In this document: positions 1-64,000 of the stretch, piece by piece
How the letters are laid out: each line of letters starts with the position of its first letter
How positions within the stretch are numbered: position 1 is the stretch's first letter
Source of the DNA: Pseudomonas sp. DTU_2021_1001937_2_SI_NGA_ILE_001
GTDB taxonomy: Bacteria > Pseudomonadota > Gammaproteobacteria > Pseudomonadales > Pseudomonadaceae
NCBI RefSeq assembly: GCF_032463525.1
Contig: NZ_CP135971.1
Coordinates: forward strand, 2,666,001 to 2,730,000
Direction: 5' to 3'
DNA: 64,000 nucleotides
Notes under the pieces: model-generated
The model's input: the letters and a program-made list of their open reading frames with translations, nothing else
What the model was told of the DNA's origin: nothing
Database searches by the model: none
Translations under genes and position numbers: made by a program

Positions 1-186
1 GACGGCGCGCCCGTCGACCTGCTGTTCGTGCTGCTGGTCCCCGAGGCTGCCACCAACGAGCACCTCGAACTGCTGCGCCAGATCGCCAGCATGCTCGACC
101 GCGACGAGGTCCGCCGGCAGCTGCGCGCCGCGCCAAGCAGCGATGCGCTGTACCAGGCAGTGCTGAAAGAACTCAAGGGCCATTGA
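1..186 (+). CDS. ptsN: PtsN (EIIA-Ntr), C-terminal part, truncated by window edge
   Basis: An open frame runs from base 1 to a TGA at 184-186 and encodes the last 61 residues of a PTS EIIA-type protein, ending in a leucine/arginine-rich helix ([19 protein letters not shown]). The active-site histidine lies upstream of the window. PtsN receives phosphate from PtsO in the nitrogen PTS and regulates K+ transport and other targets. Identification rests mainly on context: in Pseudomonas ptsN directly precedes rapZ and ptsO, as here (2 nt to the rapZ ATG), in the rpoN cluster. Confidence 0.85.
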
Positions 187-188
187 CC

Positions 189-1052
189 ATGAGCCCGCGC
201 ATGATCGTCGTCAGTGGTCGTTCCGGTTCCGGCAAGAGCACTGCGCTCGACATGCTGGAAGACAACGGTTTCTACTGCGTCGACAATCTGCCAGCGGGCC
301 TGCTGCCCGAGCTGGCGGAACGCGCACTGCTCAACACCGAACAGACCGAGCCGCTGCTGGCGGTCTCGATCGACGCGCGCAACATGCCCAGCCATCTGAG
401 CCGCTTTCCGCAGATCCTGGAAGAACTCCGCGCCCGACATATCCAGTGCGACGTGCTCTACCTGGACGCCGATGATGCCACCCTGCTCAAGCGTTTTTCG
501 GAAACCCGTCGCCGCCATCCGTTGAGCAGCTCGCAGCGCTCCCTGGCCGAAGCCATCCACGACGAGAGCCTGCTGCTCGGCCCGATCGTCGACCTGGCCG
601 ACCTGAAGATCAACACCACGCACCTGAACCTTTACCAGCTGCGCGACACCATCAAGTTGCGCCTGCTGAACAAGCCGGAACCCGGCACCGCGTTTCTCAT
701 CGAATCCTTCGGCTTCAAGCGCGGCATGCCGGTGGATGCCGATCTGGTGTTCGACGTGCGATGTCTGCCCAACCCTTACTGGAAGCCGGAGCTGCGCGAG
801 CATTCCGGTCTGGACCCGGTGGTGGCCGAGTACCTGGCAGCGCAGCCAGACGTAGAAGAGATGTTCCAGGACATCTTCGCCTATCTGAACAAATGGCTGC
901 CGCGCTTCGCGGCCAGCAACCGTTCCTATGTCACCATTGCCATTGGCTGCACCGGCGGGCACCACCGCTCGGTCTACCTGACCGAACGCCTGGGCCAGAT
1001 CCTGCAACAAACACTCAAGAACGTTCAGGTCCGTCACCGCGACCTCAGCTGA
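189..1052 (+). CDS. rapZ: RapZ family RNase adapter / nucleotide-binding protein
   Basis: This is a 287-residue RapZ (YvcJ/YhbJ) protein. The Walker A P-loop GRSGSGKS is at residues 10-17 and the conserved C-terminal [11 protein letters not shown] motif is near residues 257-267. In E. coli RapZ binds small RNAs and guides RNase E to GlmZ, which controls glucosamine-6-phosphate synthesis; in pseudomonads the exact role is less settled. I chose the ATG at 189 because it fits the family length; a TTG at 183 overlaps the ptsN stop and an in-frame ATG at 201 is also possible. It sits between ptsN and ptsO with gaps of 2 and 15 nt, so it is almost certainly cotranscribed with them. Confidence 0.95.
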
Positions 1053-1067
1053 AGGACTTTCACTGCG

Positions 1068-1340
1068 ATGCCCGTTCGTCAAATCACCATCATCAACAAA
1101 CTGGGCCTGCACGCCCGGGCCGCTGCCAAGTTCGTCGGCGTGGCCGGCAAGTTCCCCTGCCAGATCAAGGTCGGCCGCTCGCCGGAGAGCCTGGTGGACG
1201 GCAAGAGCATCATGGCCGTCATGATGCTGGCCGCTGGCAAGGGCACCGACATCCACCTGTTCGCCGAAGGCGAACAGGACGAGCAGGCTCTCGATGGCCT
1301 GGTCGAGCTGATCAACAACAAGTTCGATGAAGGCGAGTGA
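1068..1340 (+). CDS. ptsO: PtsO (NPr), HPr-like phosphocarrier of the nitrogen PTS
   Basis: This 90-residue HPr-fold protein carries the phospho-histidine motif KLGLHARAA (His around residue 16) and the second conserved serine region GKSIMAVMMLAA. It passes phosphate from PtsP (EI-Ntr) to PtsN, and no sugar permease is involved. It is the last gene of the ptsN-rapZ-ptsO run, 15 nt after rapZ, and is followed by a strong terminator. The length matches the family and no anomaly is seen. Confidence 0.95.
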   Translation: MPVRQITIINKLGLHARAAAKFVGVAGKFPCQIKVGRSPESLVDGKSIMAVMMLAAGKGTDIHLFAEGEQDEQALDGLVELINNKFDEGE

Positions 1341-1356
1341 CCACGCCAGCGAGCAC

Positions 1357-1389
1357 AAAAAAGGGGATGCCACACGGTATCCCCTTTTT
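1357..1389. terminator. Bidirectional rho-independent terminator after ptsO and the sodA operon
   Basis: AAAAAAGGGGAT and ATCCCCTTTTT form a near-perfect stem with a 10-nt loop. The A-run on one side and T-run on the other let it end transcription from both strands, serving ptsO (+) and the fagA-fumC-orfX-sodA operon (-). Confidence 0.9.
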
Positions 1390-1406
1390 CGTGATCGCCT
1401 GGGCGT

Positions 1407-1555
1407 CTAGGCACCCAGCCATGTGACCGCGTGGGCCACCAGCAGGACAACTCCGCCAAACAACAACAGGCTGCCCAGAACCCGGCGCAAGCGCTTGAGA
1501 CGCACGCCCGCAGTACTTGAACCTCTACCCTGCGCGGCTTTTTCCACCACGAGCA

Positions 1556-1556
<1 letters not shown>
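1407..1556 (-). CDS. Small single-pass membrane protein (49 aa) downstream of sodA
   Basis: This short reading frame starts with an ATG that overlaps the sodA stop codon (TGATG), a typical sign of translational coupling. The product begins MLVVEKAAQGRGSS, has a basic stretch (VRLKRLRR), then a hydrophobic segment of about 20 residues (LGSLLLFGGVVLLVAHAVTW) and ends WLGA. The topology suggests one transmembrane helix with the basic side in the cytoplasm. It ends 18 nt before the shared terminator, so it would be the fifth gene of the Fur-regulated operon. I do not recognise the family and no function is assigned. Confidence 0.6.
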
Positions 1557-2167
<611 letters not shown>

Positions 2168-2168
2168 A

Positions 2169-2621
2169 TCAGTGGACTCCTTGGTATTGGCCGATCGGCG
2201 AATGCCGGCGCACGCCAGGCTCACGCTCACCCACGCCGCTCAGCAGGCGCTGGGTGCGCGGGTACTCACCGTGTTCGCTGATGAAATTCAGCAGCTCGGC
2301 ATAGGTGTGGTTGCTGTGGCGCAAGGCCGCCTGGCGCAGGGCTTCGGGCAGCCGTGGGTTCTGAACGGCCTGCAGCAGCCGCTGATGGATAGCGCAGAGG
2401 TATTCGGCGCTCTCCTCCGGCTGCCCCAGGCTCAGGTGCAGGTCGGCCAGGTTGTGATGGGAAATGACGCAGGCGGCCACGGCTTCGTCCGCGTCCGCCC
2501 AGCGCTCGAACAGCACCTGGGCGAGCGCCAGGGCCTGAAGGTACAACTCACGAGCCTCGACCCAGTCGCCGAGGTTGAAACAGCGATTGGCCTGTTCGAT
2601 GGTGCGTTTCCAATGCTGCAT
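2169..2621 (-). CDS. OrfX of the fumC-sodA operon, helical repeat protein of unknown function
   Basis: This 150-residue protein is rich in paired amphipathic helices ([20 protein letters not shown], then [20 protein letters not shown]), which looks like a short tetratricopeptide-type fold. It occupies the orfX position between fumC and sodA in Pseudomonas iron-starvation operons. The ATG at 2621 is preceded by GGAGGTGATC, a strong ribosome site. It lies 31 nt downstream of fumC and 1 nt upstream of sodA. A role in protein interactions is inferred from the helical repeats only; its biochemical function is unknown to me. Confidence 0.85.
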
Positions 2622-2652
2622 GATCACCTCCAGAACGCCGGGCGCGACTCGC

Positions 2653-4021
<1,369 letters not shown>

Positions 4022-4029
<8 letters not shown>

Positions 4030-4405
4030 CGGAATGTCCTTGCAGCAGTTCAGTGAGAGAAATCGAAGGTTGCAGCACGCAGCTGGCCAGCTCATAGGCG
4101 CAGGCGCGCCATTGGCGGTCGCTCGCCAGGGTCTTGAGATCCCGCAGCGGCCGCCAGCACTGGTCCAGGCACAGGCAGCGCCAGTGCCACGGCAGCACCG
4201 TGTCGCGGGCGGTGTCGAGCAACAGGCGGAATGAGGCCTGGGCGATATGGCGATTGGGAATGCCCTTGAAGCGGGCCAGATAGCGGCCTTCGGCGAGGTA
4301 GTGATCGATGAGGCGAGGCTCGTCCGGGTCGAGCCCGCAACGGATCCGCAGACCCAGTGCGTGCCAGCTTTGCAGCTGCGGCAATTCATGCAGGACAGAC
4401 GCCAT
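4022..4405 (-). CDS. fagA: FagA, Fur-associated protein, first gene of the fumC-sodA operon
   Basis: This 127-residue protein occupies the fagA position: directly after the Fur box and overlapping fumC. It has no signal peptide and no membrane segment, contains scattered Cys/His/Trp residues (LPWHWRCLCLDQCWRPL), and ends with an acidic tail. The name comes from the Pseudomonas operon fagA-fumC-orfX-sodA; the molecular function of FagA is not established. The start is MASVLHELPQL, 17 nt from the Fur box, so the 5' leader is very short. Confidence 0.8.
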
Positions 4406-4421
4406 GAGCCCCTCTCACCCA

Positions 4422-4440
4422 ATTAATGATACTCATTATT
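4422..4440 (-). promoter_or_regulatory. Fur box controlling fagA-fumC-orfX-sodA
   Basis: ATTAATGATACTCATTATT matches 14 of 19 positions of the Fur consensus (read on the minus strand against GATAATGATAATCATTATC) and is palindromic. It lies just upstream of the fagA ATG, where Fe-Fur would block the promoter. Regulation by iron is established for the orthologous Pseudomonas operon; for this strain it is inferred from the site. Confidence 0.88.
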
Positions 4441-4500
4441 AATTGAGATTAAGAATCATGACAACCCTGGAATTTGCCGAGGCCACGAGCGCAAGAATCG

Positions 4501-4593
4501 GGTACAAGCGGCTTTAGCCGCGAAAATGCCGGTAAAGAAAATACATTTGCTGTGAATGTGACGCCGTCTTCGCGGCTGAAGCCGCTCCTACCC
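4501..4593. repeat. REP pair (inverted, about 50 nt apart)
   Basis: AAGCGGCTTTAGCCGCGA on one side and TCGCGGCTGAAGCCGCTCC on the other are inverted copies of the common Pseudomonas REP palindrome, as found at 5189-5277 and elsewhere in the window. The pair sits in the intergenic space upstream of fagA. Confidence 0.85.
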
Positions 4594-4767
4594 TGTCGGG
4601 CTGATCAAGGGGGAAATTTCGCTTGCCGGGGCAATTCCTACCCATCAGTCAGGCTTTTCCTGCGGTCATTTCGCTTTCATTTGTGCGAACTTTCCGAGAA
4701 AATCCCGGCCTCTTGCATGGGGTATCGTCGAACACTAGGCTGCGTTCGTCGCTGAATATCAGCGATC

Positions 4768-4911
4768 GGGTTTAGCAGCTCGTTGTGACGACCGCACGCA
4801 TGTACCGCCTATGGCGGCTTTGCGTGGGGCACCTTCGGGTGCGCCGGTTTTTGCGTCGTCCACCGGTCTGCTAACCCGCGACAAAGCCGCCACCTCTCGC
4901 ACGTTTAGCAG
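4768..4911 (+). promoter_or_regulatory. Nested inverted-repeat leader, candidate structured RNA
   Basis: This intergenic stretch has nested complementary arms. The outer arms are GGGTTTAGCAG (4768-4778) with CTGCTAACCC (4868-4877); the middle arms are GACGAC (4787-4792) with GTCGTC (4855-4860). Inside are two local hairpins: CCGCC-TAT-GGCGG (4805-4817) and GCACC-TTCG-GGTGC (4829-4842), the second with a UUCG tetraloop. AAAGCCGCC at 4883-4891 could instead pair with GGCGGCTTT at 4813-4821, and GTTTAGCAGC recurs at 4903-4912, so alternative folds are possible. It directly precedes the small gene at 4945. RNA function is inferred. Confidence 0.5.
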
Positions 4912-4944
4912 CGTCCGTCCGGTGGCCCTCATCAGGACGACGTC

Positions 4945-5151
4945 ATGAAAACCGTAATTCCCGACCCACCCTGCCTCGAAGACGCCCTGCTCCACATCCA
5001 CAACGTGCTACGCAGCGCCGCCGCCACCGCCTATGAAAGCGCCGATCAGCTCAACGGCCCGCAACGCGATCTGGCCCTATCCACCCATCACCTGATCGGC
5101 CTGGCCCAGTCACTGCTCGACGAAACCCTGGAGCGGCTGGAAACGGCCTGA
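4945..5151 (+). CDS. Small DUF6124/DUF3077-like protein
   Basis: This 68-residue protein begins MKTVIPDPPCLEDALLHIHN and is predicted all-helical with an acidic C-terminus. It resembles the small Pseudomonas proteins annotated as DUF6124 or DUF3077, which share an N-terminal proline motif and a helical remainder; which of the two applies I cannot tell. AGGACGAC precedes the ATG by a suitable distance. It stands alone between REP pairs and has the structured leader at 4768-4911 upstream. Function unknown. Confidence 0.65.
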   Translation: MKTVIPDPPCLEDALLHIHNVLRSAAATAYESADQLNGPQRDLALSTHHLIGLAQSLLDETLERLETA

Positions 5152-5188
5152 TTCAAGCAGGGCTCATAGCGGTGCTCCAGCCACACCC

Positions 5189-5277
5189 GGTAGGAGCGGC
5201 TTCAGCCGCGAATTCACTGCACTTCACCACCGATGCAGTTAATATCCTGGCGATTCGCGGCTAAAGCCGCTCCTACT
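5189..5277. repeat. REP pair (inverted)
   Basis: GGTAGGAGCGGCTTCAGCCG at 5189 and TTCGCGGCTAAAGCCGCTCC at 5254 are inverted REP palindromes about 40 nt apart, between the small gene at 4945 and the end of pmbA. Such paired REPs often fold into long hairpins downstream of genes. Confidence 0.9.
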
Positions 5278-5294
5278 GGTGCCGCCTTGAAGGA

Positions 5295-6641
5295 TCAGCT
5301 GCCCGCGACGGTCATGCGCTCGATCAGCACCGAGCCGGTGCGAATGTTGCCGCGCAGCTCCAGGTCGCTGCCCACGGCGACGATCTGGCGGAACATCTCG
5401 CGCATGTTGCCGGCAATCGTGACTTCCTGGACCGGGAACTGGATCTCGCCATTCTCTACCCAATAACCCGCGGCGCCCCGCGAGTAGTCGCCGGTGACCA
5501 TGTTCAGGCCGCTGCCCATCAATTCGGTGACCAGCAGGCCACGCCCCATGCGGCGCAGCAGCGCAGCCTGATCCTCGCTGCCATGGGTGACGAACAGGTT
5601 ATGCACACCGCCGGCGTTGGCCGTGCTCGGCATGCCCAGCTTGCGCCCCGAGTAGGTGCTCAGCACATAGGACACCAGGTCGCCATTCTCGACGAACGGC
5701 TTGGCATAGGTCGCCAGGCCGTCGCCGTCGAATGCCGCGCTGCCCAGGGCGCGCATCAGGTGCGGACGCTCGTCGATGGTCAGCCACTCGGGGAACAGGC
5801 GCTGGCCCAGCGTGCCCTCCAGGAAGGATGACTTGCGGTACAGGTTGCCGCCGGAAATCGCCCCCAGGAAGCTGCTGAACAGACCACCGGCCAGCTCGGC
5901 CGAGAACAGCACCGGCACTTCGCAGGTCGGCACCGGGCGGGCACCGAGGCGGCTGGCAGCCCGTTGCGCGGCCTTGCGCCCGATACTCTGCGCATCACTC
6001 AGCAGTTCGCCCTGGCGGTTGACGTCATACCAGTAGTCGCGCTGCATCTGGCCGCCGTCTTCGGCGATCATCACGCAGCTCAGGCTGTGCCGGGTGGAGG
6101 CGTAGCCGCCGATGAAACCGTTGCTGTTGCCGTACACCCGGCAGCCCTGATGGGTGTTGAGGGTGGTGCCGTCGGCATTGCGGATGCGGCTGTCGGCTTC
6201 GAAGGCCGCCGCCTCGCAGGCCAGAGCTTTCTCGATGGCTTGCTCGGGGCTGATGTCCCACGGGTGGAACAGGTCGAAATCCTGGATATCCCGCGCCATC
6301 AGCGCAGCATCGGCCAGCCCCGCACTGTGGTCTTCGGAGGTGTGCTCGGCAATCGCCAGGGCGGCGGCGACGGTTTCGCGGATCGCCTCCGGGCCGGTGG
6401 CGGAGGTGCTGGCCGAGCCCTTGCGCTGGCCAACGTACAGGGTGATACCGAAACCCTGGTCGCGATTGAACTCGACGGTCTCGACTTCGCGCTGGCGCAC
6501 CGAGGTCGACAACCCTTGGTCCACGGACACCGCCACTTCACAGGCCGTGGCGCCCTGGCGGCGCGCTTCGGCGATGATCTGCTCGACCTGTTCCTGCAGG
6601 GCGGGCAAGGCCTGCGGGCCGACGCTTGGGGTTGCACTCAT
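5295..6641 (-). CDS. pmbA: PmbA/TldE metalloprotease-like subunit
   Basis: A 448-residue TldD/PmbA family protein. In E. coli TldD and TldE(PmbA) form a complex that processes peptides such as microcin B17 and the CcdA antitoxin. Typical features are present: the N-terminal VDQGLSTSVRQREVETVEF segment and the C-terminal glycine-rich GDYSRGAAGYWVENGEIQFP segment. PmbA lacks the HExxxH zinc motif, which its partner TldD (7292-8731) has. I chose the ATG at 6641 (MSATPSVGPQ) because GGAG lies 8 nt upstream; an upstream ATG at 6653 is possible. The gene is divergent from darP. Confidence 0.95.
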   Translation of the reverse strand: MSATPSVGPQALPALQEQVEQIIAEARRQGATACEVAVSVDQGLSTSVRQREVETVEFNRDQGFGITLYVGQRKGSASTSATGPEAIRETVAAALAIAEHTSEDHSAGLADAALMARDIQDFDLFHPWDISPEQAIEKALACEAAAFEADSRIRNADGTTLNTHQGCRVYGNSNGFIGGYASTRHSLSCVMIAEDGGQMQRDYWYDVNRQGELLSDAQSIGRKAAQRAASRLGARPVPTCEVPVLFSAELAGGLFSSFLGAISGGNLYRKSSFLEGTLGQRLFPEWLTIDERPHLMRALGSAAFDGDGLATYAKPFVENGDLVSYVLSTYSGRKLGMPSTANAGGVHNLFVTHGSEDQAALLRRMGRGLLVTELMGSGLNMVTGDYSRGAAGYWVENGEIQFPVQEVTIAGNMREMFRQIVAVGSDLELRGNIRTGSVLIERMTVAGS

Positions 6642-6748
6642 GACTTTCTCCATCAAATTCTGCTTTCGGCACGGCCCGTATACCGAGCGGGCCGGACAAG
6701 CGGCCCCCGACTGGTTATCATGGCGCCGTTTATTTTCGGACGGCCCCC

Positions 6749-7270
6749 ATGGTTGATTCTTACGACGACTCCCTTGATGGGGAGAAAAGCAAAACCCAGG
6801 TAAAACGTGAAATGCAGGCTCTGGTAGAGCTTGGCGAACGCCTGACGACCTTCAAACCCGACCTGCTGGACAAGCTGCCGCTGACCGACGGCCTGCGCAA
6901 GGCGCTGGCCGAAGCCCCGAAGCACACGGCCCACGCCGCGCGCAAACGGCACATCCTGTTCATCGGCAAGCTGATGCGCGACCAGGACCAGGAAGCCATC
7001 CTCGCCATGGTCGACCAGCTCGACAGCTCGACCCGCCAGTACAACGAGCGCTTCCACGCCCTGGAGCGCTGGCGCGACCGGCTGATCGGCGGTGATGACG
7101 GCGACCTGGAAAAATTCGTCGCCGAGTACCCCGATGCCGACCGCCAGCAACTGCGCTCGCTGATCCGCCAGGCCCAGCACGAGGTGGCGCGCAACAAGCC
7201 GCCGGCCTCGAGCCGCAAGATCTTCAAATACATCCGCGAAGTGGACGAGCTGCAGCGCGGCCTGCGCTGA
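6749..7270 (+). CDS. darP: DarP/YjgA, 50S ribosome biogenesis factor
   Basis: This 173-residue, highly charged helical protein of the DUF615/YjgA family begins [20 protein letters not shown] and ends with the family's [11 protein letters not shown] segment. E. coli DarP associates with late 50S precursors and helps the peptidyl-transferase centre mature. It sits between pmbA (divergent) and tldD (convergent, 21 nt), a frequent arrangement in gammaproteobacteria. Length and ends look normal. Confidence 0.93.
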
Positions 7271-7291
7271 AGCCCTCCCCCTGCACGCCAC

Positions 7292-8731
7292 TCAAGCCCC
7301 GGTGCCGCCCACGGTGATCGCATCGAGCTTGAGGGTCGGCTGGCCTACGCCGACCGGCACCGACTGACCATCCTTGCCACAGGTGCCGACGCCGCTGTCC
7401 AGCGCCAGGTCGTTGCCGACCATCGACACCCGGCTCATGGCCTCGGGCCCGTTGCCGATCAGGGTCGCACCCTTGACCGGCGTGGTGATGCGCCCGTCTT
7501 CGATCAGGTAGGCCTCGCTGGTCGAAAACACGAACTTGCCGCTGGTGATGTCGACCTGACCACCGCCGAGGTTGGCGCAGTACAGGCCTTTCTTCACCGA
7601 GGCGATGATTTCCTGCGGGTCGCTCTGCCCGCCGAGCATGTAGGTGTTGGTCATGCGCGGCATCGGCAAGTGCGCGTAGGACTCGCGGCGACCGTTGCCG
7701 GTACGCGCCACGCCCATCAGCCGGGCGTTGAGCTTGTCCTGCATGTAGCCCTTGAGCACACCGTTCTCGATCAGCGTGGTGCACTGGGTCGGTGTGCCTT
7801 CGTCGTCGACGCTCAGCGAACCCCGGCGACCGGCCAGGGTGCCGTCGTCGACGATGGTGCACAGGCTCGACGCCACCTTCTCGCCCATGCGTCCGCTGTA
7901 GGCCGAGCTGCCCTTGCGGTTGAAGTCGCCTTCCAGGCCATGACCGACCGCCTCGTGCAACAGCACGCCGGACCAGCCCGAACCGAGCACCACCGGCAGC
8001 GTACCGGCCGGGGCCGGCACCGCTTCGAGGTTGACCAGCGCCTGGCGCAAGGCCTCGCGGGCATAGCCCATGGCGCGGTCTTCGTTGAGGAAATAACGGT
8101 AGTCGGTGCGCCCGCCACCGCCGTGCCCGCCGCGCTCGCGGCGACCGTTCTGCTCGACGATGACACTGACATTGAAGCGCACCAGCGGGCGTACATCGGC
8201 GGCCAGGCTGCCATCGGCTGCGGCCACCAGAATACGCTCCCAGACCCCGGCCATGCTCACCGAAACCTGCTGGATACGTGGGTCGAGGGCACGGGTGGCG
8301 ACGTCGATACGCTTGAGCAGCTCGACCTTCTCGGCGCGGCTGAGCACTTCAAGGGGGTTGTCCGGTGCGTAGAGCTGCGCGACATCCTGGGCACTGAAGG
8401 CCTGCACGCGGCCGTTCTGCCCGGCGCGGGAAATCGAACGGGCGGCACGGGCCGCCGCCGTCAGGGCTTCGAGGTTGATCGCGTTGCTGTAGGCGAAGCC
8501 GGTCTTTTCACCGGACTGCGCGCGTACGCCGACGCCTTGGTCGAGGTTGAAGCTGCCTTCCTTGACGATACCGTCCTCAAGGGCCCAGGACTCGGAAATG
8601 ATGCCCTGGAAATACAGGTCGGCGGCATCGATGCCAGGCCCGGCCAGCTCGCCCAGCACCGACTGCAGGTTGTCCAGGCTCAGGCCACCGGGGGCCAGGA
8701 GATGTTCGCTGACTGAGGACACGTGACTCAT
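7292..8731 (-). CDS. tldD: TldD metalloprotease
   Basis: A 479-residue TldD. The zinc motif HEAVGH is visible in the segment [15 protein letters not shown], followed by the conserved nucleophile-rich [12 protein letters not shown] segment. It works with PmbA/TldE in degradation or maturation of small peptides. The ATG is preceded by GGAGTGAAT and lies 2 nt after the nitrilase-like gene, so it is probably translated from the same message as nit and yhdP. It ends 21 nt from darP, convergently. Confidence 0.96.
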
Positions 8732-8733
8732 AT

Positions 8734-9579
8734 TCACTCCGAAGCAGGCCGCACCGCGTCCTGCACTGAAAATCGCCGGTGACTCGACACCGGCATCCGC
8801 GCCCGGATGGACGCCTGTTCTTCGTTGTCGCGCTGGGCCAGCAGCACGCCCTCGCCCTTGGCCTGCTCGGCCAGGATGCGCCCCCAAGGGTCGACGATCG
8901 CCGCCTGCCCCCAGGTTTCCCGCGGGCCGGGATGCACGCCACCCTGCGCGGCGGCCAGCAGGTAGCACTGGGTCTCGATGGCGCGGGCGCGGATCAGCAC
9001 CTCCCAGTGCGCCGCGCCGGTCACCGCCGTGAACGCCGACGGCGCGCTGATCAGCTCGGCACCGGCTTCACGCAGGGCCGTGTACAGCTCCGGGAAGCGC
9101 AGGTCGTAGCAGACACTCAGGCCCAGACGCCCGACCGGGGTATCGGCGACCACGATGCGGCTCCCATGAGCATAGTCATCGGATTCACGATAGCGCCCGC
9201 GATTGTCCGTCACATCCACATCGAACAGGTGCAGCTTGTCATAGCGTGCGACCTGTGCGCCGTATTCGTCGATCAGCAGCGAGCAGGCCGTGACCTTGCC
9301 ATCGGGCTGCCCCTCGGGCGGCAACGGCAAGGTGCCGGCGACTATCCATAACCTGAGGTCGCGGGCCGCCTGTTTCAACCAGGGCAGCACCGGTCCCTGC
9401 CCGGTGGCTTCGGCATGGCCCAGCGCAGCGGCATCGCGCCGCCCCAGCGCCGAGAAGTTTTCCGGCAGCACCGCCAGGCGCGCGCCCTGCCCCGCCGCCT
9501 GCTCCAGCAGGGCACGGGCCTGGCGCAGGTTGGCATCGATGTCGCTCTGGCTGACCATCTGGATGACCGCGAATGTCAC
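8734..9579 (-). CDS. Carbon-nitrogen hydrolase, Nit/omega-amidase-like
   Basis: A 281-residue nitrilase-superfamily hydrolase. The catalytic triad is visible as Glu40 ([10 protein letters not shown]), Lys115 ([10 protein letters not shown]) and Cys157 ([12 protein letters not shown]). Proteins of this subgroup include Nit1-type deaminated-glutathione amidases, but the substrate here is not shown by sequence. I chose the GTG at 9579: it gives the family N-terminus [11 protein letters not shown] and has GGGAGAG upstream. Placement between yhdP and tldD in one direction is conserved in pseudomonads. Confidence 0.9.
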
Positions 9580-9613
9580 GCTGCTCTCCCGGATCGTGCG
9601 GCGGGCCGCGCCA

Positions 9614-12600
9614 TCACTGTGGTTTCTCGAAGGGTTTGTCGAAGGTGATCTTCGGCTCTTTCCAGGGCCCTTCGACCTTGTACTGGACGCTGGCGAAACG
9701 TGCAACGCGGTCGCCCAGCAGCTTGTCAGCGATGAATAGCGCACCACCGATGGCCGGCGCACCGACGATCAGCGCGGCGATCGGCAGGTTATTGGTCAGC
9801 GGCAGGGTCACCAGCAGCTTGGCATCGACGCGGTCCTTGACCATGTCCAGAGTGCCATCAAGCTCCAGGTTGCTCGACGGGCCGGTCAGGGTAATGGGCT
9901 TGCGAGTCACGTAAACGCCATCGCTGGCCACCAGCACGCCCTTGACCTTGTCGTAACTCAGGCCCTTGCCCAACAGGTCGGAGAAGTCCAGGCGCAGGCG
10001 CCGGCCGATGGAGTTGAAGTTGAGCAGGCCGAATACGCGCAGGGCCTGTGCGCCGCCTTCGACTTCGACGAACTGGCCGTTGGCAAGATTGGCATCCAGC
10101 GTGCCCGAATAGCGCTTCAGGCCCACCCAGGCCGGCGAGCCGGGCCAACGGCCGTCGATGTCCAGGTCGAACTTCTCGCTGGTCACCGTGGGCGCGAAGC
10201 CCCAGGCCTTGAGCACGTCGCCGAGGTTCTTGCCCGTCACGTGGCCCTTGAGCCAGCTGCTGCTGGCGCCAGGGGCGCCTTCCCAGCCGCCTTCGCCGGT
10301 CAGCTGCAGGCCCTTGAGGCCCAGGCTCATGTCGTTGAAGCGCAGCCCGGCAGGTGTCTGGCGGGTTTTCAGGCCCCAACTGCCGAGCAGTTGCTCGCCC
10401 TGGAACAACTGGTCGACCTTCACGTTCAGCGCAGGAATGTTGCGTGGGTCGACATCGCCCAGCGGGTCAGGTGCGTTGTCCGAGGCCTGCGCGGCCGGAT
10501 CGGCTGCTGGCAGGCGCACGTACTGCATGGCGATGTCCAGCGGCGCATTCTTGGCATCCGGCAGCGTGGCGTTGCCCTTGGCCTGGGCACTGTCCAGCGA
10601 CAACTGCCAGGCCGGGCCGCTGCGTTGCAGCTGCACGCGGGCCTGGTCGAGGGTGGTGCCCATGGCGGTCAGCTTGCCCAGCTGCAGGTCGACACGGTTG
10701 AGCAGTTGCCGGGCGTTGCCACCCGGGTCGTTGCCGCTGTAGCGCTGCGCCACCGCCTGCCAGGGCGCGATGTCCAGTTCCGGCAGGCTGCCGCTGACGC
10801 GCAGCCCCTTGGCTTGCGGTACCACGGCACCGCCCTGGCCGAGGAACAGCTCGCCACGGCCCTGCAACGGGTCGCTGGCCGGCGCGGCCCAGGCCAGATT
10901 GGCCATATCGGCGTAGGCCGCGTCATAACGGCGCTCGCTGCCTTGCAGGGTCATGCGCAGTTCGCTGGCACGCGCCTGTTCGGCGCTCTTGCCGAACGGC
11001 GCCGGCAGGTCGATGGTCACGCCGCGCAGGTCGGAGGTGATCGCCAGGGGCGTCGAGGCGTCATCCAGGGTCAGTTGCAACTGGTAGGGAATGTCGCCCG
11101 ACACCGGAATCGGCTGGTTGAAACCCAGCCATTCGGTGAGGCGCTTGATCTCGATCTGACTGCTGGCGGTGATCCGCGTGACATTCGCGCCCGGTTTGCC
11201 CTCGGCGAACACCTGCGCCGTCACCGGGCGTCCGAAGGCCTGGCCGCTGATGTTCTTGCCCGACAGGCCGCGGGCGCTGTCGAAGCGGAAATCGCCCTTG
11301 AGCTGGCTCAGTTCCAGGGGCGGGTCAGGCAGTTTGAGGCGCGCGCCCTCGCTGGCGAAATCCACTACGACCTTGGGTTCCGGACCCTTTTCCAGCGCAA
11401 TGTCCAGCTTTAGCGCGCCGTTCAGCGGGCCCTCGCCCTCCCAGCCGGCGAAGGCCTTGGCAGTGCCGATTGGCGCGCTCTGGAGAATCTTCAAACCATC
11501 GACCATGCTGCCGGCGAACTTGCCATCCACCAGCAGGTGGCTGGTCTGCCCGCTCGGCACATGAGGCACTTCCACCTTCACGTCACTGATCTGGGTATCG
11601 AGCATCTGCCCCTTGTCGGCCTTGATGCGCACGCCGCTGTTCTCGACGTAGACCTTGCCGTTCACGCCGGTCAGCAACGGCCAGCCGGGCTCTACGGCCA
11701 GGGTGGCGTTACCCACGTCGAAGAACAGGCTGATCACCCGCGCGGTGTCGGGCGCGTTCTTGTGCAGCGAACCCTGGTACTGGAAGAACCCCTGATGCAC
11801 GTCACCGGCCACTACGGCGGTGCGCAGCCAGTGGTCCAGCGCCGGGGTCAGCACCGCCGGCAGGTACTTGCCGGTGTACCGGCCATCGCCGTCGGTCATG
11901 CCCACCCGCAGGTCCATGTAGTCCTCATGGCCGGGCTTGAGGAAGATGCGAATCAGGAAGTCGGCGGCGATCTTGCCTTCGTCACCCAGCACCTTGATGT
12001 ACGGCGCGACCAGGGTGAAACGCTCTTCGTCGAGGGTCCAGGTCAGGCGTGCATTGGCCTTGGGGTAGGTCCAGGGTTTGGCGAAGATCGGATCGAGGTG
12101 CAGCATGAAGTCTTCGCTGTCCAGACGCAGTTCGCCTTTGCCCAGATTGCCGCTGATCGCGCCGCTGACGTTACCGGCCGCCGGGGCGCCGTGGTAGGCG
12201 TCGAAGCCGACGCGGTCGAGGTTGGCGGCAAAGCTCAGACGCTCGTCGCCCACCACGTCGGGGCGCCAGTCGAGCATGACGTTGCGCAGGCCACCGGTCA
12301 CGTTGAGACGGTTCACCACCTCGCGCAGGGTGTCGGGCAGCGGCGCCAGGGCGTCGAGCAACGGGGTCAGCGGGGTCAGGTCCAGGCGGTCGGCCTCGAC
12401 GTGCCAGGCCGCCGGCCGCTCGCCATCGGCCAGAGTCTGCCGCGCGGTCAGGCGGCTTTCCCAGCGCTGTTCGCCCAGGCTCATGGCCAGGGAGCTGACC
12501 TTGGCCTGATAGCCCTGGTCGCTGTGGGTCAGCCAGGCATTGAGCGCCAGGTTGTCGATTTGCGCCGCCTTGCGCTCGGCATAGCGGCCGTTGATGTGCG

Positions 12601-13429
12601 GCGCATTGAGGCGCACGGCGGCGCTCTGCAAGGCACCGGCGCCCCACTCCAGCCAGAATTCGCCACCGGCCTTGAAGGTCGCGATATGCCAGTCTCCGGT
12701 CAGGCTCTTTGGCAGCCAGGCGGCCCAGTCGCTCTGTGGCAGGCTCAGGTACACCTGGGCCTGGGCGTCACGCCAGTGGCTGGCATCGATGCGTGTGTGC
12801 ACATCCAGCGCCACGGGCTGGCCGTCGGGCAGGTTGAGTCGCGCGTCCAGGCGCTGCTGCCGGGTGCCACTGCTCAGGCTGGCATTGACGTAGGTGAAGG
12901 TCATCGGCGTCGCATCGTGCGGTTGCACGGTGATCTGGCTGTCGAGCAGCGACAGGTGCGCGACCTGCTGCAGTTGTTCGAGCACGTGTTCGGGATCGGT
13001 GGGCGTATCGTCACGCCGGGGAATGCCCTGCAGGCTCCACTGGCCTTCGGCATCCTGGCTGAGCACCACTTGCAGGCCACTGACCTCCAGATGCGCGATG
13101 CGTACCTGGCGGGCCTTCAGGCTGGCCCACAGCGCCGGCACCACCCGCACCTGGTCCAGACGCAAGGCATTGCCACCCTCGCCCACCGTAACGTCATGGG
13201 CCAGCAGCACCGGGGCAAAACCGCTCCAGCGGCCCTCCAGGCGGCCGATGCGCAAGGGCATGTCCAGGGCTGCACCGGCACGGTCTTCCACGTCGGCACG
13301 GTATTCAGCCAGCATCGGCGCCAGTTGCCGGCCAAGGCTGACATACAGGGCCGCCAGGATCAGCAGCGTGGCGCACAGCCCCAGGCTCCAACGGGTCAGG
13401 GTCGCCAGCAGGCGAGACAGGCGAGCCAT
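9614..13429 (-). CDS. yhdP: YhdP family AsmA-like envelope protein (1271 aa)
   Basis: A very large protein with an N-terminal membrane anchor (residues about 12-32, WSLGLCATLLILAALYV) followed by some 1200 residues of beta-rich periplasmic sequence of the TIGR02099/YhdP type. YhdP belongs to the AsmA-like bridge proteins, which in E. coli move phospholipids from the inner to the outer membrane together with TamB and YdbH. The length is typical of the family. It lies downstream of rng (147-nt gap, no gene) and 34 nt upstream of the nitrilase-like gene. Confidence 0.92.
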   Translation of the reverse strand: MARLSRLLATLTRWSLGLCATLLILAALYVSLGRQLAPMLAEYRADVEDRAGAALDMPLRIGRLEGRWSGFAPVLLAHDVTVGEGGNALRLDQVRVVPALWASLKARQVRIAHLEVSGLQVVLSQDAEGQWSLQGIPRRDDTPTDPEHVLEQLQQVAHLSLLDSQITVQPHDATPMTFTYVNASLSSGTRQQRLDARLNLPDGQPVALDVHTRIDASHWRDAQAQVYLSLPQSDWAAWLPKSLTGDWHIATFKAGGEFWLEWGAGALQSAAVRLNAPHINGRYAERKAAQIDNLALNAWLTHSDQGYQAKVSSLAMSLGEQRWESRLTARQTLADGERPAAWHVEADRLDLTPLTPLLDALAPLPDTLREVVNRLNVTGGLRNVMLDWRPDVVGDERLSFAANLDRVGFDAYHGAPAAGNVSGAISGNLGKGELRLDSEDFMLHLDPIFAKPWTYPKANARLTWTLDEERFTLVAPYIKVLGDEGKIAADFLIRIFLKPGHEDYMDLRVGMTDGDGRYTGKYLPAVLTPALDHWLRTAVVAGDVHQGFFQYQGSLHKNAPDTARVISLFFDVGNATLAVEPGWPLLTGVNGKVYVENSGVRIKADKGQMLDTQISDVKVEVPHVPSGQTSHLLVDGKFAGSMVDGLKILQSAPIGTAKAFAGWEGEGPLNGALKLDIALEKGPEPKVVVDFASEGARLKLPDPPLELSQLKGDFRFDSARGLSGKNISGQAFGRPVTAQVFAEGKPGANVTRITASSQIEIKRLTEWLGFNQPIPVSGDIPYQLQLTLDDASTPLAITSDLRGVTIDLPAPFGKSAEQARASELRMTLQGSERRYDAAYADMANLAWAAPASDPLQGRGELFLGQGGAVVPQAKGLRVSGSLPELDIAPWQAVAQRYSGNDPGGNARQLLNRVDLQLGKLTAMGTTLDQARVQLQRSGPAWQLSLDSAQAKGNATLPDAKNAPLDIAMQYVRLPAADPAAQASDNAPDPLGDVDPRNIPALNVKVDQLFQGEQLLGSWGLKTRQTPAGLRFNDMSLGLKGLQLTGEGGWEGAPGASSSWLKGHVTGKNLGDVLKAWGFAPTVTSEKFDLDIDGRWPGSPAWVGLKRYSGTLDANLANGQFVEVEGGAQALRVFGLLNFNSIGRRLRLDFSDLLGKGLSYDKVKGVLVASDGVYVTRKPITLTGPSSNLELDGTLDMVKDRVDAKLLVTLPLTNNLPIAALIVGAPAIGGALFIADKLLGDRVARFASVQYKVEGPWKEPKITFDKPFEKPQ

Positions 13430-13576
13430 GTCAGCGGCGCCTGTGCCAGGGCAGCGGATTCAGGTGCACGGGCCGGGAGCAACCGGCCTTGGCGGGCGTC
13501 GGGATGGATTCACTGGTCACGCGTTACTCGCATCGATGCATGGGACGTGGCGGCTTGCACGACAAGCTCGCTCCTA

Positions 13577-15034
13577 CTAGAGCAGTACAACGTCATATTG
13601 TTCCTGGGAATACATCGATTCGACCTGAAAACGGATGGTGCGGCCGATGAACGCCTCCAGCTCGGCCACGTTGCCCGACTCCTCGTCGAGCAGACGATCG
13701 ACCACTCGCTGGTTGGCCAGCACCCGATACCCCACCGCCTGGTAGGCGCGGGCTTCGCGGAGAATCTCGCGGAAGATCTCGTAGCAGATGGTCTCCGGGG
13801 TCTTCAGCTTGCCGCGCCCATGGCAGCAATGGCAGGGCTCGCAAAGAATCTGTTCGAGGCTTTCCCGGGTGCGCTTGCGGGTCATCTGCACCAGGCCCAG
13901 CTCGGTGATGCCGATGATGTTGGTCTTGGCATGGTCGCGTTCGAGCTGCTTTTCCAGGGTACGCAGCACCTGGCGCTGGTGCTCGACATCTTCCATGTCG
14001 ATGAAGTCGATGATGATGATCCCGCCCAGGTTGCGCAGGCGCAGTTGCCGGGCGATGGCCGTGGCGGCTTCCAGGTTGGTCTTGAAGATGGTCTCTTCGA
14101 GGTTGCGGTGGCCGACGAACGCGCCGGTGTTCACGTCGATGGTGGTCATCGCCTCGGCCGGGTCGACCACCAGGTAGCCGCCGGACTTGAGCGGCACCTT
14201 GCGCTCGAGGGCCTTCTGGATTTCGTCCTCAACGCCGTAGAGGTCGAAGATCGGCCGCTCGCCGGGGTAATGCTCCAGACGATCGGCGATTTCGGGCATC
14301 AGTTCGGTGACGAACTGCCCGGTCTTCTGGAAGGTCTCTCGCGAGTCGATGCGGATCTTCTCGATGCGCGGGCTGACCAGGTCACGCAGCGTGCGCAGGG
14401 CCAGGCCGAGATCTTCGTAGATGACGCTGGGCGGGCTGATGGTCTTGATCTGCTCGCCGATCTGGTCCCAGAGCCGACGCAGGTAGCGGATGTCCATGAG
14501 GATCTCGTCGGCCCCGGCGCCCTCGGCGGCGGTACGCAGGATGAAGCCGCCGGTCTCGGTGATGCCTTCCTGCTCGACGCAGTCGCTGACCACCTTCTTG
14601 AGCCGCTCGCGCTCGGCCTCGTCCTCGATCTTCAACGAGATGCCCACATGGGCAGTACGCGGCATGTACACCAGGTAACGCGAGGGGATCGACAGCTGGG
14701 TGGTCAGGCGCGCGCCCTTGCTGCCGATGGGGTCCTTGGTGACCTGCACCACCAGGCTCTGGCCCTCATGCACCAGCGAGCTGATCGGCTCTACCGCCGA
14801 GCCTTCGCGCAGGGAAATTTCCGAAGCATGGATGAACGCCGCACGGTCCAGGCCGATATCGATGAAGGCCGCCTGCATGCCGGGCAGCACCCGCACCACC
14901 TTGCCTTTATAGATATTGCCGACGATGCCGCGACGCTGCGTTCGCTCGACGTGAACCTCTTGCAACACGCCGTTCTCCACCACCGCCACACGGGATTCCA
15001 TCGGCGTGATGTTGATCAGGATTTCTTCACTCAT
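13577..15034 (-). CDS. rng: Ribonuclease G
   Basis: A 485-residue RNase E/G family endoribonuclease. It has the N-terminal S1 domain ([20 protein letters not shown]), the catalytic DNase-I-like region with the [19 protein letters not shown] segment containing the metal-binding aspartates, and the zinc-link [11 protein letters not shown]. RNase G matures the 16S rRNA 5' end and degrades some mRNAs. There is no long disordered C-terminus, which separates it from RNase E. The start overlaps the maf stop (ATGA). It is part of the mre-maf-rng run. Confidence 0.97.
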
Positions 15035-15630
15035 GGCTGCTCACCTTCCAGGCCTTGCCAACAGGGTATGCCGAAATGGCCCAGCAGGTCTGCGGTTTCG
15101 CACAGTGGCAGGCCCACGACCGCCGAATAGCTGCCGTGCAGTGCCTCGACGAAAATCGCCGCCAGCCCCTGGATGGCGTAGCTGCCGGCCTTGTCGCGGG
15201 GTTCGCCGCTGCGCCAGTAGGCGTGTGCCTCGACGCTGCTGATCGGACGAAAGCGCACGCGGCTGGTGACCACCCGGCTGACGCAGCGCGAGCCGTCGAC
15301 CAGGGCGACTGCGGTGAGCACCTGATGCTCACGCCCGGAAAGCGCCGCCAGGGTATCCAGGGCGTCCTGGCGGTCCACGGGCTTGCCAAGGATGCGCCCG
15401 TCGAGCACCACGGCGGTGTCGGCGCCCATCACGCAGCCACCATCCTCACCCAATAGTGCCTGGCCGGCACGCGCCTTGGCGCAGGCCAGGCGCTCGACAT
15501 AGGCGGCCGGTTCTTCGTCGGGCAGCGGGGTTTCGTCGATCTCGGCGCTCAGAACGCTGAACGGTACGCCGATCTGGGTGAGCAGTTCACGTCGCCGCGG
15601 GGAACCGGAAGCCAGGTAGAGCGAAGGCAT
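15031..15630 (-). CDS. maf: Maf family nucleotide pyrophosphatase (dTTP/UTP type)
   Basis: This 199-residue Maf protein carries the N-terminal [10 protein letters not shown] motif, the [15 protein letters not shown] segment and the [18 protein letters not shown] segment. Maf enzymes hydrolyse non-canonical or excess nucleoside triphosphates to monophosphates; the YhdE branch prefers dTTP and UTP. It lies between mreD and rng, the usual place of yhdE-type genes, and overlaps rng by 4 nt. Confidence 0.93.
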
Positions 15631-15684
15631 GGGGACGTCTCCGTGTCAGCGACGCTCCCGCAGAAGCTGGGGCAGAAGCGCCGC

Positions 15685-16176
15685 TCAATTGATTTTCAGG
15701 CGCTTGCGCAGACCGCGCAGGCCGTAGCTGATCCACGGCCACAACAGGGCACTGACCAGCGCCGGCAACACCAGCGCCAGGGTGGGCTGACGGTTACCGG
15801 TCAGGGCACTGAGCCACAGCTGCACCAGTTGCGCCACCCCGTAGACCACCAGCAGCACCAGGCACTGCTGCCACACCGGGAAGATCCGCAGGCGCGGCTG
15901 CAAAGCCATTATCAGGCAAGTGATCAGGGTGAGGATCAGCGCGTTCTGGCCCAACAGGGTGCCGTACAGCACGTCTTCCATCAGGCCCAGCAGCCAGGCG
16001 GTGGTCATGCCCACCTTCTGCGGCAGGGCCAGGGTCCAGAAGGTCAGCAGCAGGGCCAGCCACATGGGGCGGAAGATTTCCATGAACTGCGGCAGCGGCA
16101 TGACGCTGAGCAGCAGGCCGATGGCAAAGGTCAGCCAGACCACCCAACCGTTGCGTCCGGAGACATGACTAACCAT
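15685..16176 (-). CDS. mreD: Rod shape-determining protein MreD
   Basis: This 163-residue integral membrane protein has about five hydrophobic segments (WLTFAIGLLLSVMPL, MWLALLLTFWTLAL, and others) and the conserved glutamate/aspartate region GLMEDVLYGTLLGQN. MreD works with MreC and MreB in the elongasome to direct lateral wall synthesis. The ATG at 16176 overlaps the end of mreC by 8 nt, which suggests coupling. A related membrane fold is found in ECF transporter S components, but context settles the call. Confidence 0.95.
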   Translation of the reverse strand: MVSHVSGRNGWVVWLTFAIGLLLSVMPLPQFMEIFRPMWLALLLTFWTLALPQKVGMTTAWLLGLMEDVLYGTLLGQNALILTLITCLIMALQPRLRIFPVWQQCLVLLVVYGVAQLVQLWLSALTGNRQPTLALVLPALVSALLWPWISYGLRGLRKRLKIN

Positions 16177-17305
16177 CGGTAGGCTCCCGGGAGCTGGACG
16201 GCGCTCGGGCCGGTGTGGATGAAGCCGGCCTGGACGCCGGGCGACTGCCGTTCGCAGCCGGGGCCGGGTTGCCACGGGCGGCCGGCTGGGTCGCAGGTGC
16301 AGGCGTGGTCGCCGGGCGCGTCACCGGCAGGTTGCTCGGGTAGAACGGCAACAAGGCACCAGGGATGTTCGACAGCACCGGCGCATAGGCCGCCGGTGCC
16401 GCTGGCTGGGCAGACGTCTCGGCGGCGTGACGCTCGGCGCTTTCCTGGGCCTGGGCGGCCTCGGCGGCACGCTCCTCGGGCGAACGCCCATCGGAGAATA
16501 CCAGCAGCAGGTAACGGCTGCGGTTCAGCGCCGCCGTAGGCACCGCTCGCACGATGGCGAACGGCTGGCCCGAATCGTGGATGACTTCCTTGACCGTCGC
16601 CACCGGGTAACCGGCCGGGAAGCGCTGGCCGAGGCCGGAGCTGACCAGCAGGTCGCCTTCCTTGATGTCGGCGGTATCAGCGACGTGGCGCAGTTCCAGG
16701 CGCTCCGGGTTGCCGGTGCCGCTGGCGATGGCGCGCAGGCCGTTACGGTTGACCTGTACCGGAATGCTGTGGGTGGTGTCGGTGAGCAGCAGCACCCGCG
16801 CGGTGTAAGGCATCAGTTCGACCACCTGGCCCATCAGCCCGCGAGCGTCGAGCACCGGCTGGCCGAGAAACACCCCATCACGCTCGCCCTTGTTGATGAT
16901 GATCCGGTGGGTAAAGGGGTTGGGGTCAGTGCCGATCAGTTCGGCGACTTCGACCTTTTCATTGACCAGCGCCGAGGAATTGAGCAACTCGCGCAGCCGC
17001 ACGTTCTGCTCGGTCAGCGCCGCCAGCTTCTGCAGGCGCCCCTGCAGCAGCAGGGCTTCGGTCTTGAGTTTTTCGTTTTCGGCGAGCAGCTCGGTACGAC
17101 TGCCAAACTGGGTAGCGACGCCCTGGAACAGGCGCTGCGGCAGATCGACGACCCAGTAGGCCTGCATCAGCACCAGCGACATCTGGCTGCGCACTGGCTT
17201 GAGCAGGGTGAAACGGGCGTCCACGACCATCAGGGCAACCGAGAGCACCGCCAGCACGAGCAGGCGCACGCCCAGCGAAGGGCCTTTGGTGAACAGCGGT
17301 TTAAT
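16169..17305 (-). CDS. mreC: Rod shape-determining protein MreC, probable AUU start
   Basis: MreC is a bitopic elongasome protein with one N-terminal membrane helix (LLVLAVLSVALMVV), a coiled coil (ENEKLKTEALLLQGRLQKL), two beta domains, and a proline/alanine-rich tail of about 80 residues. The nearest standard start is GTG at 17269, but the 12 codons before it encode IKPLFTKGPSLG, which aligns with the start of E. coli MreC (MKPIFSRGPSLQ). The codon aligned with Met1 is ATT at 17303-17305, with AGGAG 6 nt upstream (17312-17316). No ATG, GTG or TTG lies there. I therefore place the start at ATT; GTG 17269 is the alternative. Confidence 0.9.
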   Translation of the reverse strand: MKPLFTKGPSLGVRLLVLAVLSVALMVVDARFTLLKPVRSQMSLVLMQAYWVVDLPQRLFQGVATQFGSRTELLAENEKLKTEALLLQGRLQKLAALTEQNVRLRELLNSSALVNEKVEVAELIGTDPNPFTHRIIINKGERDGVFLGQPVLDARGLMGQVVELMPYTARVLLLTDTTHSIPVQVNRNGLRAIASGTGNPERLELRHVADTADIKEGDLLVSSGLGQRFPAGYPVATVKEVIHDSGQPFAIVRAVPTAALNRSRYLLLVFSDGRSPEERAAEAAQAQESAERHAAETSAQPAAPAAYAPVLSNIPGALLPFYPSNLPVTRPATTPAPATQPAARGNPAPAANGSRPASRPASSTPARAPSSSREPTDG

Positions 17306-17429
17306 GGGCCGCTCCTTTCGGGCATTCGCTCGAAGGATGGGGCCTTGCTTGGCAGTGGGTCATGAGCACGAAAAGCCTGGGCAGATGAAAGGCGCGTCGG
17401 GCGTCCGGGCCGAACGAAGGCCGACGCGT

Positions 17430-17453
17430 ACAGGCAGCGCGAAGGCTGCCTGT
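17430..17453. other. Perfect 9-bp hairpin between mreB and mreC
   Basis: ACAGGCAGC-GCGAAG-GCTGCCTGT is a perfect inverted repeat with a 6-nt loop in the 182-nt gap between mreB and mreC. No T-run follows on the minus strand, so a classic terminator is unlikely. It could protect the mreB 3' end or lower readthrough into mreCD. Confidence 0.6.
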
Positions 17454-17487
17454 AGACGAAGAACCGCCGGCGAGCGCCTGCGAAGGA

Positions 17488-18537
<1,050 letters not shown>

Positions 18538-18569
18538 CTAGGGAACGCGTGGGTAAAAAAGTGCGGCAA

Positions 18570-18598
18570 ACTCTAACAACGACAGGGATTTTGGGCAA
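18570..18598 (-). promoter_or_regulatory. Probable sigma-70 promoter of mreB
   Basis: Read on the minus strand, TTGCCC and TAGAGT are separated by exactly 17 nt in the mreB-gatC divergent region. The expected start point lies about 35-40 nt before the mreB ATG. Confidence 0.55.
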
Positions 18599-18731
18599 GG
18601 AGCCAATATGTTAAATTGGCGGTTTTCCAAGCACGACCCTGCGCGTTTGCGGTTTCAGACCGACAAACTGCCGTTGTGTTCCGCTATCCGTCCACGGATC
18701 CAATCCGTCGCCCTGCATATGGAGATTCCCC

Positions 18732-19019
18732 ATGGCGCTCGAACGCAGCGACGTGGAAAAGATCGCTCACCTGGCCCGCCTGGGCCTGAATGAAGCCGAT
18801 CTGCCACGTACCACCGAAGCACTGAACAGCATTCTCGGCCTGGTCGACCAGATGCAAGCGGTCGACACCACCGGTATCGAGCCGCTGGCTCACCCGCTGG
18901 AAGCCGCGCAACGCCTGCGCGAAGACGCCGTGACCGAGCAGAATCACCGTGACGAATACCAGGCCATCGCTCCGGCGGTCGAACAGGGCCTGTATCTGGT
19001 TCCGAAAGTCATCGAGTAA
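18732..19019 (+). CDS. gatC: Asp-tRNA(Asn)/Glu-tRNA(Gln) amidotransferase subunit C
   Basis: This 95-residue GatC has the family pattern [17 protein letters not shown] and ends with the region that wraps GatA. GatC stabilises the GatA-GatB interface in the complex that amidates misacylated Asp-tRNA(Asn) and/or Glu-tRNA(Gln). It is first in the gatCAB operon, 14 nt before gatA, with GGAGATTCCCC upstream of the ATG. Confidence 0.97.
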
Positions 19020-19033
19020 GGGAAAGCGCCTGC

Positions 19034-20485
19034 ATGCATCAAATGACTCTGGCCGAGATCGCCCGCGGACTCGCCGACAAGCAATTCTCCTCTGAAGAGC
19101 TGACCCGCAACCTGCTCGAGCGCATCAAGCGCCTCGACCCGCAGCTCAACAGTTTCATCACCGTCACCGAAGACCTGGCCATCACCCAGGCCCAGGCCGC
19201 CGACGCCCGCCGCGCCGCCGGCGAGAACGGCGCCCTGCTCGGCGCCCCCGTGGCCCACAAGGACCTGTTCTGCACCAAGGGCATCCGCACCAGCTGCGCC
19301 TCGCGCATGCTCGACAACTTCAAGGCCCCCTACGACGCCACCGTAGTGGCCAGGCTGGCCGCCGCCGGTGCCGTGACCCTGGGCAAGACCAACATGGACG
19401 AATTCGCCATGGGGTCGGCCAACGAGTCCAGCCACTATGGTGCAGTGAAGAACCCCTGGAACCTGGAACACGTTCCGGGCGGCTCGTCCGGCGGTTCCGC
19501 CGCTGCCGTGGCTGCGCGCCTGCTGCCGGCCGCCACCGGCACCGACACCGGCGGTTCGATCCGCCAGCCGGCGGCGTTGACCAACCTCACCGGCCTCAAG
19601 CCCACCTACGGGCGCGTATCGCGCTGGGGCATGATTGCCTACGCGTCGAGCCTCGACCAGGGCGGCCCGCTGGCGCGCACTGCCGAAGACTGCGCGCTGC
19701 TGCTGCAAGGCATGGCCGGTTTCGACCCGCAAGACTCCACCAGCATCGACGAACCGGTGCCGGACTACAGCACCAGCCTCAATGACTCGCTCAAGGGCCT
19801 GCGCATCGGCCTGCCGAAGGAATACTTCGGCGCCGGCCTCGACCCGCGCATCGCCCAGCTGGTGCAGGACAGCATCAAGGAACTGGAAAAGCTCGGCGCA
19901 GTGGTCAAGGAAATCAGCCTGCCCAACCTGCAGCACGGCATTCCGGCCTACTACGTCATCGCTCCGGCAGAGGCTTCGTCCAACCTGTCGCGCTTCGACG
20001 GCGTGCGCTTCGGCTACCGCTGCGAAGAGCCCAAGGACCTCACCGACCTGTACAAGCGTTCGCGTGGCGAGGGCTTCGGTGCCGAGGTGCAGCGGCGCAT
20101 CATGGTCGGCGCCTACGCGCTGTCGGCCGGCTACTATGACGCCTACTACCTCAAGGCGCAGAAGATCCGCCGCCTGATCAAGAACGACTTCATGAACGCC
20201 TTCGCCGAGGTCGACGTGATCCTCGGCCCGACCACGCCGAACCCGGCCTGGAAGCTCGGCACCAAGAGCAGCGACCCGGTCGCCGCCTACCTGGAAGACG
20301 TCTACACCATCACCGCCAACCTCGCCGGCCTGCCAGGGCTGTCGATGCCGGCCGGCTTCGTCGACGGCCTGCCCGTCGGCGTGCAGTTGCTCGCCCCGTA
20401 CTTCAAGGAAGGCCGCCTGCTGAACGTGGCCCACCAGTACCAGTTGGTCACTGACTGGCATAAGCGCACCCCTGAAGGCTTCTGA
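19034..20485 (+). CDS. gatA: Asp/Glu-tRNA amidotransferase subunit A (amidase)
   Basis: A 483-residue amidase-signature enzyme that releases ammonia from glutamine for GatB. The Ser-cisSer-Lys triad is visible at Lys76 (VAHKDLF), Ser151 ([11 protein letters not shown]) and Ser175 ([11 protein letters not shown]). The gene is 14 nt after gatC and 13 nt before gatB. Length and ends fit the family. Confidence 0.98.
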
Positions 20486-20498
20486 GGAGAGAACACAC

Positions 20499-21944
20499 AT
20501 GCAATGGGAAGTCGTCATCGGGCTGGAGATCCACACCCAGCTTTTGACCCAATCGAAGATTTTCTCCGGCAGCGCCACCACCTTCGGCTCGGAGGCCAAC
20601 ACCCAGGCCAGCCTGGTCGACCTTGGCATGCCGGGCGTGCTGCCGGTGCTCAATAAAGAAGCCGTGCGCATGGCGGTGAAGTTCGGCCTGGCGGTCAACG
20701 CCGAGATCGGCCGGCACAACGTGTTCGCGCGCAAGAACTACTTCTACCCGGACCTGCCCAAGGGCTACCAGATCAGCCAGATGGACCTGCCGGTGGTCGG
20801 CAAGGGCCACCTGGACATCACCCTGGAAGACGGCACCGTCAAGCGTATCGGCATCACCCGCGCGCACCTGGAAGAAGACGCCGGCAAGAGCCTGCACGAA
20901 GACTTCAGCGGCATGAGCGGCATCGACCTGAACCGCGCCGGTACGCCCCTGCTGGAGATCGTCTCCGAGCCGGACATGCGCAGTGCCAAGGAAGCCGTGG
21001 CCTATGTACGCGCCATCCATGCCCTGGTGCGCTACCTGGGCATCTGCGACGGCAACATGGCCGAAGGCTCGCTGCGCTGCGACTGCAACGTCTCGGTCCG
21101 GCCGAAGGGCCAGGCCGAGTTCGGCACGCGCTGCGAGATCAAGAACGTCAACTCGTTCCGCTTCATCGAGAAGGCCATCAACAGCGAGATCCAGCGCCAG
21201 ATCGACCTGATCGAAGACGGCGGCAAGGTCGTGCAGCAGACCCGCCTGTACGACCCGAACAAGGACGAGACCCGCGCCATGCGCAGCAAGGAGGAAGCCA
21301 ACGACTACCGTTACTTCCCCGACCCCGACCTGCTGCCGGTGATCATCGAGGACGCGTTCATCGAGCAGACCCGCGCCACCCTGCCCGAGCTGCCACAGCA
21401 GAAGCGCGAGCGCTTCCAGAGCCAGTTCGGCCTGTCGACCTACGACGCCACCGTGCTGGCCAGCAGCCGTGAACAGGCCGACTACTTCGAGCAGGTGGTG
21501 AGCCTCAGCGGCGACGCCAAGCTGGCGGCCAACTGGGTGATGGTCGAACTGGGCAGCCTGCTCAACAAACAGGGCCTGGAAATCGACGAGTCGCCGGTCA
21601 GCGCCGAGCAACTGGGCGGCATGCTGCTGCGCATCCGCGACAACACCATCTCCGGCAAGATCGCCAAGATGGTCTTCGAAGCCATGGCCAACGGTGAAGG
21701 CAGCGCCGACGAGATCATCGACAAGCGCGGCCTCAAGCAGGTTACCGACAGCGGCGCCATCGAGGCGATGCTCGACGAAGTCCTGGCCGCCAACGCCGAG
21801 CAGGTCGAACAGTACCGCGCGGCCGACGAGGCCAAGCGCGGCAAGATGTTCGGTTTCTTCGTCGGCCAGGCGATGAAAGCCTCCAAAGGCAAGGCCAACC
21901 CGCAGCAGGTGAACGAACTGCTCAAGGCCAAACTCGAAGGCTGA
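20499..21944 (+). CDS. gatB: Asp/Glu-tRNA amidotransferase subunit B
   Basis: A 481-residue GatB, which activates the side-chain carboxylate on tRNA with ATP and amidates it using ammonia from GatA. The start [15 protein letters not shown] and the segment [17 protein letters not shown] are typical; the C-terminal YqeY-like tail ([16 protein letters not shown]) binds tRNA. It is the last gene of the operon and is followed by a GC-rich terminator. Confidence 0.98.
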
Positions 21945-21947
21945 TCG

Positions 21948-21969
21948 CCGCCCCTGTGGGGGCGGTTTG
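21948..21969 (+). terminator. Probable terminator after gatB
   Basis: CCGCCCC-TGT-GGGGGCGG followed by TTT forms a strong stem 4 nt after the gatB stop. The T-run is short, so termination may be partial. Confidence 0.6.
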
Positions 21970-22050
21970 CGCCGTGAAGGCCGATGCATGGCCTCTCGCG
22001 GCTGAACCGCCCCGCAGGTCACCCCAGGCGTCAACCGGGAAGGACCGCTC

Positions 22051-22419
22051 ATGCGCCGACTGCTTACTGCCTGTACCCTGCTCACCCTGCTGGCCGGTTG
22101 CGCCAGCCACGATATCGACCCGCATGGCTATGACGAAACCGGCATGGCTTCGTACTACGGCGCCCGCCATCACGGCAAGCGCACCGCCAGCGGCGAACCG
22201 TTCAACCAGAACGCCCTGACCGCTGCCCACCGGCAGTTGCCGTTCGGCACCCAGGTCAAGGTCACCAACCTCGACAACGACCGTAGCGTGATACTGCGTA
22301 TCAACGACCGTGGCCCGCACACCCGCGGCCGACTGATCGACGTGTCGCGGGCCGCCGCCGAACAACTGGGCATGCTGCGCGCCGGAACCGCCAAGGTCCG
22401 CGTGCAGGCCCTGGACTGA
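22051..22419 (+). CDS. Minimal RlpA-like lipoprotein (DPBB domain only)
   Basis: This 122-residue lipoprotein has a signal peptide ending in lipobox LAGC (Cys17) and a double-psi beta-barrel domain with the RlpA motif GMASYYGARHHGKRTASGE and the catalytic-type Asp in RINDRGPHTRGR. RlpA-type domains cleave naked peptidoglycan glycan strands at the septum. Unlike full RlpA there is no C-terminal SPOR domain, so septal targeting would have to come from another route. It lies 106 nt after gatB and directly before the antiporter gene. Confidence 0.88.
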   Translation: MRRLLTACTLLTLLAGCASHDIDPHGYDETGMASYYGARHHGKRTASGEPFNQNALTAAHRQLPFGTQVKVTNLDNDRSVILRINDRGPHTRGRLIDVSRAAAEQLGMLRAGTAKVRVQALD

Positions 22420-22433
22420 GGAGCCTGGCCATC

Positions 22434-23504
22434 CTGTTCGCAAACCTGCCCGGCCCGCCCCTGCTGCAACTGGCCAGTGGTCTGCTCCTGCTGTTGCTCG
22501 GCTCGGTGCTGTCGGTGCGCGCCGCCGTGGGCCTGGCGGCGCTGCTGCGCGTGCGCCCCCTGATCATCGGCCTCACGGTGGTGGCACTGGGCAGCAGTGC
22601 GCCACAACTGGCGGTGGGCCTGCAGGCCGCACTCGGCAGCAGCCCGGACATCGCCGTGGGCAGCGTGGTCGGCAGCCATATCTTCAATGTGCTGGTCACC
22701 CTCGGGTTCTGTGCGCTGATCATTCCGCTACGCGTACCCCTGCAGGTGGTGCGCGTGGACATCCCGCTGCTGATCGGCGCCTGCCTGCTGGTGTTCCTGC
22801 TGTCGCGCAACGGCGAACTCGACCGGCTGGACGGCATCGCCCTGCTCATGGGCCTGGCTGGCTGCCTGGCCGTGGTACTGCGCCAGGCCAGCCAAAGCGC
22901 CCGGCACGGGCATTACCGCGACGACCAGCGCCCGTCGACGCTGCGCAGCCTGGCAACGCTGGCCGCCGGGCTGCTGGCGCTGTTCAGCGGTGGGCATCTG
23001 CTGGTGGATGCCACGGTGGTCATCGCCATTCATCTGGGCCTGTCGGAGCGCATCATGGGCCTGACGCTGATGGCCGTGGCCACGTCCATGCCAGCGCTGT
23101 TCACTTCGGTAATTGCCGCGCTGCGCGGCGAACGCGACATCGCCGTGGGCAACGTGATCGGCAGCAGCCTGCTCAACCTGCTCGGCGTGCTGGGCCTGAC
23201 CACCCTGTTGGCGCCACAGGCACTGTCGATCTCGCCCAATTCGCAGGTGTTCGACCTGCCGATCATGCTCGGCGTCGCCGTGCTGTGCCTGCCACTGTTC
23301 CACTCCGGCTACCGCATCACCCGGCTCAAGGCCCTGCTGTTGCTGGCGCTGTATGCCGCGTACGGGCTGGACATCATCGGCTTCAGCACGGGCATGCTGC
23401 TGGCTGAGCGCCTGGAAGGCTGGGTGCTGCGCTTCATCCTGCCGCCCCTGGCGATCCTCGTGTTGCTGGGCATGCTGCGCGCCTGGTGGCGCCAGTATCG
23501 CTAG
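22434..23504 (+). CDS. CaCA family Na+/Ca2+-type antiporter (YrbG-like), start uncertain
   Basis: This integral membrane protein has two alpha repeats, seen as GLTVVALGSSAPQLAVGL and, in the second half, GLTLMAVATSMPALFTSV, typical of cation/Ca2+ exchangers. About ten hydrophobic segments are visible. The first standard start codon is TTG at 22494, which would cut off most of the first membrane helix. The frame is open further upstream; CTG at 22434 (or ATC at 22431) follows GAGGAG at 22418-22423 with a workable spacer and restores helix one (LLQLASGLLLLLLGS). The start is therefore non-standard or the first helix is short. Substrate not determined. Confidence 0.8.
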   Translation: MFANLPGPPLLQLASGLLLLLLGSVLSVRAAVGLAALLRVRPLIIGLTVVALGSSAPQLAVGLQAALGSSPDIAVGSVVGSHIFNVLVTLGFCALIIPLRVPLQVVRVDIPLLIGACLLVFLLSRNGELDRLDGIALLMGLAGCLAVVLRQASQSARHGHYRDDQRPSTLRSLATLAAGLLALFSGGHLLVDATVVIAIHLGLSERIMGLTLMAVATSMPALFTSVIAALRGERDIAVGNVIGSSLLNLLGVLGLTTLLAPQALSISPNSQVFDLPIMLGVAVLCLPLFHSGYRITRLKALLLLALYAAYGLDIIGFSTGMLLAERLEGWVLRFILPPLAILVLLGMLRAWWRQYR

Positions 23505-23523
23505 GCCTGCTGGCTGATCGGCC

Positions 23524-23573
23524 GGGACCGGCTTCAGCCGGCAAGCTGTGCGCGGCTGAAGCCGCGCCTACCG
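23524..23573. repeat. REP pair between convergent genes
   Basis: Two palindromes, ACCGGCTTCAGCCGGCAAG and GCGCGGCTGAAGCCGCGCC, lie head to head in the 73-nt gap between the antiporter and the AEC permease. With no other terminator visible, they may end transcription from both sides. Confidence 0.85.
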
Positions 23574-23577
23574 GCAT

Positions 23578-24519
23578 CTAGATCCAGCCGCCCCACTGCA
23601 GCAGGAAGATACCGATATTGGTGGTTATCGCCGCCGCCAGGGTGGTCAGCACGATGATCGCTGCCGCCAGTTCGTAGTTACCGTTGGCCGAACGGGCCAT
23701 GATGTAGCTGGAGGCTGCGGTGGGGCTGGCGAAGTATAGGAACAGGATCCCCAGCTCTGCACCGCGGAAACCGCAGGCCCAGGCGGCGAAGGTGCAGATC
23801 AGCGGCAGCCAGACCATCTTCATCAGGCTCGCGCCGATGGCCATCTGCCCGCTCTGACGCAACGACGCCAGCGACAGGGTGCCGCCGATGCAGATCAACG
23901 CCAGCGGCAGGGTCATCTGCGCCAGGTAGTTGGCCGAGGTTTCGAACCAGGTGGGCATGCGCACGCCGTAGTAGGCGAACGGCGAAGCGACGATGACGCT
24001 GATGATCAGCGGATTGGAGAACACGCTCTTGATCACGCTCCAGGGGTCGGATTTGATCACCGGGCTGTACACCGCCAGGATCATGGTCGACAGCGCGTTG
24101 TAGTAGAGGATCACCATGGCCGCGAGGATCGCCCCCACCGAGATGCCATGGCTGCCATACATGCTGGCCGCCAGCGCCAGGCCCACTACACCGTTGTTGC
24201 CGCGAAACGCCCCTTGCACGTACACGCCACGGTCTTCGAAGGGAATGCGCCAGATCGCCCAGCCCCACAACAGGGCGAAGCTGCTCAGGGTGGCGACGGT
24301 GAAGAAGATCAGCAGGTCGGGCTGCAGGGCGGTGGACAGGTCGGCATGCACGATGCCCATGAACAGCAGCGCCGGCATGGTGACGTTGAACACCAGCGAC
24401 GAGGCGGTGACGATGAAGCCGTCGTTGATCGCCCCGATGCGCTTGAGGAACACGCCCATGAACAGCATGGCGAAGACCGGCGCGGTGACGTTGAGTGTTT
24501 CCAGAAAGATCGCCAGCAT
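23578..24519 (-). CDS. AEC (auxin efflux carrier) family permease
   Basis: A 313-residue membrane protein with about ten hydrophobic segments in two five-helix halves. It shows the AEC family pattern, including FVFNVTMPALLF-like (here SLVFNVTMPALLFMG) and the C-terminal SPTAASSYIMARSANGN segment. Bacterial AEC permeases commonly export or import dicarboxylates such as malate or malonate; the substrate is not evident. It is a single gene with no partner, flanked by repeats on both sides. Confidence 0.9.
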   Translation of the reverse strand: MLAIFLETLNVTAPVFAMLFMGVFLKRIGAINDGFIVTASSLVFNVTMPALLFMGIVHADLSTALQPDLLIFFTVATLSSFALLWGWAIWRIPFEDRGVYVQGAFRGNNGVVGLALAASMYGSHGISVGAILAAMVILYYNALSTMILAVYSPVIKSDPWSVIKSVFSNPLIISVIVASPFAYYGVRMPTWFETSANYLAQMTLPLALICIGGTLSLASLRQSGQMAIGASLMKMVWLPLICTFAAWACGFRGAELGILFLYFASPTAASSYIMARSANGNYELAAAIIVLTTLAAAITTNIGIFLLQWGGWI

Positions 24520-24583
24520 GCCCGTGTAACCCTGTCACCTCGTGAAGTCGCCCATGATAGCCAAGTACGACATCCGATGTGAC

Positions 24584-24912
24584 AGGGTTTTACCCCAATG
24601 CAGGTCAGTCCGACCCCGTGACGCCTAACCGAACAGTATTGGGTTTACCCCGATACAGGCCAGTTAGACCGGGTAGGAGCGGCTTCAGCCGCGAAGCGAC
24701 CGTATGTTCACAACAGATGCAGTGAATCTCATTGCCCTTTCGCAGCTAAAGCCGCTCCCACCGAGCCCCGTGACGCCTAACCGAACAGTATTGGGTTTAC
24801 CCCGATACAGGTCAGTTAGACCGGGTAGGCTTCAGCCACGAAGCGACCGCATGTTCACAACAGACGCAGTGAATCTCATGACCCTTTCGCGGCTAAAGCC
24901 GTTCCCACCGGG
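24584..24912. repeat. Tandemly duplicated 152-bp block containing REP pairs
   Basis: A unit starting CCCCGTGACGCCTAACCG occurs at 24614-24765 and again at 24766-24912. Each copy holds an inverted REP pair around a conserved spacer (GCATGTTCACAACAGA type). The second copy has lost part of its first REP (TAGGAGCGGCTTCAG became TAGGCTTCAG). A degenerate partial unit precedes them at 24584-24613. The block fills the gap between the AEC permease and phoD; no gene is seen. Confidence 0.9.
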
Positions 24913-24937
24913 TGCTCTGGTCGGCCCCAGCAGAGGG

Positions 24938-26494
24938 TCATACCGAAGGCTGCAGCTTGCGTTCGTACACCGCCACGCCATCCAGGTCGCGCAGGGTGAC
25001 GGTCAGTTCGCCGCTCTGCCCTTCGATGTTGACTTCACCGAAGAACTGGAAGCCCGCGAACGGCGAGGTGTTCTGCGCCGGCGGGGCCTTCTGGAACACC
25101 AGCTCCGGACCGAAGGTCATGTCCAGCTTGTTAGGCCCGAAGCTGCCGGCATTGAGCGGCCCGGCCACGAACTCCCAGAACGGCTCGAAATCCTGGAAGT
25201 GCGCACGCTCCGGCTGGTAATGGTGGGCCGCGCAGTAGTGCACGTCGGCGGTCAGCCATAGGTAGTCGCGGACCTTCTCGGCGCGCAGGAAGGCCAGCAG
25301 CTCGGCGATTTCCATCTCACGCCCCAGGGCCGGGCCATCGTTGCCGTTGGCAATGGCCTCCCAGCGCGGCACCCCAGGGCTGACCTCGCCGTCGGGCACA
25401 CCCAGGCCGATGGGCATGTCGGCGGCAATGACCTTCCACTGCGCCTGGGAAGCCTTGAGTTCGCGCTTGAGCCAGTCGAGCTGCTCGCGGCCGAGGAACG
25501 CGGTTTCCGGCCCCGGCTTGTCCGACAGGTTGGCGTCGTTGCCGCCCCGATAGCTGCGCATGTCGAGTACGAAGACATCCAGCATCGGCCCGTAGGGAAT
25601 CTTGCGATACACCCGCCCTCCGCCATCGGCGGCCTGCAGGCGCATCGGTGCGTATTCCAGAAAGGCCTGGCGGCCACGCGCGGCCAGCAGCTGGATGTCG
25701 CGTACCTTGTAGCGGTCGTCGAGCTGCTTGCTGGACGACCAGTTGTTGGTCACCTCATGGTCGTCCCACTGCCAGATCTGCGGCACCTGGGCATTGAACA
25801 ACCGCAGGTTGTCGTCCATGAGGTTGTAGCGGTAATTGCCACGGTATTCGTCGAGGGTCTCGGCCACCTTGCTCTTCGCCTCAGTGGTGAGGTTGCGCCA
25901 GATACGCCCGTCCTCGGTGGTCAGCTGCGCGGGCACCGGGCCGTCGGCATAGATGGTGTCGCCGCTGTGGATGAAGAAGTCCGGCAGGCGCAGGCGCATG
26001 GCTTCATAGATGCGCATGCCGCCGATGTCCGGGTTGATGCCGAAGCCCTGCCCCACCGTGTCGCCGCTCCACACGAAGCGAATGTCGCGGCGCTGCTGCG
26101 GCATGCTGCGCAAGTGGCCGAACCACGGCTCGCTGGCCAGGCCCGATTGCGCGTCCTCGAAGAACACCCGGTAGAAGATCGCCTGGTCGGCGGGCAGACC
26201 ACTGAGTTCGACGCGCGCAGTGAAATCGCTGCGCGCATCGACCACCGGCGACACCGCCTTGCGCGGCTGGCTGAACAGGCTGCGGGTGTCCCATTCCACC
26301 ACCATGCGCGCCGGGCGATCACAGCGGCTCCAGACGATCGCCCGGTCACCCTGCAGGTCGCCGGACTGCACACCGTCGGTGATCTTCGGCCGCGCCTGGG
26401 GCGAAGCGATCACCGCCGGTGCCAGGCCTGGCAGGATCAGTCCGGCGCCGGCGGCCTGAATGACCTGGCGGCGCTTGAGTTCGAAAGTCCCCAT
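24938..26494 (-). CDS. phoD: PhoD-like alkaline phosphatase/phosphodiesterase, Tat-type export
   Basis: A 518-residue PhoD family metallophosphatase. The N-terminus LKRRQVIQAAGAGLILPGL is a twin-arginine-like signal. An N-terminal Ig-like PhoD_N domain (GVQSGDLQGDRAIVWSR) is followed by the metal centre motifs (SGDTIYAD, WDDHEVTNNW, WLTADVHYCAAH). PhoD enzymes use Ca2+/Fe3+ and release phosphate from mono- and diesters in the periplasm. GGAGGTAACC precedes the ATG at 26494. It is a single gene; no Pho box was identified. Confidence 0.92.
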   Translation of the reverse strand: MGTFELKRRQVIQAAGAGLILPGLAPAVIASPQARPKITDGVQSGDLQGDRAIVWSRCDRPARMVVEWDTRSLFSQPRKAVSPVVDARSDFTARVELSGLPADQAIFYRVFFEDAQSGLASEPWFGHLRSMPQQRRDIRFVWSGDTVGQGFGINPDIGGMRIYEAMRLRLPDFFIHSGDTIYADGPVPAQLTTEDGRIWRNLTTEAKSKVAETLDEYRGNYRYNLMDDNLRLFNAQVPQIWQWDDHEVTNNWSSSKQLDDRYKVRDIQLLAARGRQAFLEYAPMRLQAADGGGRVYRKIPYGPMLDVFVLDMRSYRGGNDANLSDKPGPETAFLGREQLDWLKRELKASQAQWKVIAADMPIGLGVPDGEVSPGVPRWEAIANGNDGPALGREMEIAELLAFLRAEKVRDYLWLTADVHYCAAHHYQPERAHFQDFEPFWEFVAGPLNAGSFGPNKLDMTFGPELVFQKAPPAQNTSPFAGFQFFGEVNIEGQSGELTVTLRDLDGVAVYERKLQPSV

Positions 26495-26565
26495 GGTTAC
26501 CTCCTCGCAAACGGGCAAAGAGGCAACCTAACAGGGCAATGTTGGCGGGACGTGACAGCCGGGTT

Positions 26566-28299
26566 TCAGTTCGCCTGCGGCGCCACGGCCAGTTCCATCG
26601 CCTCGGGGCGCTTGAGCGCCGCATACAGCACACCGGTGACCAGGCTGCCGGCGACGATGGCCAGCAGGTACAGCAGCGCATGGTTGATGGCGTTGGGGAT
26701 CAGCAACACGAACAGCCCGCCGTGCGGCGCCATCAGCTTGCAGCCGAAGTACATCGACAACGCACCGGTGAGCGCCCCGCCCACGATACTGGCCGGAATC
26801 ACCCGCAACGGGTCCTTGGCGGCGAAGGGAATCGCGCCTTCGGAAATGAAGCACAGCCCCAGCACGAAGGAGGCCTTGCCGGCCTCGCGCTCGCTCTGGG
26901 CGAACTTGCGCCGCGCCAGCACGCTGGCGATGCCCATGCCGATCGGCGGCACCATGCCGGCGGCCATCACCGCAGCCATTGGCGCGTAGCTCTGCGAGGC
27001 CAGCAGGCCAACGGAGAACGCATAGGACGCCTTGTTGATCGGCCCGCCAAGGTCGACGCACATCATCGCGCCGAGCACCACACCGAGCAGAATGGCGTTG
27101 GCGGTTCCCATGCTCTCCAGGAACTGGGTCAAGGCGCCAAGCAGGCTGGCCACTGGCTGGCCGACCACGTAGATCATCATCAGGCCGGTGAACAGGCTGG
27201 CCAGCAACGGAATGATGAGGATCGGTTTGAGCGCCTCGACACTGGCCGGCAGGCGCGCGTAGCGGTTGATCAGCAAGGCGCTGTAGCCGGCCAGGAAGCC
27301 GGCGACGATGCCGCCGATGAAGCCGGCCCCCAAGGTGCTGGCCAGCAGGCCGCCGATCATGCCCGGCGCCAGGCCAGGGCGGTCGGCGATCGACCAGGCG
27401 ATGTAACCGGCCAGCAGCGGCACCATGAGTTTGAACGCGGCCTCGCCACCGATCTGCATCAGCGCCGCCGCCAGGGTGCCCTTCTCCTTGAACGCCTCGA
27501 TGCCGAAGACGAACGACAAGGCGATCAGCAGGCCACCCGCCACGACCATCGGCAACATGAACGAAACGCCAGTGAGCAGATGCTTGTAGACCCCGGTGCT
27601 TTCGGACTTGGCCGACGACGCCTGGCCGGTGCTGGCCGTGCTTTCCACCTTGCCCTCGGCCAGGGCCTTGGCCAGGGTCGCGTCGGGCTGCTTGAGGGCG
27701 ATGCCGGTGCCGCAACGGTAGATGCGTTTACCGGCGAAGCGCTCGGTGGCCACTTCGATATCCGTGGCCAGCAGCACCACATCGGCGTCCTGGATGGCCT
27801 GGGCACTCAGCGGTGTGCGGGCGCCGACCGAGCCTTGGGTTTCCACCTGCAACTCGTGGCCCAGGCGCTTGGCAGACTGCTGCAGCGCCTCGGCGGCCAT
27901 GAAGGTATGCGCCACCCCGGTGGGGCAGGCGGTGATTGCCACGATACGCGCTGCACCCTGGCCGACGCTTGCCGGGCTGGCCGACACTTCCCAGGGCTGC
28001 GCCTGCTCGGCGGCTCGGGTGAGAAACGCATCGACATCCTGCAAGGCCTGGGCCGGCGAGCCCTGGTACAGGCGCTTGCCAGCGAAGCGGTCGAGATCCA
28101 GCGCGCCGCTGAACACCGCGACGACCAGCTCAGCCTGCTCGATATCCTGGGCCGAAAGGCGACCACCCGGCTTGTTCGGGTCGACCACTTCCACGCAGGT
28201 CGACCAGCCCAGGCGCTGCGCCGCCGCCTCCAGCAGGCGCGCACTGAGCACGCTGCTGACCTTGCCGTTGGGGCACGCCGTTACTATGGCTACTTTCAT
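26566..28299 (-). CDS. fruA: Fructose PTS EIIB'BC permease
   Basis: A 577-residue fructose-specific PTS permease. A degenerate first EIIB' domain (Cys9 in TACPNG) is followed by the active EIIB domain (Cys125 in ITACPTGVAHTF), then a linker and an EIIC membrane domain of about eight or more helices from residue 235 on (HLLTGVSFMLPMVVAGG). It takes up fructose and releases fructose-1-phosphate. It is the last gene of fruBKA, 17 nt after fruK. GAGGGG lies 6 nt before the ATG. Confidence 0.97.
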   Translation of the reverse strand: MKVAIVTACPNGKVSSVLSARLLEAAAQRLGWSTCVEVVDPNKPGGRLSAQDIEQAELVVAVFSGALDLDRFAGKRLYQGSPAQALQDVDAFLTRAAEQAQPWEVSASPASVGQGAARIVAITACPTGVAHTFMAAEALQQSAKRLGHELQVETQGSVGARTPLSAQAIQDADVVLLATDIEVATERFAGKRIYRCGTGIALKQPDATLAKALAEGKVESTASTGQASSAKSESTGVYKHLLTGVSFMLPMVVAGGLLIALSFVFGIEAFKEKGTLAAALMQIGGEAAFKLMVPLLAGYIAWSIADRPGLAPGMIGGLLASTLGAGFIGGIVAGFLAGYSALLINRYARLPASVEALKPILIIPLLASLFTGLMMIYVVGQPVASLLGALTQFLESMGTANAILLGVVLGAMMCVDLGGPINKASYAFSVGLLASQSYAPMAAVMAAGMVPPIGMGIASVLARRKFAQSEREAGKASFVLGLCFISEGAIPFAAKDPLRVIPASIVGGALTGALSMYFGCKLMAPHGGLFVLLIPNAINHALLYLLAIVAGSLVTGVLYAALKRPEAMELAVAPQAN

Positions 28300-28316
28300 T
28301 ACCAACCCCTCTCTTG

Positions 28317-29255
28317 TTATTCGCTCAGGCTGCGCACGGTCACGCCGTCCGCCAGTCGTTCGAGTTGCTGCGCATCGGTGATACCGAAACCGATCTGGGT
28401 CACCGCCATCGCCGCGATGGCCGTCGCGGTACGCAGGGCTTCACGCGGCTCGTCGCCACGCAGCAGACCATGCAGCATGCCGGCCAGCAGCGAATCGCCG
28501 GCCCCCACGGTACTGGCTACCTGCACCTTGGGCGGCAGGGCCTGCAGCGCGGAGTGGCCACGGAACCAGCAAACACCGTCGGCGCCCTGGGAAATCACCA
28601 CATGCTCGACACCCTGGGCCTGCAGACGCCGGGCGGCATCACCTTGCTGTACCAGCGACTCGACCGCCTCGCCAAGCACATCGCCGAGTTCTTCGGTGTT
28701 GGGCTTGACCAGCCAGGGGCCGGCCTCCAGGCCGGCCGCCAACGCCGGGCCACTGGTATCCAGGGCGACCTTGACCCCCTGCTTGCCGAGCATGCCCAGC
28801 AGGCGCTTGAGCCATTGCGGGTCGATCCCACGCGGCAGGCTACCGGCCACCACCACGGCATCGAAGCCCGCGGCGATGCGCTCCAGGCGGCTGAACAGCG
28901 CCTGCTGTTCCGCTTCGCCGACCACCAGCCCCGGACCATTGATGTCGGTGATGCGCCCGGCACTCTCGGCCAGCTTGAGGTTGCTGCGGGTTTCTCCCGG
29001 CACCCGCACGAACTCGTCGACGAAACCGCGCCGGGCGATCAGCGCATCGAAGGCCTGGGGATTGTCCAGGCCCAGGAAACCGGAGACGGTCACCGCATGA
29101 CCGAGGTCGGCGAGCACCTGGGCCACATTGAGGCCCTTGCCCGCGGCGTGGGTGAGCATGGCTTCGCCCCGGTTGACTTCACCCACGCGCAGCTGCGCCA
29201 GCTGTACGGTGAGGTCCAGTGCCGGGTTGAGCGTGAGGGTCAGGATATTGGCCAT
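28317..29255 (-). CDS. fruK: 1-phosphofructokinase
   Basis: A 312-residue PfkB-family kinase that converts fructose-1-phosphate to fructose-1,6-bisphosphate with ATP. The N-terminal TLNPALDLTV pattern and the C-terminal GAGDSLLAGML catalytic motif (Asp as base) are present. The ATG overlaps the fruB stop by 1 nt (TGATG), so it is coupled to fruB. In P. putida fructose-1-phosphate is also the signal that releases Cra, so FruK activity feeds back on the operon. Confidence 0.97.
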   Translation of the reverse strand: MANILTLTLNPALDLTVQLAQLRVGEVNRGEAMLTHAAGKGLNVAQVLADLGHAVTVSGFLGLDNPQAFDALIARRGFVDEFVRVPGETRSNLKLAESAGRITDINGPGLVVGEAEQQALFSRLERIAAGFDAVVVAGSLPRGIDPQWLKRLLGMLGKQGVKVALDTSGPALAAGLEAGPWLVKPNTEELGDVLGEAVESLVQQGDAARRLQAQGVEHVVISQGADGVCWFRGHSALQALPPKVQVASTVGAGDSLLAGMLHGLLRGDEPREALRTATAIAAMAVTQIGFGITDAQQLERLADGVTVRSLSE

Positions 29256-32122
29256 CAGCGAGCCTCCACGAGTGCACGAACTTCAGCGGCGCCAGCCGCC
29301 ATCAAGGCATCCCGCGCCAAGGCGCGTGCCCCCTCCTGGCTCAACTCACGTACGCAGGCCTTCACTTCGGGGATGCTGCGGGCCGCGACGCTCAGTTCGT
29401 CCACACCCAGGCCGACCAGCACCGGCACCGCCAGCGGGTCGGCAGCCAGCTCACCGCACACCCCCACCCATTTGCCGTGGGCATGGGCCGCCTTGACGGT
29501 CATGTCGATCAGTTGCAGCACCGCCGGATGCAGGCCATCGGCCTGGGCCGACAACGTCGGGTGGCCACGGTCGATGGCCAGGGCGTACTGGGTCAGGTCG
29601 TTGGTGCCGACGCTGAAGAAATCCACCTCCTGGGCCAGCACCGGCGCCAGCAGCGCCGCCGAGGGCACCTCGACCATGATGCCCAGCTGCAGGTCACTGA
29701 CCGGGATCTCGCCGCGCAGGCGCTCGACCATGTCCCGCGCCTGACGCCACTCTTCGACGCGGCCGACCATCGGGAACATGATGCGCAGCGGGCGATCGCC
29801 GGCGGCACGCAGCAAGGCTCGCAGCTGGGCCTCCATGATTTCGGGGCGTTGCAGGGTCAGGCGGATGCCGCGCACGCCGAGAAACGGGTTCTCTTCCTTG
29901 TCGATGGGCCAGTACGGCAGCGGTTTGTCGCCGCCGACGTCCAGGGTCCGCACCACCAGTGGCCGGCCCTGCAGGTCGTCGAGCACGCGGCGGTATTCGG
30001 CTTCCTGGGTGGCTTCGTCCGGGGCCTGGTTGTGGGCCATGAACAGCAATTCGGTACGCAGCAGGCCGATGCCTTCCGCGCCTTGCGCCACGGCTGCCGG
30101 GGTGCCGGTGCTGTCACCGATGTTGGCGCAGACCTCCACGCGATGACCGTCACGGGTCACGGCCGGCTCCAGGCGCGCGGCGGCAGCCGCCTGCAGACGC
30201 TGGGCACGGGCATCGCGTTCGGCAATGGCGCGTTGCAAGGTGCTGTCGTCCGGAGCAACGGTCAGGCGACCGCGCTGGGCGTCGAGCAACAGCGGCGTGC
30301 CCGAGGCAATGCGCAGTACCTGTTCGCCAGCGCCCACCAGTGCGGTGATGCCCAAGGCGCGGGCGACGATGGCGCTGTGCGCGGTGGCACCGCCACGCGC
30401 GGTAAGAATACCGGCGACCCGCTGCGGATCGAGGCGCGCCACATCAGACGGACCGACTTCGTCCATCACCAGTACATAAGGCTGGTCTGGCTCGGCAGCC
30501 TGCTGCACGCCGCACAGATGAGCCAGCACCCGGCGACCGACATCGCGCAGGTCGGCGGCACGCTCGGCCAGCAATGGGTCGTTGAGGGCTTCCTGGCGCA
30601 ATGCCGCCGACTCGATGACCTCGTTCCAGGCCGATGCCGCACTGACGCCGCTGTCCAGGCGACGCATCACGTCATCGGTCAGTTCCGGGTCATCGAGCAT
30701 TTCCTGGTGGGTGACGAAGATTTCACCAATCGCCTTGGCCTGGCTGCGGCTGATGAGCTGTTCGATCTCGCCACGCACGAAGGCCAGGGCATCCTGCAGG
30801 CGCTGACGCTCGGCGGCTGGCGATTCGCCCTGTGCCGGGTAGTCGAACACCGGGGTCAGTTGCACGTGCGCCGGCCCCATGGCGATACCCGGCGAGGCCG
30901 CCACGGCGCTGAGTACTGCACCGGCCTGCGGGGCCGGCACCGCGCGTGGAGTCGCCTGCGCAGCTTCGACCGGTGCCGGCGCTGGCATGGCACTGACCGG
31001 CTCGACCTCTTCGCCGAGGCCCTCTTGCACCGCGGCCAGCAGCGCCGGCAGCGCGTCGGCGGCGATGCCTGGCTCGGCGACGAATTCCAGGGTCTGGCCA
31101 CGCCGCGCGCCCATGCTCAGCAGCTTGCTGAGGCTTTTGGCCGACACGGCGCTGTCGTTGCTTTCCAGCACCCGAACGCGAATTTCCCCCTCGAAGCCCT
31201 TGGCCAATTGCGCAAGGATCTTCGCCGGACGGGCATGCAAACCGTGGGCGTTGGCCAGCACGATCTGCGCACTGGGCCACTCGGCAGGCACTTCGCCGCC
31301 CAGGGCCTGCAGCACCACACGGCTGTTGGTGGCCTGGCCCAGCTCCTGGCCGCGGCCTTCGATGAGCAGGGCGCACAGGCGCTCCAGCAGCGCCTGGTGA
31401 GCTTCGCCCAGGCTGGCCAGGCAGAACAGCCCGGTCACCGGCTGGCCCAGGTAGCGCAGGGGCTTGTCCGGGGTGACGAAGGCCAGGCCGGGACGCTTGA
31501 CGGTCTGTTCGCTGTGCAGCCACCACAGGCCATCACCCAGCGACAGCGCCTCGACCTGCTGCAGCACGGCAGCGAAGCCGTTATCCACGCAGTCGGCCTT
31601 GCGCAGCAGGCGCGCACCGCGCCATACCAGTTCTTCGAAATCCTCTACCGACAGGCCGAGGCTGATCATCTGCGCATCCAGGGCCAGCTCCTGGGGCGCG
31701 CCCTGCAGCAGCTTGAGCAGGTCTTCCGGCGTGCTGGCCGTCCGCAATGCCGGTCCCAGATCATCCTCGCCCAGGGCGCGGGTCAATAATTGCAGCAGGC
31801 GCAGGTGTTCGTCGGACTTGGCCGCGATGCCGATCGCCAGGTAGACGATCTGCCCGTCACCCCAGTCCACACCGTCGGGAAACTGCATCAGGCGTACGCC
31901 GGTGGTGTGCACCTGGTCGCGGGTCTGCGGGGTACCGTGGGGAATGGCGATGCCTTGACCGAGGAAGGTCGAACCTTGCTGCTCACGGTCTTGCAGCCCC
32001 TTGAGATAACCCGGGGCGACCAGGCCGTCAGCCACCAGGTGATTGGCGATCAGTTCAAGAGCGGTGGATTTGTCCGCAGCCACCTGGGCCATGGAAATCT
32101 GCTCAAGAGAGAGTTCGAGCAT
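29255..32122 (-). CDS. fruB: Fructose PTS multiphosphoryl transfer protein (EIIA-HPr-EI)
   Basis: A 955-residue three-domain phosphotransferase. EIIA-Fru is at the N-terminus (phospho-His62 in AIPHGT), then a spacer domain, HPr around residues 285-370 (His296 in GLHARPA), and enzyme I from about 405 (His582 in GGATAHSAIVARALG). It carries phosphate from PEP all the way to FruA, so fructose uptake needs no separate EI or HPr. I chose ATG 32122 (MLELSLEQIS), with AGGAG upstream. It is the first gene of fruBKA, behind the Cra operator. Confidence 0.97.
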   Translation of the reverse strand: MLELSLEQISMAQVAADKSTALELIANHLVADGLVAPGYLKGLQDREQQGSTFLGQGIAIPHGTPQTRDQVHTTGVRLMQFPDGVDWGDGQIVYLAIGIAAKSDEHLRLLQLLTRALGEDDLGPALRTASTPEDLLKLLQGAPQELALDAQMISLGLSVEDFEELVWRGARLLRKADCVDNGFAAVLQQVEALSLGDGLWWLHSEQTVKRPGLAFVTPDKPLRYLGQPVTGLFCLASLGEAHQALLERLCALLIEGRGQELGQATNSRVVLQALGGEVPAEWPSAQIVLANAHGLHARPAKILAQLAKGFEGEIRVRVLESNDSAVSAKSLSKLLSMGARRGQTLEFVAEPGIAADALPALLAAVQEGLGEEVEPVSAMPAPAPVEAAQATPRAVPAPQAGAVLSAVAASPGIAMGPAHVQLTPVFDYPAQGESPAAERQRLQDALAFVRGEIEQLISRSQAKAIGEIFVTHQEMLDDPELTDDVMRRLDSGVSAASAWNEVIESAALRQEALNDPLLAERAADLRDVGRRVLAHLCGVQQAAEPDQPYVLVMDEVGPSDVARLDPQRVAGILTARGGATAHSAIVARALGITALVGAGEQVLRIASGTPLLLDAQRGRLTVAPDDSTLQRAIAERDARAQRLQAAAAARLEPAVTRDGHRVEVCANIGDSTGTPAAVAQGAEGIGLLRTELLFMAHNQAPDEATQEAEYRRVLDDLQGRPLVVRTLDVGGDKPLPYWPIDKEENPFLGVRGIRLTLQRPEIMEAQLRALLRAAGDRPLRIMFPMVGRVEEWRQARDMVERLRGEIPVSDLQLGIMVEVPSAALLAPVLAQEVDFFSVGTNDLTQYALAIDRGHPTLSAQADGLHPAVLQLIDMTVKAAHAHGKWVGVCGELAADPLAVPVLVGLGVDELSVAARSIPEVKACVRELSQEGARALARDALMAAGAAEVRALVEAR

Positions 32123-32302
32123 GCGTGACTCCTGTGGGCGACGGCGCGCCACGTGATTCTTGTTCTAGGTTCTGGACGAACAGCGGCTAGGTTGTGCCTT
32201 GCCTGAACTTCGCTTGCGGCTTTTGTTGCAAAACCATCGCGGCGACCTTCGCTATCGATCTGACAGCATCCTTGCCACGATATCAGCGCAAAACTTGCCT
32301 GC

Positions 32303-32314
32303 TGAAACGTTTAA
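32303..32314 (-). promoter_or_regulatory. Cra (FruR) operator upstream of fruB
   Basis: On the minus strand this reads TTAAACGTTTCA, identical to the Cra operator described for the P. putida fruB promoter. It lies about 180 nt before the fruB ATG in the 443-nt fruB-fruR intergenic region. No other gene is seen there; a small dyad TGGGA-N5-TCCCA sits at 32456-32470. Confidence 0.88.
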
Positions 32315-32565
32315 TCTAAAATCAAACGGCACGTTACTCGATTCTGGCCGCCGGTTGAAGCCCGAGTGCTCCGAATGGTCGTTCGGGGTGCAAATACTTC
32401 GACCGTTCGCTATCGCCAATGGTCTGCTGTATAGATCCCGGCACATGGGACACAATCCCACGGGTCCAATGAGGTTAGATCGCCAGTGTCTGCCCGGCTC
32501 GTGAAGGATGAAAGATCCTGAACAGGCCCGATGGCCATGAGGCAACCACAACAAAGGAACCTTCG

Positions 32566-33549
32566 GTGAAACTCAGTGATATCGCACGCCTGGCCGGTGT
32601 TTCCGTGACCACTGCCAGCTATGTGATCAACGGCAAGGCCGAGCAGCAGCGCATCAGCCCCGCCACCGTGGAACGCGTCCGCGCGGTGGTCGAGCAGCAC
32701 GACTTCCGTCCCAACCCCCAGGCCGCCGGGCTGCGCAGCCGTCACAGCCGCACCCTGGGGTTCATCCTGCCCGACCTGGAAAACCCCAGCTATGCGCGCA
32801 TCGCCAAGCTTCTGGAGCAAGGTGCGCGCGCGCGCGGCTACCAGTTGCTGATTGCCAGCTCCGACGATGACCCGCTCAGCGAGCAACAATTGCTGCAGCT
32901 GTTCCGCGCCCGGCGCTGCGACGCGCTGCTGGTCGCCAGTTGCCTGCCAGCCAGCGATGACAGCTACCGCCAGTTGCAGGCCCAAGGCCTGCCGGTCATC
33001 GCCATCGACCGGGAAATGGACCCAGCGCTGTTCTGCTCGGTGGTCAGCGACGACCAGCAGGCCAGCCGCCAGCTTACCGGCAGCCTGCTGGCCACCCGCC
33101 CCCGACACATCGCCCTGCTCGGCGCACGTCCGGAACTGAGCGTCAGCCGCGCGCGGGCCGAAGGCTTTCGCCAGGCCCTGACGGGCTTCGCGGGCGAGGT
33201 CATCATCGAGCAGGGCGAGGCGTTCAGCCGCGCCTGCGGTGAGCGGCTGATGCAAGAGCTGGCGCAGCGCCTGGGCGGCTTGCCCGACGCGCTGATCACC
33301 ACCTCCTACGTACTGTTGCAGGGGGTGTTCGACGCTTTGGAAAGACAGGACAACCTGCGCCTGGGCACCTTCGGTGACACGCAACTGCTGGACTTCCTGC
33401 CCCTGCCGGTCAACGCCATGGCCCAGCAGCATCAGCTGATCGCCGACAAAGCCCTGGAGCTGGCACTGGCCGCCATCGAGAAGGACCAGTATCAGCCTGG
33501 CGTGCATGCCATCGCGCGGACCTTCAAACAGCGTATCGTCGAGGCCTGA
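32566..33549 (+). CDS. cra: Cra/FruR, LacI-family fructose regulator
   Basis: A 327-residue LacI-type repressor. The N-terminal helix-turn-helix and hinge (MKLSDIARLAGVSVTTASYV) are followed by a periplasmic-binding-like effector domain. In P. putida Cra represses fruBKA and is released by fructose-1-phosphate. The gene is divergent from fruBKA with the operator between them, which fits direct local control. It starts at an ATG or the adjoining GTG-like codon with AGGAACC upstream. A TatD gene follows after 1 nt. Confidence 0.95.
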   Translation: MKLSDIARLAGVSVTTASYVINGKAEQQRISPATVERVRAVVEQHDFRPNPQAAGLRSRHSRTLGFILPDLENPSYARIAKLLEQGARARGYQLLIASSDDDPLSEQQLLQLFRARRCDALLVASCLPASDDSYRQLQAQGLPVIAIDREMDPALFCSVVSDDQQASRQLTGSLLATRPRHIALLGARPELSVSRARAEGFRQALTGFAGEVIIEQGEAFSRACGERLMQELAQRLGGLPDALITTSYVLLQGVFDALERQDNLRLGTFGDTQLLDFLPLPVNAMAQQHQLIADKALELALAAIEKDQYQPGVHAIARTFKQRIVEA

Positions 33550-33550
33550 C

Positions 33551-34330
33551 GTGACCCTGATCGACACCCACACGCACCTGGACTTCCCGGACTTCGAAGC
33601 CGATCGCGCCGAAGTGCTGCGCCACAGCCAGGCGCTGGGGGTGCAGCGCATGGTGGTGCTGGGGGTCTACCAGCGCAATTGGCAACGCCTCTGGACGCTG
33701 TGCCAGGCCAACCCGGCGCTGCAGGCCGCCTTCGGCCTGCACCCGGTGTACCTGGCCGAACATCGCCCTGAGCATGTTCAGGAACTCGGCGACTGGCTGA
33801 ACCGCCTCAAGGGCCATGCACAACTCTGTGCGGTAGGGGAGATCGGCCTGGACTACTACCTGCCAGAGCTGGACCGCGAGGGCCAGCAGCAGGTCTTCGA
33901 GGCGCAACTGGGCCTGGCGGCGGATTTCGACCTGCCGGTGCTGCTGCACGTACGCCGCAGCCATGCCGAGGTGATCGCCACACTCAAGCGCCACCGGCTC
34001 GAACGTGCCGGCATCGTGCATGCCTTCGCCGGCAGCCTGGAACAGGCGCGTGAGTACATCAAACTGGGTTATCGCCTGGGGCTGGGCGGCGCAGCGACCT
34101 GGCCGCAGGCGCTGCGCATGCACCGGGTGCTGCCGCAACTGCCGCTGGACAGTATCGTGCTGGAAACCGACGCGCCGGACATGGCACCGGCGATGTATCC
34201 GGGCCAGCGCAACAGCCCGGAATATCTGCCTGCCATCTGCCAGTCACTGGCGGAGCTGATGGGCATCGAGGCCGAGCAACTGGCCGAAGCCACGACCCGC
34301 AATGCCCGAGAGGTATTCGGCTGGAACTAG
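33551..34330 (+). CDS. TatD family metal-dependent hydrolase
   Basis: A 259-residue TIM-barrel hydrolase. Metal ligands are seen in IDTHTHLDF near the N-terminus, Glu in AVGEIGLDYYLPE, His in LLHVRRSHAE and VHAFAGS, and Asp in LETDAPDMAP. TatD enzymes act as 3'-5' DNA/RNA exonucleases; the exact substrate of this paralogue is unknown. I chose GTG 33551, 1 nt after the cra stop, because it starts the conserved THTHLD region properly. Likely cotranscribed with cra. Confidence 0.92.
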   Translation: MTLIDTHTHLDFPDFEADRAEVLRHSQALGVQRMVVLGVYQRNWQRLWTLCQANPALQAAFGLHPVYLAEHRPEHVQELGDWLNRLKGHAQLCAVGEIGLDYYLPELDREGQQQVFEAQLGLAADFDLPVLLHVRRSHAEVIATLKRHRLERAGIVHAFAGSLEQAREYIKLGYRLGLGGAATWPQALRMHRVLPQLPLDSIVLETDAPDMAPAMYPGQRNSPEYLPAICQSLAELMGIEAEQLAEATTRNAREVFGWN

Positions 34331-34395
34331 CGTGGTAAAGCGTTCATCAACCAAGCATCAGCGATGCGCAGGAATTTCTGGTACAGCGCCTGGAG

Positions 34396-34613
34396 CCAAT
34401 ACGGGTCAGTTGGGCCGGGTAGGAGCGGCTTCAGCCGCGAAGCGATCATATGTTCACAACAGATGCAGTGAATTTCCTGGCGCTTTCGCGGCTAAAGCCA
34501 ATACTGGTCAGTTAGGCCGGGTAGGAGCGGCTTCAGCCGCGAAGCGACCGCATGTTCACAACAGATGCAGTGAATTTCCTGGCGCTTTCGCGAGCAAGCT
34601 CGCTCCCACAAAG
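34396..34613. repeat. Tandem 102-bp REP-containing repeats
   Basis: Two direct copies of about 102 bp (34396-34497 and 34498-34599) each begin CCAATACGGGTC/CCAATACTGGTC, carry GTAGGAGCGGCTTCAGCC and the spacer CATGTTCACAACAGATGCAG (first copy with one change). The second copy ends in a different REP type, CGAGCAAGCTCGCTCCCAC. The same spacer recurs at 24700, 24850 and 60235. The IS element at 34614 is inserted right at its end. Confidence 0.9.
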
Positions 34614-34661
34614 TGAACTGCCCCCAAGAAGTTGGAGATTAATCCAACCCTTGGGGGTGTT

Positions 34662-35183
34662 ATGAGTAAGTACACAGAGCCATTCAGGCTCACCGCCGCC
34701 AAAGCCTACCTGCAAGGCACAGACGGTTTACGCACGGTCGCTCGACGCTTTGATATCGATGTCAGCCTGCTTCGACGTTGGGTGGCCCATTATCAAGCCC
34801 GTTCCAGCCTGGGACCTCGCTCGTGTGGCCGACGCTACAGCGCCGCCTTCAAGCGCCAGGTCGTGGAGTACCGGCGCGAGCACCAGCTTTCCCTGCGCCA
34901 AACCGCTGCACATTTCAACCTCGGGCAGTCTTCCCAGATAGGCATCTGGGAGCGACGGTACTACAGTGAGGGTCTTTCTACCCCGAGTGCAGTCCCATCC
35001 AGAAGGCCTACAGCCGTGTCCAAGCGAATCAAGCCCCTCAAGCCCACGACCTCCGATGACAGCCAGAAATCGCGCGAGCAGTTGCTGCGTGAGCTCGAGT
35101 ACATGCGTATGGAGAACGCGATCCTAAAGGAGTTGAAAGCCTTGCGAGAGGAGGAGAAACGAAGGCGCGTCAACGAGCCCTGA
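34662..35183 (+). CDS. IS3-family transposase OrfA
   Basis: A 173-residue OrfA with two helix-turn-helix segments (GLRTVARRFDIDVSLLRRWV and LSLRQTAAHFNLGQSSQIGI), as in the IS150 subgroup, and a C-terminal leucine zipper (REQLLRELEYMRMENAILKE). It binds the IS ends and, when fused to OrfB by frameshifting, forms the active transposase. GGGGGTG precedes the ATG but lies in the 3' arm of a hairpin formed with the left inverted repeat (about 34620-34658). Confidence 0.93.
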   Translation: MSKYTEPFRLTAAKAYLQGTDGLRTVARRFDIDVSLLRRWVAHYQARSSLGPRSCGRRYSAAFKRQVVEYRREHQLSLRQTAAHFNLGQSSQIGIWERRYYSEGLSTPSAVPSRRPTAVSKRIKPLKPTTSDDSQKSREQLLRELEYMRMENAILKELKALREEEKRRRVNEP

Positions 35184-35185
35184 TC

Positions 35186-36019
35186 GTGATGCGGCTTAAG
35201 ATCCGCTTCCCGCTCGCCGCTCTGCTGCAGTGGCTGGGCCTGGCGTCCAGCACTTACTACTACCAACTCGGTTGCCAGAAAAAGCCGGATCGCGATGCCG
35301 AACTCAAGGCCTTGGTGAATGAGGTCTATCACCAGCACAAAGGACGTTACGGCTACCGCCGTATAACGTTGGCAATCAAGAAGCAGGGTGTGACAGTGAA
35401 CAAGAAAGTCGTGGAGCGGTTGATGGCTGCACAAGGATTACGTTCGCGGGTACGAACCAAGAAATACCGGTCTTATCGGGGCACGGAAGGCAAGATTGCC
35501 GCGAACACGCTGCAACGTAACTTCCAGGCGCAACGACCGAATCAGAAGTGGGTCACCGACGTGACCGAGTTCAAGGTGGCTCAGCAAAAGCTCTACCTGT
35601 CGCCAGTGATGGACCTGTACAACGGCGAGATCGTGGCTTACGAAATGGCCACTCGCCCCAGCTACAGCCTGGTGGGCAAGATGTTGGAGAAGGCGCTGAG
35701 CGGCTTGGGCGACAAGCCCAGGTTGTTGATCCATTCGGATCAGGGCTGGCAATACCAACAGGCCCACTACCGTCACGCCTTGCAGCAGTGCGGGGTGAAA
35801 CAGAGCATGTCGCGCAAGGGCAACTGCCTGGACAACGCGGCGATGGAGAGCTTTTTTGGCACGCTCAAGTCAGAGTTTTTCTACTTGGAGCGGTTCGAGA
35901 ATATTGATGACCTGAGAGCCGGTCTGGATGAGTACATCCGTTACTACAACCATGACCGTATCAAGCTGAAGCTCAATGGCCTGAGCCCTGTGGAATACAG
36001 GGTTCAGGCTGCGAGCTAA
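35186..36019 (+). CDS. IS3-family transposase OrfB (DDE integrase core)
   Basis: A 277-residue product with an N-terminal HTH_21 region (GRYGYRRITLAI) and an rve DDE core: Asp in WVTDVTEF, Asp in IHSDQGWQY and Glu in AAMESFFGTLKSE. All three acidic residues are present, so it looks active. It lies in the -1 frame relative to orfA; it may be made as an OrfAB fusion. No A6G-type slippery run is seen before the orfA stop, so reinitiation at GTG 35186 or ATG 35189 is also possible. Confidence 0.93.
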   Translation: MMRLKIRFPLAALLQWLGLASSTYYYQLGCQKKPDRDAELKALVNEVYHQHKGRYGYRRITLAIKKQGVTVNKKVVERLMAAQGLRSRVRTKKYRSYRGTEGKIAANTLQRNFQAQRPNQKWVTDVTEFKVAQQKLYLSPVMDLYNGEIVAYEMATRPSYSLVGKMLEKALSGLGDKPRLLIHSDQGWQYQQAHYRHALQQCGVKQSMSRKGNCLDNAAMESFFGTLKSEFFYLERFENIDDLRAGLDEYIRYYNHDRIKLKLNGLSPVEYRVQAAS

Positions 36020-36133
36020 AACTCTCCAACTTTTGGGGGGCAGTTCAAAGCCGCAAAGCGCTTAACTGGCCAGTATTGCGGCTAAAGCCGCTCCCACCGG
36101 GCCACATGCCGCTTAAGCGAACAGTACTTGCGC

Positions 36134-36970
36134 CTAGAGCAACAACGTCCACAGCGCAAAGGCGGCGTACCACACGATGGCCGCACGAACCAGCAACTCC
36201 CAGATCAGATCCAGGCTTTTGACCCCGGTCATGCCCAACGCCGGCTCCGGCACCTCGCTGGCCACGCAGCCGACCCGAGCGATCAGCCGGGCGGCGCTGA
36301 TGTTCCAGTTCAGCAGTTCCTGGAGCATCTCGCGGCTCACCGCCGCGAAGTTGCCCACCAGGGCGAAGCTGGCCGCCAGCAGGCGCACCGGCAGCCAATC
36401 GAAGGCATGGCGCAGTTGCGCGGCCCGTTCGGCCACTGCGGGAGTAGCGGCCTTCTCGGCACAGAGCGCCAGCAGGCGGTAGGCCAGCGCCGCCACCGGC
36501 CCGAGCAGGGCGTACCAGAAGATCACCGCGAAGAAGCCCTGGTAAGCCTGCCAGAGCAGGTGCCCTTGCACGGCATCGAGCAGCTGCCGGGCATCGTCGG
36601 CCTGCACGCCCATGTCGCGCTCGGCAACATGTACCGCCGCCTGCACATCGCCGCGGCGACAGGCATCCCGGAACGGTCCCAGTGCGGCGGGCAGATCACC
36701 GCGCCCCAGGCTGTAGACCAGCACCAGCAAGTGCACGGGCAGGAGCATCCAGCCATAGGCCACCGAACCGATCACCACCAGCGCCAGGTGCACGGCCAGC
36801 AGCGGCAGCAGCACCGCCAGGGCCAGGATCAGCCAGGGATGGCCCGCGCTGCGGGGTGCGCGCTCCAGGCGCGCCAGGACCTTGAGCCAGGCCTCGTCAC
36901 GCTGCACGCGGCGGCGCAACGCGGAAAACTTCTCGACCACTACCGCCAGCAACAACACCAGAAAACTCAT
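36134..36970 (-). CDS. ampE: AmpE, inner-membrane regulatory protein
   Basis: A 278-residue membrane protein with four or so hydrophobic segments (PWLILALAVLLPLLAVHLAL, AYGWMLLPVHLLVLVYSL, FFAVIFWYALLGPVAALAY, and a C-terminal one). The start MSFLVLLLAVVVEKFSALRR is typical of AmpE. It is cotranscribed with ampD in many gammaproteobacteria and has a modest role in beta-lactamase regulation. The ATG overlaps the ampD stop by 4 nt. The 86 nt between the IS and ampE hold a lone REP half (36090-36110). Confidence 0.93.
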   Translation of the reverse strand: MSFLVLLLAVVVEKFSALRRRVQRDEAWLKVLARLERAPRSAGHPWLILALAVLLPLLAVHLALVVIGSVAYGWMLLPVHLLVLVYSLGRGDLPAALGPFRDACRRGDVQAAVHVAERDMGVQADDARQLLDAVQGHLLWQAYQGFFAVIFWYALLGPVAALAYRLLALCAEKAATPAVAERAAQLRHAFDWLPVRLLAASFALVGNFAAVSREMLQELLNWNISAARLIARVGCVASEVPEPALGMTGVKSLDLIWELLVRAAIVWYAAFALWTLLL

Positions 36971-37533
36971 GCTCCCTCCCCGGTCGAATCCTGAATCGAC
37001 GCCCGAAAACGCGCCCAATCGAAAAATGGCCCCGGATCGGTCTTGCGACCGGGGGCGATGTCACTGTGTCCGCAGATACGCTCGACGCTGATCGCCGGCC
37101 AGGCCTGGCGCAGCTGCCGGGTCAGGGTGGCGAGCGCCGTGTACTGGGCATCGGTGAACGGCTGCTCGTCGGTGCCCTCCAGCTCGATGCCGATGGAAAA
37201 GTCGTTGCAGCCCTCACGCCCGTCGAACAGCGACACGCCGGCATGCCAGGCCCGCTCCAGGCAGGAGACGAACTGGGTGACCTCACCGTCACGCTCGATG
37301 AGAAAGTGCGCCGACACGCGAAGGTCGGCGATGCCCTGGAAATAGGGATGCGCGTCGATATCCAGACAGTTCTGGAAGAACGCCTGGACATGACCGGTCT
37401 TGAAGCAGGCCGGCGGCAGGCTGATGTTGTGAATCACCAGCAGTGAGATTTCGCCGTCAGGCCGCGCATTGAAATTGGGTGACGGACAATGGCTGACCCC
37501 GGCACACCAGCCGCTGGCGGAGTCCAATTGCAT
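36967..37533 (-). CDS. ampD: AmpD, 1,6-anhydro-MurNAc-L-alanine amidase
   Basis: A 188-residue cytoplasmic zinc amidase that cleaves the peptide from anhydro-muropeptides in wall recycling; its loss derepresses AmpC. Zinc ligands correspond to His35 (VIHNISL), His156 (CGHSDIAPGR) and Asp166 (KTDPG). There is no signal peptide, which fits the cytoplasmic recycling enzyme rather than AmiD-like paralogues. It overlaps ampE by 4 nt. Confidence 0.95.
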   Translation of the reverse strand: MQLDSASGWCAGVSHCPSPNFNARPDGEISLLVIHNISLPPACFKTGHVQAFFQNCLDIDAHPYFQGIADLRVSAHFLIERDGEVTQFVSCLERAWHAGVSLFDGREGCNDFSIGIELEGTDEQPFTDAQYTALATLTRQLRQAWPAISVERICGHSDIAPGRKTDPGPFFDWARFRASIQDSTGEGA

Positions 37534-37623
37534 GAGCGCTCCTCGATGAAGGTGGTCGTACGGCGCTCAGTATGCCTGCCAGGGGCAACTTCACGACAGC
37601 CGTAGAACGTCTTCGAGTTGTAT

Positions 37624-39858
37624 TCAGGCGCCCCGCGCACGGCGCAGGCTGCCCATGACCGAGGCCAGGGCGCGGTCGAACAGCAGGGTATCGTCGAGAA
37701 TGCGGATCGAGCCGCGACGAAATTCGACTGCCAGCCCCATGCGGGTCTTTTCCAGGACCTTCATGCCGGTGCGGTTGACGAAGATATAGCGCCCGCCCGG
37801 CTCGACGATGGCGGCCAGCTTGCAGCGCAGCTTGTGCTCCTCGTCTTCCTGAATCTCCACCCAGCGCCCGGGGGTCAGCTGGTCAGCCTTGAGCAAGCCT
37901 GGGTCGTCGTCGGGCAGTTGCATGGCCGGCTCGTGCAGAGGGTGTTCGTCCGGCGCGATCAGCACGATCTCCTCGACCACATCGACCATCGACGGCCCTG
38001 GCGCATCGCTTGCCACCGGGGTGTCATCCACACCGTCCTGTTGCCGCGACAGACGCTGGAAAGCCTGCACATGCAGCACTTCCAGCTGACTGAAGAATTC
38101 ACTGGTGGCGAATGGGTCGAAGGCCGACGCGGCCAGCCCCTCACGCAGGACCTTGAGCAGGCCGGGCACCAGTTCCAGCAGGCGCTGGCAGGCCTGCGGC
38201 TCGTCATGCGGCTCGACGCTCCAGATCAGGTCGTCCACCGCATCCAGGCCGGCCTGCCACTCCAGCGAATCCTCGCCGTGCTTGAGGCAGGTCAGCAACA
38301 GCACCTTGCTCCAGGCTTCCTGCAGCAGGCGCACCACCACTTCCGGCAGGGTCTTGCCCAGCAGGCGATGGTTGAGTTCCTGCTGCACGCGCTGGCGGGC
38401 CAGCTCGGCTCGGGCGCGTCCCTCTTCGGCATCGCGGGTGCGCTGCTCCAGCAGCTCGCTGCGGCGCCGTTCGTCGCTGGTGAAGGCCAGGAAGTCGGCC
38501 AGCAGCTCGGCGAAGATTTCCGTGTCGTCGACGAAATCGTTGAGCAGGCGCTGGACGATCTGCTCGACCCGCAGGTACAGCGAGTCCCGCTGGTAGTCGT
38601 CGCGCCCGCCCCAGCCCAGGGCGGCCGAGGCGATTTCGTTGAGCAGGCGGCGCGCCGGATGGCTGCCACGGCTGAAGAAGCTTTTGTCGATGACCGCGAC
38701 CTTGAGCATCGGAATCTGCAGGCGCGCGATAAGGGCACGCAGCGAGGCCGGCAGATTGCGGTCGTCGAGGATGAATTCGAAGAGCATGGCGACCAGATTG
38801 ATCACGTCCTCATCGCCGCCATGCACGATGCGCGACTTGCCGCTGCGCACACTGACCCGGGTCAGCAGTTGCTCGAGCTGCTGGCGCAGGTCGAAATCCT
38901 GGACTTCTTCGGACGACGGTACGTATTGCTGCAGGTGCGACAGCAGGCGCAGCAGGTCCTGGCTGGAAATCGGCCGCACTTCGGCGTTCGGCTCGTGGCG
39001 CGGCGCCACGCGCCCGCGCAGGTGGGTCAGCAGCGCCTGCATGGACTCGAAGACTTCCTGCACGCTCTGGTCGAGCTTTTCGGCGACCTGGGCCAGCGCC
39101 GGGTCATCGATCCGGGGTGCCTGGCGGCTCGGCTGGGCACGGTCGCTGACGCGTCGACTGGGCAGGGCCTTCATGTCCGGCAGGATGCCGGTGGCGATGA
39201 GCAACTGGTTGGCTTCGCCATACAGCTGGTCGGCGCAGGCCAGGACGTATTTGTCGAACAGCTTGAGAATGATCAGCTTGACGCGGATCTCGACCCCCAG
39301 GCTGCGCGCCGACTGCAGGAAGAAGTCGCACAGCAGCATCGGCCCCAGCGGGTTGCTCTGGTCGGTCATGGCCTGGGGCACCAGCTCGTTGAGGCGCGCG
39401 GTAAGCTGCCCCAGGGCCAGGCCGTCGCGGCTCATGACCTTGGCGACCATCGCATCGACCGCGACAGTGCGCTCCAGGTCGTCGTTGTGCACCAGCTCCA
39501 GCTTGTCGAAGGACACCGGTCCCGGCAGCACCGGCTCGGCGACCTGGTACTGGCCCAGCACCAGGAACGCCTCGTAGAACTTGTCGATGAACGCGCGCTC
39601 GATGCTCTTGCGCTTGAGGCGCAGGTCACGCATCGCTTCGAAGAAGAGATTCTGCTCGGTGTTGTTGTGCGCCCGGTCGGCCATCTCGAAAAGCGTATCG
39701 TCGGCATTGTCGAACAGCACCTGGAGGGCGTCCTTCAGCTGCTGCGCGGCCTTGTCGCGCACCTGCAACAACACGACGGGCAAGCGGGCCAAGGGCGTCT
39801 GGGTCGCCTGTGCAGGGACCGCCTTGCTCAATGGCACTACCTTATCGTCGCTCTGCAT
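37624..39858 (-). CDS. DUF1631 family protein (744 aa)
   Basis: A large cytoplasmic, mostly helical protein of the DUF1631 family. No signal peptide or membrane segment is seen. The N-terminal half has the family segment FDNADDTLFEMADRAHN; a highly charged helix lies in the middle (TSDERRRSELLEQRTRDAEE); the last 100 residues (from about 640) look like a small beta-barrel (RWVEIQEDEEHKLRCKLAAI, then YIFVNRTGMKV) recalling PilZ-type folds. Function unknown. I chose ATG 39858, preceded by GGAGGGGTG. It is divergent from nadC. Confidence 0.85.
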   Translation of the reverse strand: MQSDDKVVPLSKAVPAQATQTPLARLPVVLLQVRDKAAQQLKDALQVLFDNADDTLFEMADRAHNNTEQNLFFEAMRDLRLKRKSIERAFIDKFYEAFLVLGQYQVAEPVLPGPVSFDKLELVHNDDLERTVAVDAMVAKVMSRDGLALGQLTARLNELVPQAMTDQSNPLGPMLLCDFFLQSARSLGVEIRVKLIILKLFDKYVLACADQLYGEANQLLIATGILPDMKALPSRRVSDRAQPSRQAPRIDDPALAQVAEKLDQSVQEVFESMQALLTHLRGRVAPRHEPNAEVRPISSQDLLRLLSHLQQYVPSSEEVQDFDLRQQLEQLLTRVSVRSGKSRIVHGGDEDVINLVAMLFEFILDDRNLPASLRALIARLQIPMLKVAVIDKSFFSRGSHPARRLLNEIASAALGWGGRDDYQRDSLYLRVEQIVQRLLNDFVDDTEIFAELLADFLAFTSDERRRSELLEQRTRDAEEGRARAELARQRVQQELNHRLLGKTLPEVVVRLLQEAWSKVLLLTCLKHGEDSLEWQAGLDAVDDLIWSVEPHDEPQACQRLLELVPGLLKVLREGLAASAFDPFATSEFFSQLEVLHVQAFQRLSRQQDGVDDTPVASDAPGPSMVDVVEEIVLIAPDEHPLHEPAMQLPDDDPGLLKADQLTPGRWVEIQEDEEHKLRCKLAAIVEPGGRYIFVNRTGMKVLEKTRMGLAVEFRRGSIRILDDTLLFDRALASVMGSLRRARGA

Positions 39859-40132
39859 CACCCCTCCAGAAGGATTCAACCATGAACACCATGTACTGCC
39901 TCATGGCGCGTTCTGCGCTCGCAACCCATACGTCAAATGTGTGACGTCAATTACAAGTCGGCATTATCTTGCAAAAACCATTACCAATTCCATAGGGGAA
40001 TCCCTGCCCGCGGAGATAGACCACAAGAATCCCGTTCTGTCGCATCCGGCGCTCTAAAACCGACAGAATGTCGTTCTTGAATAAAATGCCAGGCTGCTCT
40101 GGCCATGGGTGGGTTGCGGCGGTGGCGTACCT

Positions 40133-40138
40133 TATAAT
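40133..40138 (+). promoter_or_regulatory. -10 element of the nadC promoter
   Basis: A perfect TATAAT lies 28 nt before the nadC ATG. No good -35 box is seen at 16-18 nt spacing. The 307-nt DUF1631-nadC intergenic region holds nothing else that I can name. Confidence 0.6.
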
Positions 40139-40165
40139 CGGCCCACTTTGTAAGTGGAGCCCGCT

Positions 40166-41014
40166 ATGCCGAACGTACGACTTGCCGACCTGACTGCCGA
40201 AATCGAAGCCAATGTGCGCCGTGCACTGCTCGAAGACGTCGGCAGTGCGGACATCACTGCCCAGCTGATCCCCGGAGAGCGCCTGGCCAAGGCCACGATC
40301 ATTTCCCGGGACGCCGCCGTGATCGCTGGTACCGCCTGGGTCGATACCGTGTTCCGCCAGCTCGACCCGCGTGTCGCGGTGCATTGGCAGGTTGCCGATG
40401 GTGACCGTGTGGTTCCCGACCAGGCGCTGTTCCACCTCGAAGGTCCCGCCCGCTCGCTGCTGACCGGCGAGCGCAGCGCGCTGAACTTCCTGCAGCTGCT
40501 GTCGGGCGTTGCGACCCGCGCCCGCTTCTTCGCCGACCTGGTCGAAGGCACCCAGGTCAAACTGCTCGATACCCGCAAGACCCTGCCCGGTCTGCGCCTG
40601 GCGCAGAAGTACGCGGTGACCTGCGGCGGCTGCCACAACCATCGCATCGGCCTGTACGACGCCTTTCTCATCAAGGAAAACCACATCGCCGCCTGCGGCG
40701 GTATCGCCCAGGCCGTGGCCGCCGCTCACAAGATCGCACCCGGCAAGCCGGTGGAAGTGGAAGTCGAAAGCCTCGACGAACTGCGCGAGGCCCTGGAGGC
40801 GGGCGCCGACATCGTCATGCTCGACGAACTGAGCCTGGACGACATGCGTGAGGCCGTACGCCTGACCGGTGGACGCGCCAAGCTGGAAGCCAGTGGCGGT
40901 ATCAGCGAGCAGACCCTGCGCGTGATCGCCGAGACCGGCGTGGACTACATTTCCATCGGCTCGATGACCAAGGACGTCAAGGCCGTCGATCTGTCCATGC
41001 GCCTGAGCCTTTGA
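40166..41014 (+). CDS. nadC: Nicotinate-nucleotide pyrophosphorylase (quinolinate phosphoribosyltransferase)
   Basis: A 282-residue type II PRTase that turns quinolinate and PRPP into nicotinate mononucleotide in de novo NAD synthesis. The segments [37 protein letters not shown] and [20 protein letters not shown] are characteristic. The ATG at 40166 (MPNVRLADL) has GTGGAG upstream; an in-frame upstream ATG-like codon at 40154 is less likely. It is followed after 33 nt by the GYF2-AIM24 gene. Confidence 0.97.
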
Positions 41015-41047
41015 CCCCCCGCTTTCAACCTGAAAGGAGCCGCGACC

Positions 41048-42139
41048 GTGGAACAGTGGTACGTCGTCAACGCAGGCAAGCAACTGGGACCGATGGACGC
41101 CGCCGCGGCGCGGCTCATCGCCCGTGAAGCACCGGGGGCCTGGTGCTGGACGCCCGGCATGGCCGAATGGCAGCCGATCTACCAGGTGCCGCAGGTGCGC
41201 GCACTGAAGAAAGATGGCGTGACGCCCTTCCCCGACCCGACGCCGGACATGATCCAGCCGCGCCCCGGCGCCCTGCCGGCCCAGCCAGCGAGCACTGCTC
41301 CGGCACCGACGAGCCGGCCCCGTCCTGCCTTCGCTCCGGCACCGGAACCGCCCTCTGCGGCGGACGCCTCGCGTGGCTATGGCTCATCGACTGCCACCGA
41401 TGGCGTGGACTTCAAGCTGTTCGGCAGCGAGACACAGTTCGTCGAGATCGAACTCGATCGCGGTGAAAGCGCTGTGGCCGAGGCCGGGGCGATGATGTAC
41501 AAGACCTGCGACGTGCAGATGGAAACCCTGTTCGGCGACGGCAGCAGCCAGTCGTCGGGCCTGCTGGGTTCGCTGCTCGGCGCCGGCAAGCGCCTGCTGA
41601 CCGGTGAAAGCCTGTTCACCACGGTGTTCTCCCAGCAGGGCACGGGCAAAGGCCGGGTGGCTTTCGCCGCGCCCTACCCTGGCACCATCCTGCCGTTGAA
41701 CCTGAGCGACTTCGGCGGTCGGCTGATCTGCCAGAAAGACAGCTTCCTGGCCGGCGCCAAGGGCGTGTCCATCGGCATCCAGTTCCAGAAGAAAATCCTC
41801 ACCGGCCTGTTCGGCGGCGAGGGCTTCGTGCTGCAGAAGCTCGAAGGTGACGGCTGGGTATTCGTGCATACCGGCGGCACGGTGCGCCGTATCGAACTGG
41901 CCGCAGGCGAGTCGCTGGACGTTGACACCGGCTGCCTGGCGGCCATGACCCAGACGGTCGACTACGACATCCGCACGGTGGGCGGCATCAAATCCATGCT
42001 GTTCGGTGGCGAGGGCGTGTTCTTTGCGCGCCTTACCGGGCCAGGCACCGCATGGTTGCAAAGCCTGCCCTTCTCGCGCCTGGCCGGGCGGATGCTGGCA
42101 GCGCTGCCCAACGCGGGGGTCGCCAGGAGCGAACGCTGA
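41048..42139 (+). CDS. GYF_2 domain-AIM24 (TIGR00266) family protein
   Basis: A 363-residue protein. Residues 1-55 form a GYF_2-type domain (QWYVVNAGKQLGPMDAAAAR), then a proline-rich linker of about 60 residues, then an AIM24/TIGR00266 domain (residues about 120-345: VEIELDRGESAVAEAGAMMY, LPLNLSDFGGRLICQKDSFL). AIM24-like proteins are often linked to Ter genes and have been suggested to act at membranes. I chose GTG 41048, with AGGAG 8 nt upstream. It points toward the Ter operon and is followed by a TerD-vWA gene, so it probably belongs to the same system. Confidence 0.88.
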   Translation: MEQWYVVNAGKQLGPMDAAAARLIAREAPGAWCWTPGMAEWQPIYQVPQVRALKKDGVTPFPDPTPDMIQPRPGALPAQPASTAPAPTSRPRPAFAPAPEPPSAADASRGYGSSTATDGVDFKLFGSETQFVEIELDRGESAVAEAGAMMYKTCDVQMETLFGDGSSQSSGLLGSLLGAGKRLLTGESLFTTVFSQQGTGKGRVAFAAPYPGTILPLNLSDFGGRLICQKDSFLAGAKGVSIGIQFQKKILTGLFGGEGFVLQKLEGDGWVFVHTGGTVRRIELAAGESLDVDTGCLAAMTQTVDYDIRTVGGIKSMLFGGEGVFFARLTGPGTAWLQSLPFSRLAGRMLAALPNAGVARSER

Positions 42140-42181
42140 TCGCTGTGGTCAAAGCGGCAACCGAATCGCGGAGGCCCCACC

Positions 42182-43426
42182 ATGTTGCTGACCCAGGGAC
42201 AACGCGTCCCGCTCTCCAGCCTGATCGATGGCCAGGAACTGACCCTGGCCATCGCCATTGACTCGCCCCATGTCATCGATCACGTGTGCTTTGGCCTCGA
42301 TGCCAATGGCAAGCTCTCCGACGACCGCTACATGATTTTCTTCAACCAGCCGTCCAGCCCCTGTGGCAGCCTGCAATTGCAGGGCAATGCGTTCCACATC
42401 CGCCTGAACGGACTGCCAGCCACCCTCGAACGCCTGGTGTTCACCGCCTCCATCGACGGCCACGGCACCCTGCGCGACATCCGCGCCAGCCATTTCAGCG
42501 TCCGTGGCAGTGGTGGCGAGGCCGCACGCGGCGAATTCTCTGGTGCCAGTTTCGCCGCCGAGAAAGCCATCATGGTCGCCGAACTCTATCGGCGTAACGG
42601 TGAGTGGCGCCTGGCGTCGAACCTGCAAGGCTACAACGCCGGCCTGCAAGCGTTGGTGGAACACTTTGGCGGCGAGGTCATCGATGCACCCGCACCAGAG
42701 CCCGAACCGGCCGCTGCGCCGCGTATCTCGCTGGAAAAGAAAATCGCCGAGGCCGCCCCGCAACTGGTCAGCTTGGCCAAGAAAGCACAGATCAGCCTGG
42801 AGAAAGCCCGGCTCACCGATACCCGCGCGCGGGTCGGCCTGGTGCTGGATGCCTCTGGCTCGATGAACGGCCAGTATTCCAGGGGCCATGTGCAGGAAGT
42901 GGTCAACCGCCTGCTGCCCCTGGCCGTGCACTTCGACGATGACGGCGCGCTGGACTGCTGGGCCTTCGCCGCCCGCTCGACGCAACTGAGCCCGGTCACC
43001 CTGAGCAACTTCCGCGACTTCATCCAGACCGACCAGGGCGGCTGGCGCGACTGGAAGCTCGGCGCCAGGGTCAATAACGAACCCGAGGTGATGCGCCGGG
43101 TCATCGACTTCTACAAGGAGTCGGGTGACCGCACGCCGGTGTACATACTGTTCATCAGCGACGGCGGGGTTTCGCAAAACCGCGAGATCATCAAGCTGAT
43201 GACCGAAGCGGCGCGGCTGCCGATCTTTTGGCAGTTCGTCGGGCTGGGCGGCCGGGGCTACGGCATCCTGGAAAAGCTCGATGACATGGACGGCCGGGTG
43301 GTGGACAACTGCAACTTCTTCGCCATGGACCGCCTTGACGAGATCAGCGAAGAGAAGCTCTACGACCTGCTGATGGAAGAGTTCCCCAGCTGGCTCAAGG
43401 CCGCCAAGGCAGCCGGCATCCTTTAG
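42182..43426 (+). CDS. TerD-like/vWA protein (TerF/TerY type)
   Basis: A 414-residue fusion. The first 165 residues are a divergent TerD fold (FGLDANGKLSDDRYMIFFNQ, MVAELYRRNGEWRLASNLQG). After a linker with ISLEK repeats, a von Willebrand factor A domain follows with MIDAS motif DASGSM (residues 223-228) and the downstream IDRDGGVSQ-like region (LFISDGGVSQNREI). vWA proteins of Ter systems are thought to bind metals and nucleate complexes. It follows the GYF2-AIM24 gene by 42 nt and faces terE across a shared terminator. Confidence 0.88.
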   Translation: MLLTQGQRVPLSSLIDGQELTLAIAIDSPHVIDHVCFGLDANGKLSDDRYMIFFNQPSSPCGSLQLQGNAFHIRLNGLPATLERLVFTASIDGHGTLRDIRASHFSVRGSGGEAARGEFSGASFAAEKAIMVAELYRRNGEWRLASNLQGYNAGLQALVEHFGGEVIDAPAPEPEPAAAPRISLEKKIAEAAPQLVSLAKKAQISLEKARLTDTRARVGLVLDASGSMNGQYSRGHVQEVVNRLLPLAVHFDDDGALDCWAFAARSTQLSPVTLSNFRDFIQTDQGGWRDWKLGARVNNEPEVMRRVIDFYKESGDRTPVYILFISDGGVSQNREIIKLMTEAARLPIFWQFVGLGGRGYGILEKLDDMDGRVVDNCNFFAMDRLDEISEEKLYDLLMEEFPSWLKAAKAAGIL

Positions 43427-43445
43427 GCAACGCGTTCATCCGACC

Positions 43446-43478
43446 AAAAAAAACGCCATCCGAGGATGGCGTTTTTTT
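43446..43478. terminator. Bidirectional terminator between vWA gene and terE
   Basis: An A8 run, the stem CGCCATCC/GGATGGCG and a T7 run form a symmetrical terminator in the 66-nt convergent gap. It closes both the plus-strand gene pair and the minus-strand Ter operon. Confidence 0.93.
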
Positions 43479-43492
43479 GTAGCGGATCGGGA

Positions 43493-44071
43493 TCAGCCGA
43501 TCGACACACCGTGGGCTTCAGCCAGTGGCTTCAGGCCGCCAGCAAAACCTTGGCCGATGGCCTTGAACTTGAACTCGTCGTTGTGACGGTACAGCTCGCC
43601 AAAGATCATCGCGGTTTCGGTCGAAGCGTCTTCGGACAGGTCGTAACGGGCGATTTCCTTGCCGTCGGCCTTGTTCAGTACGCGGATGTAGGCGTTGGAC
43701 ACCTGGCCGAAGCTCTGCTTGCGGGCATCGGCGTCGTGGATGGTCACGGCGAACACCAGCTTCTTCACTTCGGCAGCCAGGCCGGTCAGCTTGACCTGCA
43801 CCGACTCGTCGTCGCCTTCGCCCGCACCGGAGCGGTTGTCGCCCAGGTGTTCCACCGAGCCATCGGCAGATTTCTTGTTGTTGTAGAAAATGAAGCCGGC
43901 GTCGCTCAGCACCTTGCCGTTTTCACCGACGATGAACACCGAAGCGTCGAGGTCGAACTCGGTGCCGTCGGTGACGCGTGGGTCCCAGCCCAGGCCCACG
44001 GTCACTTCGGTCAGGCCAGGGGCTTCTTTGGACAGCGAGACGTTACCGCCTTTGCTCAGACTTACAGCCAT
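43493..44071 (-). CDS. terE: TerD-family protein TerE
   Basis: A 192-residue TerD-domain protein with calcium-binding-type acidic motifs ([20 protein letters not shown]) and the family GWDPR start. TerD proteins bind Ca2+ and are thought to sense or buffer stress at the membrane together with TerC. It is closely similar to the next gene (terD), a likely tandem duplication, and is the last gene of the Ter operon before the shared terminator. The naming within the paralogue pair is by order only. Confidence 0.93.
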
Positions 44072-44110
44072 TTGCGTATTTTCCTTTTTAGAAATCAGTG
44101 AAAGGCCGAA

Positions 44111-44686
44111 TCAGAAGTTCAGGCCATAGGAGTTGGCAACCGCACGCAGGCCACCTGCATAGCCCTGGCCCACGGCACGGAATTTCCACTCGCCGTTGTT
44201 ACGGTACAGCTCGGCGAACAGCATGGCGGTTTCGGTGGACGCGTCTTCGGCCAGATCGTAGCGGACGATCTCGCTGCCGCTCTTCTCGTTGACCACGCGG
44301 ATGAACGAACCGCCAACCTGGCCGAAGTTCTGCTTGCGCGCATCGGCTTCGTGGATGGTCACCACGAAGACGATCTTGTCGACGTCCGCCGGTACACGGG
44401 TCAGGTCGACCTTGATCACTTCGTCGTCGCCGTCACCTGCACCGGTGCGGTTGTCGCCGGTGTGCTCGACCGAGCCATCGGCGCTCTTGAGCTGGTTGTA
44501 GAAGATGAAGTCCGCTTCGCTGCGGACCTTGCCGCTGGCACCGAGCAGGAAGGCACTGGCATCCAGGTCGAACTCCTGGCCGTCAGTGGCACGAGGATCC
44601 CAGCCCAGGCCGATCAATACGTTGGTCAGGCTAGGGTCGGTCTTGGACAGCGAAAGGTTGCCGCCTTTTTGCAGAGTCAAAGCCAT
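44111..44686 (-). CDS. terD: TerD
   Basis: A 191-residue TerD-domain protein with the same acidic calcium-site segments ([28 protein letters not shown]) and the [18 protein letters not shown] segment found in all family members here. It lies 27 nt after terC and 39 nt before terE. The Ter genes confer tellurite, phage or colicin tolerance in some bacteria; the role in this strain is inferred from the family. Confidence 0.95.
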
Positions 44687-44713
44687 GATGGGTCGTCTCC
44701 TTTATTCCGATGT

Positions 44714-45751
44714 TTATGCGTCTTTCGCCGGTTCTTCTTCCTTGGCAGGGAAGATCACGCTGGCGACGATACCGATAGCCAGCACGACCATTACCACGAT
44801 CAGGCTGGTGTTGGGGCTGATGCTGAAACCATGATGGAACAGGTGATCGGTAGCGTTCAGGCCCAGCTTGAAGGCAATGAAGAACAGCAAGGCGATGACC
44901 GCTTTTTCCAGATGCACCAGGTAACGCTTGAGGGCTTCGAGCACGAAGTACAGGGTCCGCAGGCCGAGGATCGCGAACAGCATCGCCGAGTAGACGATCA
45001 GCGGCTCACGGCTGACGGCGATGATGGCCGGCACGGAGTCGAAGGCGAACAGCACGTCGGAGATTTCCGCGACCACCACGCAGAGGAACAGCGGCGTGGC
45101 GAACAGCGCGCCCTTGGCCGCCAGGGTGATGCCGGCGTTTTCCGGTTTCTTGATCTCCTGCTCGAGCACCGAACGGCGCACGAAGAAGTTATGACCATGC
45201 AGCTTCGGCCAGACCGGGAACAGCTTCTTGGCGAAGCGGTAGGCCATGTGCTGCGAGTAGTCGACCTCTTCGTCGTCATCGTCGCCGGCACGCAGCATCA
45301 TCACGGCGGTCCAGGCCACGATCAGCGCGAAGATCACTTCGACCCACGGCCCGAGGGCCAGCAGGCTGGTACCGATGGCCACGAAGATGCCGCGGAACAC
45401 GATGGCCCCCATGATGCCCCAGTACAGCACGCGGTGACGCAGGCCATCGGGAATCTTGAACCAGGCGAACAGGGCCATGAACACGAACAGGTTGTCGACG
45501 CTGAGGACCTTCTCCAGCGCATAGCCGGTGAAGAACAGCGAAGCCACTTCCGAGCCGTGCTGGAAGTAGAGGAACACGCCGAAGGCTACGGAAATGGCCA
45601 CCCAGAAGATCGACCACAACGACGCCTGCATCAGGGTGATGGGCTTGTTGCCGCGGTGCGAGACCAGGTCGATGATCATCGCGCCGACGGCCAGAGCGAT
45701 GAACACGGTCATCGTGAGCGGCGGGAAGCCAATAGCAGTGCTGCTTTCCAT
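44714..45751 (-). CDS. terC: TerC family integral membrane protein
   Basis: A 345-residue membrane protein with about nine hydrophobic segments. The TerC signature is clear in the segment LEKVLSVDNLFVFMALFAWF and in the second half VVVAEISDVLFAFDSVPAII, with membrane-embedded acidic residues that may bind metal. TerC proteins work in metal (Mn2+) efflux or metallation of exported proteins and form a complex with TerB and TerD. It is embedded in the operon 26 nt after terB. Confidence 0.96.
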   Translation of the reverse strand: MESSTAIGFPPLTMTVFIALAVGAMIIDLVSHRGNKPITLMQASLWSIFWVAISVAFGVFLYFQHGSEVASLFFTGYALEKVLSVDNLFVFMALFAWFKIPDGLRHRVLYWGIMGAIVFRGIFVAIGTSLLALGPWVEVIFALIVAWTAVMMLRAGDDDDEEVDYSQHMAYRFAKKLFPVWPKLHGHNFFVRRSVLEQEIKKPENAGITLAAKGALFATPLFLCVVVAEISDVLFAFDSVPAIIAVSREPLIVYSAMLFAILGLRTLYFVLEALKRYLVHLEKAVIALLFFIAFKLGLNATDHLFHHGFSISPNTSLIVVMVVLAIGIVASVIFPAKEEEPAKDA

Positions 45752-45777
45752 TTAACAGAATTCCTGAAGGGTAAAGG

Positions 45778-46227
45778 TTACAGGTCGAAATCGGCCGGGC
45801 TCAGGCCCAGCTCGCGACAGATGAGCCGGCAGACCTGACGCTCGCCTTCGTCGAAGCTGCCATCGGCACCGCCAATCGCGCAGCAGACCCGCACCAGCAG
45901 CCGCGCGGCATCTTCCTTGTGCTTGATCTTGCCAATGGTCTTGAGCGCCTCGGCGCGGCCGATTTCGACGTCGAACTCGAACTTGGCACAGGCATCCTGG
46001 AAGGCCTTGATGACATCTTTCATGTCGAAGGCTTTCAGTTCCTGGGAGTTCTGGATGAAACCGGCCATTTTCTGTTTCTCGGCCGAGCTGATGTCGCCAT
46101 CCGCCGCCGCCACCAGGGCACAGCCGGACACCACAGCGTCGAGAAACTCACGGTTCTTGAACTTCGAAACTTCAGCGGCCAGCTTGTCACGGGCGGCCGT
46201 TGCATTGGATTTCAACCAGTCCAGCAT
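45778..46227 (-). CDS. terB: TerB
   Basis: A 149-residue all-helical TerB with the acidic metal-binding segments VAAADGDISSAEKQKM and GADGSFDEGERQVC, typical of the family. TerB is a cytoplasmic partner of TerC and is thought to link membrane metal sensing to the TerD proteins. Located between terA and terC with gaps of 66 and 26 nt. Confidence 0.95.
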   Translation of the reverse strand: MLDWLKSNATAARDKLAAEVSKFKNREFLDAVVSGCALVAAADGDISSAEKQKMAGFIQNSQELKAFDMKDVIKAFQDACAKFEFDVEIGRAEALKTIGKIKHKEDAARLLVRVCCAIGGADGSFDEGERQVCRLICRELGLSPADFDL

Positions 46228-46293
46228 TTCTTCCCCCTTGGGACGGCCACGCCGCCCCGTATCTATCGTTATAGGTTCACTGACAACGGCTGT

Positions 46294-47481
46294 TCATTTC
46301 GAGCCGGCCGCCCAACGCATGCCCCAACCATAGGCCTTGTCCATGTGACTGTGGCCGTTGTGGAAATCCACGCGCCGCGTCACCTTCACCGCTCCGTTGT
46401 CGTTCTCCAGCAGGGCGATGGCGCACATGCCCTGGCGCCCACCCTCTTCGTTGAGGCGCACTTCGATGGGCGGCTGGCCCGGCACGTGGATGGTGATCAC
46501 CCCGTCGGTTTCCTTCCAGTTGGGTGCGCCCTCGTAGATGAAGGCGTAGATCAGGATGCGGCGCATCTTGTTCCAGTGGCTGCCGTTGATATGCAGCCAC
46601 TCGCCTTCACTGACCGAACCGGTACGGTCGTCGCCCATGAGCTTGATATAGGGTTCCTCATGCAGGGAACCAAAGGCATTGCCCAGGGCCTGCACGGCGC
46701 CTTTGTAACCGTCCTGCAGCTCGAACAGGCAACCGACGTCGAGGTCGATGGCGGTGTTCTTGCGCATCGAAAAGAAACCGCCCTTGTTTTCACTACGGCG
46801 GTTCCAGTTCAGGTTGACGCGAATTTCGCCGAACCCGGCACTGGTCTTTTCCAGGCTGATGGACGAGCGAGTCTTGTCCAGGGTGATCTTGCTCAGGCTG
46901 ACGGTCGCCTTGGCCGGCGGGGCCGGTTCGGCAACCGGGGCAGGCGCCGGCGGCGCCACCGCAGGCGGCGCCTCGGGCGCAGCAACCTCGACGCCGAAGT
47001 TCTTCGCCAGCGGCTCCAGGCCGCCGGCAAAGCCCTGGGCCACGCAGCGGAACTTCCAGGCGCCCTGGCGCAGGTAGAACTCGCCAAGGATCAGCGCGGT
47101 CTCCTGCATGCCGGCCGTGGCAATCGGTGCCTCAAGGCCGCCGCTGATAGTGACCACCAGCCGCGACACCTTGTCGAAGGCCGCCTTGTTTTCGTAGATG
47201 GTCGCGGTCAGTGCAACCTTCTCGATGGCTGCGTCGAGCCGCGACGGATCGAGGCTGAAGCGCGCCTTGCCCACGGCGCTGTCGGTCAGCTGCAACGCTC
47301 CGCCACTGACGCTGGTCTGGCCGTAGAAGCACATGTCCTGGTCACCCCGTACCTTGCCGGCACTGGTCAGCAGGAAAGCGGAAACATCGATATCGGCGCC
47401 GGCCAGCGGCGAGTAGTCGACTTCGACGGTCAACGGGCCGGTGGCCACCGCGGCATTGGCGCCAGGAACGAGCAGGGTCAT
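46294..47481 (-). CDS. terA: TerA-like protein (two TerD-type domains)
   Basis: A 395-residue protein with two TerD-like beta domains, about 1-160 (ADIDVSAFLLTSAGKVRGDQ) and about 200-395 (KNTAIDLDVGCLFELQDG), joined by a proline/alanine-rich linker. This is the TerA arrangement. The second domain has the acidic DLDVG calcium-site segment. It overlaps terZ by 4 nt and precedes terB by 66 nt. Confidence 0.93.
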   Translation of the reverse strand: MTLLVPGANAAVATGPLTVEVDYSPLAGADIDVSAFLLTSAGKVRGDQDMCFYGQTSVSGGALQLTDSAVGKARFSLDPSRLDAAIEKVALTATIYENKAAFDKVSRLVVTISGGLEAPIATAGMQETALILGEFYLRQGAWKFRCVAQGFAGGLEPLAKNFGVEVAAPEAPPAVAPPAPAPVAEPAPPAKATVSLSKITLDKTRSSISLEKTSAGFGEIRVNLNWNRRSENKGGFFSMRKNTAIDLDVGCLFELQDGYKGAVQALGNAFGSLHEEPYIKLMGDDRTGSVSEGEWLHINGSHWNKMRRILIYAFIYEGAPNWKETDGVITIHVPGQPPIEVRLNEEGGRQGMCAIALLENDNGAVKVTRRVDFHNGHSHMDKAYGWGMRWAAGSK

Positions 47482-48068
47482 GCGCGGATCGCTCCGACCG
47501 CCAGGTCAACCAGATCATCGGCAGTGCGGCCGTTGGTGACCTGGCCCACTGCGGTGAAGTCCCAGCCGCTGCCGGTACGGGTCAGGTACGACATGATCAC
47601 GCCGGTATGGTGACCCTTCTCGGACAGGTCGAAGCGGCCCAGCTCGTTGCGGGTCGCGTCGTCGACGATACGGCAGTAGGCGTTGGCGACCTTCTCGAAG
47701 GTCTGCCCGGTGAAGGAATTGACGGTGAACACCAGGTACTTGACGGTACCCGGCAGGCGCTCAAGGTCGACACGGATGGTTTCGTCGTCGCCGTCGCCCT
47801 CACCGGTACGATTGTCGCCGGAATGCTGAATGGCACCGTCACGCGACTGCAGTTGGCGAAACCACACCACGTCCAGCGGCTTTTTCTCCGCATCGAGCAT
47901 GATGCACGAGGCATCCAGGTCGATCTCACCGCCGCCGCCCAGCAGCTTGCCGAAGAAGCCGGTGGCTTTCTCCGGATCCCAACCCAGCCCCATGCTGACC
48001 TTCTTCAGACCGCTGCCAGCGGTTTTCTCCAAAGAGATCGTCTGGTTCTTTGCCAAAGTCAGTGCCAT
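47478..48068 (-). CDS. terZ: TerZ-like TerD-family protein
   Basis: A 196-residue TerD-domain protein. The glycine-rich insertion GFFGKLLGGGGEIDLDAS before the acidic site is the mark of the TerZ branch. It is the first of the classical ter genes in this operon, following the HAD gene by 46 nt, and is translationally overlapped with terA. Confidence 0.92.
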   Translation of the reverse strand: MALTLAKNQTISLEKTAGSGLKKVSMGLGWDPEKATGFFGKLLGGGGEIDLDASCIMLDAEKKPLDVVWFRQLQSRDGAIQHSGDNRTGEGDGDDETIRVDLERLPGTVKYLVFTVNSFTGQTFEKVANAYCRIVDDATRNELGRFDLSEKGHHTGVIMSYLTRTGSGWDFTAVGQVTNGRTADDLVDLAVGAIRA

Positions 48069-48114
48069 TTTTTCGCTTCCTGTGAATAGGTCGTCGGATT
48101 AAAAGCGTGAAGCC

Positions 48115-48843
48115 TCACCGCGATGGCTCATCAATGCCATCCCGATTGTGTAACTTGGCGTTAATCACCGGCTTGGCCGGGCCCTTGTAGCGCCCGCGTC
48201 GCCAGGCCGGATGGAAGTGCCGCCAGTGCGCGTCCTGGGCGGCGGCGAGCAGTTCATGGTCGCCACTGGTGTCGCCCCAGGCGCGCACGCGGAACTGGCT
48301 CAAGGGGCCGTACACGCCTTCCAGGCGGCTGACCTTGGAGTCGCGCCGGCAATTGGTGCCCTCGATCAGCCCGGTCAGCTTGCCATCGATGACTTCCAGG
48401 CTGGTGCCGATCAGCTCGACACCCAGGCGATTGGCGAATGGCTGCAGGACGATTTCCGGCGAGGCCGAACAGAGCGTCACGATGGCACCCTTTTCCAGCT
48501 CGGCGGCCACCGAGACCAACGCCGTGGGGCGCATCAGCCGCTCCCACCAGGCATCGCAGAAGGCCTGCGCCTGTTCTTCGACCCAGCGCGCTTCCACACC
48601 GCTGAGGAAGGCCTTGATCAGCCGGGCCTTCAGCTCGTCACGGGTCACGCGCCGGGCCAGGTAGCCCAGGCTGGGCAGCACCATGCGCGCCATGCGCCGG
48701 GAAAAGGTGCGCTGGCCGAAGGCGAATTTGAGAAACGGCACGAAGCTGTCGTGCCGGGTCAAGGTGCCGTCGAAATCGAACACCGCGAGCAGGCGTTCCT
48801 GCACTTCTACTTCGAGATCGGGTTCTATCACTGGCTCTGTCAT
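48115..48843 (-). CDS. HAD-superfamily hydrolase (HAD-IB type)
   Basis: A 242-residue HAD phosphatase with motif I FDFDGTLTRHD (nucleophile Asp), motif II TLCSASPE, and motif IV GDTSGDHEL. It resembles HAD-IB enzymes such as phosphoserine-phosphatase relatives. In Ter systems HAD enzymes belong to a module predicted to make a nucleoside-like compound; the exact substrate is unknown. It begins 1 nt inside the preceding lyase-like gene (TAATG overlap). Confidence 0.88.
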   Translation of the reverse strand: MTEPVIEPDLEVEVQERLLAVFDFDGTLTRHDSFVPFLKFAFGQRTFSRRMARMVLPSLGYLARRVTRDELKARLIKAFLSGVEARWVEEQAQAFCDAWWERLMRPTALVSVAAELEKGAIVTLCSASPEIVLQPFANRLGVELIGTSLEVIDGKLTGLIEGTNCRRDSKVSRLEGVYGPLSQFRVRAWGDTSGDHELLAAAQDAHWRHFHPAWRRGRYKGPAKPVINAKLHNRDGIDEPSR

Positions 48844-49793
48844 TAGCTAACTGCCTCAGCGAGTCGGATGCTGGCATCCACGATCGAAGCCGGTGCCGGC
48901 AGCACGCCATGCCATTTGGCGCGCTCCATGATGTGGGTTGCCCATTTGTGGTGTGTGGCGGGTTCGCACATCGCATCGTTGTACTTGAACACCGCCGCGG
49001 CCGAAGAGTTCAATATCTGCCGCGCAGAATTCACATCATCCAGGCTCACCCGCAAGGCGTTCTGGATGATCGTGACCTGGGAAGGATGAATGGCGGTCTT
49101 GCCCACCAGCCCATGAGAAATATCCAGTGCCAGTTCCTGTTCGAGAATGTCCGGCGTGGCCAGTTGCTCGAACACCGGCGCGGTGAGGGCAAAGCCCAGC
49201 GCGCCCATGACCCCGGCCAGCATCGGGATGACATAGCCCATGGGCGTCGCGTAGAGAGTCAAGGCCGGGTTGCGACGCAACCCCAGGCAACCCATCAGGT
49301 CGTTGCCACCGATGCGCAAGGCGACGATGCGCGGCTCCAGGCTGCCCTTGAGCGCCTGCCCCAGCTCGGTCATGGCCATCGGGTTGAACACCTCGGCCGT
49401 TTCCAGGGTCGGCATCAGCGCCAGCGCGGGGTTGCCGACCGCCGCCTCCCAGTGGCGCAGATTACTCAATGCCAGCTTGGGCAGCACGAAGCCATCGACA
49501 TGACGGATCAGCGGCCAGTCGTTGAGCTGCGCGGCCATCTGCGCATCACGGGGGCGCACGAACAGCAGCGGCCCGCTTTCCGGGCGCCCGCCCACCGACT
49601 CGATGCGCAGCAGCACCTCGCGCAGGTTGCCCAGCGCAGCGTCGACGTCCAGCGGTGCTACTGCATCTTCCAGGCACACCACCAGCGAGCGCAACTCGGT
49701 GAGTTTCTTGCCGAAGACCACATCGAGGATGTCGTCACGGGTCGCCGGCATGTAGAGCGTAGCGCCAAGGGCGTAAGGCGAGATTCGGGTCAT
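48843..49793 (-). CDS. HpcH/HpaI (citrate-lyase beta-like) enzyme of the Ter module
   Basis: A 316-residue TIM-barrel protein related to citrate lyase beta subunit/malyl-CoA lyase. The segments LVVCLEDAVAP and MPTLETAEVF carry the Mg-binding acidic residues, and IHPSQVTIIQ is the conserved C-terminal family segment. It would form or cleave a C-C bond on a carboxylate; the real substrate is not known. It overlaps the StiP gene by 4 nt and the HAD gene by 1 nt. Confidence 0.88.
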   Translation of the reverse strand: MTRISPYALGATLYMPATRDDILDVVFGKKLTELRSLVVCLEDAVAPLDVDAALGNLREVLLRIESVGGRPESGPLLFVRPRDAQMAAQLNDWPLIRHVDGFVLPKLALSNLRHWEAAVGNPALALMPTLETAEVFNPMAMTELGQALKGSLEPRIVALRIGGNDLMGCLGLRRNPALTLYATPMGYVIPMLAGVMGALGFALTAPVFEQLATPDILEQELALDISHGLVGKTAIHPSQVTIIQNALRVSLDDVNSARQILNSSAAAVFKYNDAMCEPATHHKWATHIMERAKWHGVLPAPASIVDASIRLAEAVS

Positions 49794-50890
49794 TGGCCAA
49801 GACTCCGGATGATGGTGGCCGCCCGGTACGGACCGAGGGCCGCGCCGACCTGCTCCACGGGCACCCCGGCCCGCTCGGTCAGGTGCAGCAGCAGTTGCAC
49901 GTCGCTGTCGTTCAGGTCACGGACCAGCACATGATCGGGCACCCGGCGCATCACGGCGCGGGTGGCCTCGGCAATGCCTGGCTTGATGCGATTGGGGTTG
50001 GTGATGTCGAAGCGCTGCGCCAGCCCGGCGACCACCTGGGTGGCCGCCGCCTGCAGTTGTTCGCGCTGGGTGACGCTCCAGGGCTGCGCAGCGGCGACGT
50101 CGGTCAGCTCATGGCGCAGACCGTCGATCTGCTCGATGAAGCGGGCGGTGACATCGTAGGGCTGCAGGTGCTCGTAGACCACACAGCCATGCAGGCTGCC
50201 GGGCTCGGACCAGATGGACCGCGACACCAAGCCGGACACCGTGGCGCCGAGGATGCCCGAGGGGATCAGCCAGTCCTGCGTCGAAGCCGCCAGCCAGGCC
50301 TGCCCGCAAGGGTCGGCGAGCACCACCAGGCGCGGTGCCGTGGTGAAGCGCGGGTCACCGGCCAGACTGCGGCGCACCTCACCGGCGATGGCGCCCTTGC
50401 CGGTCCAGCCGTCGACGAACACGATGCGCTCGGCGCCGTGGGCCTGGATGATCGCGTCCAGAGCGACAGGGTCGATGCCCCGGTCGCGGATGATACTGAT
50501 GCCATAGTGATGAGTCTCGCGACCCAGGCCCTGCAGGGCCCGGCGCAGCAGCACGCCCAGTGGCAGCCCGGCGCGCACGAAGGACACCAGGACGATTTCG
50601 CCCTCGCACGCGACATTCAGGGCCTTGGCCAGGGCCTGCACATCGCCGGCCATGCGCAGGCCGTTCTGCGTCATGGCGCGCTGGAACAGTTGCCGGTGCG
50701 CGTCGCTGGGCGCCTGCTCCAGGCTGATCATTTCCGAGTAATGCTTCTGCCGGGTCTGGATCAGGCGCTCCTTTTCTTCGACATCGGTCACCTCGATGTC
50801 GACGCTGCGCAGCAGGAAGTGCACATCGTCAGCCAGATAGCTGCCGCTGCCGACGGTGTTCAGGCCCCGCACCCGGCTATTCACCGGCAA
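49790..50890 (-). CDS. StiP/PRTase-like protein of the Ter module
   Basis: A 366-residue protein of the family annotated as cysteine protease StiP. The sequence, however, reads as a phosphoribosyltransferase fold: SFVRAGLPLGVLLRRAL (residues 103-119) and the PRPP-loop-like VFVDGWTGKGA (157-167). The C-terminal 80 residues resemble a Pelota/L7Ae RNA-binding domain, as described for this family. It overlaps the HAD gene upstream by 14 nt and the lyase downstream by 4 nt. PRTase rather than protease activity is my preferred reading. Confidence 0.85.
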   Translation of the reverse strand: MPVNSRVRGLNTVGSGSYLADDVHFLLRSVDIEVTDVEEKERLIQTRQKHYSEMISLEQAPSDAHRQLFQRAMTQNGLRMAGDVQALAKALNVACEGEIVLVSFVRAGLPLGVLLRRALQGLGRETHHYGISIIRDRGIDPVALDAIIQAHGAERIVFVDGWTGKGAIAGEVRRSLAGDPRFTTAPRLVVLADPCGQAWLAASTQDWLIPSGILGATVSGLVSRSIWSEPGSLHGCVVYEHLQPYDVTARFIEQIDGLRHELTDVAAAQPWSVTQREQLQAAATQVVAGLAQRFDITNPNRIKPGIAEATRAVMRRVPDHVLVRDLNDSDVQLLLHLTERAGVPVEQVGAALGPYRAATIIRSLGQ

Positions 50891-51635
50891 CCTCCTGAAA
50901 GGCCTTGGCCAGCTGGCTGCGAGCCGGGGTCGCCCACCAGTGGCATTCGCCCATGAAGCCCAGATCAGTCAGGCTGTCACCAAACCCCAGCACGGGGCGC
51001 TCGCCATGTACCGCCCGGTCGCGGCGCAACCATTCCTGCACCGCATGACGCTTGTCCAGCCCGGCCGGCAGGAACGCCAGGTTGTTGCCATTTCCATGCA
51101 CGTGCATGCCGTCGAGCAGGCCGCGCTCGCGGACCTCGGCCAGGACCCGCTGCAGGATGCCGTCGTCGCTCTCGTTGTGCTTGGTGACCACGTAGTGGAA
51201 CAGCCCCGCCTCCTCGACCACCCAGCCTCGCAGCGAATGCCCCAGTGCCTGGCCAATCGCCAGGGTCGCGGCGCTCAGCTCGTGCAGGCGCGTCTGGTAG
51301 GCGGCCAGGGTCTCGCTCATCTGCGCACGCCAATCCTGGTCCAGGCGGCCGTCAGCGCCGAGTATCACGCCGCCGTGCGAACAGATGGCTCCGCAGGCAA
51401 ACGGCAGTTGCACCCGGCTGCAGGCCTCGACACTGCGCGCGGTGACCGGCACCACATCGGCATGCGCCAGCAGCCAGCCGACGAAGGCGTGCTGCACACC
51501 GGTCATGTAACCGTTGGGCTGGCCGGCCACATCCACCGTGGCCGGGTGTTTCTCGCTGCCTGGCGGCATCTTGCGCGCGGTCTGGAACAGGGTGTCATCC
51601 AGGTCCACGAGGATCAGCGGGCGGACTTCATTCAT
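50877..51635 (-). CDS. HAD-superfamily hydrolase (Cof/HAD-IIB-like)
   Basis: A 252-residue HAD enzyme with motif I LVDLDDTLFQTARK and motif IV GFGDSLTDLGFMGE. The cap region lies between the motifs, as in the type II sugar-phosphatase branch. It is the second HAD enzyme of the operon and overlaps the genes on both sides (8 and 14 nt), a sign of tight coupling. It probably dephosphorylates an intermediate of the predicted nucleoside-like pathway. Confidence 0.87.
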   Translation of the reverse strand: MNEVRPLILVDLDDTLFQTARKMPPGSEKHPATVDVAGQPNGYMTGVQHAFVGWLLAHADVVPVTARSVEACSRVQLPFACGAICSHGGVILGADGRLDQDWRAQMSETLAAYQTRLHELSAATLAIGQALGHSLRGWVVEEAGLFHYVVTKHNESDDGILQRVLAEVRERGLLDGMHVHGNGNNLAFLPAGLDKRHAVQEWLRRDRAVHGERPVLGFGDSLTDLGFMGECHWWATPARSQLAKAFQEVAGE

Positions 51636-52761
51636 CGCAGATCACCTCGGCCTGCAGGGTTTCGACCAGTTCGGGCGCGACGGCGCGGGCCGGCGTCTCG
51701 GTGCAGATCAGCACCCGGTCGAACTGGCCGGGCCGCACGTTGTAGAGAAAGTTGGGAATGCCCAGGCCGTAGTTGTCGGCGAACGACAAGGCATGGCCGA
51801 TGGCATGCCCCAGGGCGATGGGAGAACGGCTGGTGGAGCCGAAATGCACGTCGGCACCCTGCTGCTCCAGGCGCTCGGCGAGCAGGAATGGGCGCCAGAC
51901 GAACTCGCTGGTACCCACCACCAGCACGCGCTCGCCCGGCTCGACACGCAGCTGCGGCGCCAGGCTGTCGGCCACCGCACGCACCCCCAAACGGCCCCAG
52001 TCGTTGCGCGCCGATACCGGCCAGTCGCCGCGGGCCACGGTACCGACCTCGGGCATGTCCGGCAGCGGCGCCTGCGGGTCTTCATCGAAACGATAGGCGC
52101 CCTGCAACAGCGAAACCTGCTCGGTCGCGACATTCATGTTGCGGCTGACCGCCCCCGCTGACCAGTCGGTCAGCACACAGGTCACCAGCCGTTCGATACG
52201 TGTCAGGCCCGCCTCGGCCAGGGCGCGGTGCAGGTTGATGAAGGTCTTGCCGGTCGAGGCTTCGTCATCCACCAGCACCAGCGAGCGGGCGGCGAACATC
52301 CGTTCGCGCAGGGCCGGGTCGGTGGGCAGGTGAATCAGATGCGCACTGGCGTGGCTGTGCTCCTCTTCGAAACGGGCGAACACCTCGGTGCCCGTCGGGT
52401 GCCGGGTGCTGACCAGGTACAGGGTGTCGTCGCGCTCGCGGCTGTATTCACGATGCACACCGGCGCCCAGGCCTACGGCGGTTTCGGCCATGCCGATGAA
52501 CAGCACCGGCCCGGGCAGGTCGGTCGGGATGCGCTGCGCCAGAGCCTGGAAGCTCTCGCGCATCACCGAAGGACGCACCGGAATATGCCGACCCAGTACC
52601 CGAGAAACGAACAGGAAGGCACGCTTGGGATTGCGCCGCTCGGCAAAACCGAACAACGCCTCGGGTGCGACGGCGCTGGCTTGCACGGTTACGTCGAGGC
52701 AACCACGCAACAACTCGGCACGCAGTCGGGTCGGAGGAAGCAGTGCCTGGCGGCTGTTCAT
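51628..52761 (-). CDS. PRTase-TRSP domain protein
   Basis: A 377-residue protein. The first 220 residues are a phosphoribosyltransferase with the PRPP loop VLVDDEASTGKT (residues 162-173). The remainder is a TRSP domain (VRPGQFDRVLICTETPA near its end), found only in such Ter-linked proteins. It is the second PRTase-type protein in the cluster, which supports a pathway that builds a ribosylated metabolite. It lies 57 nt downstream of the TerD-protease gene. Confidence 0.87.
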   Translation of the reverse strand: MNSRQALLPPTRLRAELLRGCLDVTVQASAVAPEALFGFAERRNPKRAFLFVSRVLGRHIPVRPSVMRESFQALAQRIPTDLPGPVLFIGMAETAVGLGAGVHREYSRERDDTLYLVSTRHPTGTEVFARFEEEHSHASAHLIHLPTDPALRERMFAARSLVLVDDEASTGKTFINLHRALAEAGLTRIERLVTCVLTDWSAGAVSRNMNVATEQVSLLQGAYRFDEDPQAPLPDMPEVGTVARGDWPVSARNDWGRLGVRAVADSLAPQLRVEPGERVLVVGTSEFVWRPFLLAERLEQQGADVHFGSTSRSPIALGHAIGHALSFADNYGLGIPNFLYNVRPGQFDRVLICTETPARAVAPELVETLQAEVICDE

Positions 52762-52818
52762 CGAGTGATTCCTGGTTGGACGAAAGACGAGTGTGTCGAG
52801 GCGCGCCTGAGAAAACGG

Positions 52819-53961
52819 TCAGCCACGCGAGGCTTCGACAAGCCATAACGACGATTGTGCGGTACGGGAGATTTCCGTCGTGCTGTAGGTTCTGTCCGGA
52901 CGCAACAGGGTGGTCGGCACCCGGCAGGCCTGCAGGAAAGCCACTAGCAACGCAGACTTCACCGCGAAGTTCATGTTCTGTGCATCCGGCACGCTGGAGG
53001 TGACCATACCCACCACTGCCCCGCCGCTGTCGAACAGCGGGCTGCCACTGGAACCCGGCTGGATCGGTGCGGTGAACTGCAACAGGCTGGCATCGCTGTG
53101 CAGGCCGAACAGGCTGGAAACTCCGCCTTGGGTCACCTGCAGGTTGCCGCCGGAAATCGACGCCAACGGGTAACCCAGCGCCACCACGTTATCCCCCGCC
53201 TCGCAGCCGGGGCCTTCGCGAAACGGCAGGGCCGCCAGCGGTGCGGCACCCTGCACCCGCAGCAGGGCAATATCGTTGCGCCGGTCCACCACCACCGGCT
53301 CGACCTGATAACGCCCGTCCAGCGAGCTGATGTACAGCACGTTCATGTCTTCGATGACATGCGCACAGGTCATCAGGTGCGCCGGGCCGACCACGAAGGC
53401 GGTGCCGGTGGCCGACTGATGACGCTGGCCGTCGCGCGGCCCGCCATCGCCGCGCCGGCGCGGGTGGCCATCGGCAATGTCCAGGCCGATCTTGCGCCCG
53501 AACGCCGCCAGGCCGTAGGCCGAGCCTTCGCTGAGGGCGCGGAATTTCCATTGTTCGTTGCGGCGGTAGAACTCGCCGATGATGATCGATGCCTCGCCAT
53601 GCTCGCGCAGGTCGATGCGGTATTCGATGTCGCTGTCGACCTGCAGGCACAGGCTGCCGGCTTCGCTGATCGGCCCCGCCGCCGCGTAGACATAGACCAT
53701 CAGCAGCACGCGGTCGCTGCCGCCGGGCAAGTCGGCCAGGCGCAAGGTGCAGCCGACGTTCTGCGGGCCGCCACTCCACGCCATCCAGGGCTGCTCGTGA
53801 TGCAGCAGGGCCGGATCCCCGGTGGGCTGGCGCTTTTCGTTGACCGGCAGCAGCGCGACGGCCGCGTAGTCACCGAAGATCGAAGCCTTCCCCGTGTCCA
53901 GATTCCAGGAACACTGTGAGTTGACCAGGGCAACGTTGACACCAGGCGCCAGCACTTTCAT
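52819..53961 (-). CDS. TerD domain fused to a trypsin-like serine protease
   Basis: A 380-residue fusion. Residues 1-165 form a TerD domain (IIIGEFYRRNEQWKFRALSE is the typical C-terminal segment). A basic linker (PRRRGDGGPRDGQRHQ) leads to a trypsin/DegP-like domain with His201 (TCAHV), Asp230 (RRNDIALL) and Ser305 (GSSGSPLF), so the triad is complete. No signal peptide or membrane segment is seen, so the protease should act in the cytoplasm. It lies between the ATP-grasp and PRTase-TRSP genes (gaps 50 and 57 nt). Confidence 0.9.
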   Translation of the reverse strand: MKVLAPGVNVALVNSQCSWNLDTGKASIFGDYAAVALLPVNEKRQPTGDPALLHHEQPWMAWSGGPQNVGCTLRLADLPGGSDRVLLMVYVYAAAGPISEAGSLCLQVDSDIEYRIDLREHGEASIIIGEFYRRNEQWKFRALSEGSAYGLAAFGRKIGLDIADGHPRRRGDGGPRDGQRHQSATGTAFVVGPAHLMTCAHVIEDMNVLYISSLDGRYQVEPVVVDRRNDIALLRVQGAAPLAALPFREGPGCEAGDNVVALGYPLASISGGNLQVTQGGVSSLFGLHSDASLLQFTAPIQPGSSGSPLFDSGGAVVGMVTSSVPDAQNMNFAVKSALLVAFLQACRVPTTLLRPDRTYSTTEISRTAQSSLWLVEASRG

Positions 53962-54011
53962 GCCGGTTCTCCTTGAAGGGCTGAAGGTCGATGATTAATA
54001 GCAAAAATCTA

Positions 54012-55019
54012 TTATTGCAGCGAGGGGCGCGAACATACCGCAACGGTGATGGGCTTCACCCGAATATCCGGTAACCAATGTGTTTCCGGTTCTTTCAGAC
54101 CCAGGCGCCGGGTGGCGAAAATCCCCGGCAGGTTCACGCCAGCCTGTTGGGTATAGCCGATGCCCCCCGAATAGCGCGGGTTGATTTCCAGCAGGTGCGG
54201 CAGGCCCTGCGGGTCATCGCGGGTCTGTACGTTGACCAGGCCGTCGCAGCCGAAATGCTCGGCGGCGCGTACGGCCAATTGCACGGCAGCCCCTTCGCGC
54301 TCGAACGTCTGGTGCAGACCCTGTTTGCGCCGCCCGACCGCCGCGACCACCCGCCCCTGCTCGCAGACGATGTCCACCGAGCATTCGCTGCCGGGCATGT
54401 ACGGCATCACCAGCAGCGCCGGGCGCTCGCCGGGCTGGCGATAGGCATGCAGGTAGGCTTCGAAGGAGGTTTCCCGGGCATCGGGGTTGGCGAAACAGCG
54501 AAAGGCATCCACACCCTCCTTGAAGCGCCAGAAGCCCTGGCCGTAGATACCCACCGTGGGCTTGACGCACACCGCCCCCTGCGCACTGAGGGTGGCGTAA
54601 GCCTGCTGCAGCTGCTCGGCATCGCTGACCGTGATCGCGGGTACACAAGCCAGCCCTGCCTGCTCGGCGGCGGCGGTGAAACGGCTCTTGTCGTCTACCC
54701 TGTCGAAGGTCTCGATCGACAGCCCTCCGGTGACCAGGTCGATACCGGCATCGACGAAGCGCTGCCGATGGCGCTCGTAAGACGCCCCCATGCGTCCGGC
54801 GACCACCACCCTGACGCCCAGCGGCCGGGCGTTGTCGATGACCCAGTCGATGCGCTCGGCGTCGTCCTGCGGCTCCAGCAGAGCCAGGTCGGCCTGACCG
54901 GTGATCTCGCCGCGCGGCTGGCGGTGCGAGGCAACGATGCGCAGCGAGGCTGGCAGCGCCGCCCGTGCCCCCATGATGACTTCACGCTGGCTGGACTGCC
55001 CTTCAAGGAACCAGATCAT
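54012..55019 (-). CDS. ATP-grasp enzyme of the Ter module
   Basis: A 335-residue ATP-grasp ligase. The ATP-binding lysine segment VCVKPTVGIYGQGFWRF and the metal-binding LLEINPRYSGGIGYT are present. Such enzymes join a carboxylate to an amine or thiol, or add other groups, with ATP. It is the first gene of the minus-strand Ter operon, and the promoter should lie in 55020-55128, which it shares with the divergent DUF1523 gene; no convincing -35/-10 pair was found there. Confidence 0.9.
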   Translation of the reverse strand: MIWFLEGQSSQREVIMGARAALPASLRIVASHRQPRGEITGQADLALLEPQDDAERIDWVIDNARPLGVRVVVAGRMGASYERHRQRFVDAGIDLVTGGLSIETFDRVDDKSRFTAAAEQAGLACVPAITVSDAEQLQQAYATLSAQGAVCVKPTVGIYGQGFWRFKEGVDAFRCFANPDARETSFEAYLHAYRQPGERPALLVMPYMPGSECSVDIVCEQGRVVAAVGRRKQGLHQTFEREGAAVQLAVRAAEHFGCDGLVNVQTRDDPQGLPHLLEINPRYSGGIGYTQQAGVNLPGIFATRRLGLKEPETHWLPDIRVKPITVAVCSRPSLQ

Positions 55020-55128
55020 GCAACTCTCCGTCTAGGGATGGTCTTGTCGAATTTTGTAATAACTGTTTTGCTTCAAGCGCGCTGCCGATTAGGGCAAAGT
55101 CACGCAATTTTCATAGAGGAACAATGGC

Positions 55129-55677
55129 ATGAAGTGGCTCAGGCGGTCGATCTGGCTGGTGGTGATTCTGGTCCTGACAGCGGGCGGGCTTGGCCTGCAC
55201 TACCTGCTGCCGCGGCATGACGTGGTGTTGATCACCGGGGTTGAAGTCAAGCGCATGGACGCCGATGGCGTGATCAACGCGGAAAACCCGGCCGACGGTC
55301 CGACCCGCGACGTGTATTTCATCAACACCGAAAACCCCGACACCAAGAAAGTGGTGGTGTACCGCAACGAAGACACCGGCTGGAGCTTCCCCTGGTACTT
55401 CAAGTTCGACTCGGCCGACCTGCAGGCCAAGGCTCAGGGCTATTCCCGTGATGCCCAGCAATTGGTGCTGATCCGCTATTACGGGTGGCGTATCCAGATC
55501 TTCTCGGTATTCCCCAACATCACCTCGGTGGAAGCCACCACCAGTCGTGATCAGCCTTTCCCGGTGTTCAACACGATCTTCTTCAGCATCCTGGCACTGC
55601 TGGTGCTGTTCACTGCACTGGCCATCCGTCGTCGCCTGCGCCGGCAGCCACGTGTCGATGGCGTAGTCCGCTCCTGA
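55129..55677 (+). CDS. DUF1523 family membrane protein
   Basis: A 182-residue protein with an N-terminal membrane segment (IWLVVILVLTAGGLGLHYLL), an extracytoplasmic domain with VVLITGVEVKRMDADG and DTGWSFPWYFKFDSADLQ, and a second membrane helix near the C-terminus (TIFFSILALLVLFTALAI) followed by a basic tail. This layout is that of DUF1523. Function is unknown. It is divergent from the ATP-grasp gene of the Ter operon and is a single gene. Confidence 0.88.
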   Translation: MKWLRRSIWLVVILVLTAGGLGLHYLLPRHDVVLITGVEVKRMDADGVINAENPADGPTRDVYFINTENPDTKKVVVYRNEDTGWSFPWYFKFDSADLQAKAQGYSRDAQQLVLIRYYGWRIQIFSVFPNITSVEATTSRDQPFPVFNTIFFSILALLVLFTALAIRRRLRRQPRVDGVVRS

Positions 55678-55766
55678 CCGCGCCTGCGGGGCGTCGGCGC
55701 CACGGCCGATGCTCCCGATCTGCTAGAATCCCGCGCCTCCTTACGATCCCTCCCGAGGCGCCGCAC

Positions 55767-56783
55767 ATGTCTTCCCTCACCCAGGCGCTCCGCGTCGCCC
55801 TAGACCGCCGCCAGCCACTGCTGGACGAACTGCATGCCCAGGGCACCGACTGCTACCGGCTGTTCCATGGCAGCCAGGAAGGCGCTGCGGGCCTGACCCT
55901 CGACCGCTATGGCCCACAATTGCTGGTTCAGAGCTTTCACCACAGCCTGGAGCGCGAACCGCTGCTGGAGCTGATCGACACCGTTCAGGCGCACCTGCAG
56001 CTGAATCTGCTGCCGGTCTACAACGACCGCTCGCGTGGCAACTCGCGTATCGATCGCCAGGACAGCGTGCACCAGCCTGATGACGCCGCGCTGCAGGACC
56101 TGGTCGGTCACGAGTGGGGCCTGAACTATCGGGTGCGGGGTCGTCATGCCGGCCAGGATCCGCTGCTGTTCCTCGACCTGCGCAACGCCCGTGGCTGGGT
56201 ACGCCGGCACAGCCAGGGCAAGCGCGTACTCAATCTGTTCGCCTACACCTGCGGGGTCGGCCTCAGCGCGGCGGCCGGTGGTGCCCGTGAGGTCTGCAAC
56301 CTGGACTTCGCCGAAGGCAACCTGGCGGTCGGTCGGGAGAACGCCGCCCTCAACCCCGAGTTGCCGGACATGCAGTTCATCCAGTCGGACTACTTCCCGG
56401 CGATCCGCCAGCTGGCCGGTTTGCCGGTCACTGCGCGGCGCGGGCAGAAACTGCCGGCCTATCCACGCCTGCAAGCCCGGGAGTACGACCTGGTGCTGCT
56501 CGATCCGCCGGCCTGGGCCAAGAGCGCGTTCGGCACCGTGGACCTGCTGCGCGACTACCAGAGCCTGCTCAAGCCGGCGCTACTGGCCACGGCGCCCGAC
56601 GGCGTGATGATCTGCTGCAACAACCTGGCGAAGGTGCCCATGGAGGAATGGCGCGAGCAGGTGCTGCGCTGTGCTGCGAAGAACGGCCGCCCGGTGCGCG
56701 AGTGGCAGGTGATCCAACCGGCTGCGGACTTCCCCTCTCAGGACGGCCAACCGCCGCTCAAGACACTGGTCCTGCAGTTCTGA
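55767..56783 (+). CDS. Class I SAM-dependent methyltransferase, RlmI-like
   Basis: A 338-residue methyltransferase related to the 23S rRNA m5C enzyme RlmI. SAM motif I is NLFAYTCGVGLSAAAGGA, and motif IV is VLLDPPAWAKS; a cysteine in the motif VMICCNNLAKV may be catalytic. The N-terminal part is shorter than in RlmI and has no clear PUA domain, so the RNA target is uncertain. A possible -10 (TAGAAT) lies at 55724-55729, about 40 nt upstream. Confidence 0.87.
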   Translation: MSSLTQALRVALDRRQPLLDELHAQGTDCYRLFHGSQEGAAGLTLDRYGPQLLVQSFHHSLEREPLLELIDTVQAHLQLNLLPVYNDRSRGNSRIDRQDSVHQPDDAALQDLVGHEWGLNYRVRGRHAGQDPLLFLDLRNARGWVRRHSQGKRVLNLFAYTCGVGLSAAAGGAREVCNLDFAEGNLAVGRENAALNPELPDMQFIQSDYFPAIRQLAGLPVTARRGQKLPAYPRLQAREYDLVLLDPPAWAKSAFGTVDLLRDYQSLLKPALLATAPDGVMICCNNLAKVPMEEWREQVLRCAAKNGRPVREWQVIQPAADFPSQDGQPPLKTLVLQF

Positions 56784-56892
56784 CCGAGCAAACATAAGGA
56801 TTTTTCCTACAAGGCGGAACGACACCGCCTTATGAACCGAATCGACATGCCATACTCCAAGCACCTCCGATTCGAGAGAGACGCAGCACCAA

Positions 56893-59850
56893 ATGCCCAA
56901 AGGTCTTAAACGTGTTATTGGCGCCCTGGTGGCGGTCTTCGTCCTTTACAGCCTGCTGGGTTTCTTCATCCTGCCCGGTGTCGCCCTGCGCATCGCCAAC
57001 CAGCAGCTGGCGCAATATGCCAGCGTACCGGCACGTATCGAGCGCCTGGAGCTCAACCCCTACACGCTGGAACTGAGCATCTGGGGGCTGAACATCGGCA
57101 CGCCTGGCCAGGAGCAACTGGCGCTGGAAAAGCTCTACGCCAACCTGCAGCTCGACAGCCTCTGGAGCGGCGCCCTGCACCTGCTGGACGTAGAGCTGGT
57201 CAAGCCAAAGACCGAAGTGCTGTTCGACCCTAAGGGCCAGTTGAACCTGACGCGGTTGTTCAAGCTGCCGGCCGCCGAACCGACACCGGAAAAGCCTGCG
57301 GCAGACAAGCCCTTCGCCCTGCGCATCGACCGCATCAAGCTGGTCGACGGCTACCTGCACTTTCGCGACCAGCGCCCCAGCGACCCTATCGAATTTCTCT
57401 ACGACCGCCTGAACCTGGAGCTGAAGAACCTCAGTACCCTGCCCGAAGACAACGCCGATGCGGTGCTGGTCGCCGCCGGGCCGGACGGCGGCCAGATCGA
57501 CTGGCAGGGGCGCCTGAGCCTGGCGCCGATCAGCTCTGAAGGCACGCTGAAAATCACCGACAGCAAGATGAAACTCTGGTGGCCCTATGTGCGTGACGCC
57601 GTGCCACTGGCGCTGCAGGATGGCCGTCTGACCCTGAGCACGAATTACACACTCAACCTTGCCAGGCAGACCGAACTGCAACTGCGCGGCACCCAGGCCA
57701 GCGTGGCGGGACTGGCGCTCAATGCGCCGGATGGCCGCTCGCTGGTCCGCCTGCAGCAGCTGGAGGTCAGCGATACCTCCCTGGACCTGGCCAGGCAACA
57801 GGTGGTGGTCGGCAAGGTGCGCAGCCAGAAGCTGGAAACCTGGGCCGCACGCGAGGCGGACGGGCAACTGGACTGGCAGAAGCTGTTCGCCGGCGAGGCG
57901 CGTGCCAAACCGGCCAGCAACGCCAACCCGCCCAAGGATGACAAGGCAGCCCAGCCACCGGCCAAACCGGCCGAGACGCCTCCTGCGGCACCGGCCAAGC
58001 CCTGGCAGGTGCAGGTCCGCGATGTGCAACTGCGCAACTATCAGGTGCATCTTGCCGACCGTGCGGTCAAGGAGCCAGTGGCCCTGGAAGTCGGCCCGCT
58101 GAACCTCGACCTGCATGACTTCGACAGCCTGAACAAGTCGCCCTTCAAGCTGCGCCTGGACACCGGCATCGGGCGCCAGGGCAAGCTGGCCGCCAGCGGC
58201 GAGGTCAACCTGGCACCGGTCAATGCACGCCTGAAGGTCAGCAGCGAAGACATCGACCTGCGCATTGCCCAGGCCTACATCAGCCCGTTCATCCGCCTGG
58301 AACTGCGCAGCGGCATGCTCGGCAGCGACCTGGCCGTGGACCTCAAGAGCACCGAGCCGCTGGCCCTGAGCGTGACCGGCAAGGCCCAGGTCACGCAGAT
58401 GCACACCCTGGACACCCTCAAGCAGCGTGATTTCGTCAAGTGGCAGCAGTTGACCCTCGATGGCCTGAACTACCAGCATGGCGAGAGCCTGTCGATCGAC
58501 CGTGTCGACCTGCAGCAGCCCTATGCGCGCTTCATGATCAACGAAGACCGCACCACCAACGTCGATGACCTGCTGATTCCGCAACCCGCCGATGCCAAGC
58601 CGCAGCCAGCGGCGCAGCGCCAGGCGTCAAGCCGCAGCGAAAAACCGTTGGGCATCCACGTCGGCGAGGTGGCCATCAACGACGGTTCGGCGTACTTCGC
58701 CGACTTCACCCTGACACCGAACTTCGCCACGGCCGTGCAGCAGCTTAACGGGCGTATCGGCACCATCGACAATCGTCAGGCCAAACCGGCACCGGTGAAT
58801 GTCGAAGGCAAGGTCGACCGCTACGCACCGGTGACCATCAAGGGCAGCCTGAACCCGTTCAACCCGATGGCCGCCCTGGATATCGCCACCAGCTTCCGTC
58901 GCGTCGAGCTGACCACCCTGACGCCCTATTCCGGCAAGTTCGCCGGCTTCCGCATCCGCAAAGGGCGCCTCAACCTCGACCTGCACTACCTGATTACTCA
59001 GGGCAAGCTCAAGGCGCAGAACAAAGTGCTGGTGGAACAGCTGCAATTGGGTGAGAAGGTCGACAGCCCCGATGCCGTGGACCTGCCGATTCGCCTGGCG
59101 GTGGCGCTGCTCAAGGATCCACAGGGGCGCATCTCGCTGGAGCTGCCGGTCGAGGGCGACCTGAACAACCCGCAGTTCAGTGTCATGCCCATCGTCTGGC
59201 AAACCCTGCGCAACCTGGTGGTGCGCGCCGCGCAGTCGCCCTTCAAGTTCATCGGTGGCCTGGTGGCCGGCGGCGGTTCGCAAGACCTGGGCAACATTCG
59301 CTTCGAACCGGGGTCACGGGCGCTGAACGATGAATCCCGGGCGGCGCTCGACAAACTGGCTGCCGGGCTCAAGGAGCGCCCGACCCTGCGCCTGGAAATC
59401 GAAGGCACCAGCGCCGCCAGCAGCGATGGACCGCTGCTGGCCCGCGAGCGTCTGGAGCGCGAGTACCGGATCACCTACTACAAGATCATGCAGCGCCGTG
59501 GCGACAAGGTGCCGCCACGCCCTGACATGCTGCAGGTGCCCGAGGACGAGAAGGCGCCGATGCTCGAAGGCATCTATCGCACGCGCCTCAAACAACAACC
59601 CCCGGCGCAATGGACCGAGCTGGGCAAGGAAGAGCGCCAGAACCGGATGCGCGACGCTGTACTACAGTTCTGGAGTACCAACGACGCCCTGCTGCGTGAG
59701 CTGGGCCAGGACCGCGCCAGCAGCATCAAGGACTATCTGGTCGGCAAGGCCGGGCTGGAAGACGACCGTATCTACTTCATCGACGCCCAGCTCGGCAAGG
59801 CCGAAGCCGATGGCCGGGTCGTCACCCCTCTGCATCTGGACAGCGAGTGA
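56893..59850 (+). CDS. DUF748 / AsmA-like envelope protein (985 aa)
   Basis: A large protein with an N-terminal membrane helix (VIGALVAVFVLYSLLGFFIL) and a long beta-rich periplasmic region of DUF748 type, related to AsmA. A proline/alanine-rich spacer at about 330-370 separates two such regions. The C-terminal segment IRFEPGSRALNDESRAALDK recalls an OmpA-type peptidoglycan-binding domain. AsmA-like proteins help lipid transport to the outer membrane; a similar role here is inferred. A small DUF2845 gene follows after 4 nt. Confidence 0.88.
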   Translation: MPKGLKRVIGALVAVFVLYSLLGFFILPGVALRIANQQLAQYASVPARIERLELNPYTLELSIWGLNIGTPGQEQLALEKLYANLQLDSLWSGALHLLDVELVKPKTEVLFDPKGQLNLTRLFKLPAAEPTPEKPAADKPFALRIDRIKLVDGYLHFRDQRPSDPIEFLYDRLNLELKNLSTLPEDNADAVLVAAGPDGGQIDWQGRLSLAPISSEGTLKITDSKMKLWWPYVRDAVPLALQDGRLTLSTNYTLNLARQTELQLRGTQASVAGLALNAPDGRSLVRLQQLEVSDTSLDLARQQVVVGKVRSQKLETWAAREADGQLDWQKLFAGEARAKPASNANPPKDDKAAQPPAKPAETPPAAPAKPWQVQVRDVQLRNYQVHLADRAVKEPVALEVGPLNLDLHDFDSLNKSPFKLRLDTGIGRQGKLAASGEVNLAPVNARLKVSSEDIDLRIAQAYISPFIRLELRSGMLGSDLAVDLKSTEPLALSVTGKAQVTQMHTLDTLKQRDFVKWQQLTLDGLNYQHGESLSIDRVDLQQPYARFMINEDRTTNVDDLLIPQPADAKPQPAAQRQASSRSEKPLGIHVGEVAINDGSAYFADFTLTPNFATAVQQLNGRIGTIDNRQAKPAPVNVEGKVDRYAPVTIKGSLNPFNPMAALDIATSFRRVELTTLTPYSGKFAGFRIRKGRLNLDLHYLITQGKLKAQNKVLVEQLQLGEKVDSPDAVDLPIRLAVALLKDPQGRISLELPVEGDLNNPQFSVMPIVWQTLRNLVVRAAQSPFKFIGGLVAGGGSQDLGNIRFEPGSRALNDESRAALDKLAAGLKERPTLRLEIEGTSAASSDGPLLARERLEREYRITYYKIMQRRGDKVPPRPDMLQVPEDEKAPMLEGIYRTRLKQQPPAQWTELGKEERQNRMRDAVLQFWSTNDALLRELGQDRASSIKDYLVGKAGLEDDRIYFIDAQLGKAEADGRVVTPLHLDSE

Positions 59851-59854
59851 ACCG

Positions 59855-60172
59855 TTGAAGAACCCCATTCCCGTCATGCTCATCCTCGGCCTGCTGGCCG
59901 CCGCGCAAAGCAGCCTGGCCGAGTCGTCGACCATGCGTTGTGGCAGCCAGCTGATCAGCCTCGGTGACCACGGCTTCGAAGTGCAACGCAAATGCGGGGC
60001 TCCGGTCAGCCAGGCAGTGATCGGCTCCAAAGAGAGCTTCAGCCGCAATTACCGCAATGCCGAGCAGGTGATGATCGAGGAATGGATCTACGGGCCCGAC
60101 CACGGCATGTACCGCTACCTGCGCTTCGAAGGCGGCCGCCTGGTACGCATCGACAGCAAGCGCGGGCAGTAG
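59855..60172 (+). CDS. DUF2845 family exported protein
   Basis: A 105-residue protein with a signal peptide (MLILGLLAAAQSSLAES) and the DUF2845 pattern RCGSQLISLGDHGFEVQRKCG, with two cysteines that could form a disulfide. I chose TTG 59855, which gives a normal n-region (MKNPIPVM); ATG 59876 is the other option and leaves a shorter n-region. It starts 4 nt after the DUF748 gene, so it is very likely cotranscribed with it. Function unknown. Confidence 0.8.
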   Translation: MKNPIPVMLILGLLAAAQSSLAESSTMRCGSQLISLGDHGFEVQRKCGAPVSQAVIGSKESFSRNYRNAEQVMIEEWIYGPDHGMYRYLRFEGGRLVRIDSKRGQ

Positions 60173-60190
60173 CCATAGGGGCTATACCGC

Positions 60191-60370
60191 TCGGTTAGGC
60201 CGGGTAGGAGCGGCTTCAGCCGCGAAGCGACCGCATGTTCACAACAGATGCAGTGAATTTCCTGGCGCTTTCGCGGCTTTGTGGGAGCGAGCTTGCTCGC
60301 GAAAAGCTGGCAAAGTCGCTGGGTTTGCTGTGACCGTGACGCAGCCTTCGCGAGCAAGCTCGCTCCCACG
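60191..60370. repeat. REP cluster downstream of the DUF2845 gene
   Basis: GGTAGGAGCGGCTTCAGCCG begins the block, followed by the same spacer found at 24700 and 34550 (CATGTTCACAACAGATGCAG), a partial REP, then an inverted pair of the second REP type (GAGCGAGCTTGCTCGCGA at 60285 and TCGCGAGCAAGCTCGCTCCC at 60348). It fills most of the 423-nt gap; no gene is seen. Confidence 0.9.
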
Positions 60371-60468
60371 GACTGAACTGCATGGCGGCTGAAGCCAACG
60401 CCGTTCGTTCAGCTCGCGCCAACAAAGCGGAGAGCACCTGAACGCTCGTTACCTTTGGAATGAATAGA

Positions 60469-60498
60469 ACAGGCCCCGACTCGAAAGCCGGGGCCTGT
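60469..60498 (-). terminator. Strong hairpin downstream of the BON gene
   Basis: ACAGGCCCCG and CGGGGCCTGT form a perfect 10-bp stem with a 10-nt loop, about 100 nt past the BON gene stop. On the minus strand it is followed by TCTATTC, only weakly T-rich, so it may end transcription partly or act as an RNA end protector. Confidence 0.55.
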
Positions 60499-60595
60499 AA
60501 TGGCCACATCCCTGTGGCCGGTCGCATGAACCTTCTTCACATCTCACCCGCCTCCCTGGCGAATGCGATGCTTCAGACGGTCACAATCGAGTCGA

Positions 60596-60943
60596 TTACT
60601 CGGCTTTCAGGGCTTCGGCGGTCACCGACTTCACGCCCTTGATTTTCTTGGTGATATCTACAGCCATTTTCTTCTGGGCTTCAGTCACCTTGACGTCGGA
60701 CGACAGGGCTACCACACCGTTCGAGGTTTCGACCTTGATGTCCGAACCTGGAATGCCTTTCTCGGTCAGCAGGTCTGCTTTGACCTTGGTGGTGATCCAG
60801 GTATCGCTACCTTCTTGCTTGGCGTTCTCCACGGTGGAGTTGGCGGCCAGCATCATGGGAGCCTGGTTGGCGGTCTGGGCAAAGGCACCACCGGCCATGG
60901 TCAGAGTCAGGGCAGTGGCAGCAGCGATAGCGAACTTCTTCAT
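60596..60943 (-). CDS. BON-domain periplasmic protein
   Basis: A 115-residue exported protein: signal peptide MKKFAIAAATALTLTMAGGA with cleavage after FAQ-like AFA, then one BON domain (DTWITTKVKADLLTEKGIPG, VVALSSDVKVTEAQKK). BON domains bind membranes or peptidoglycan, as in OsmY. The ATG at 60943 has AGGAG upstream; a longer reading frame would spoil the signal peptide. Upstream lies a sigma-54 promoter with IHF-like and dyad sites, so regulation by RpoN and an activator is likely. Confidence 0.9.
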   Translation of the reverse strand: MKKFAIAAATALTLTMAGGAFAQTANQAPMMLAANSTVENAKQEGSDTWITTKVKADLLTEKGIPGSDIKVETSNGVVALSSDVKVTEAQKKMAVDITKKIKGVKSVTAEALKAE

Positions 60944-61007
60944 ACGATTAACTCCTGTTTTCCTCGAAATCTGCACCAGCGTGTGGCTGCAGGTTGCAAG
61001 GTATATC

Positions 61008-61022
61008 GCAAGCGCTATGCCA
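61008..61022 (-). promoter_or_regulatory. Sigma-54 (RpoN) promoter of the BON gene
   Basis: On the minus strand TGGCATAGCGCTTGC matches the -24/-12 pattern (GG and GC separated by exactly 10 nt). The -12 GC lies about 65 nt before the BON ATG, which would give a leader of roughly 50 nt. Confidence 0.75.
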
Positions 61023-61050
61023 GCTTTTGAAAGAACAAAAAATATATACA

Positions 61051-61063
61051 TATCAAACACTTA
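61051..61063 (-). promoter_or_regulatory. IHF-like site between sigma-54 promoter and upstream dyad
   Basis: TATCAAACACTTA fits the IHF core consensus WATCAANNNNTTR at every defined position and lies within the AT-rich stretch 61036-61077. The location about 30 nt upstream of the -24 element is typical of RpoN promoters. Confidence 0.55.
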
Positions 61064-61118
61064 AAATATTTTTAAAATTGCCGCATCGTGCAGATTGCCC
61101 GCTTGGGCGTGAAATACG

Positions 61119-61133
61119 CTTGCAAGATGCAAG
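61119..61133. promoter_or_regulatory. Dyad CTTGCA-AGA-TGCAAG, candidate activator site
   Basis: A perfect 6-bp dyad with a 3-nt centre lies about 100 nt upstream of the sigma-54 element, where an enhancer-binding protein would sit. The activator is not known. Confidence 0.4.
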
Positions 61134-61158
61134 TCAGGTGGGGTGGTAATCGACGGCC

Positions 61159-61195
61159 AAAAAAAATCCGCCCCCATCGCTGGTGGCGGATTTTT
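61159..61195 (-). terminator. Rho-independent terminator of pnp
   Basis: AAAAAATCCGCC on one side and GGCGGATTTTTC on the other form a strong stem with a T-run on the minus strand, 44 nt after the pnp stop. Confidence 0.9.
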
Positions 61196-61238
61196 CAGGT
61201 TGTCAGGCTTCACGGGGAAGCCTGGCTGACCGGGTGGA

Positions 61239-63344
61239 TCAGACGCCGGAGGCCTTGGCCGCCGCTACATCCTTGATCGACAGTTTGATACGGCCGCGGT
61301 TGTCCACGTCCAGTACCAGCACTTCGACTTCCTGGCCTTCTTTCAGCACGTCGGTGACTTTCTCGACGCGTGCATCGCTGAGCATCGAGATGTGCACCAG
61401 GCCGTCCTTGCCAGGCAGGATGTTGACGAACGCGCCGAAGTCGACGATGCGCTCGACCTTGCCGACGTAGATCTTGCCGATCTCGGCTTCGGCGGTGATA
61501 CCCAGAACGCGCTGGCGAGCAGCCTCGGCAGCTTCCTTGGTTTCGCCGAAGATCTTGATCGAGCCGTCGTCTTCGATGTCGATCGACGCCTTGGTTTCTT
61601 CGCAGATGGCACGGATGGTCGCGCCACCCTTGCCGATCACGTCGCGGATCTTGTCGGTGTCGATCTTCATCGCCAGCATGGTCGGCGCATTGGCCGACAG
61701 TTCGCTGCGCGACTGACCGATGATCTGGTTCATCTGGCCGAGGATGTTCAGACGAGCTTCCAGGGCCTGGCCCAGGGCGATCTCCATGATCTCTTCGGTG
61801 ATGCCCTTGATCTTGATGTCCATCTGCAGCGCGGTGACGCCCTTGGCGGTACCGGCTACCTTGAAGTCCATGTCGCCCAGGTGGTCTTCGTCACCGAGGA
61901 TGTCGGTGAGGACGGCGAACTTCTCGCCTTCCTTGACCAGACCCATGGCGATACCGGCAACCGGTGCCTTGATCGGTACACCGGCGTCCATCAGCGCCAG
62001 GGAAGCGCCGCAGACCGAAGCCATGGAGCTGGAGCCGTTGGACTCGGTGATTTCCGAAACCACGCGGATGGTGTACGGGAATTCGCCGTCGCTTGGCAGC
62101 ATGGCCTGTACGCCACGACGTGCCAGACGACCGTGACCGATTTCACGACGACCGGCACCGCCCATGCGACCGCACTCGCCCACCGAGAACGGTGGGAAGT
62201 TGTAGTGCAGCAGGAAGCCGTCGCGCTTCTCGCCTTCGAGGGTGTCGAGCAGCTGCGCGTCACGGGCAGTACCCAGGGTGGCAACCACCAGGGCCTGGGT
62301 TTCGCCGCGGGTGAACAGCGCCGAACCGTGGGTCTTCGGCAGTACGCCGACTTCGATGTTCAGCGGGCGTACGGTACGGGTGTCACGACCGTCGATACGT
62401 GGCTTGCCGTTGACGATGTTCTCACGCACGGTGCGGTATTCGATTTCACCGAAAGCAGCCTTGACCTCGGAAGCCGACGGGCCGTTTTCTTCGACGGCCA
62501 GACGCTCGACGACCTGGTCGCGCAGCTCGCCCAGGCGGGCATAGCGGTCAGCCTTGACGGTGATGGTGTAGGCCTGCGAGATGGCCTCGCCGAACTCGCT
62601 GCGGATCGCGTTGAGCAGGGTGGTGTTCTCGGCCTCAGGCTGCCAGTTCCAGGTCGGCTTGGCGGCTTGGGCGGCGAATTCCTTGACGGCGTTGATCACG
62701 ACCTGGAATTCGTCATGGGCGAACAGTACGGCGCCCAGCATCTGGTCTTCGGTCAGTTCCTTGGCTTCGGACTCGACCATCAGCACCGCTTCTTCGGTAC
62801 CGGCCACGACCATGTCCAGGCTCGAGGCAGCCAGTTGCTCGTAGGTCGGGTTCAGCAGGTAACCGGTTTCGGCGTGGAAGGCCACGCGGGCAGCACCAAT
62901 CGGGCCGTCGAACGGAATGCCGGAGATTGCCAGGGCCGCCGAGGTACCGATCATCGCGGCGATGTCCGGGTCAGTCTTCTTGCTGGTGGAAACCACGGTG
63001 CAGACGACCTGCACTTCGTTCATGAAGCCTTCCGGGAACAGCGGACGGATCGGACGGTCGATCAGGCGCGAGGTCAGGGTTTCCTTCTCCGAAGGACGGC
63101 CTTCACGCTTGAAGTAGCCACCGGGGATCTTGCCGGCTGCGTAGGTCTTTTCCTGGTAGTGCACCGACAGGGGGAAGAAACCCTTGCTCGGGTCGGCCTG
63201 CTTGGCCCCTACCACAGTCACCAATACGCTGACGTCGTCGTCAACGGTGACCAGCACGGCGCCGGAGGCCTGACGGGCGATACGGCCTGTCTCCAGGGTG
63301 ACGGTCGACTGACCGAACTGAAACTTCTTGATTACCGGGTTCAC
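61239..63344 (-). CDS. pnp: Polynucleotide phosphorylase
   Basis: A 701-residue PNPase: two RNase PH domains ([20 protein letters not shown] in the first, catalytic-region [20 protein letters not shown] in the second), then KH ([20 protein letters not shown], from about residue 555) and S1 ([20 protein letters not shown]) RNA-binding domains. It degrades RNA 3' to 5' with phosphate and is part of the RNA degradosome. It is downstream of rpsO, as in most proteobacteria, with a 317-nt gap. Confidence 0.98.
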
Positions 63345-63607
63345 GGTTTCCTACCTTTCGTTTGTGGCTCTTGGGGGAACGGTTTTGCTCACGCTACACA
63401 GCGCGCCGCGGCTCGATGAGCACTGCCTGAAGGGCAACGCCCGGCTCGACGACGGGTCATGCAACGCCTTGCGAATGCTTGGGCCAGGCGGGGAATCGGC
63501 CCCGACCGCAGTCCAGATAAAACTTGAGGCTGGAAGCCCGCCAGGCACACCGGATGGACCGATGCGCCTGACAGGCAACCAACCTCAGATTTCTTCCCGA
63601 GACGACG

Positions 63608-63631
63608 CCAGGCCTCGCGCACGAGGCCTGG
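63608..63631 (-). other. Perfect hairpin in the rpsO-pnp intergenic region
   Basis: CCAGGCCTCG-CGCA-CGAGGCCTGG is a 10-bp stem with a 4-nt loop, 30 nt after the rpsO stop. No T-run follows. In E. coli this interval holds RNase III and RNase E processing sites for pnp mRNA; a similar role here is inferred. The rest of the 317-nt gap (63345-63661) has no gene that I can support. Confidence 0.55.
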
Positions 63632-63661
63632 GCTGCCGGGAAGAGAGTCACCACGCCGTGA

Positions 63662-63931
63662 TTAGCGACGCAGACCCAGACGACCGATCAGGGTGCTGTA
63701 GCGGTTCACGTCTTTGCCTTTCAGGTAGTCCAGCAGCTTGCGGCGCTGGTTTACCATGCGGATCAGACCACGACGGGAGTGGTGGTCCTTGCCGTTGGCC
63801 TTGAAGTGGCCTTGCAGCTTGTTGATGTTGGCGGTCAGCAGTGCGATTTGCACTTCTGGCGAACCAGTATCACCGGCAGCTTGCTGGTAGTCGGTAACGA
63901 TCTGAGCTTTTTCTTCAACGCTGAGTGCCAT
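63662..63931 (-). CDS. rpsO: 30S ribosomal protein S15
   Basis: An 89-residue S15 with the family segments [20 protein letters not shown] and [20 protein letters not shown]. It binds 16S rRNA early in 30S assembly. It is the first complete gene of the rpsO-pnp pair; the leader at 63932-64000 carries a small stem (CGTCC/GGACG) and runs off the window end. Confidence 0.98.
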
Positions 63932-64000
63932 GTGGGCATTCCTTCAAGTCGAGGAAACCGTCCTTGCGGGACGATTCCAACAGGCCGAGGCCAAGGCCCC

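Follow-up and report, generated by a model that had tools for sequence, protein, structure and literature searches.

Gene content and organisation of the locus

Thirteen open reading frames, all on the minus strand, occupy positions 43493 to 55019 of the 64,000-nucleotide window of Pseudomonas sp. DTU_2021_1001937_2_SI_NGA_ILE_001 (contig NZ_CP135971.1) considered in the current analysis, in the order given in the original prediction. Pfam and NCBIfam assignments of the thirteen proteins also bear out the enzyme inventory proposed there. The row begins with an ATP-grasp ligase (54012..55019; ATPgrasp_Ter, PF15632, E 4.5e-43), followed by a protein that combines an HtrA/trypsin-like serine protease domain (Trypsin_2, PF13365, E 2e-25) with a TerD domain (PF02342) in its C-terminal part (52819..53961), referred to here as the TerD-protease. 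The next gene, R1 (51628..52761), encodes an APRT-like phosphoribosyltransferase (PRTase) with PRTase_2 and TRSP domains. It is followed by HAD1 (50877..51635), a HAD-IIB-like phosphatase with no Pfam match, by StiP (49790..50890, with a TTG at 50890 as the longest start), in which a StiP domain of predicted PRTase fold is joined to a PELOTA_1 RNA-binding domain, by a citrate-lyase-beta-like C-C bond lyase (48843..49793; C-C_Bond_Lyase, PF15617, E 4.1e-100) and by a second phosphatase, HAD2, of the HAD-IB type (48115..48843; HAD, PF12710, TIGR01490). The row is completed by members of the TerD, TerB and TerC families, namely terZ (47478..48068; PF02342), terA (46294..47481; PF02342), terB (45778..46227; PF05099), the integral membrane protein terC (44714..45751; PF03741), terD (44111..44686; PF02342, E 1.5e-87) and terE (43493..44071; PF02342, E 6e-84).

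Gaps within the row measure 50, 57, 46, 66, 26, 27 and 39 nt, the largest being that claimed earlier. Six overlapping junctions had been claimed and five are counted: R1/HAD1 (8 nt), HAD1/StiP (14 nt, if StiP is taken from its TTG, the longest start), StiP/C-C lyase (4 nt), C-C lyase/HAD2 (1 nt) and terZ/terA (4 nt).

Two genes lying outside the coordinates of the row may be part of the locus. A terF-type TerD-vWA protein (PF10138, PF02342) is encoded convergently on the plus strand at 42182..43426, and a DUF1523 protein (PF07509), a candidate accessory, divergently on the plus strand at 55129..55677. Of 36 Pseudomonas genomes, 3 have the latter gene and each of these carries the operon; two further carriers among the 36 lack it. 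The terZABCDE proteins and the enzyme genes lie in one locus with a TerF-type TerD-vWA protein nearby. When ten of the proteins were compared with a defence library, the TerD-protease alone was matched, through its protease domain.

A hairpin with flanking A-run and T-run at 43444..43480, between the convergent terE and terF, is likely to be a bidirectional intrinsic terminator; the two strands fold with -19.4 and -19.9 kcal/mol, at z -5.8 and -6.1 respectively. Upstream of the ATP-grasp gene lies a conserved intergenic block (55048..55074, minus strand; GAAGCAAAACAGTTATTACAAAATTCG) that is identical in 7 aligned sequences and is a candidate promoter or operator; within the genome its 20-nt core has a single occurrence when up to 3 mismatches are allowed. 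Between 43300 and 55300 no sigma-70-like promoter was found, against 1.7 expected by chance. The 13 genes are laid out as one row with short junctions and a hairpin terminator after terE, and may be read as a single transcript.

Distribution and relation to known Ter systems

Ter-dependent stress-response systems with a predicted nucleoside-like biosynthesis were reportedly described by Anantharaman, Iyer and Aravind in 2012. The original prediction had linked the locus to that proposal, rightly so, and the citing literature, in the excerpts available, calls the metabolite a prediction. As far as the systems of 2012 are represented in citing papers, they share with the present locus PRTase-type proteins, HADs, an HpcH-like lyase, an ATP-grasp protein and terZABCDEF; its layout as 13 genes in one direction, a TerD-protease among them, is a putative difference. 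The Klebsiella ter locus, in the available part of its description, likewise has a putative biosynthetic cluster, terZABCDEF and a conserved HAD, but is arranged as two operons on opposite strands (PMC8115787).

The same 13-gene order is found in 14 of 17 Pseudomonas loci, and the enzyme and ter genes share one strand in 16 of the 17, whereas the terB/terC block is on the opposite strand in all 23 Enterobacterales loci, from which the TerD-protease is also absent. Because of this shared order and the contrasting arrangement in Enterobacterales, the locus is the Pseudomonas form of a known Ter stress-response locus, chromosomal and not new in kind. Plasmid ter loci of P. aeruginosa (e.g. pR11-08, CP137894) contain these 13 genes in unchanged order; the present one differs in its chromosomal site next to nadC, where convergent TerF and AIM24 genes and a divergent DUF1523 gene flank it. 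The distance from nadC to pnp is about 20 kb here. Six nadC regions were compared as possible empty sites, which is informative only in part: one (G018) carries the operon there, and in two (G010 and G011) about 1.4 kb separates nadC from pnp, the operon of G011 lying elsewhere; in the remaining three the downstream flanking genes that were looked for are all missing. The system is sparse, since a phylum-wide search found StiP over the cut-off in 9 of 299 genomes, the present one included.

A reduced form is encoded in the Acinetobacter jumbo phage ME3, whose Ter cluster, in the excerpts available (PMC7824862), has TerD together with R1, a HAD1-like HAD and StiP. Its enzymes are PRTase, HAD and StiP only; genes for the C-C lyase, the ATP-grasp protein, HAD2 and the TerD-protease were not found in 25 kb.

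Conserved core and active sites of the enzyme module

Of 80 loci retrieved with StiP, 75 have R1, HAD1 and StiP side by side in this order, and all 80 have HAD1. ATP-grasp is encoded near StiP in at least 58 of the 80 and HAD2 in at least 25, both counts being lower bounds as the flanks of the loci were cut. These counts point to a core of PRTase_2-TRSP, HAD1 and StiP, usually accompanied by the C-C lyase. Among 99 Pseudomonas genomes HAD1 and StiP, both at E 1e-10 or better, are confined to an identical set of 14; owing to this coincidence and the conserved order of the triad, the 13-gene grouping is not a chance one. The conserved gene order and catalytic residues add partial support to the enzyme pathway envisaged earlier, of which ATP-grasp and HAD2 are not universal members.

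The type I phosphoribosyltransferase PRPP-loop motif is DDExxTGxT, and R1 has both this loop and a predicted PRTase fold. As to the idea that R1 is a tandem PRTase with a PRPP-synthetase-like double domain, the listed structure matches mostly span 3-227 and the TRSP half is barely covered. Active-site residues are conserved in the ATP-grasp protein (K111, K153, E278, N280 and R282 in 60/60 aligned sequences), the His-Asp-Ser triad of the TerD-protease (H201, D230 and S305 in 38/38) and the C-C lyase (R80, E131, D165 and H236 in 79/79). Weak solved relatives by sequence are citrate/malyl-CoA lyase for the C-C lyase and carbamoyl-phosphate-synthase-like proteins for the ATP-grasp protein; none is convincing for StiP or R1, and comparison of the StiP and R1 profiles detected no homology (hhalign probability 2%).

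The PRPP loop of StiP (VDGWTGKG) is non-canonical and does not have the canonical acidic pair, and StiP could be non-catalytic. D160, W162, G164, K165 and G166 are invariant in 50/50 homologues, as is R106. Some of the best-ranked Foldseek matches of StiP are PLP enzymes, unrelated and with low TM-scores.

The original prediction of two HAD phosphatases holds in that both are present; it is to be corrected in that the first belongs to a family with solved structures, filed as 'trehalose phosphatase' (PDB 6d3v, 6d3w and 6cj0; phmmer E 2.7e-118). HAD1 shares 70-71% identity with plasmid proteins of P. aeruginosa that in turn are 93-99.6% identical to 6d3v, and the plasmid genes near-identical and 93% identical to 6d3v/6cj0 sit in Ter operons. 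D11 and D13 are kept in 82/83 aligned sequences and K195, D220 and D224 in 83/83.

Proposed working of the locus

We consider the locus, with a probability of roughly 0.6, to be a Pseudomonas-type chromosomal Ter stress-response locus in which terZABCDE forms one row with an enzyme module dependent on PRPP and the product is read by Ter proteins. R1 would transfer the ribose-5-phosphate of PRPP to some acceptor and HAD1 would then remove the phosphate. StiP, the other PRTase-fold protein of the module, divergent and joined to a PELOTA domain, may carry out a second ribosyl-type step or regulate the pathway. A carboxylic or amide side group would be added or trimmed by the citrate-lyase-like enzyme and the ATP-grasp ligase, and HAD2 would remove a second phosphate. 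The product may serve as signal or cofactor read by TerD/TerB proteins assembled on TerC, and the TerD-protease, encoded beside R1 in part of the family, may process something in the TerC-assembled complex. The analysis establishes gene content, gene order, conserved active-site residues, predicted PRTase folds, the HAD1 family link and genome coincidence; the individual reactions, their sequence and the role of the product as a signal are all inferred.

Alternative readings

The Pfam family description and the RefSeq name of StiP would make it a cysteine protease, and the operon would then encode two proteases. Among 50 diverse homologues there is no invariant cysteine, the best candidate, C236, being Cys in 40 and Ser in 7, and the 50 listed structure matches are nearly all PRTases or PyrR, with one capsule-synthesis enzyme; this reading is hardly credible. 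PyrR is an RNA-binding regulator of PRTase fold, and its presence among the nearest folds of StiP, together with the PELOTA_1 domain (E 9.8e-26) and the match of the StiP profile to L7Ae proteins among solved structures (E 0.002), would suit a core triad that acts on RNA and makes no free metabolite, StiP binding through PELOTA and the PRTases transferring or exchanging ribosyl groups. Such a role seems unlikely, as five of the seven enzyme genes resemble small-molecule enzymes and no RNA target was found, with no Rfam match at gathering score in 40000-62000. The filing of the HAD1 family in the PDB suggests a true trehalose-6-phosphate (T6P) phosphatase, and thereby a trehalose or osmostress branch of the operon. 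An 'extra-chromosomal TPP' of P. aeruginosa has been used as an enzyme, and Cys85 and Cys231, named in the available excerpts of that work (PMC6838324), are the sole cysteines of both plasmid HAD1 proteins. Of 22 HAD1 carriers checked (Enterobacterales hosts not sought), T6P synthase (PF00982) is over the cut-off in two and the trehalose PTS (TIGR01992) in four others; both sources are absent over the cut-off in 16, including the present genome, which has no match to either, and in 12 of the 22 even weak matches are lacking. HAD1 is not matched by the OtsB family (PF02358), to which nothing in the present genome is matched either, and its confinement, among the 99 Pseudomonas genomes, to the 14 that carry StiP argues against the trehalose role too. 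No link between a T6P phosphatase and Ter genes appears among the literature matches listed; one Corynebacterium screen is listed as containing both '6-phosphate phosphatase' and 'tellurite resistance'. Since 16 of the 22 carriers have neither source over the cut-off, T6P is an unlikely conserved substrate of the HAD1 family, and we regard a true T6P phosphatase as very improbable.

The enzyme genes and terZABCDE could also be separately transcribed and merely travel together as a passive cluster. The opposite strand of terB/terC in Enterobacterales favours this, as do a published construct in which the promoter is the 500 bp upstream of a Pseudomonas plasmid terZ and the tellurite resistance conferred on E. 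coli, according to the available excerpts, by Klebsiella terZ-F with the enzymes absent. The terCD genes of P. citronellolis alone have the same effect. The link between the enzyme and ter modules is for this reason only genetic, and tellurite phenotypes of enzyme deletions would be an unsafe test. Against separate transcription stand the common strand in Pseudomonas, the overlapping or short junctions, the strict co-occurrence across genomes and, weakly, the absence of any minus-strand terminator-like site inside the row in a scan of 43300-55300, which did not pick up the strong hairpin that follows terE either. A passive cluster is on balance doubtful.

Implications

With the locus read as a metabolite-producing Ter system, a further and tentative suggestion, itself rather improbable, is that the P. 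aeruginosa 'trehalose phosphatases' are the Ter-metabolite phosphatase and that their reported use of T6P hints at the product. The ribosylated compound made by two sequential PRTases would resemble a disaccharide (a ribosyl-nucleoside, or ribosyl on PELOTA-bound RNA), HAD1 would remove the terminal phosphate, and the PRTase-HAD-StiP triad of the phage would suffice. What the analysis adds is the link of HAD1 to the 6d3v family, the predicted PRTase fold of a StiP with no invariant cysteine and the putative PRTase-HAD-StiP core in phage. The annotations 'trehalose phosphatase' for the HAD1 family and 'cysteine protease' for StiP look misleading. Relatives of HAD1 are widespread among plasmids (2,556 of 72,556 plasmid records, most below 60% identity and counted irrespective of Ter context). 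With HAD1 tied to a family that has a solved structure and has been assayed, and with the core narrowed to three genes, the question of the metabolite becomes a direct substrate screen.

Organisation of the Ter gene row and its genomic site

ORF calling has recovered thirteen minus-strand genes at 43493-55019 in the order of the original prediction, namely ATP-grasp, TerD-protease, R1, HAD1, StiP, C-C lyase, HAD2, terZ, terA, terB, terC, terD and terE. R1 (51628..52761) is a PRTase_2-TRSP protein, HAD1 (50877..51635) and HAD2 (48115..48843) are the two HAD proteins and StiP (49790..50890) is a StiP-PELOTA protein referred to as cysteine protease in Pfam and RefSeq. The gaps range from 26 to 66 nt, the largest being as predicted, but the overlapping junctions number five and not six. 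The predicted gene names agree with the domain searches (Pfam/NCBIfam) except for HAD1, which has no match in the Pfam search.

Downstream, domain searches identify a TerD-vWA gene (42182-43426), convergent with the row, followed by GYF-AIM24 and nadC. The two convergent units are separated by a hairpin that carries an A-run at one end and a T-run at the opposite end (z -5.8 and -6.1 for the respective strands), and the minus-strand unit probably ends there. A pattern scan for minus-strand terminators reported none inside the row, which is weak evidence since the same scan missed this hairpin after terE.

Upstream, a 27-nt intergenic block (55048-55074, minus strand) precedes the ATP-grasp gene and is unchanged in seven orthologous sequences, six of them from loci with ATP-grasp proteins 75-80% identical to that of the window. 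The 20-nt core of the block has a single occurrence in the genome, and an 18-nt core is present in 8 of 132 loci, every one from this same genomic site. The block is a candidate control site, to which no known element or regulator could be assigned. The divergent plus-strand gene beyond it (55129-55677), identified as DUF1523 by domain search, may be an unrecognised Ter accessory. A homologue is found nearby in 11 of the 80 StiP-anchored loci described below, and among the 36 Pseudomonas in a set of 57 relatives DUF1523 is encoded in three, all operon carriers; two further carriers, G009 and G011, lack it.

The genome measures 5.66 Mb in two contigs, and the operon is situated on contig 1, which we take to be the chromosome. 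P. ovata, P. caricapapayae, P. graminis, P. amygdali and P. tremae likewise have the operon at this site, with DUF1523 on one side and TerF-AIM24-nadC on the other. A block of about 20 kb looks to have been inserted at the nadC site, because nadC is close to pnp in two Pseudomonas without the operon there; three others have a different neighbourhood. A transposase pair (34632-36019, plus strand) with HTH_Tnp_1 and rve integrase core domains, which we take to be IS3-like, lies in a lower-GC stretch about 4 kb before nadC. The DUF1631 gene (37624-39879, minus strand; 751 residues) is also open on its complementary strand, where the frame of 755 residues has no match in Pfam.

Distribution and layout of the enzyme and ter genes

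A contig scan with a StiP alignment gave 596 matches, of which the best-scoring 80 loci were retained for gene calling; this set includes near-duplicates (L042, nearly the same sequence as the window, two loci of P. lundensis and several of Psychrobacter). The gene counts are minimum values, because contigs and flanks are truncated and ORFs that overlap were filtered out. HAD1 is found in all 80 of these best-scoring loci, StiP in at least 79, R1 in at least 78, the C-C lyase in at least 77, ATP-grasp in at least 58, TerD-protease in at least 34 and HAD2 in at least 25. R1, HAD1 and StiP lie side by side in 75 of the 80, and together with the lyase in 73. Two rhizobial loci (L095 and L104) have the order R1-StiP-HAD1, with no C-C lyase within the stretch read.

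All ter genes share the strand of the enzymes in 30 loci and are all opposite in 24, the remainder being mixed or not found. With groups taken from record titles, the full thirteen-gene order is conserved in 14 of 17 Pseudomonas loci, 16 of which have the ter genes on the enzyme strand, and a P. aeruginosa plasmid has the thirteen genes in an order identical to that of the window. Among the 23 Enterobacterales loci the ter genes are all on the opposite strand in 16, the other seven also having a TerD gene farther along on the plus strand; TerD-protease is found in none of the 23, and in 14 of 16 Psychrobacter loci. The Klebsiella ter locus has been described as two operons on opposite strands (PMC8115787), in contrast to the single row of the window. 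The single row, which is real, is thus a lineage variant of a locus of already known kind.

Of 99 Pseudomonas genomes, 14 encode HAD1 and exactly these 14 encode StiP, each protein totalling 16 copies; C-C lyase family matches at E <1e-90 identify the identical 14. The chance odds of two such sets coinciding are 2.6e-17, assuming independent genomes, which these are not. At E 0.001 some match to the lyase family is found in 54 of the 99, the weaker ones being presumably other CitE-like enzymes. TerD-family proteins occur in the 14 carriers and one further genome (15/99); this genome, G063, carries its TerD-family protein alone, with StiP, HAD1 and any strong lyase match all absent.

The Acinetobacter jumbo phage ME3 encodes a TerD-family gene, R1, StiP and a HAD1-like HAD (45 bits in a single-sequence search), neighboured by annotated vWA and membrane-protein genes. 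C-C lyase, ATP-grasp and HAD2 were not detected in the stretch of ME3 read.

HAD1 and trehalose-6-phosphate

HAD1 matches the PDB entries 6d3v, 6d3w and 6cj0, named 'Trehalose phosphatase' (E 2.7e-118). A gene of P. aeruginosa plasmid p2017-45-137A, 99.6% identical to the PDB sequence, sits between the PRTase and StiP genes of a Ter operon, and 115 further plasmid records match at 90-95%, one of which was examined and bears the full operon. The active-site residues of HAD1 are conserved in the alignment, and we take them to be those of the HAD motifs. In the plasmid copy closest to the solved structure (L040), IS1182-family insertions lie within the TerD-protease gene and terA, and the annotation gives R1, HAD1 and StiP as intact. 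A P. aeruginosa 'extra-chromosomal TPP' served as an enzyme in a published study, which gives its specific cysteines as Cys85 and Cys231 (PMC6838324). Positions 85 and 231 are also the only cysteines in either of the plasmid HAD1 proteins, and that this enzyme and HAD1 belong to one protein family is therefore well supported.

Sources of trehalose-6-phosphate (T6P), namely the synthase (PF00982) and the trehalose PTS (TIGR01992), were sought in 22 operon carriers, comprising the 14 Pseudomonas and eight others from a phylum search, no Enterobacterales host being chosen as such. The synthase is found in two, OtsB in one and the PTS over cut-off in four. Neither synthase nor PTS over cut-off is found in 16 of the 22, including the genome of the window, and even with weak PTS matches counted as present both are lacking in 12. 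T6P is on this gene content unlikely to be the conserved substrate of HAD1, and it could be a substrate in some hosts.

Tellurite resistance and transcription

Tellurite resistance in E. coli is reported for terCD or terCE of P. citronellolis (PMC8779313), and in MG1655 for Klebsiella terZ-F (PMC8115787); the enzymes are not needed for resistance in those E. coli settings. The P. citronellolis study used 500 bp upstream of terZABCDE as the promoter (PMC8779313). On the P. aeruginosa plasmid with the full operon, only 2 nt separate the end of HAD2 from terZ, so that such a stretch would be coding sequence there, and there may be an internal promoter. The original prediction held that separate transcripts would refute it; these alone would not disprove a shared pathway of enzymes and ter genes, because the Enterobacterales have both parts on opposite strands anyway.

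The present analysis adds the identity of HAD1, a genome test that speaks against trehalose, evidence that StiP resembles a PRTase and not a cysteine protease, and R1-HAD1-StiP as a defined core triad.
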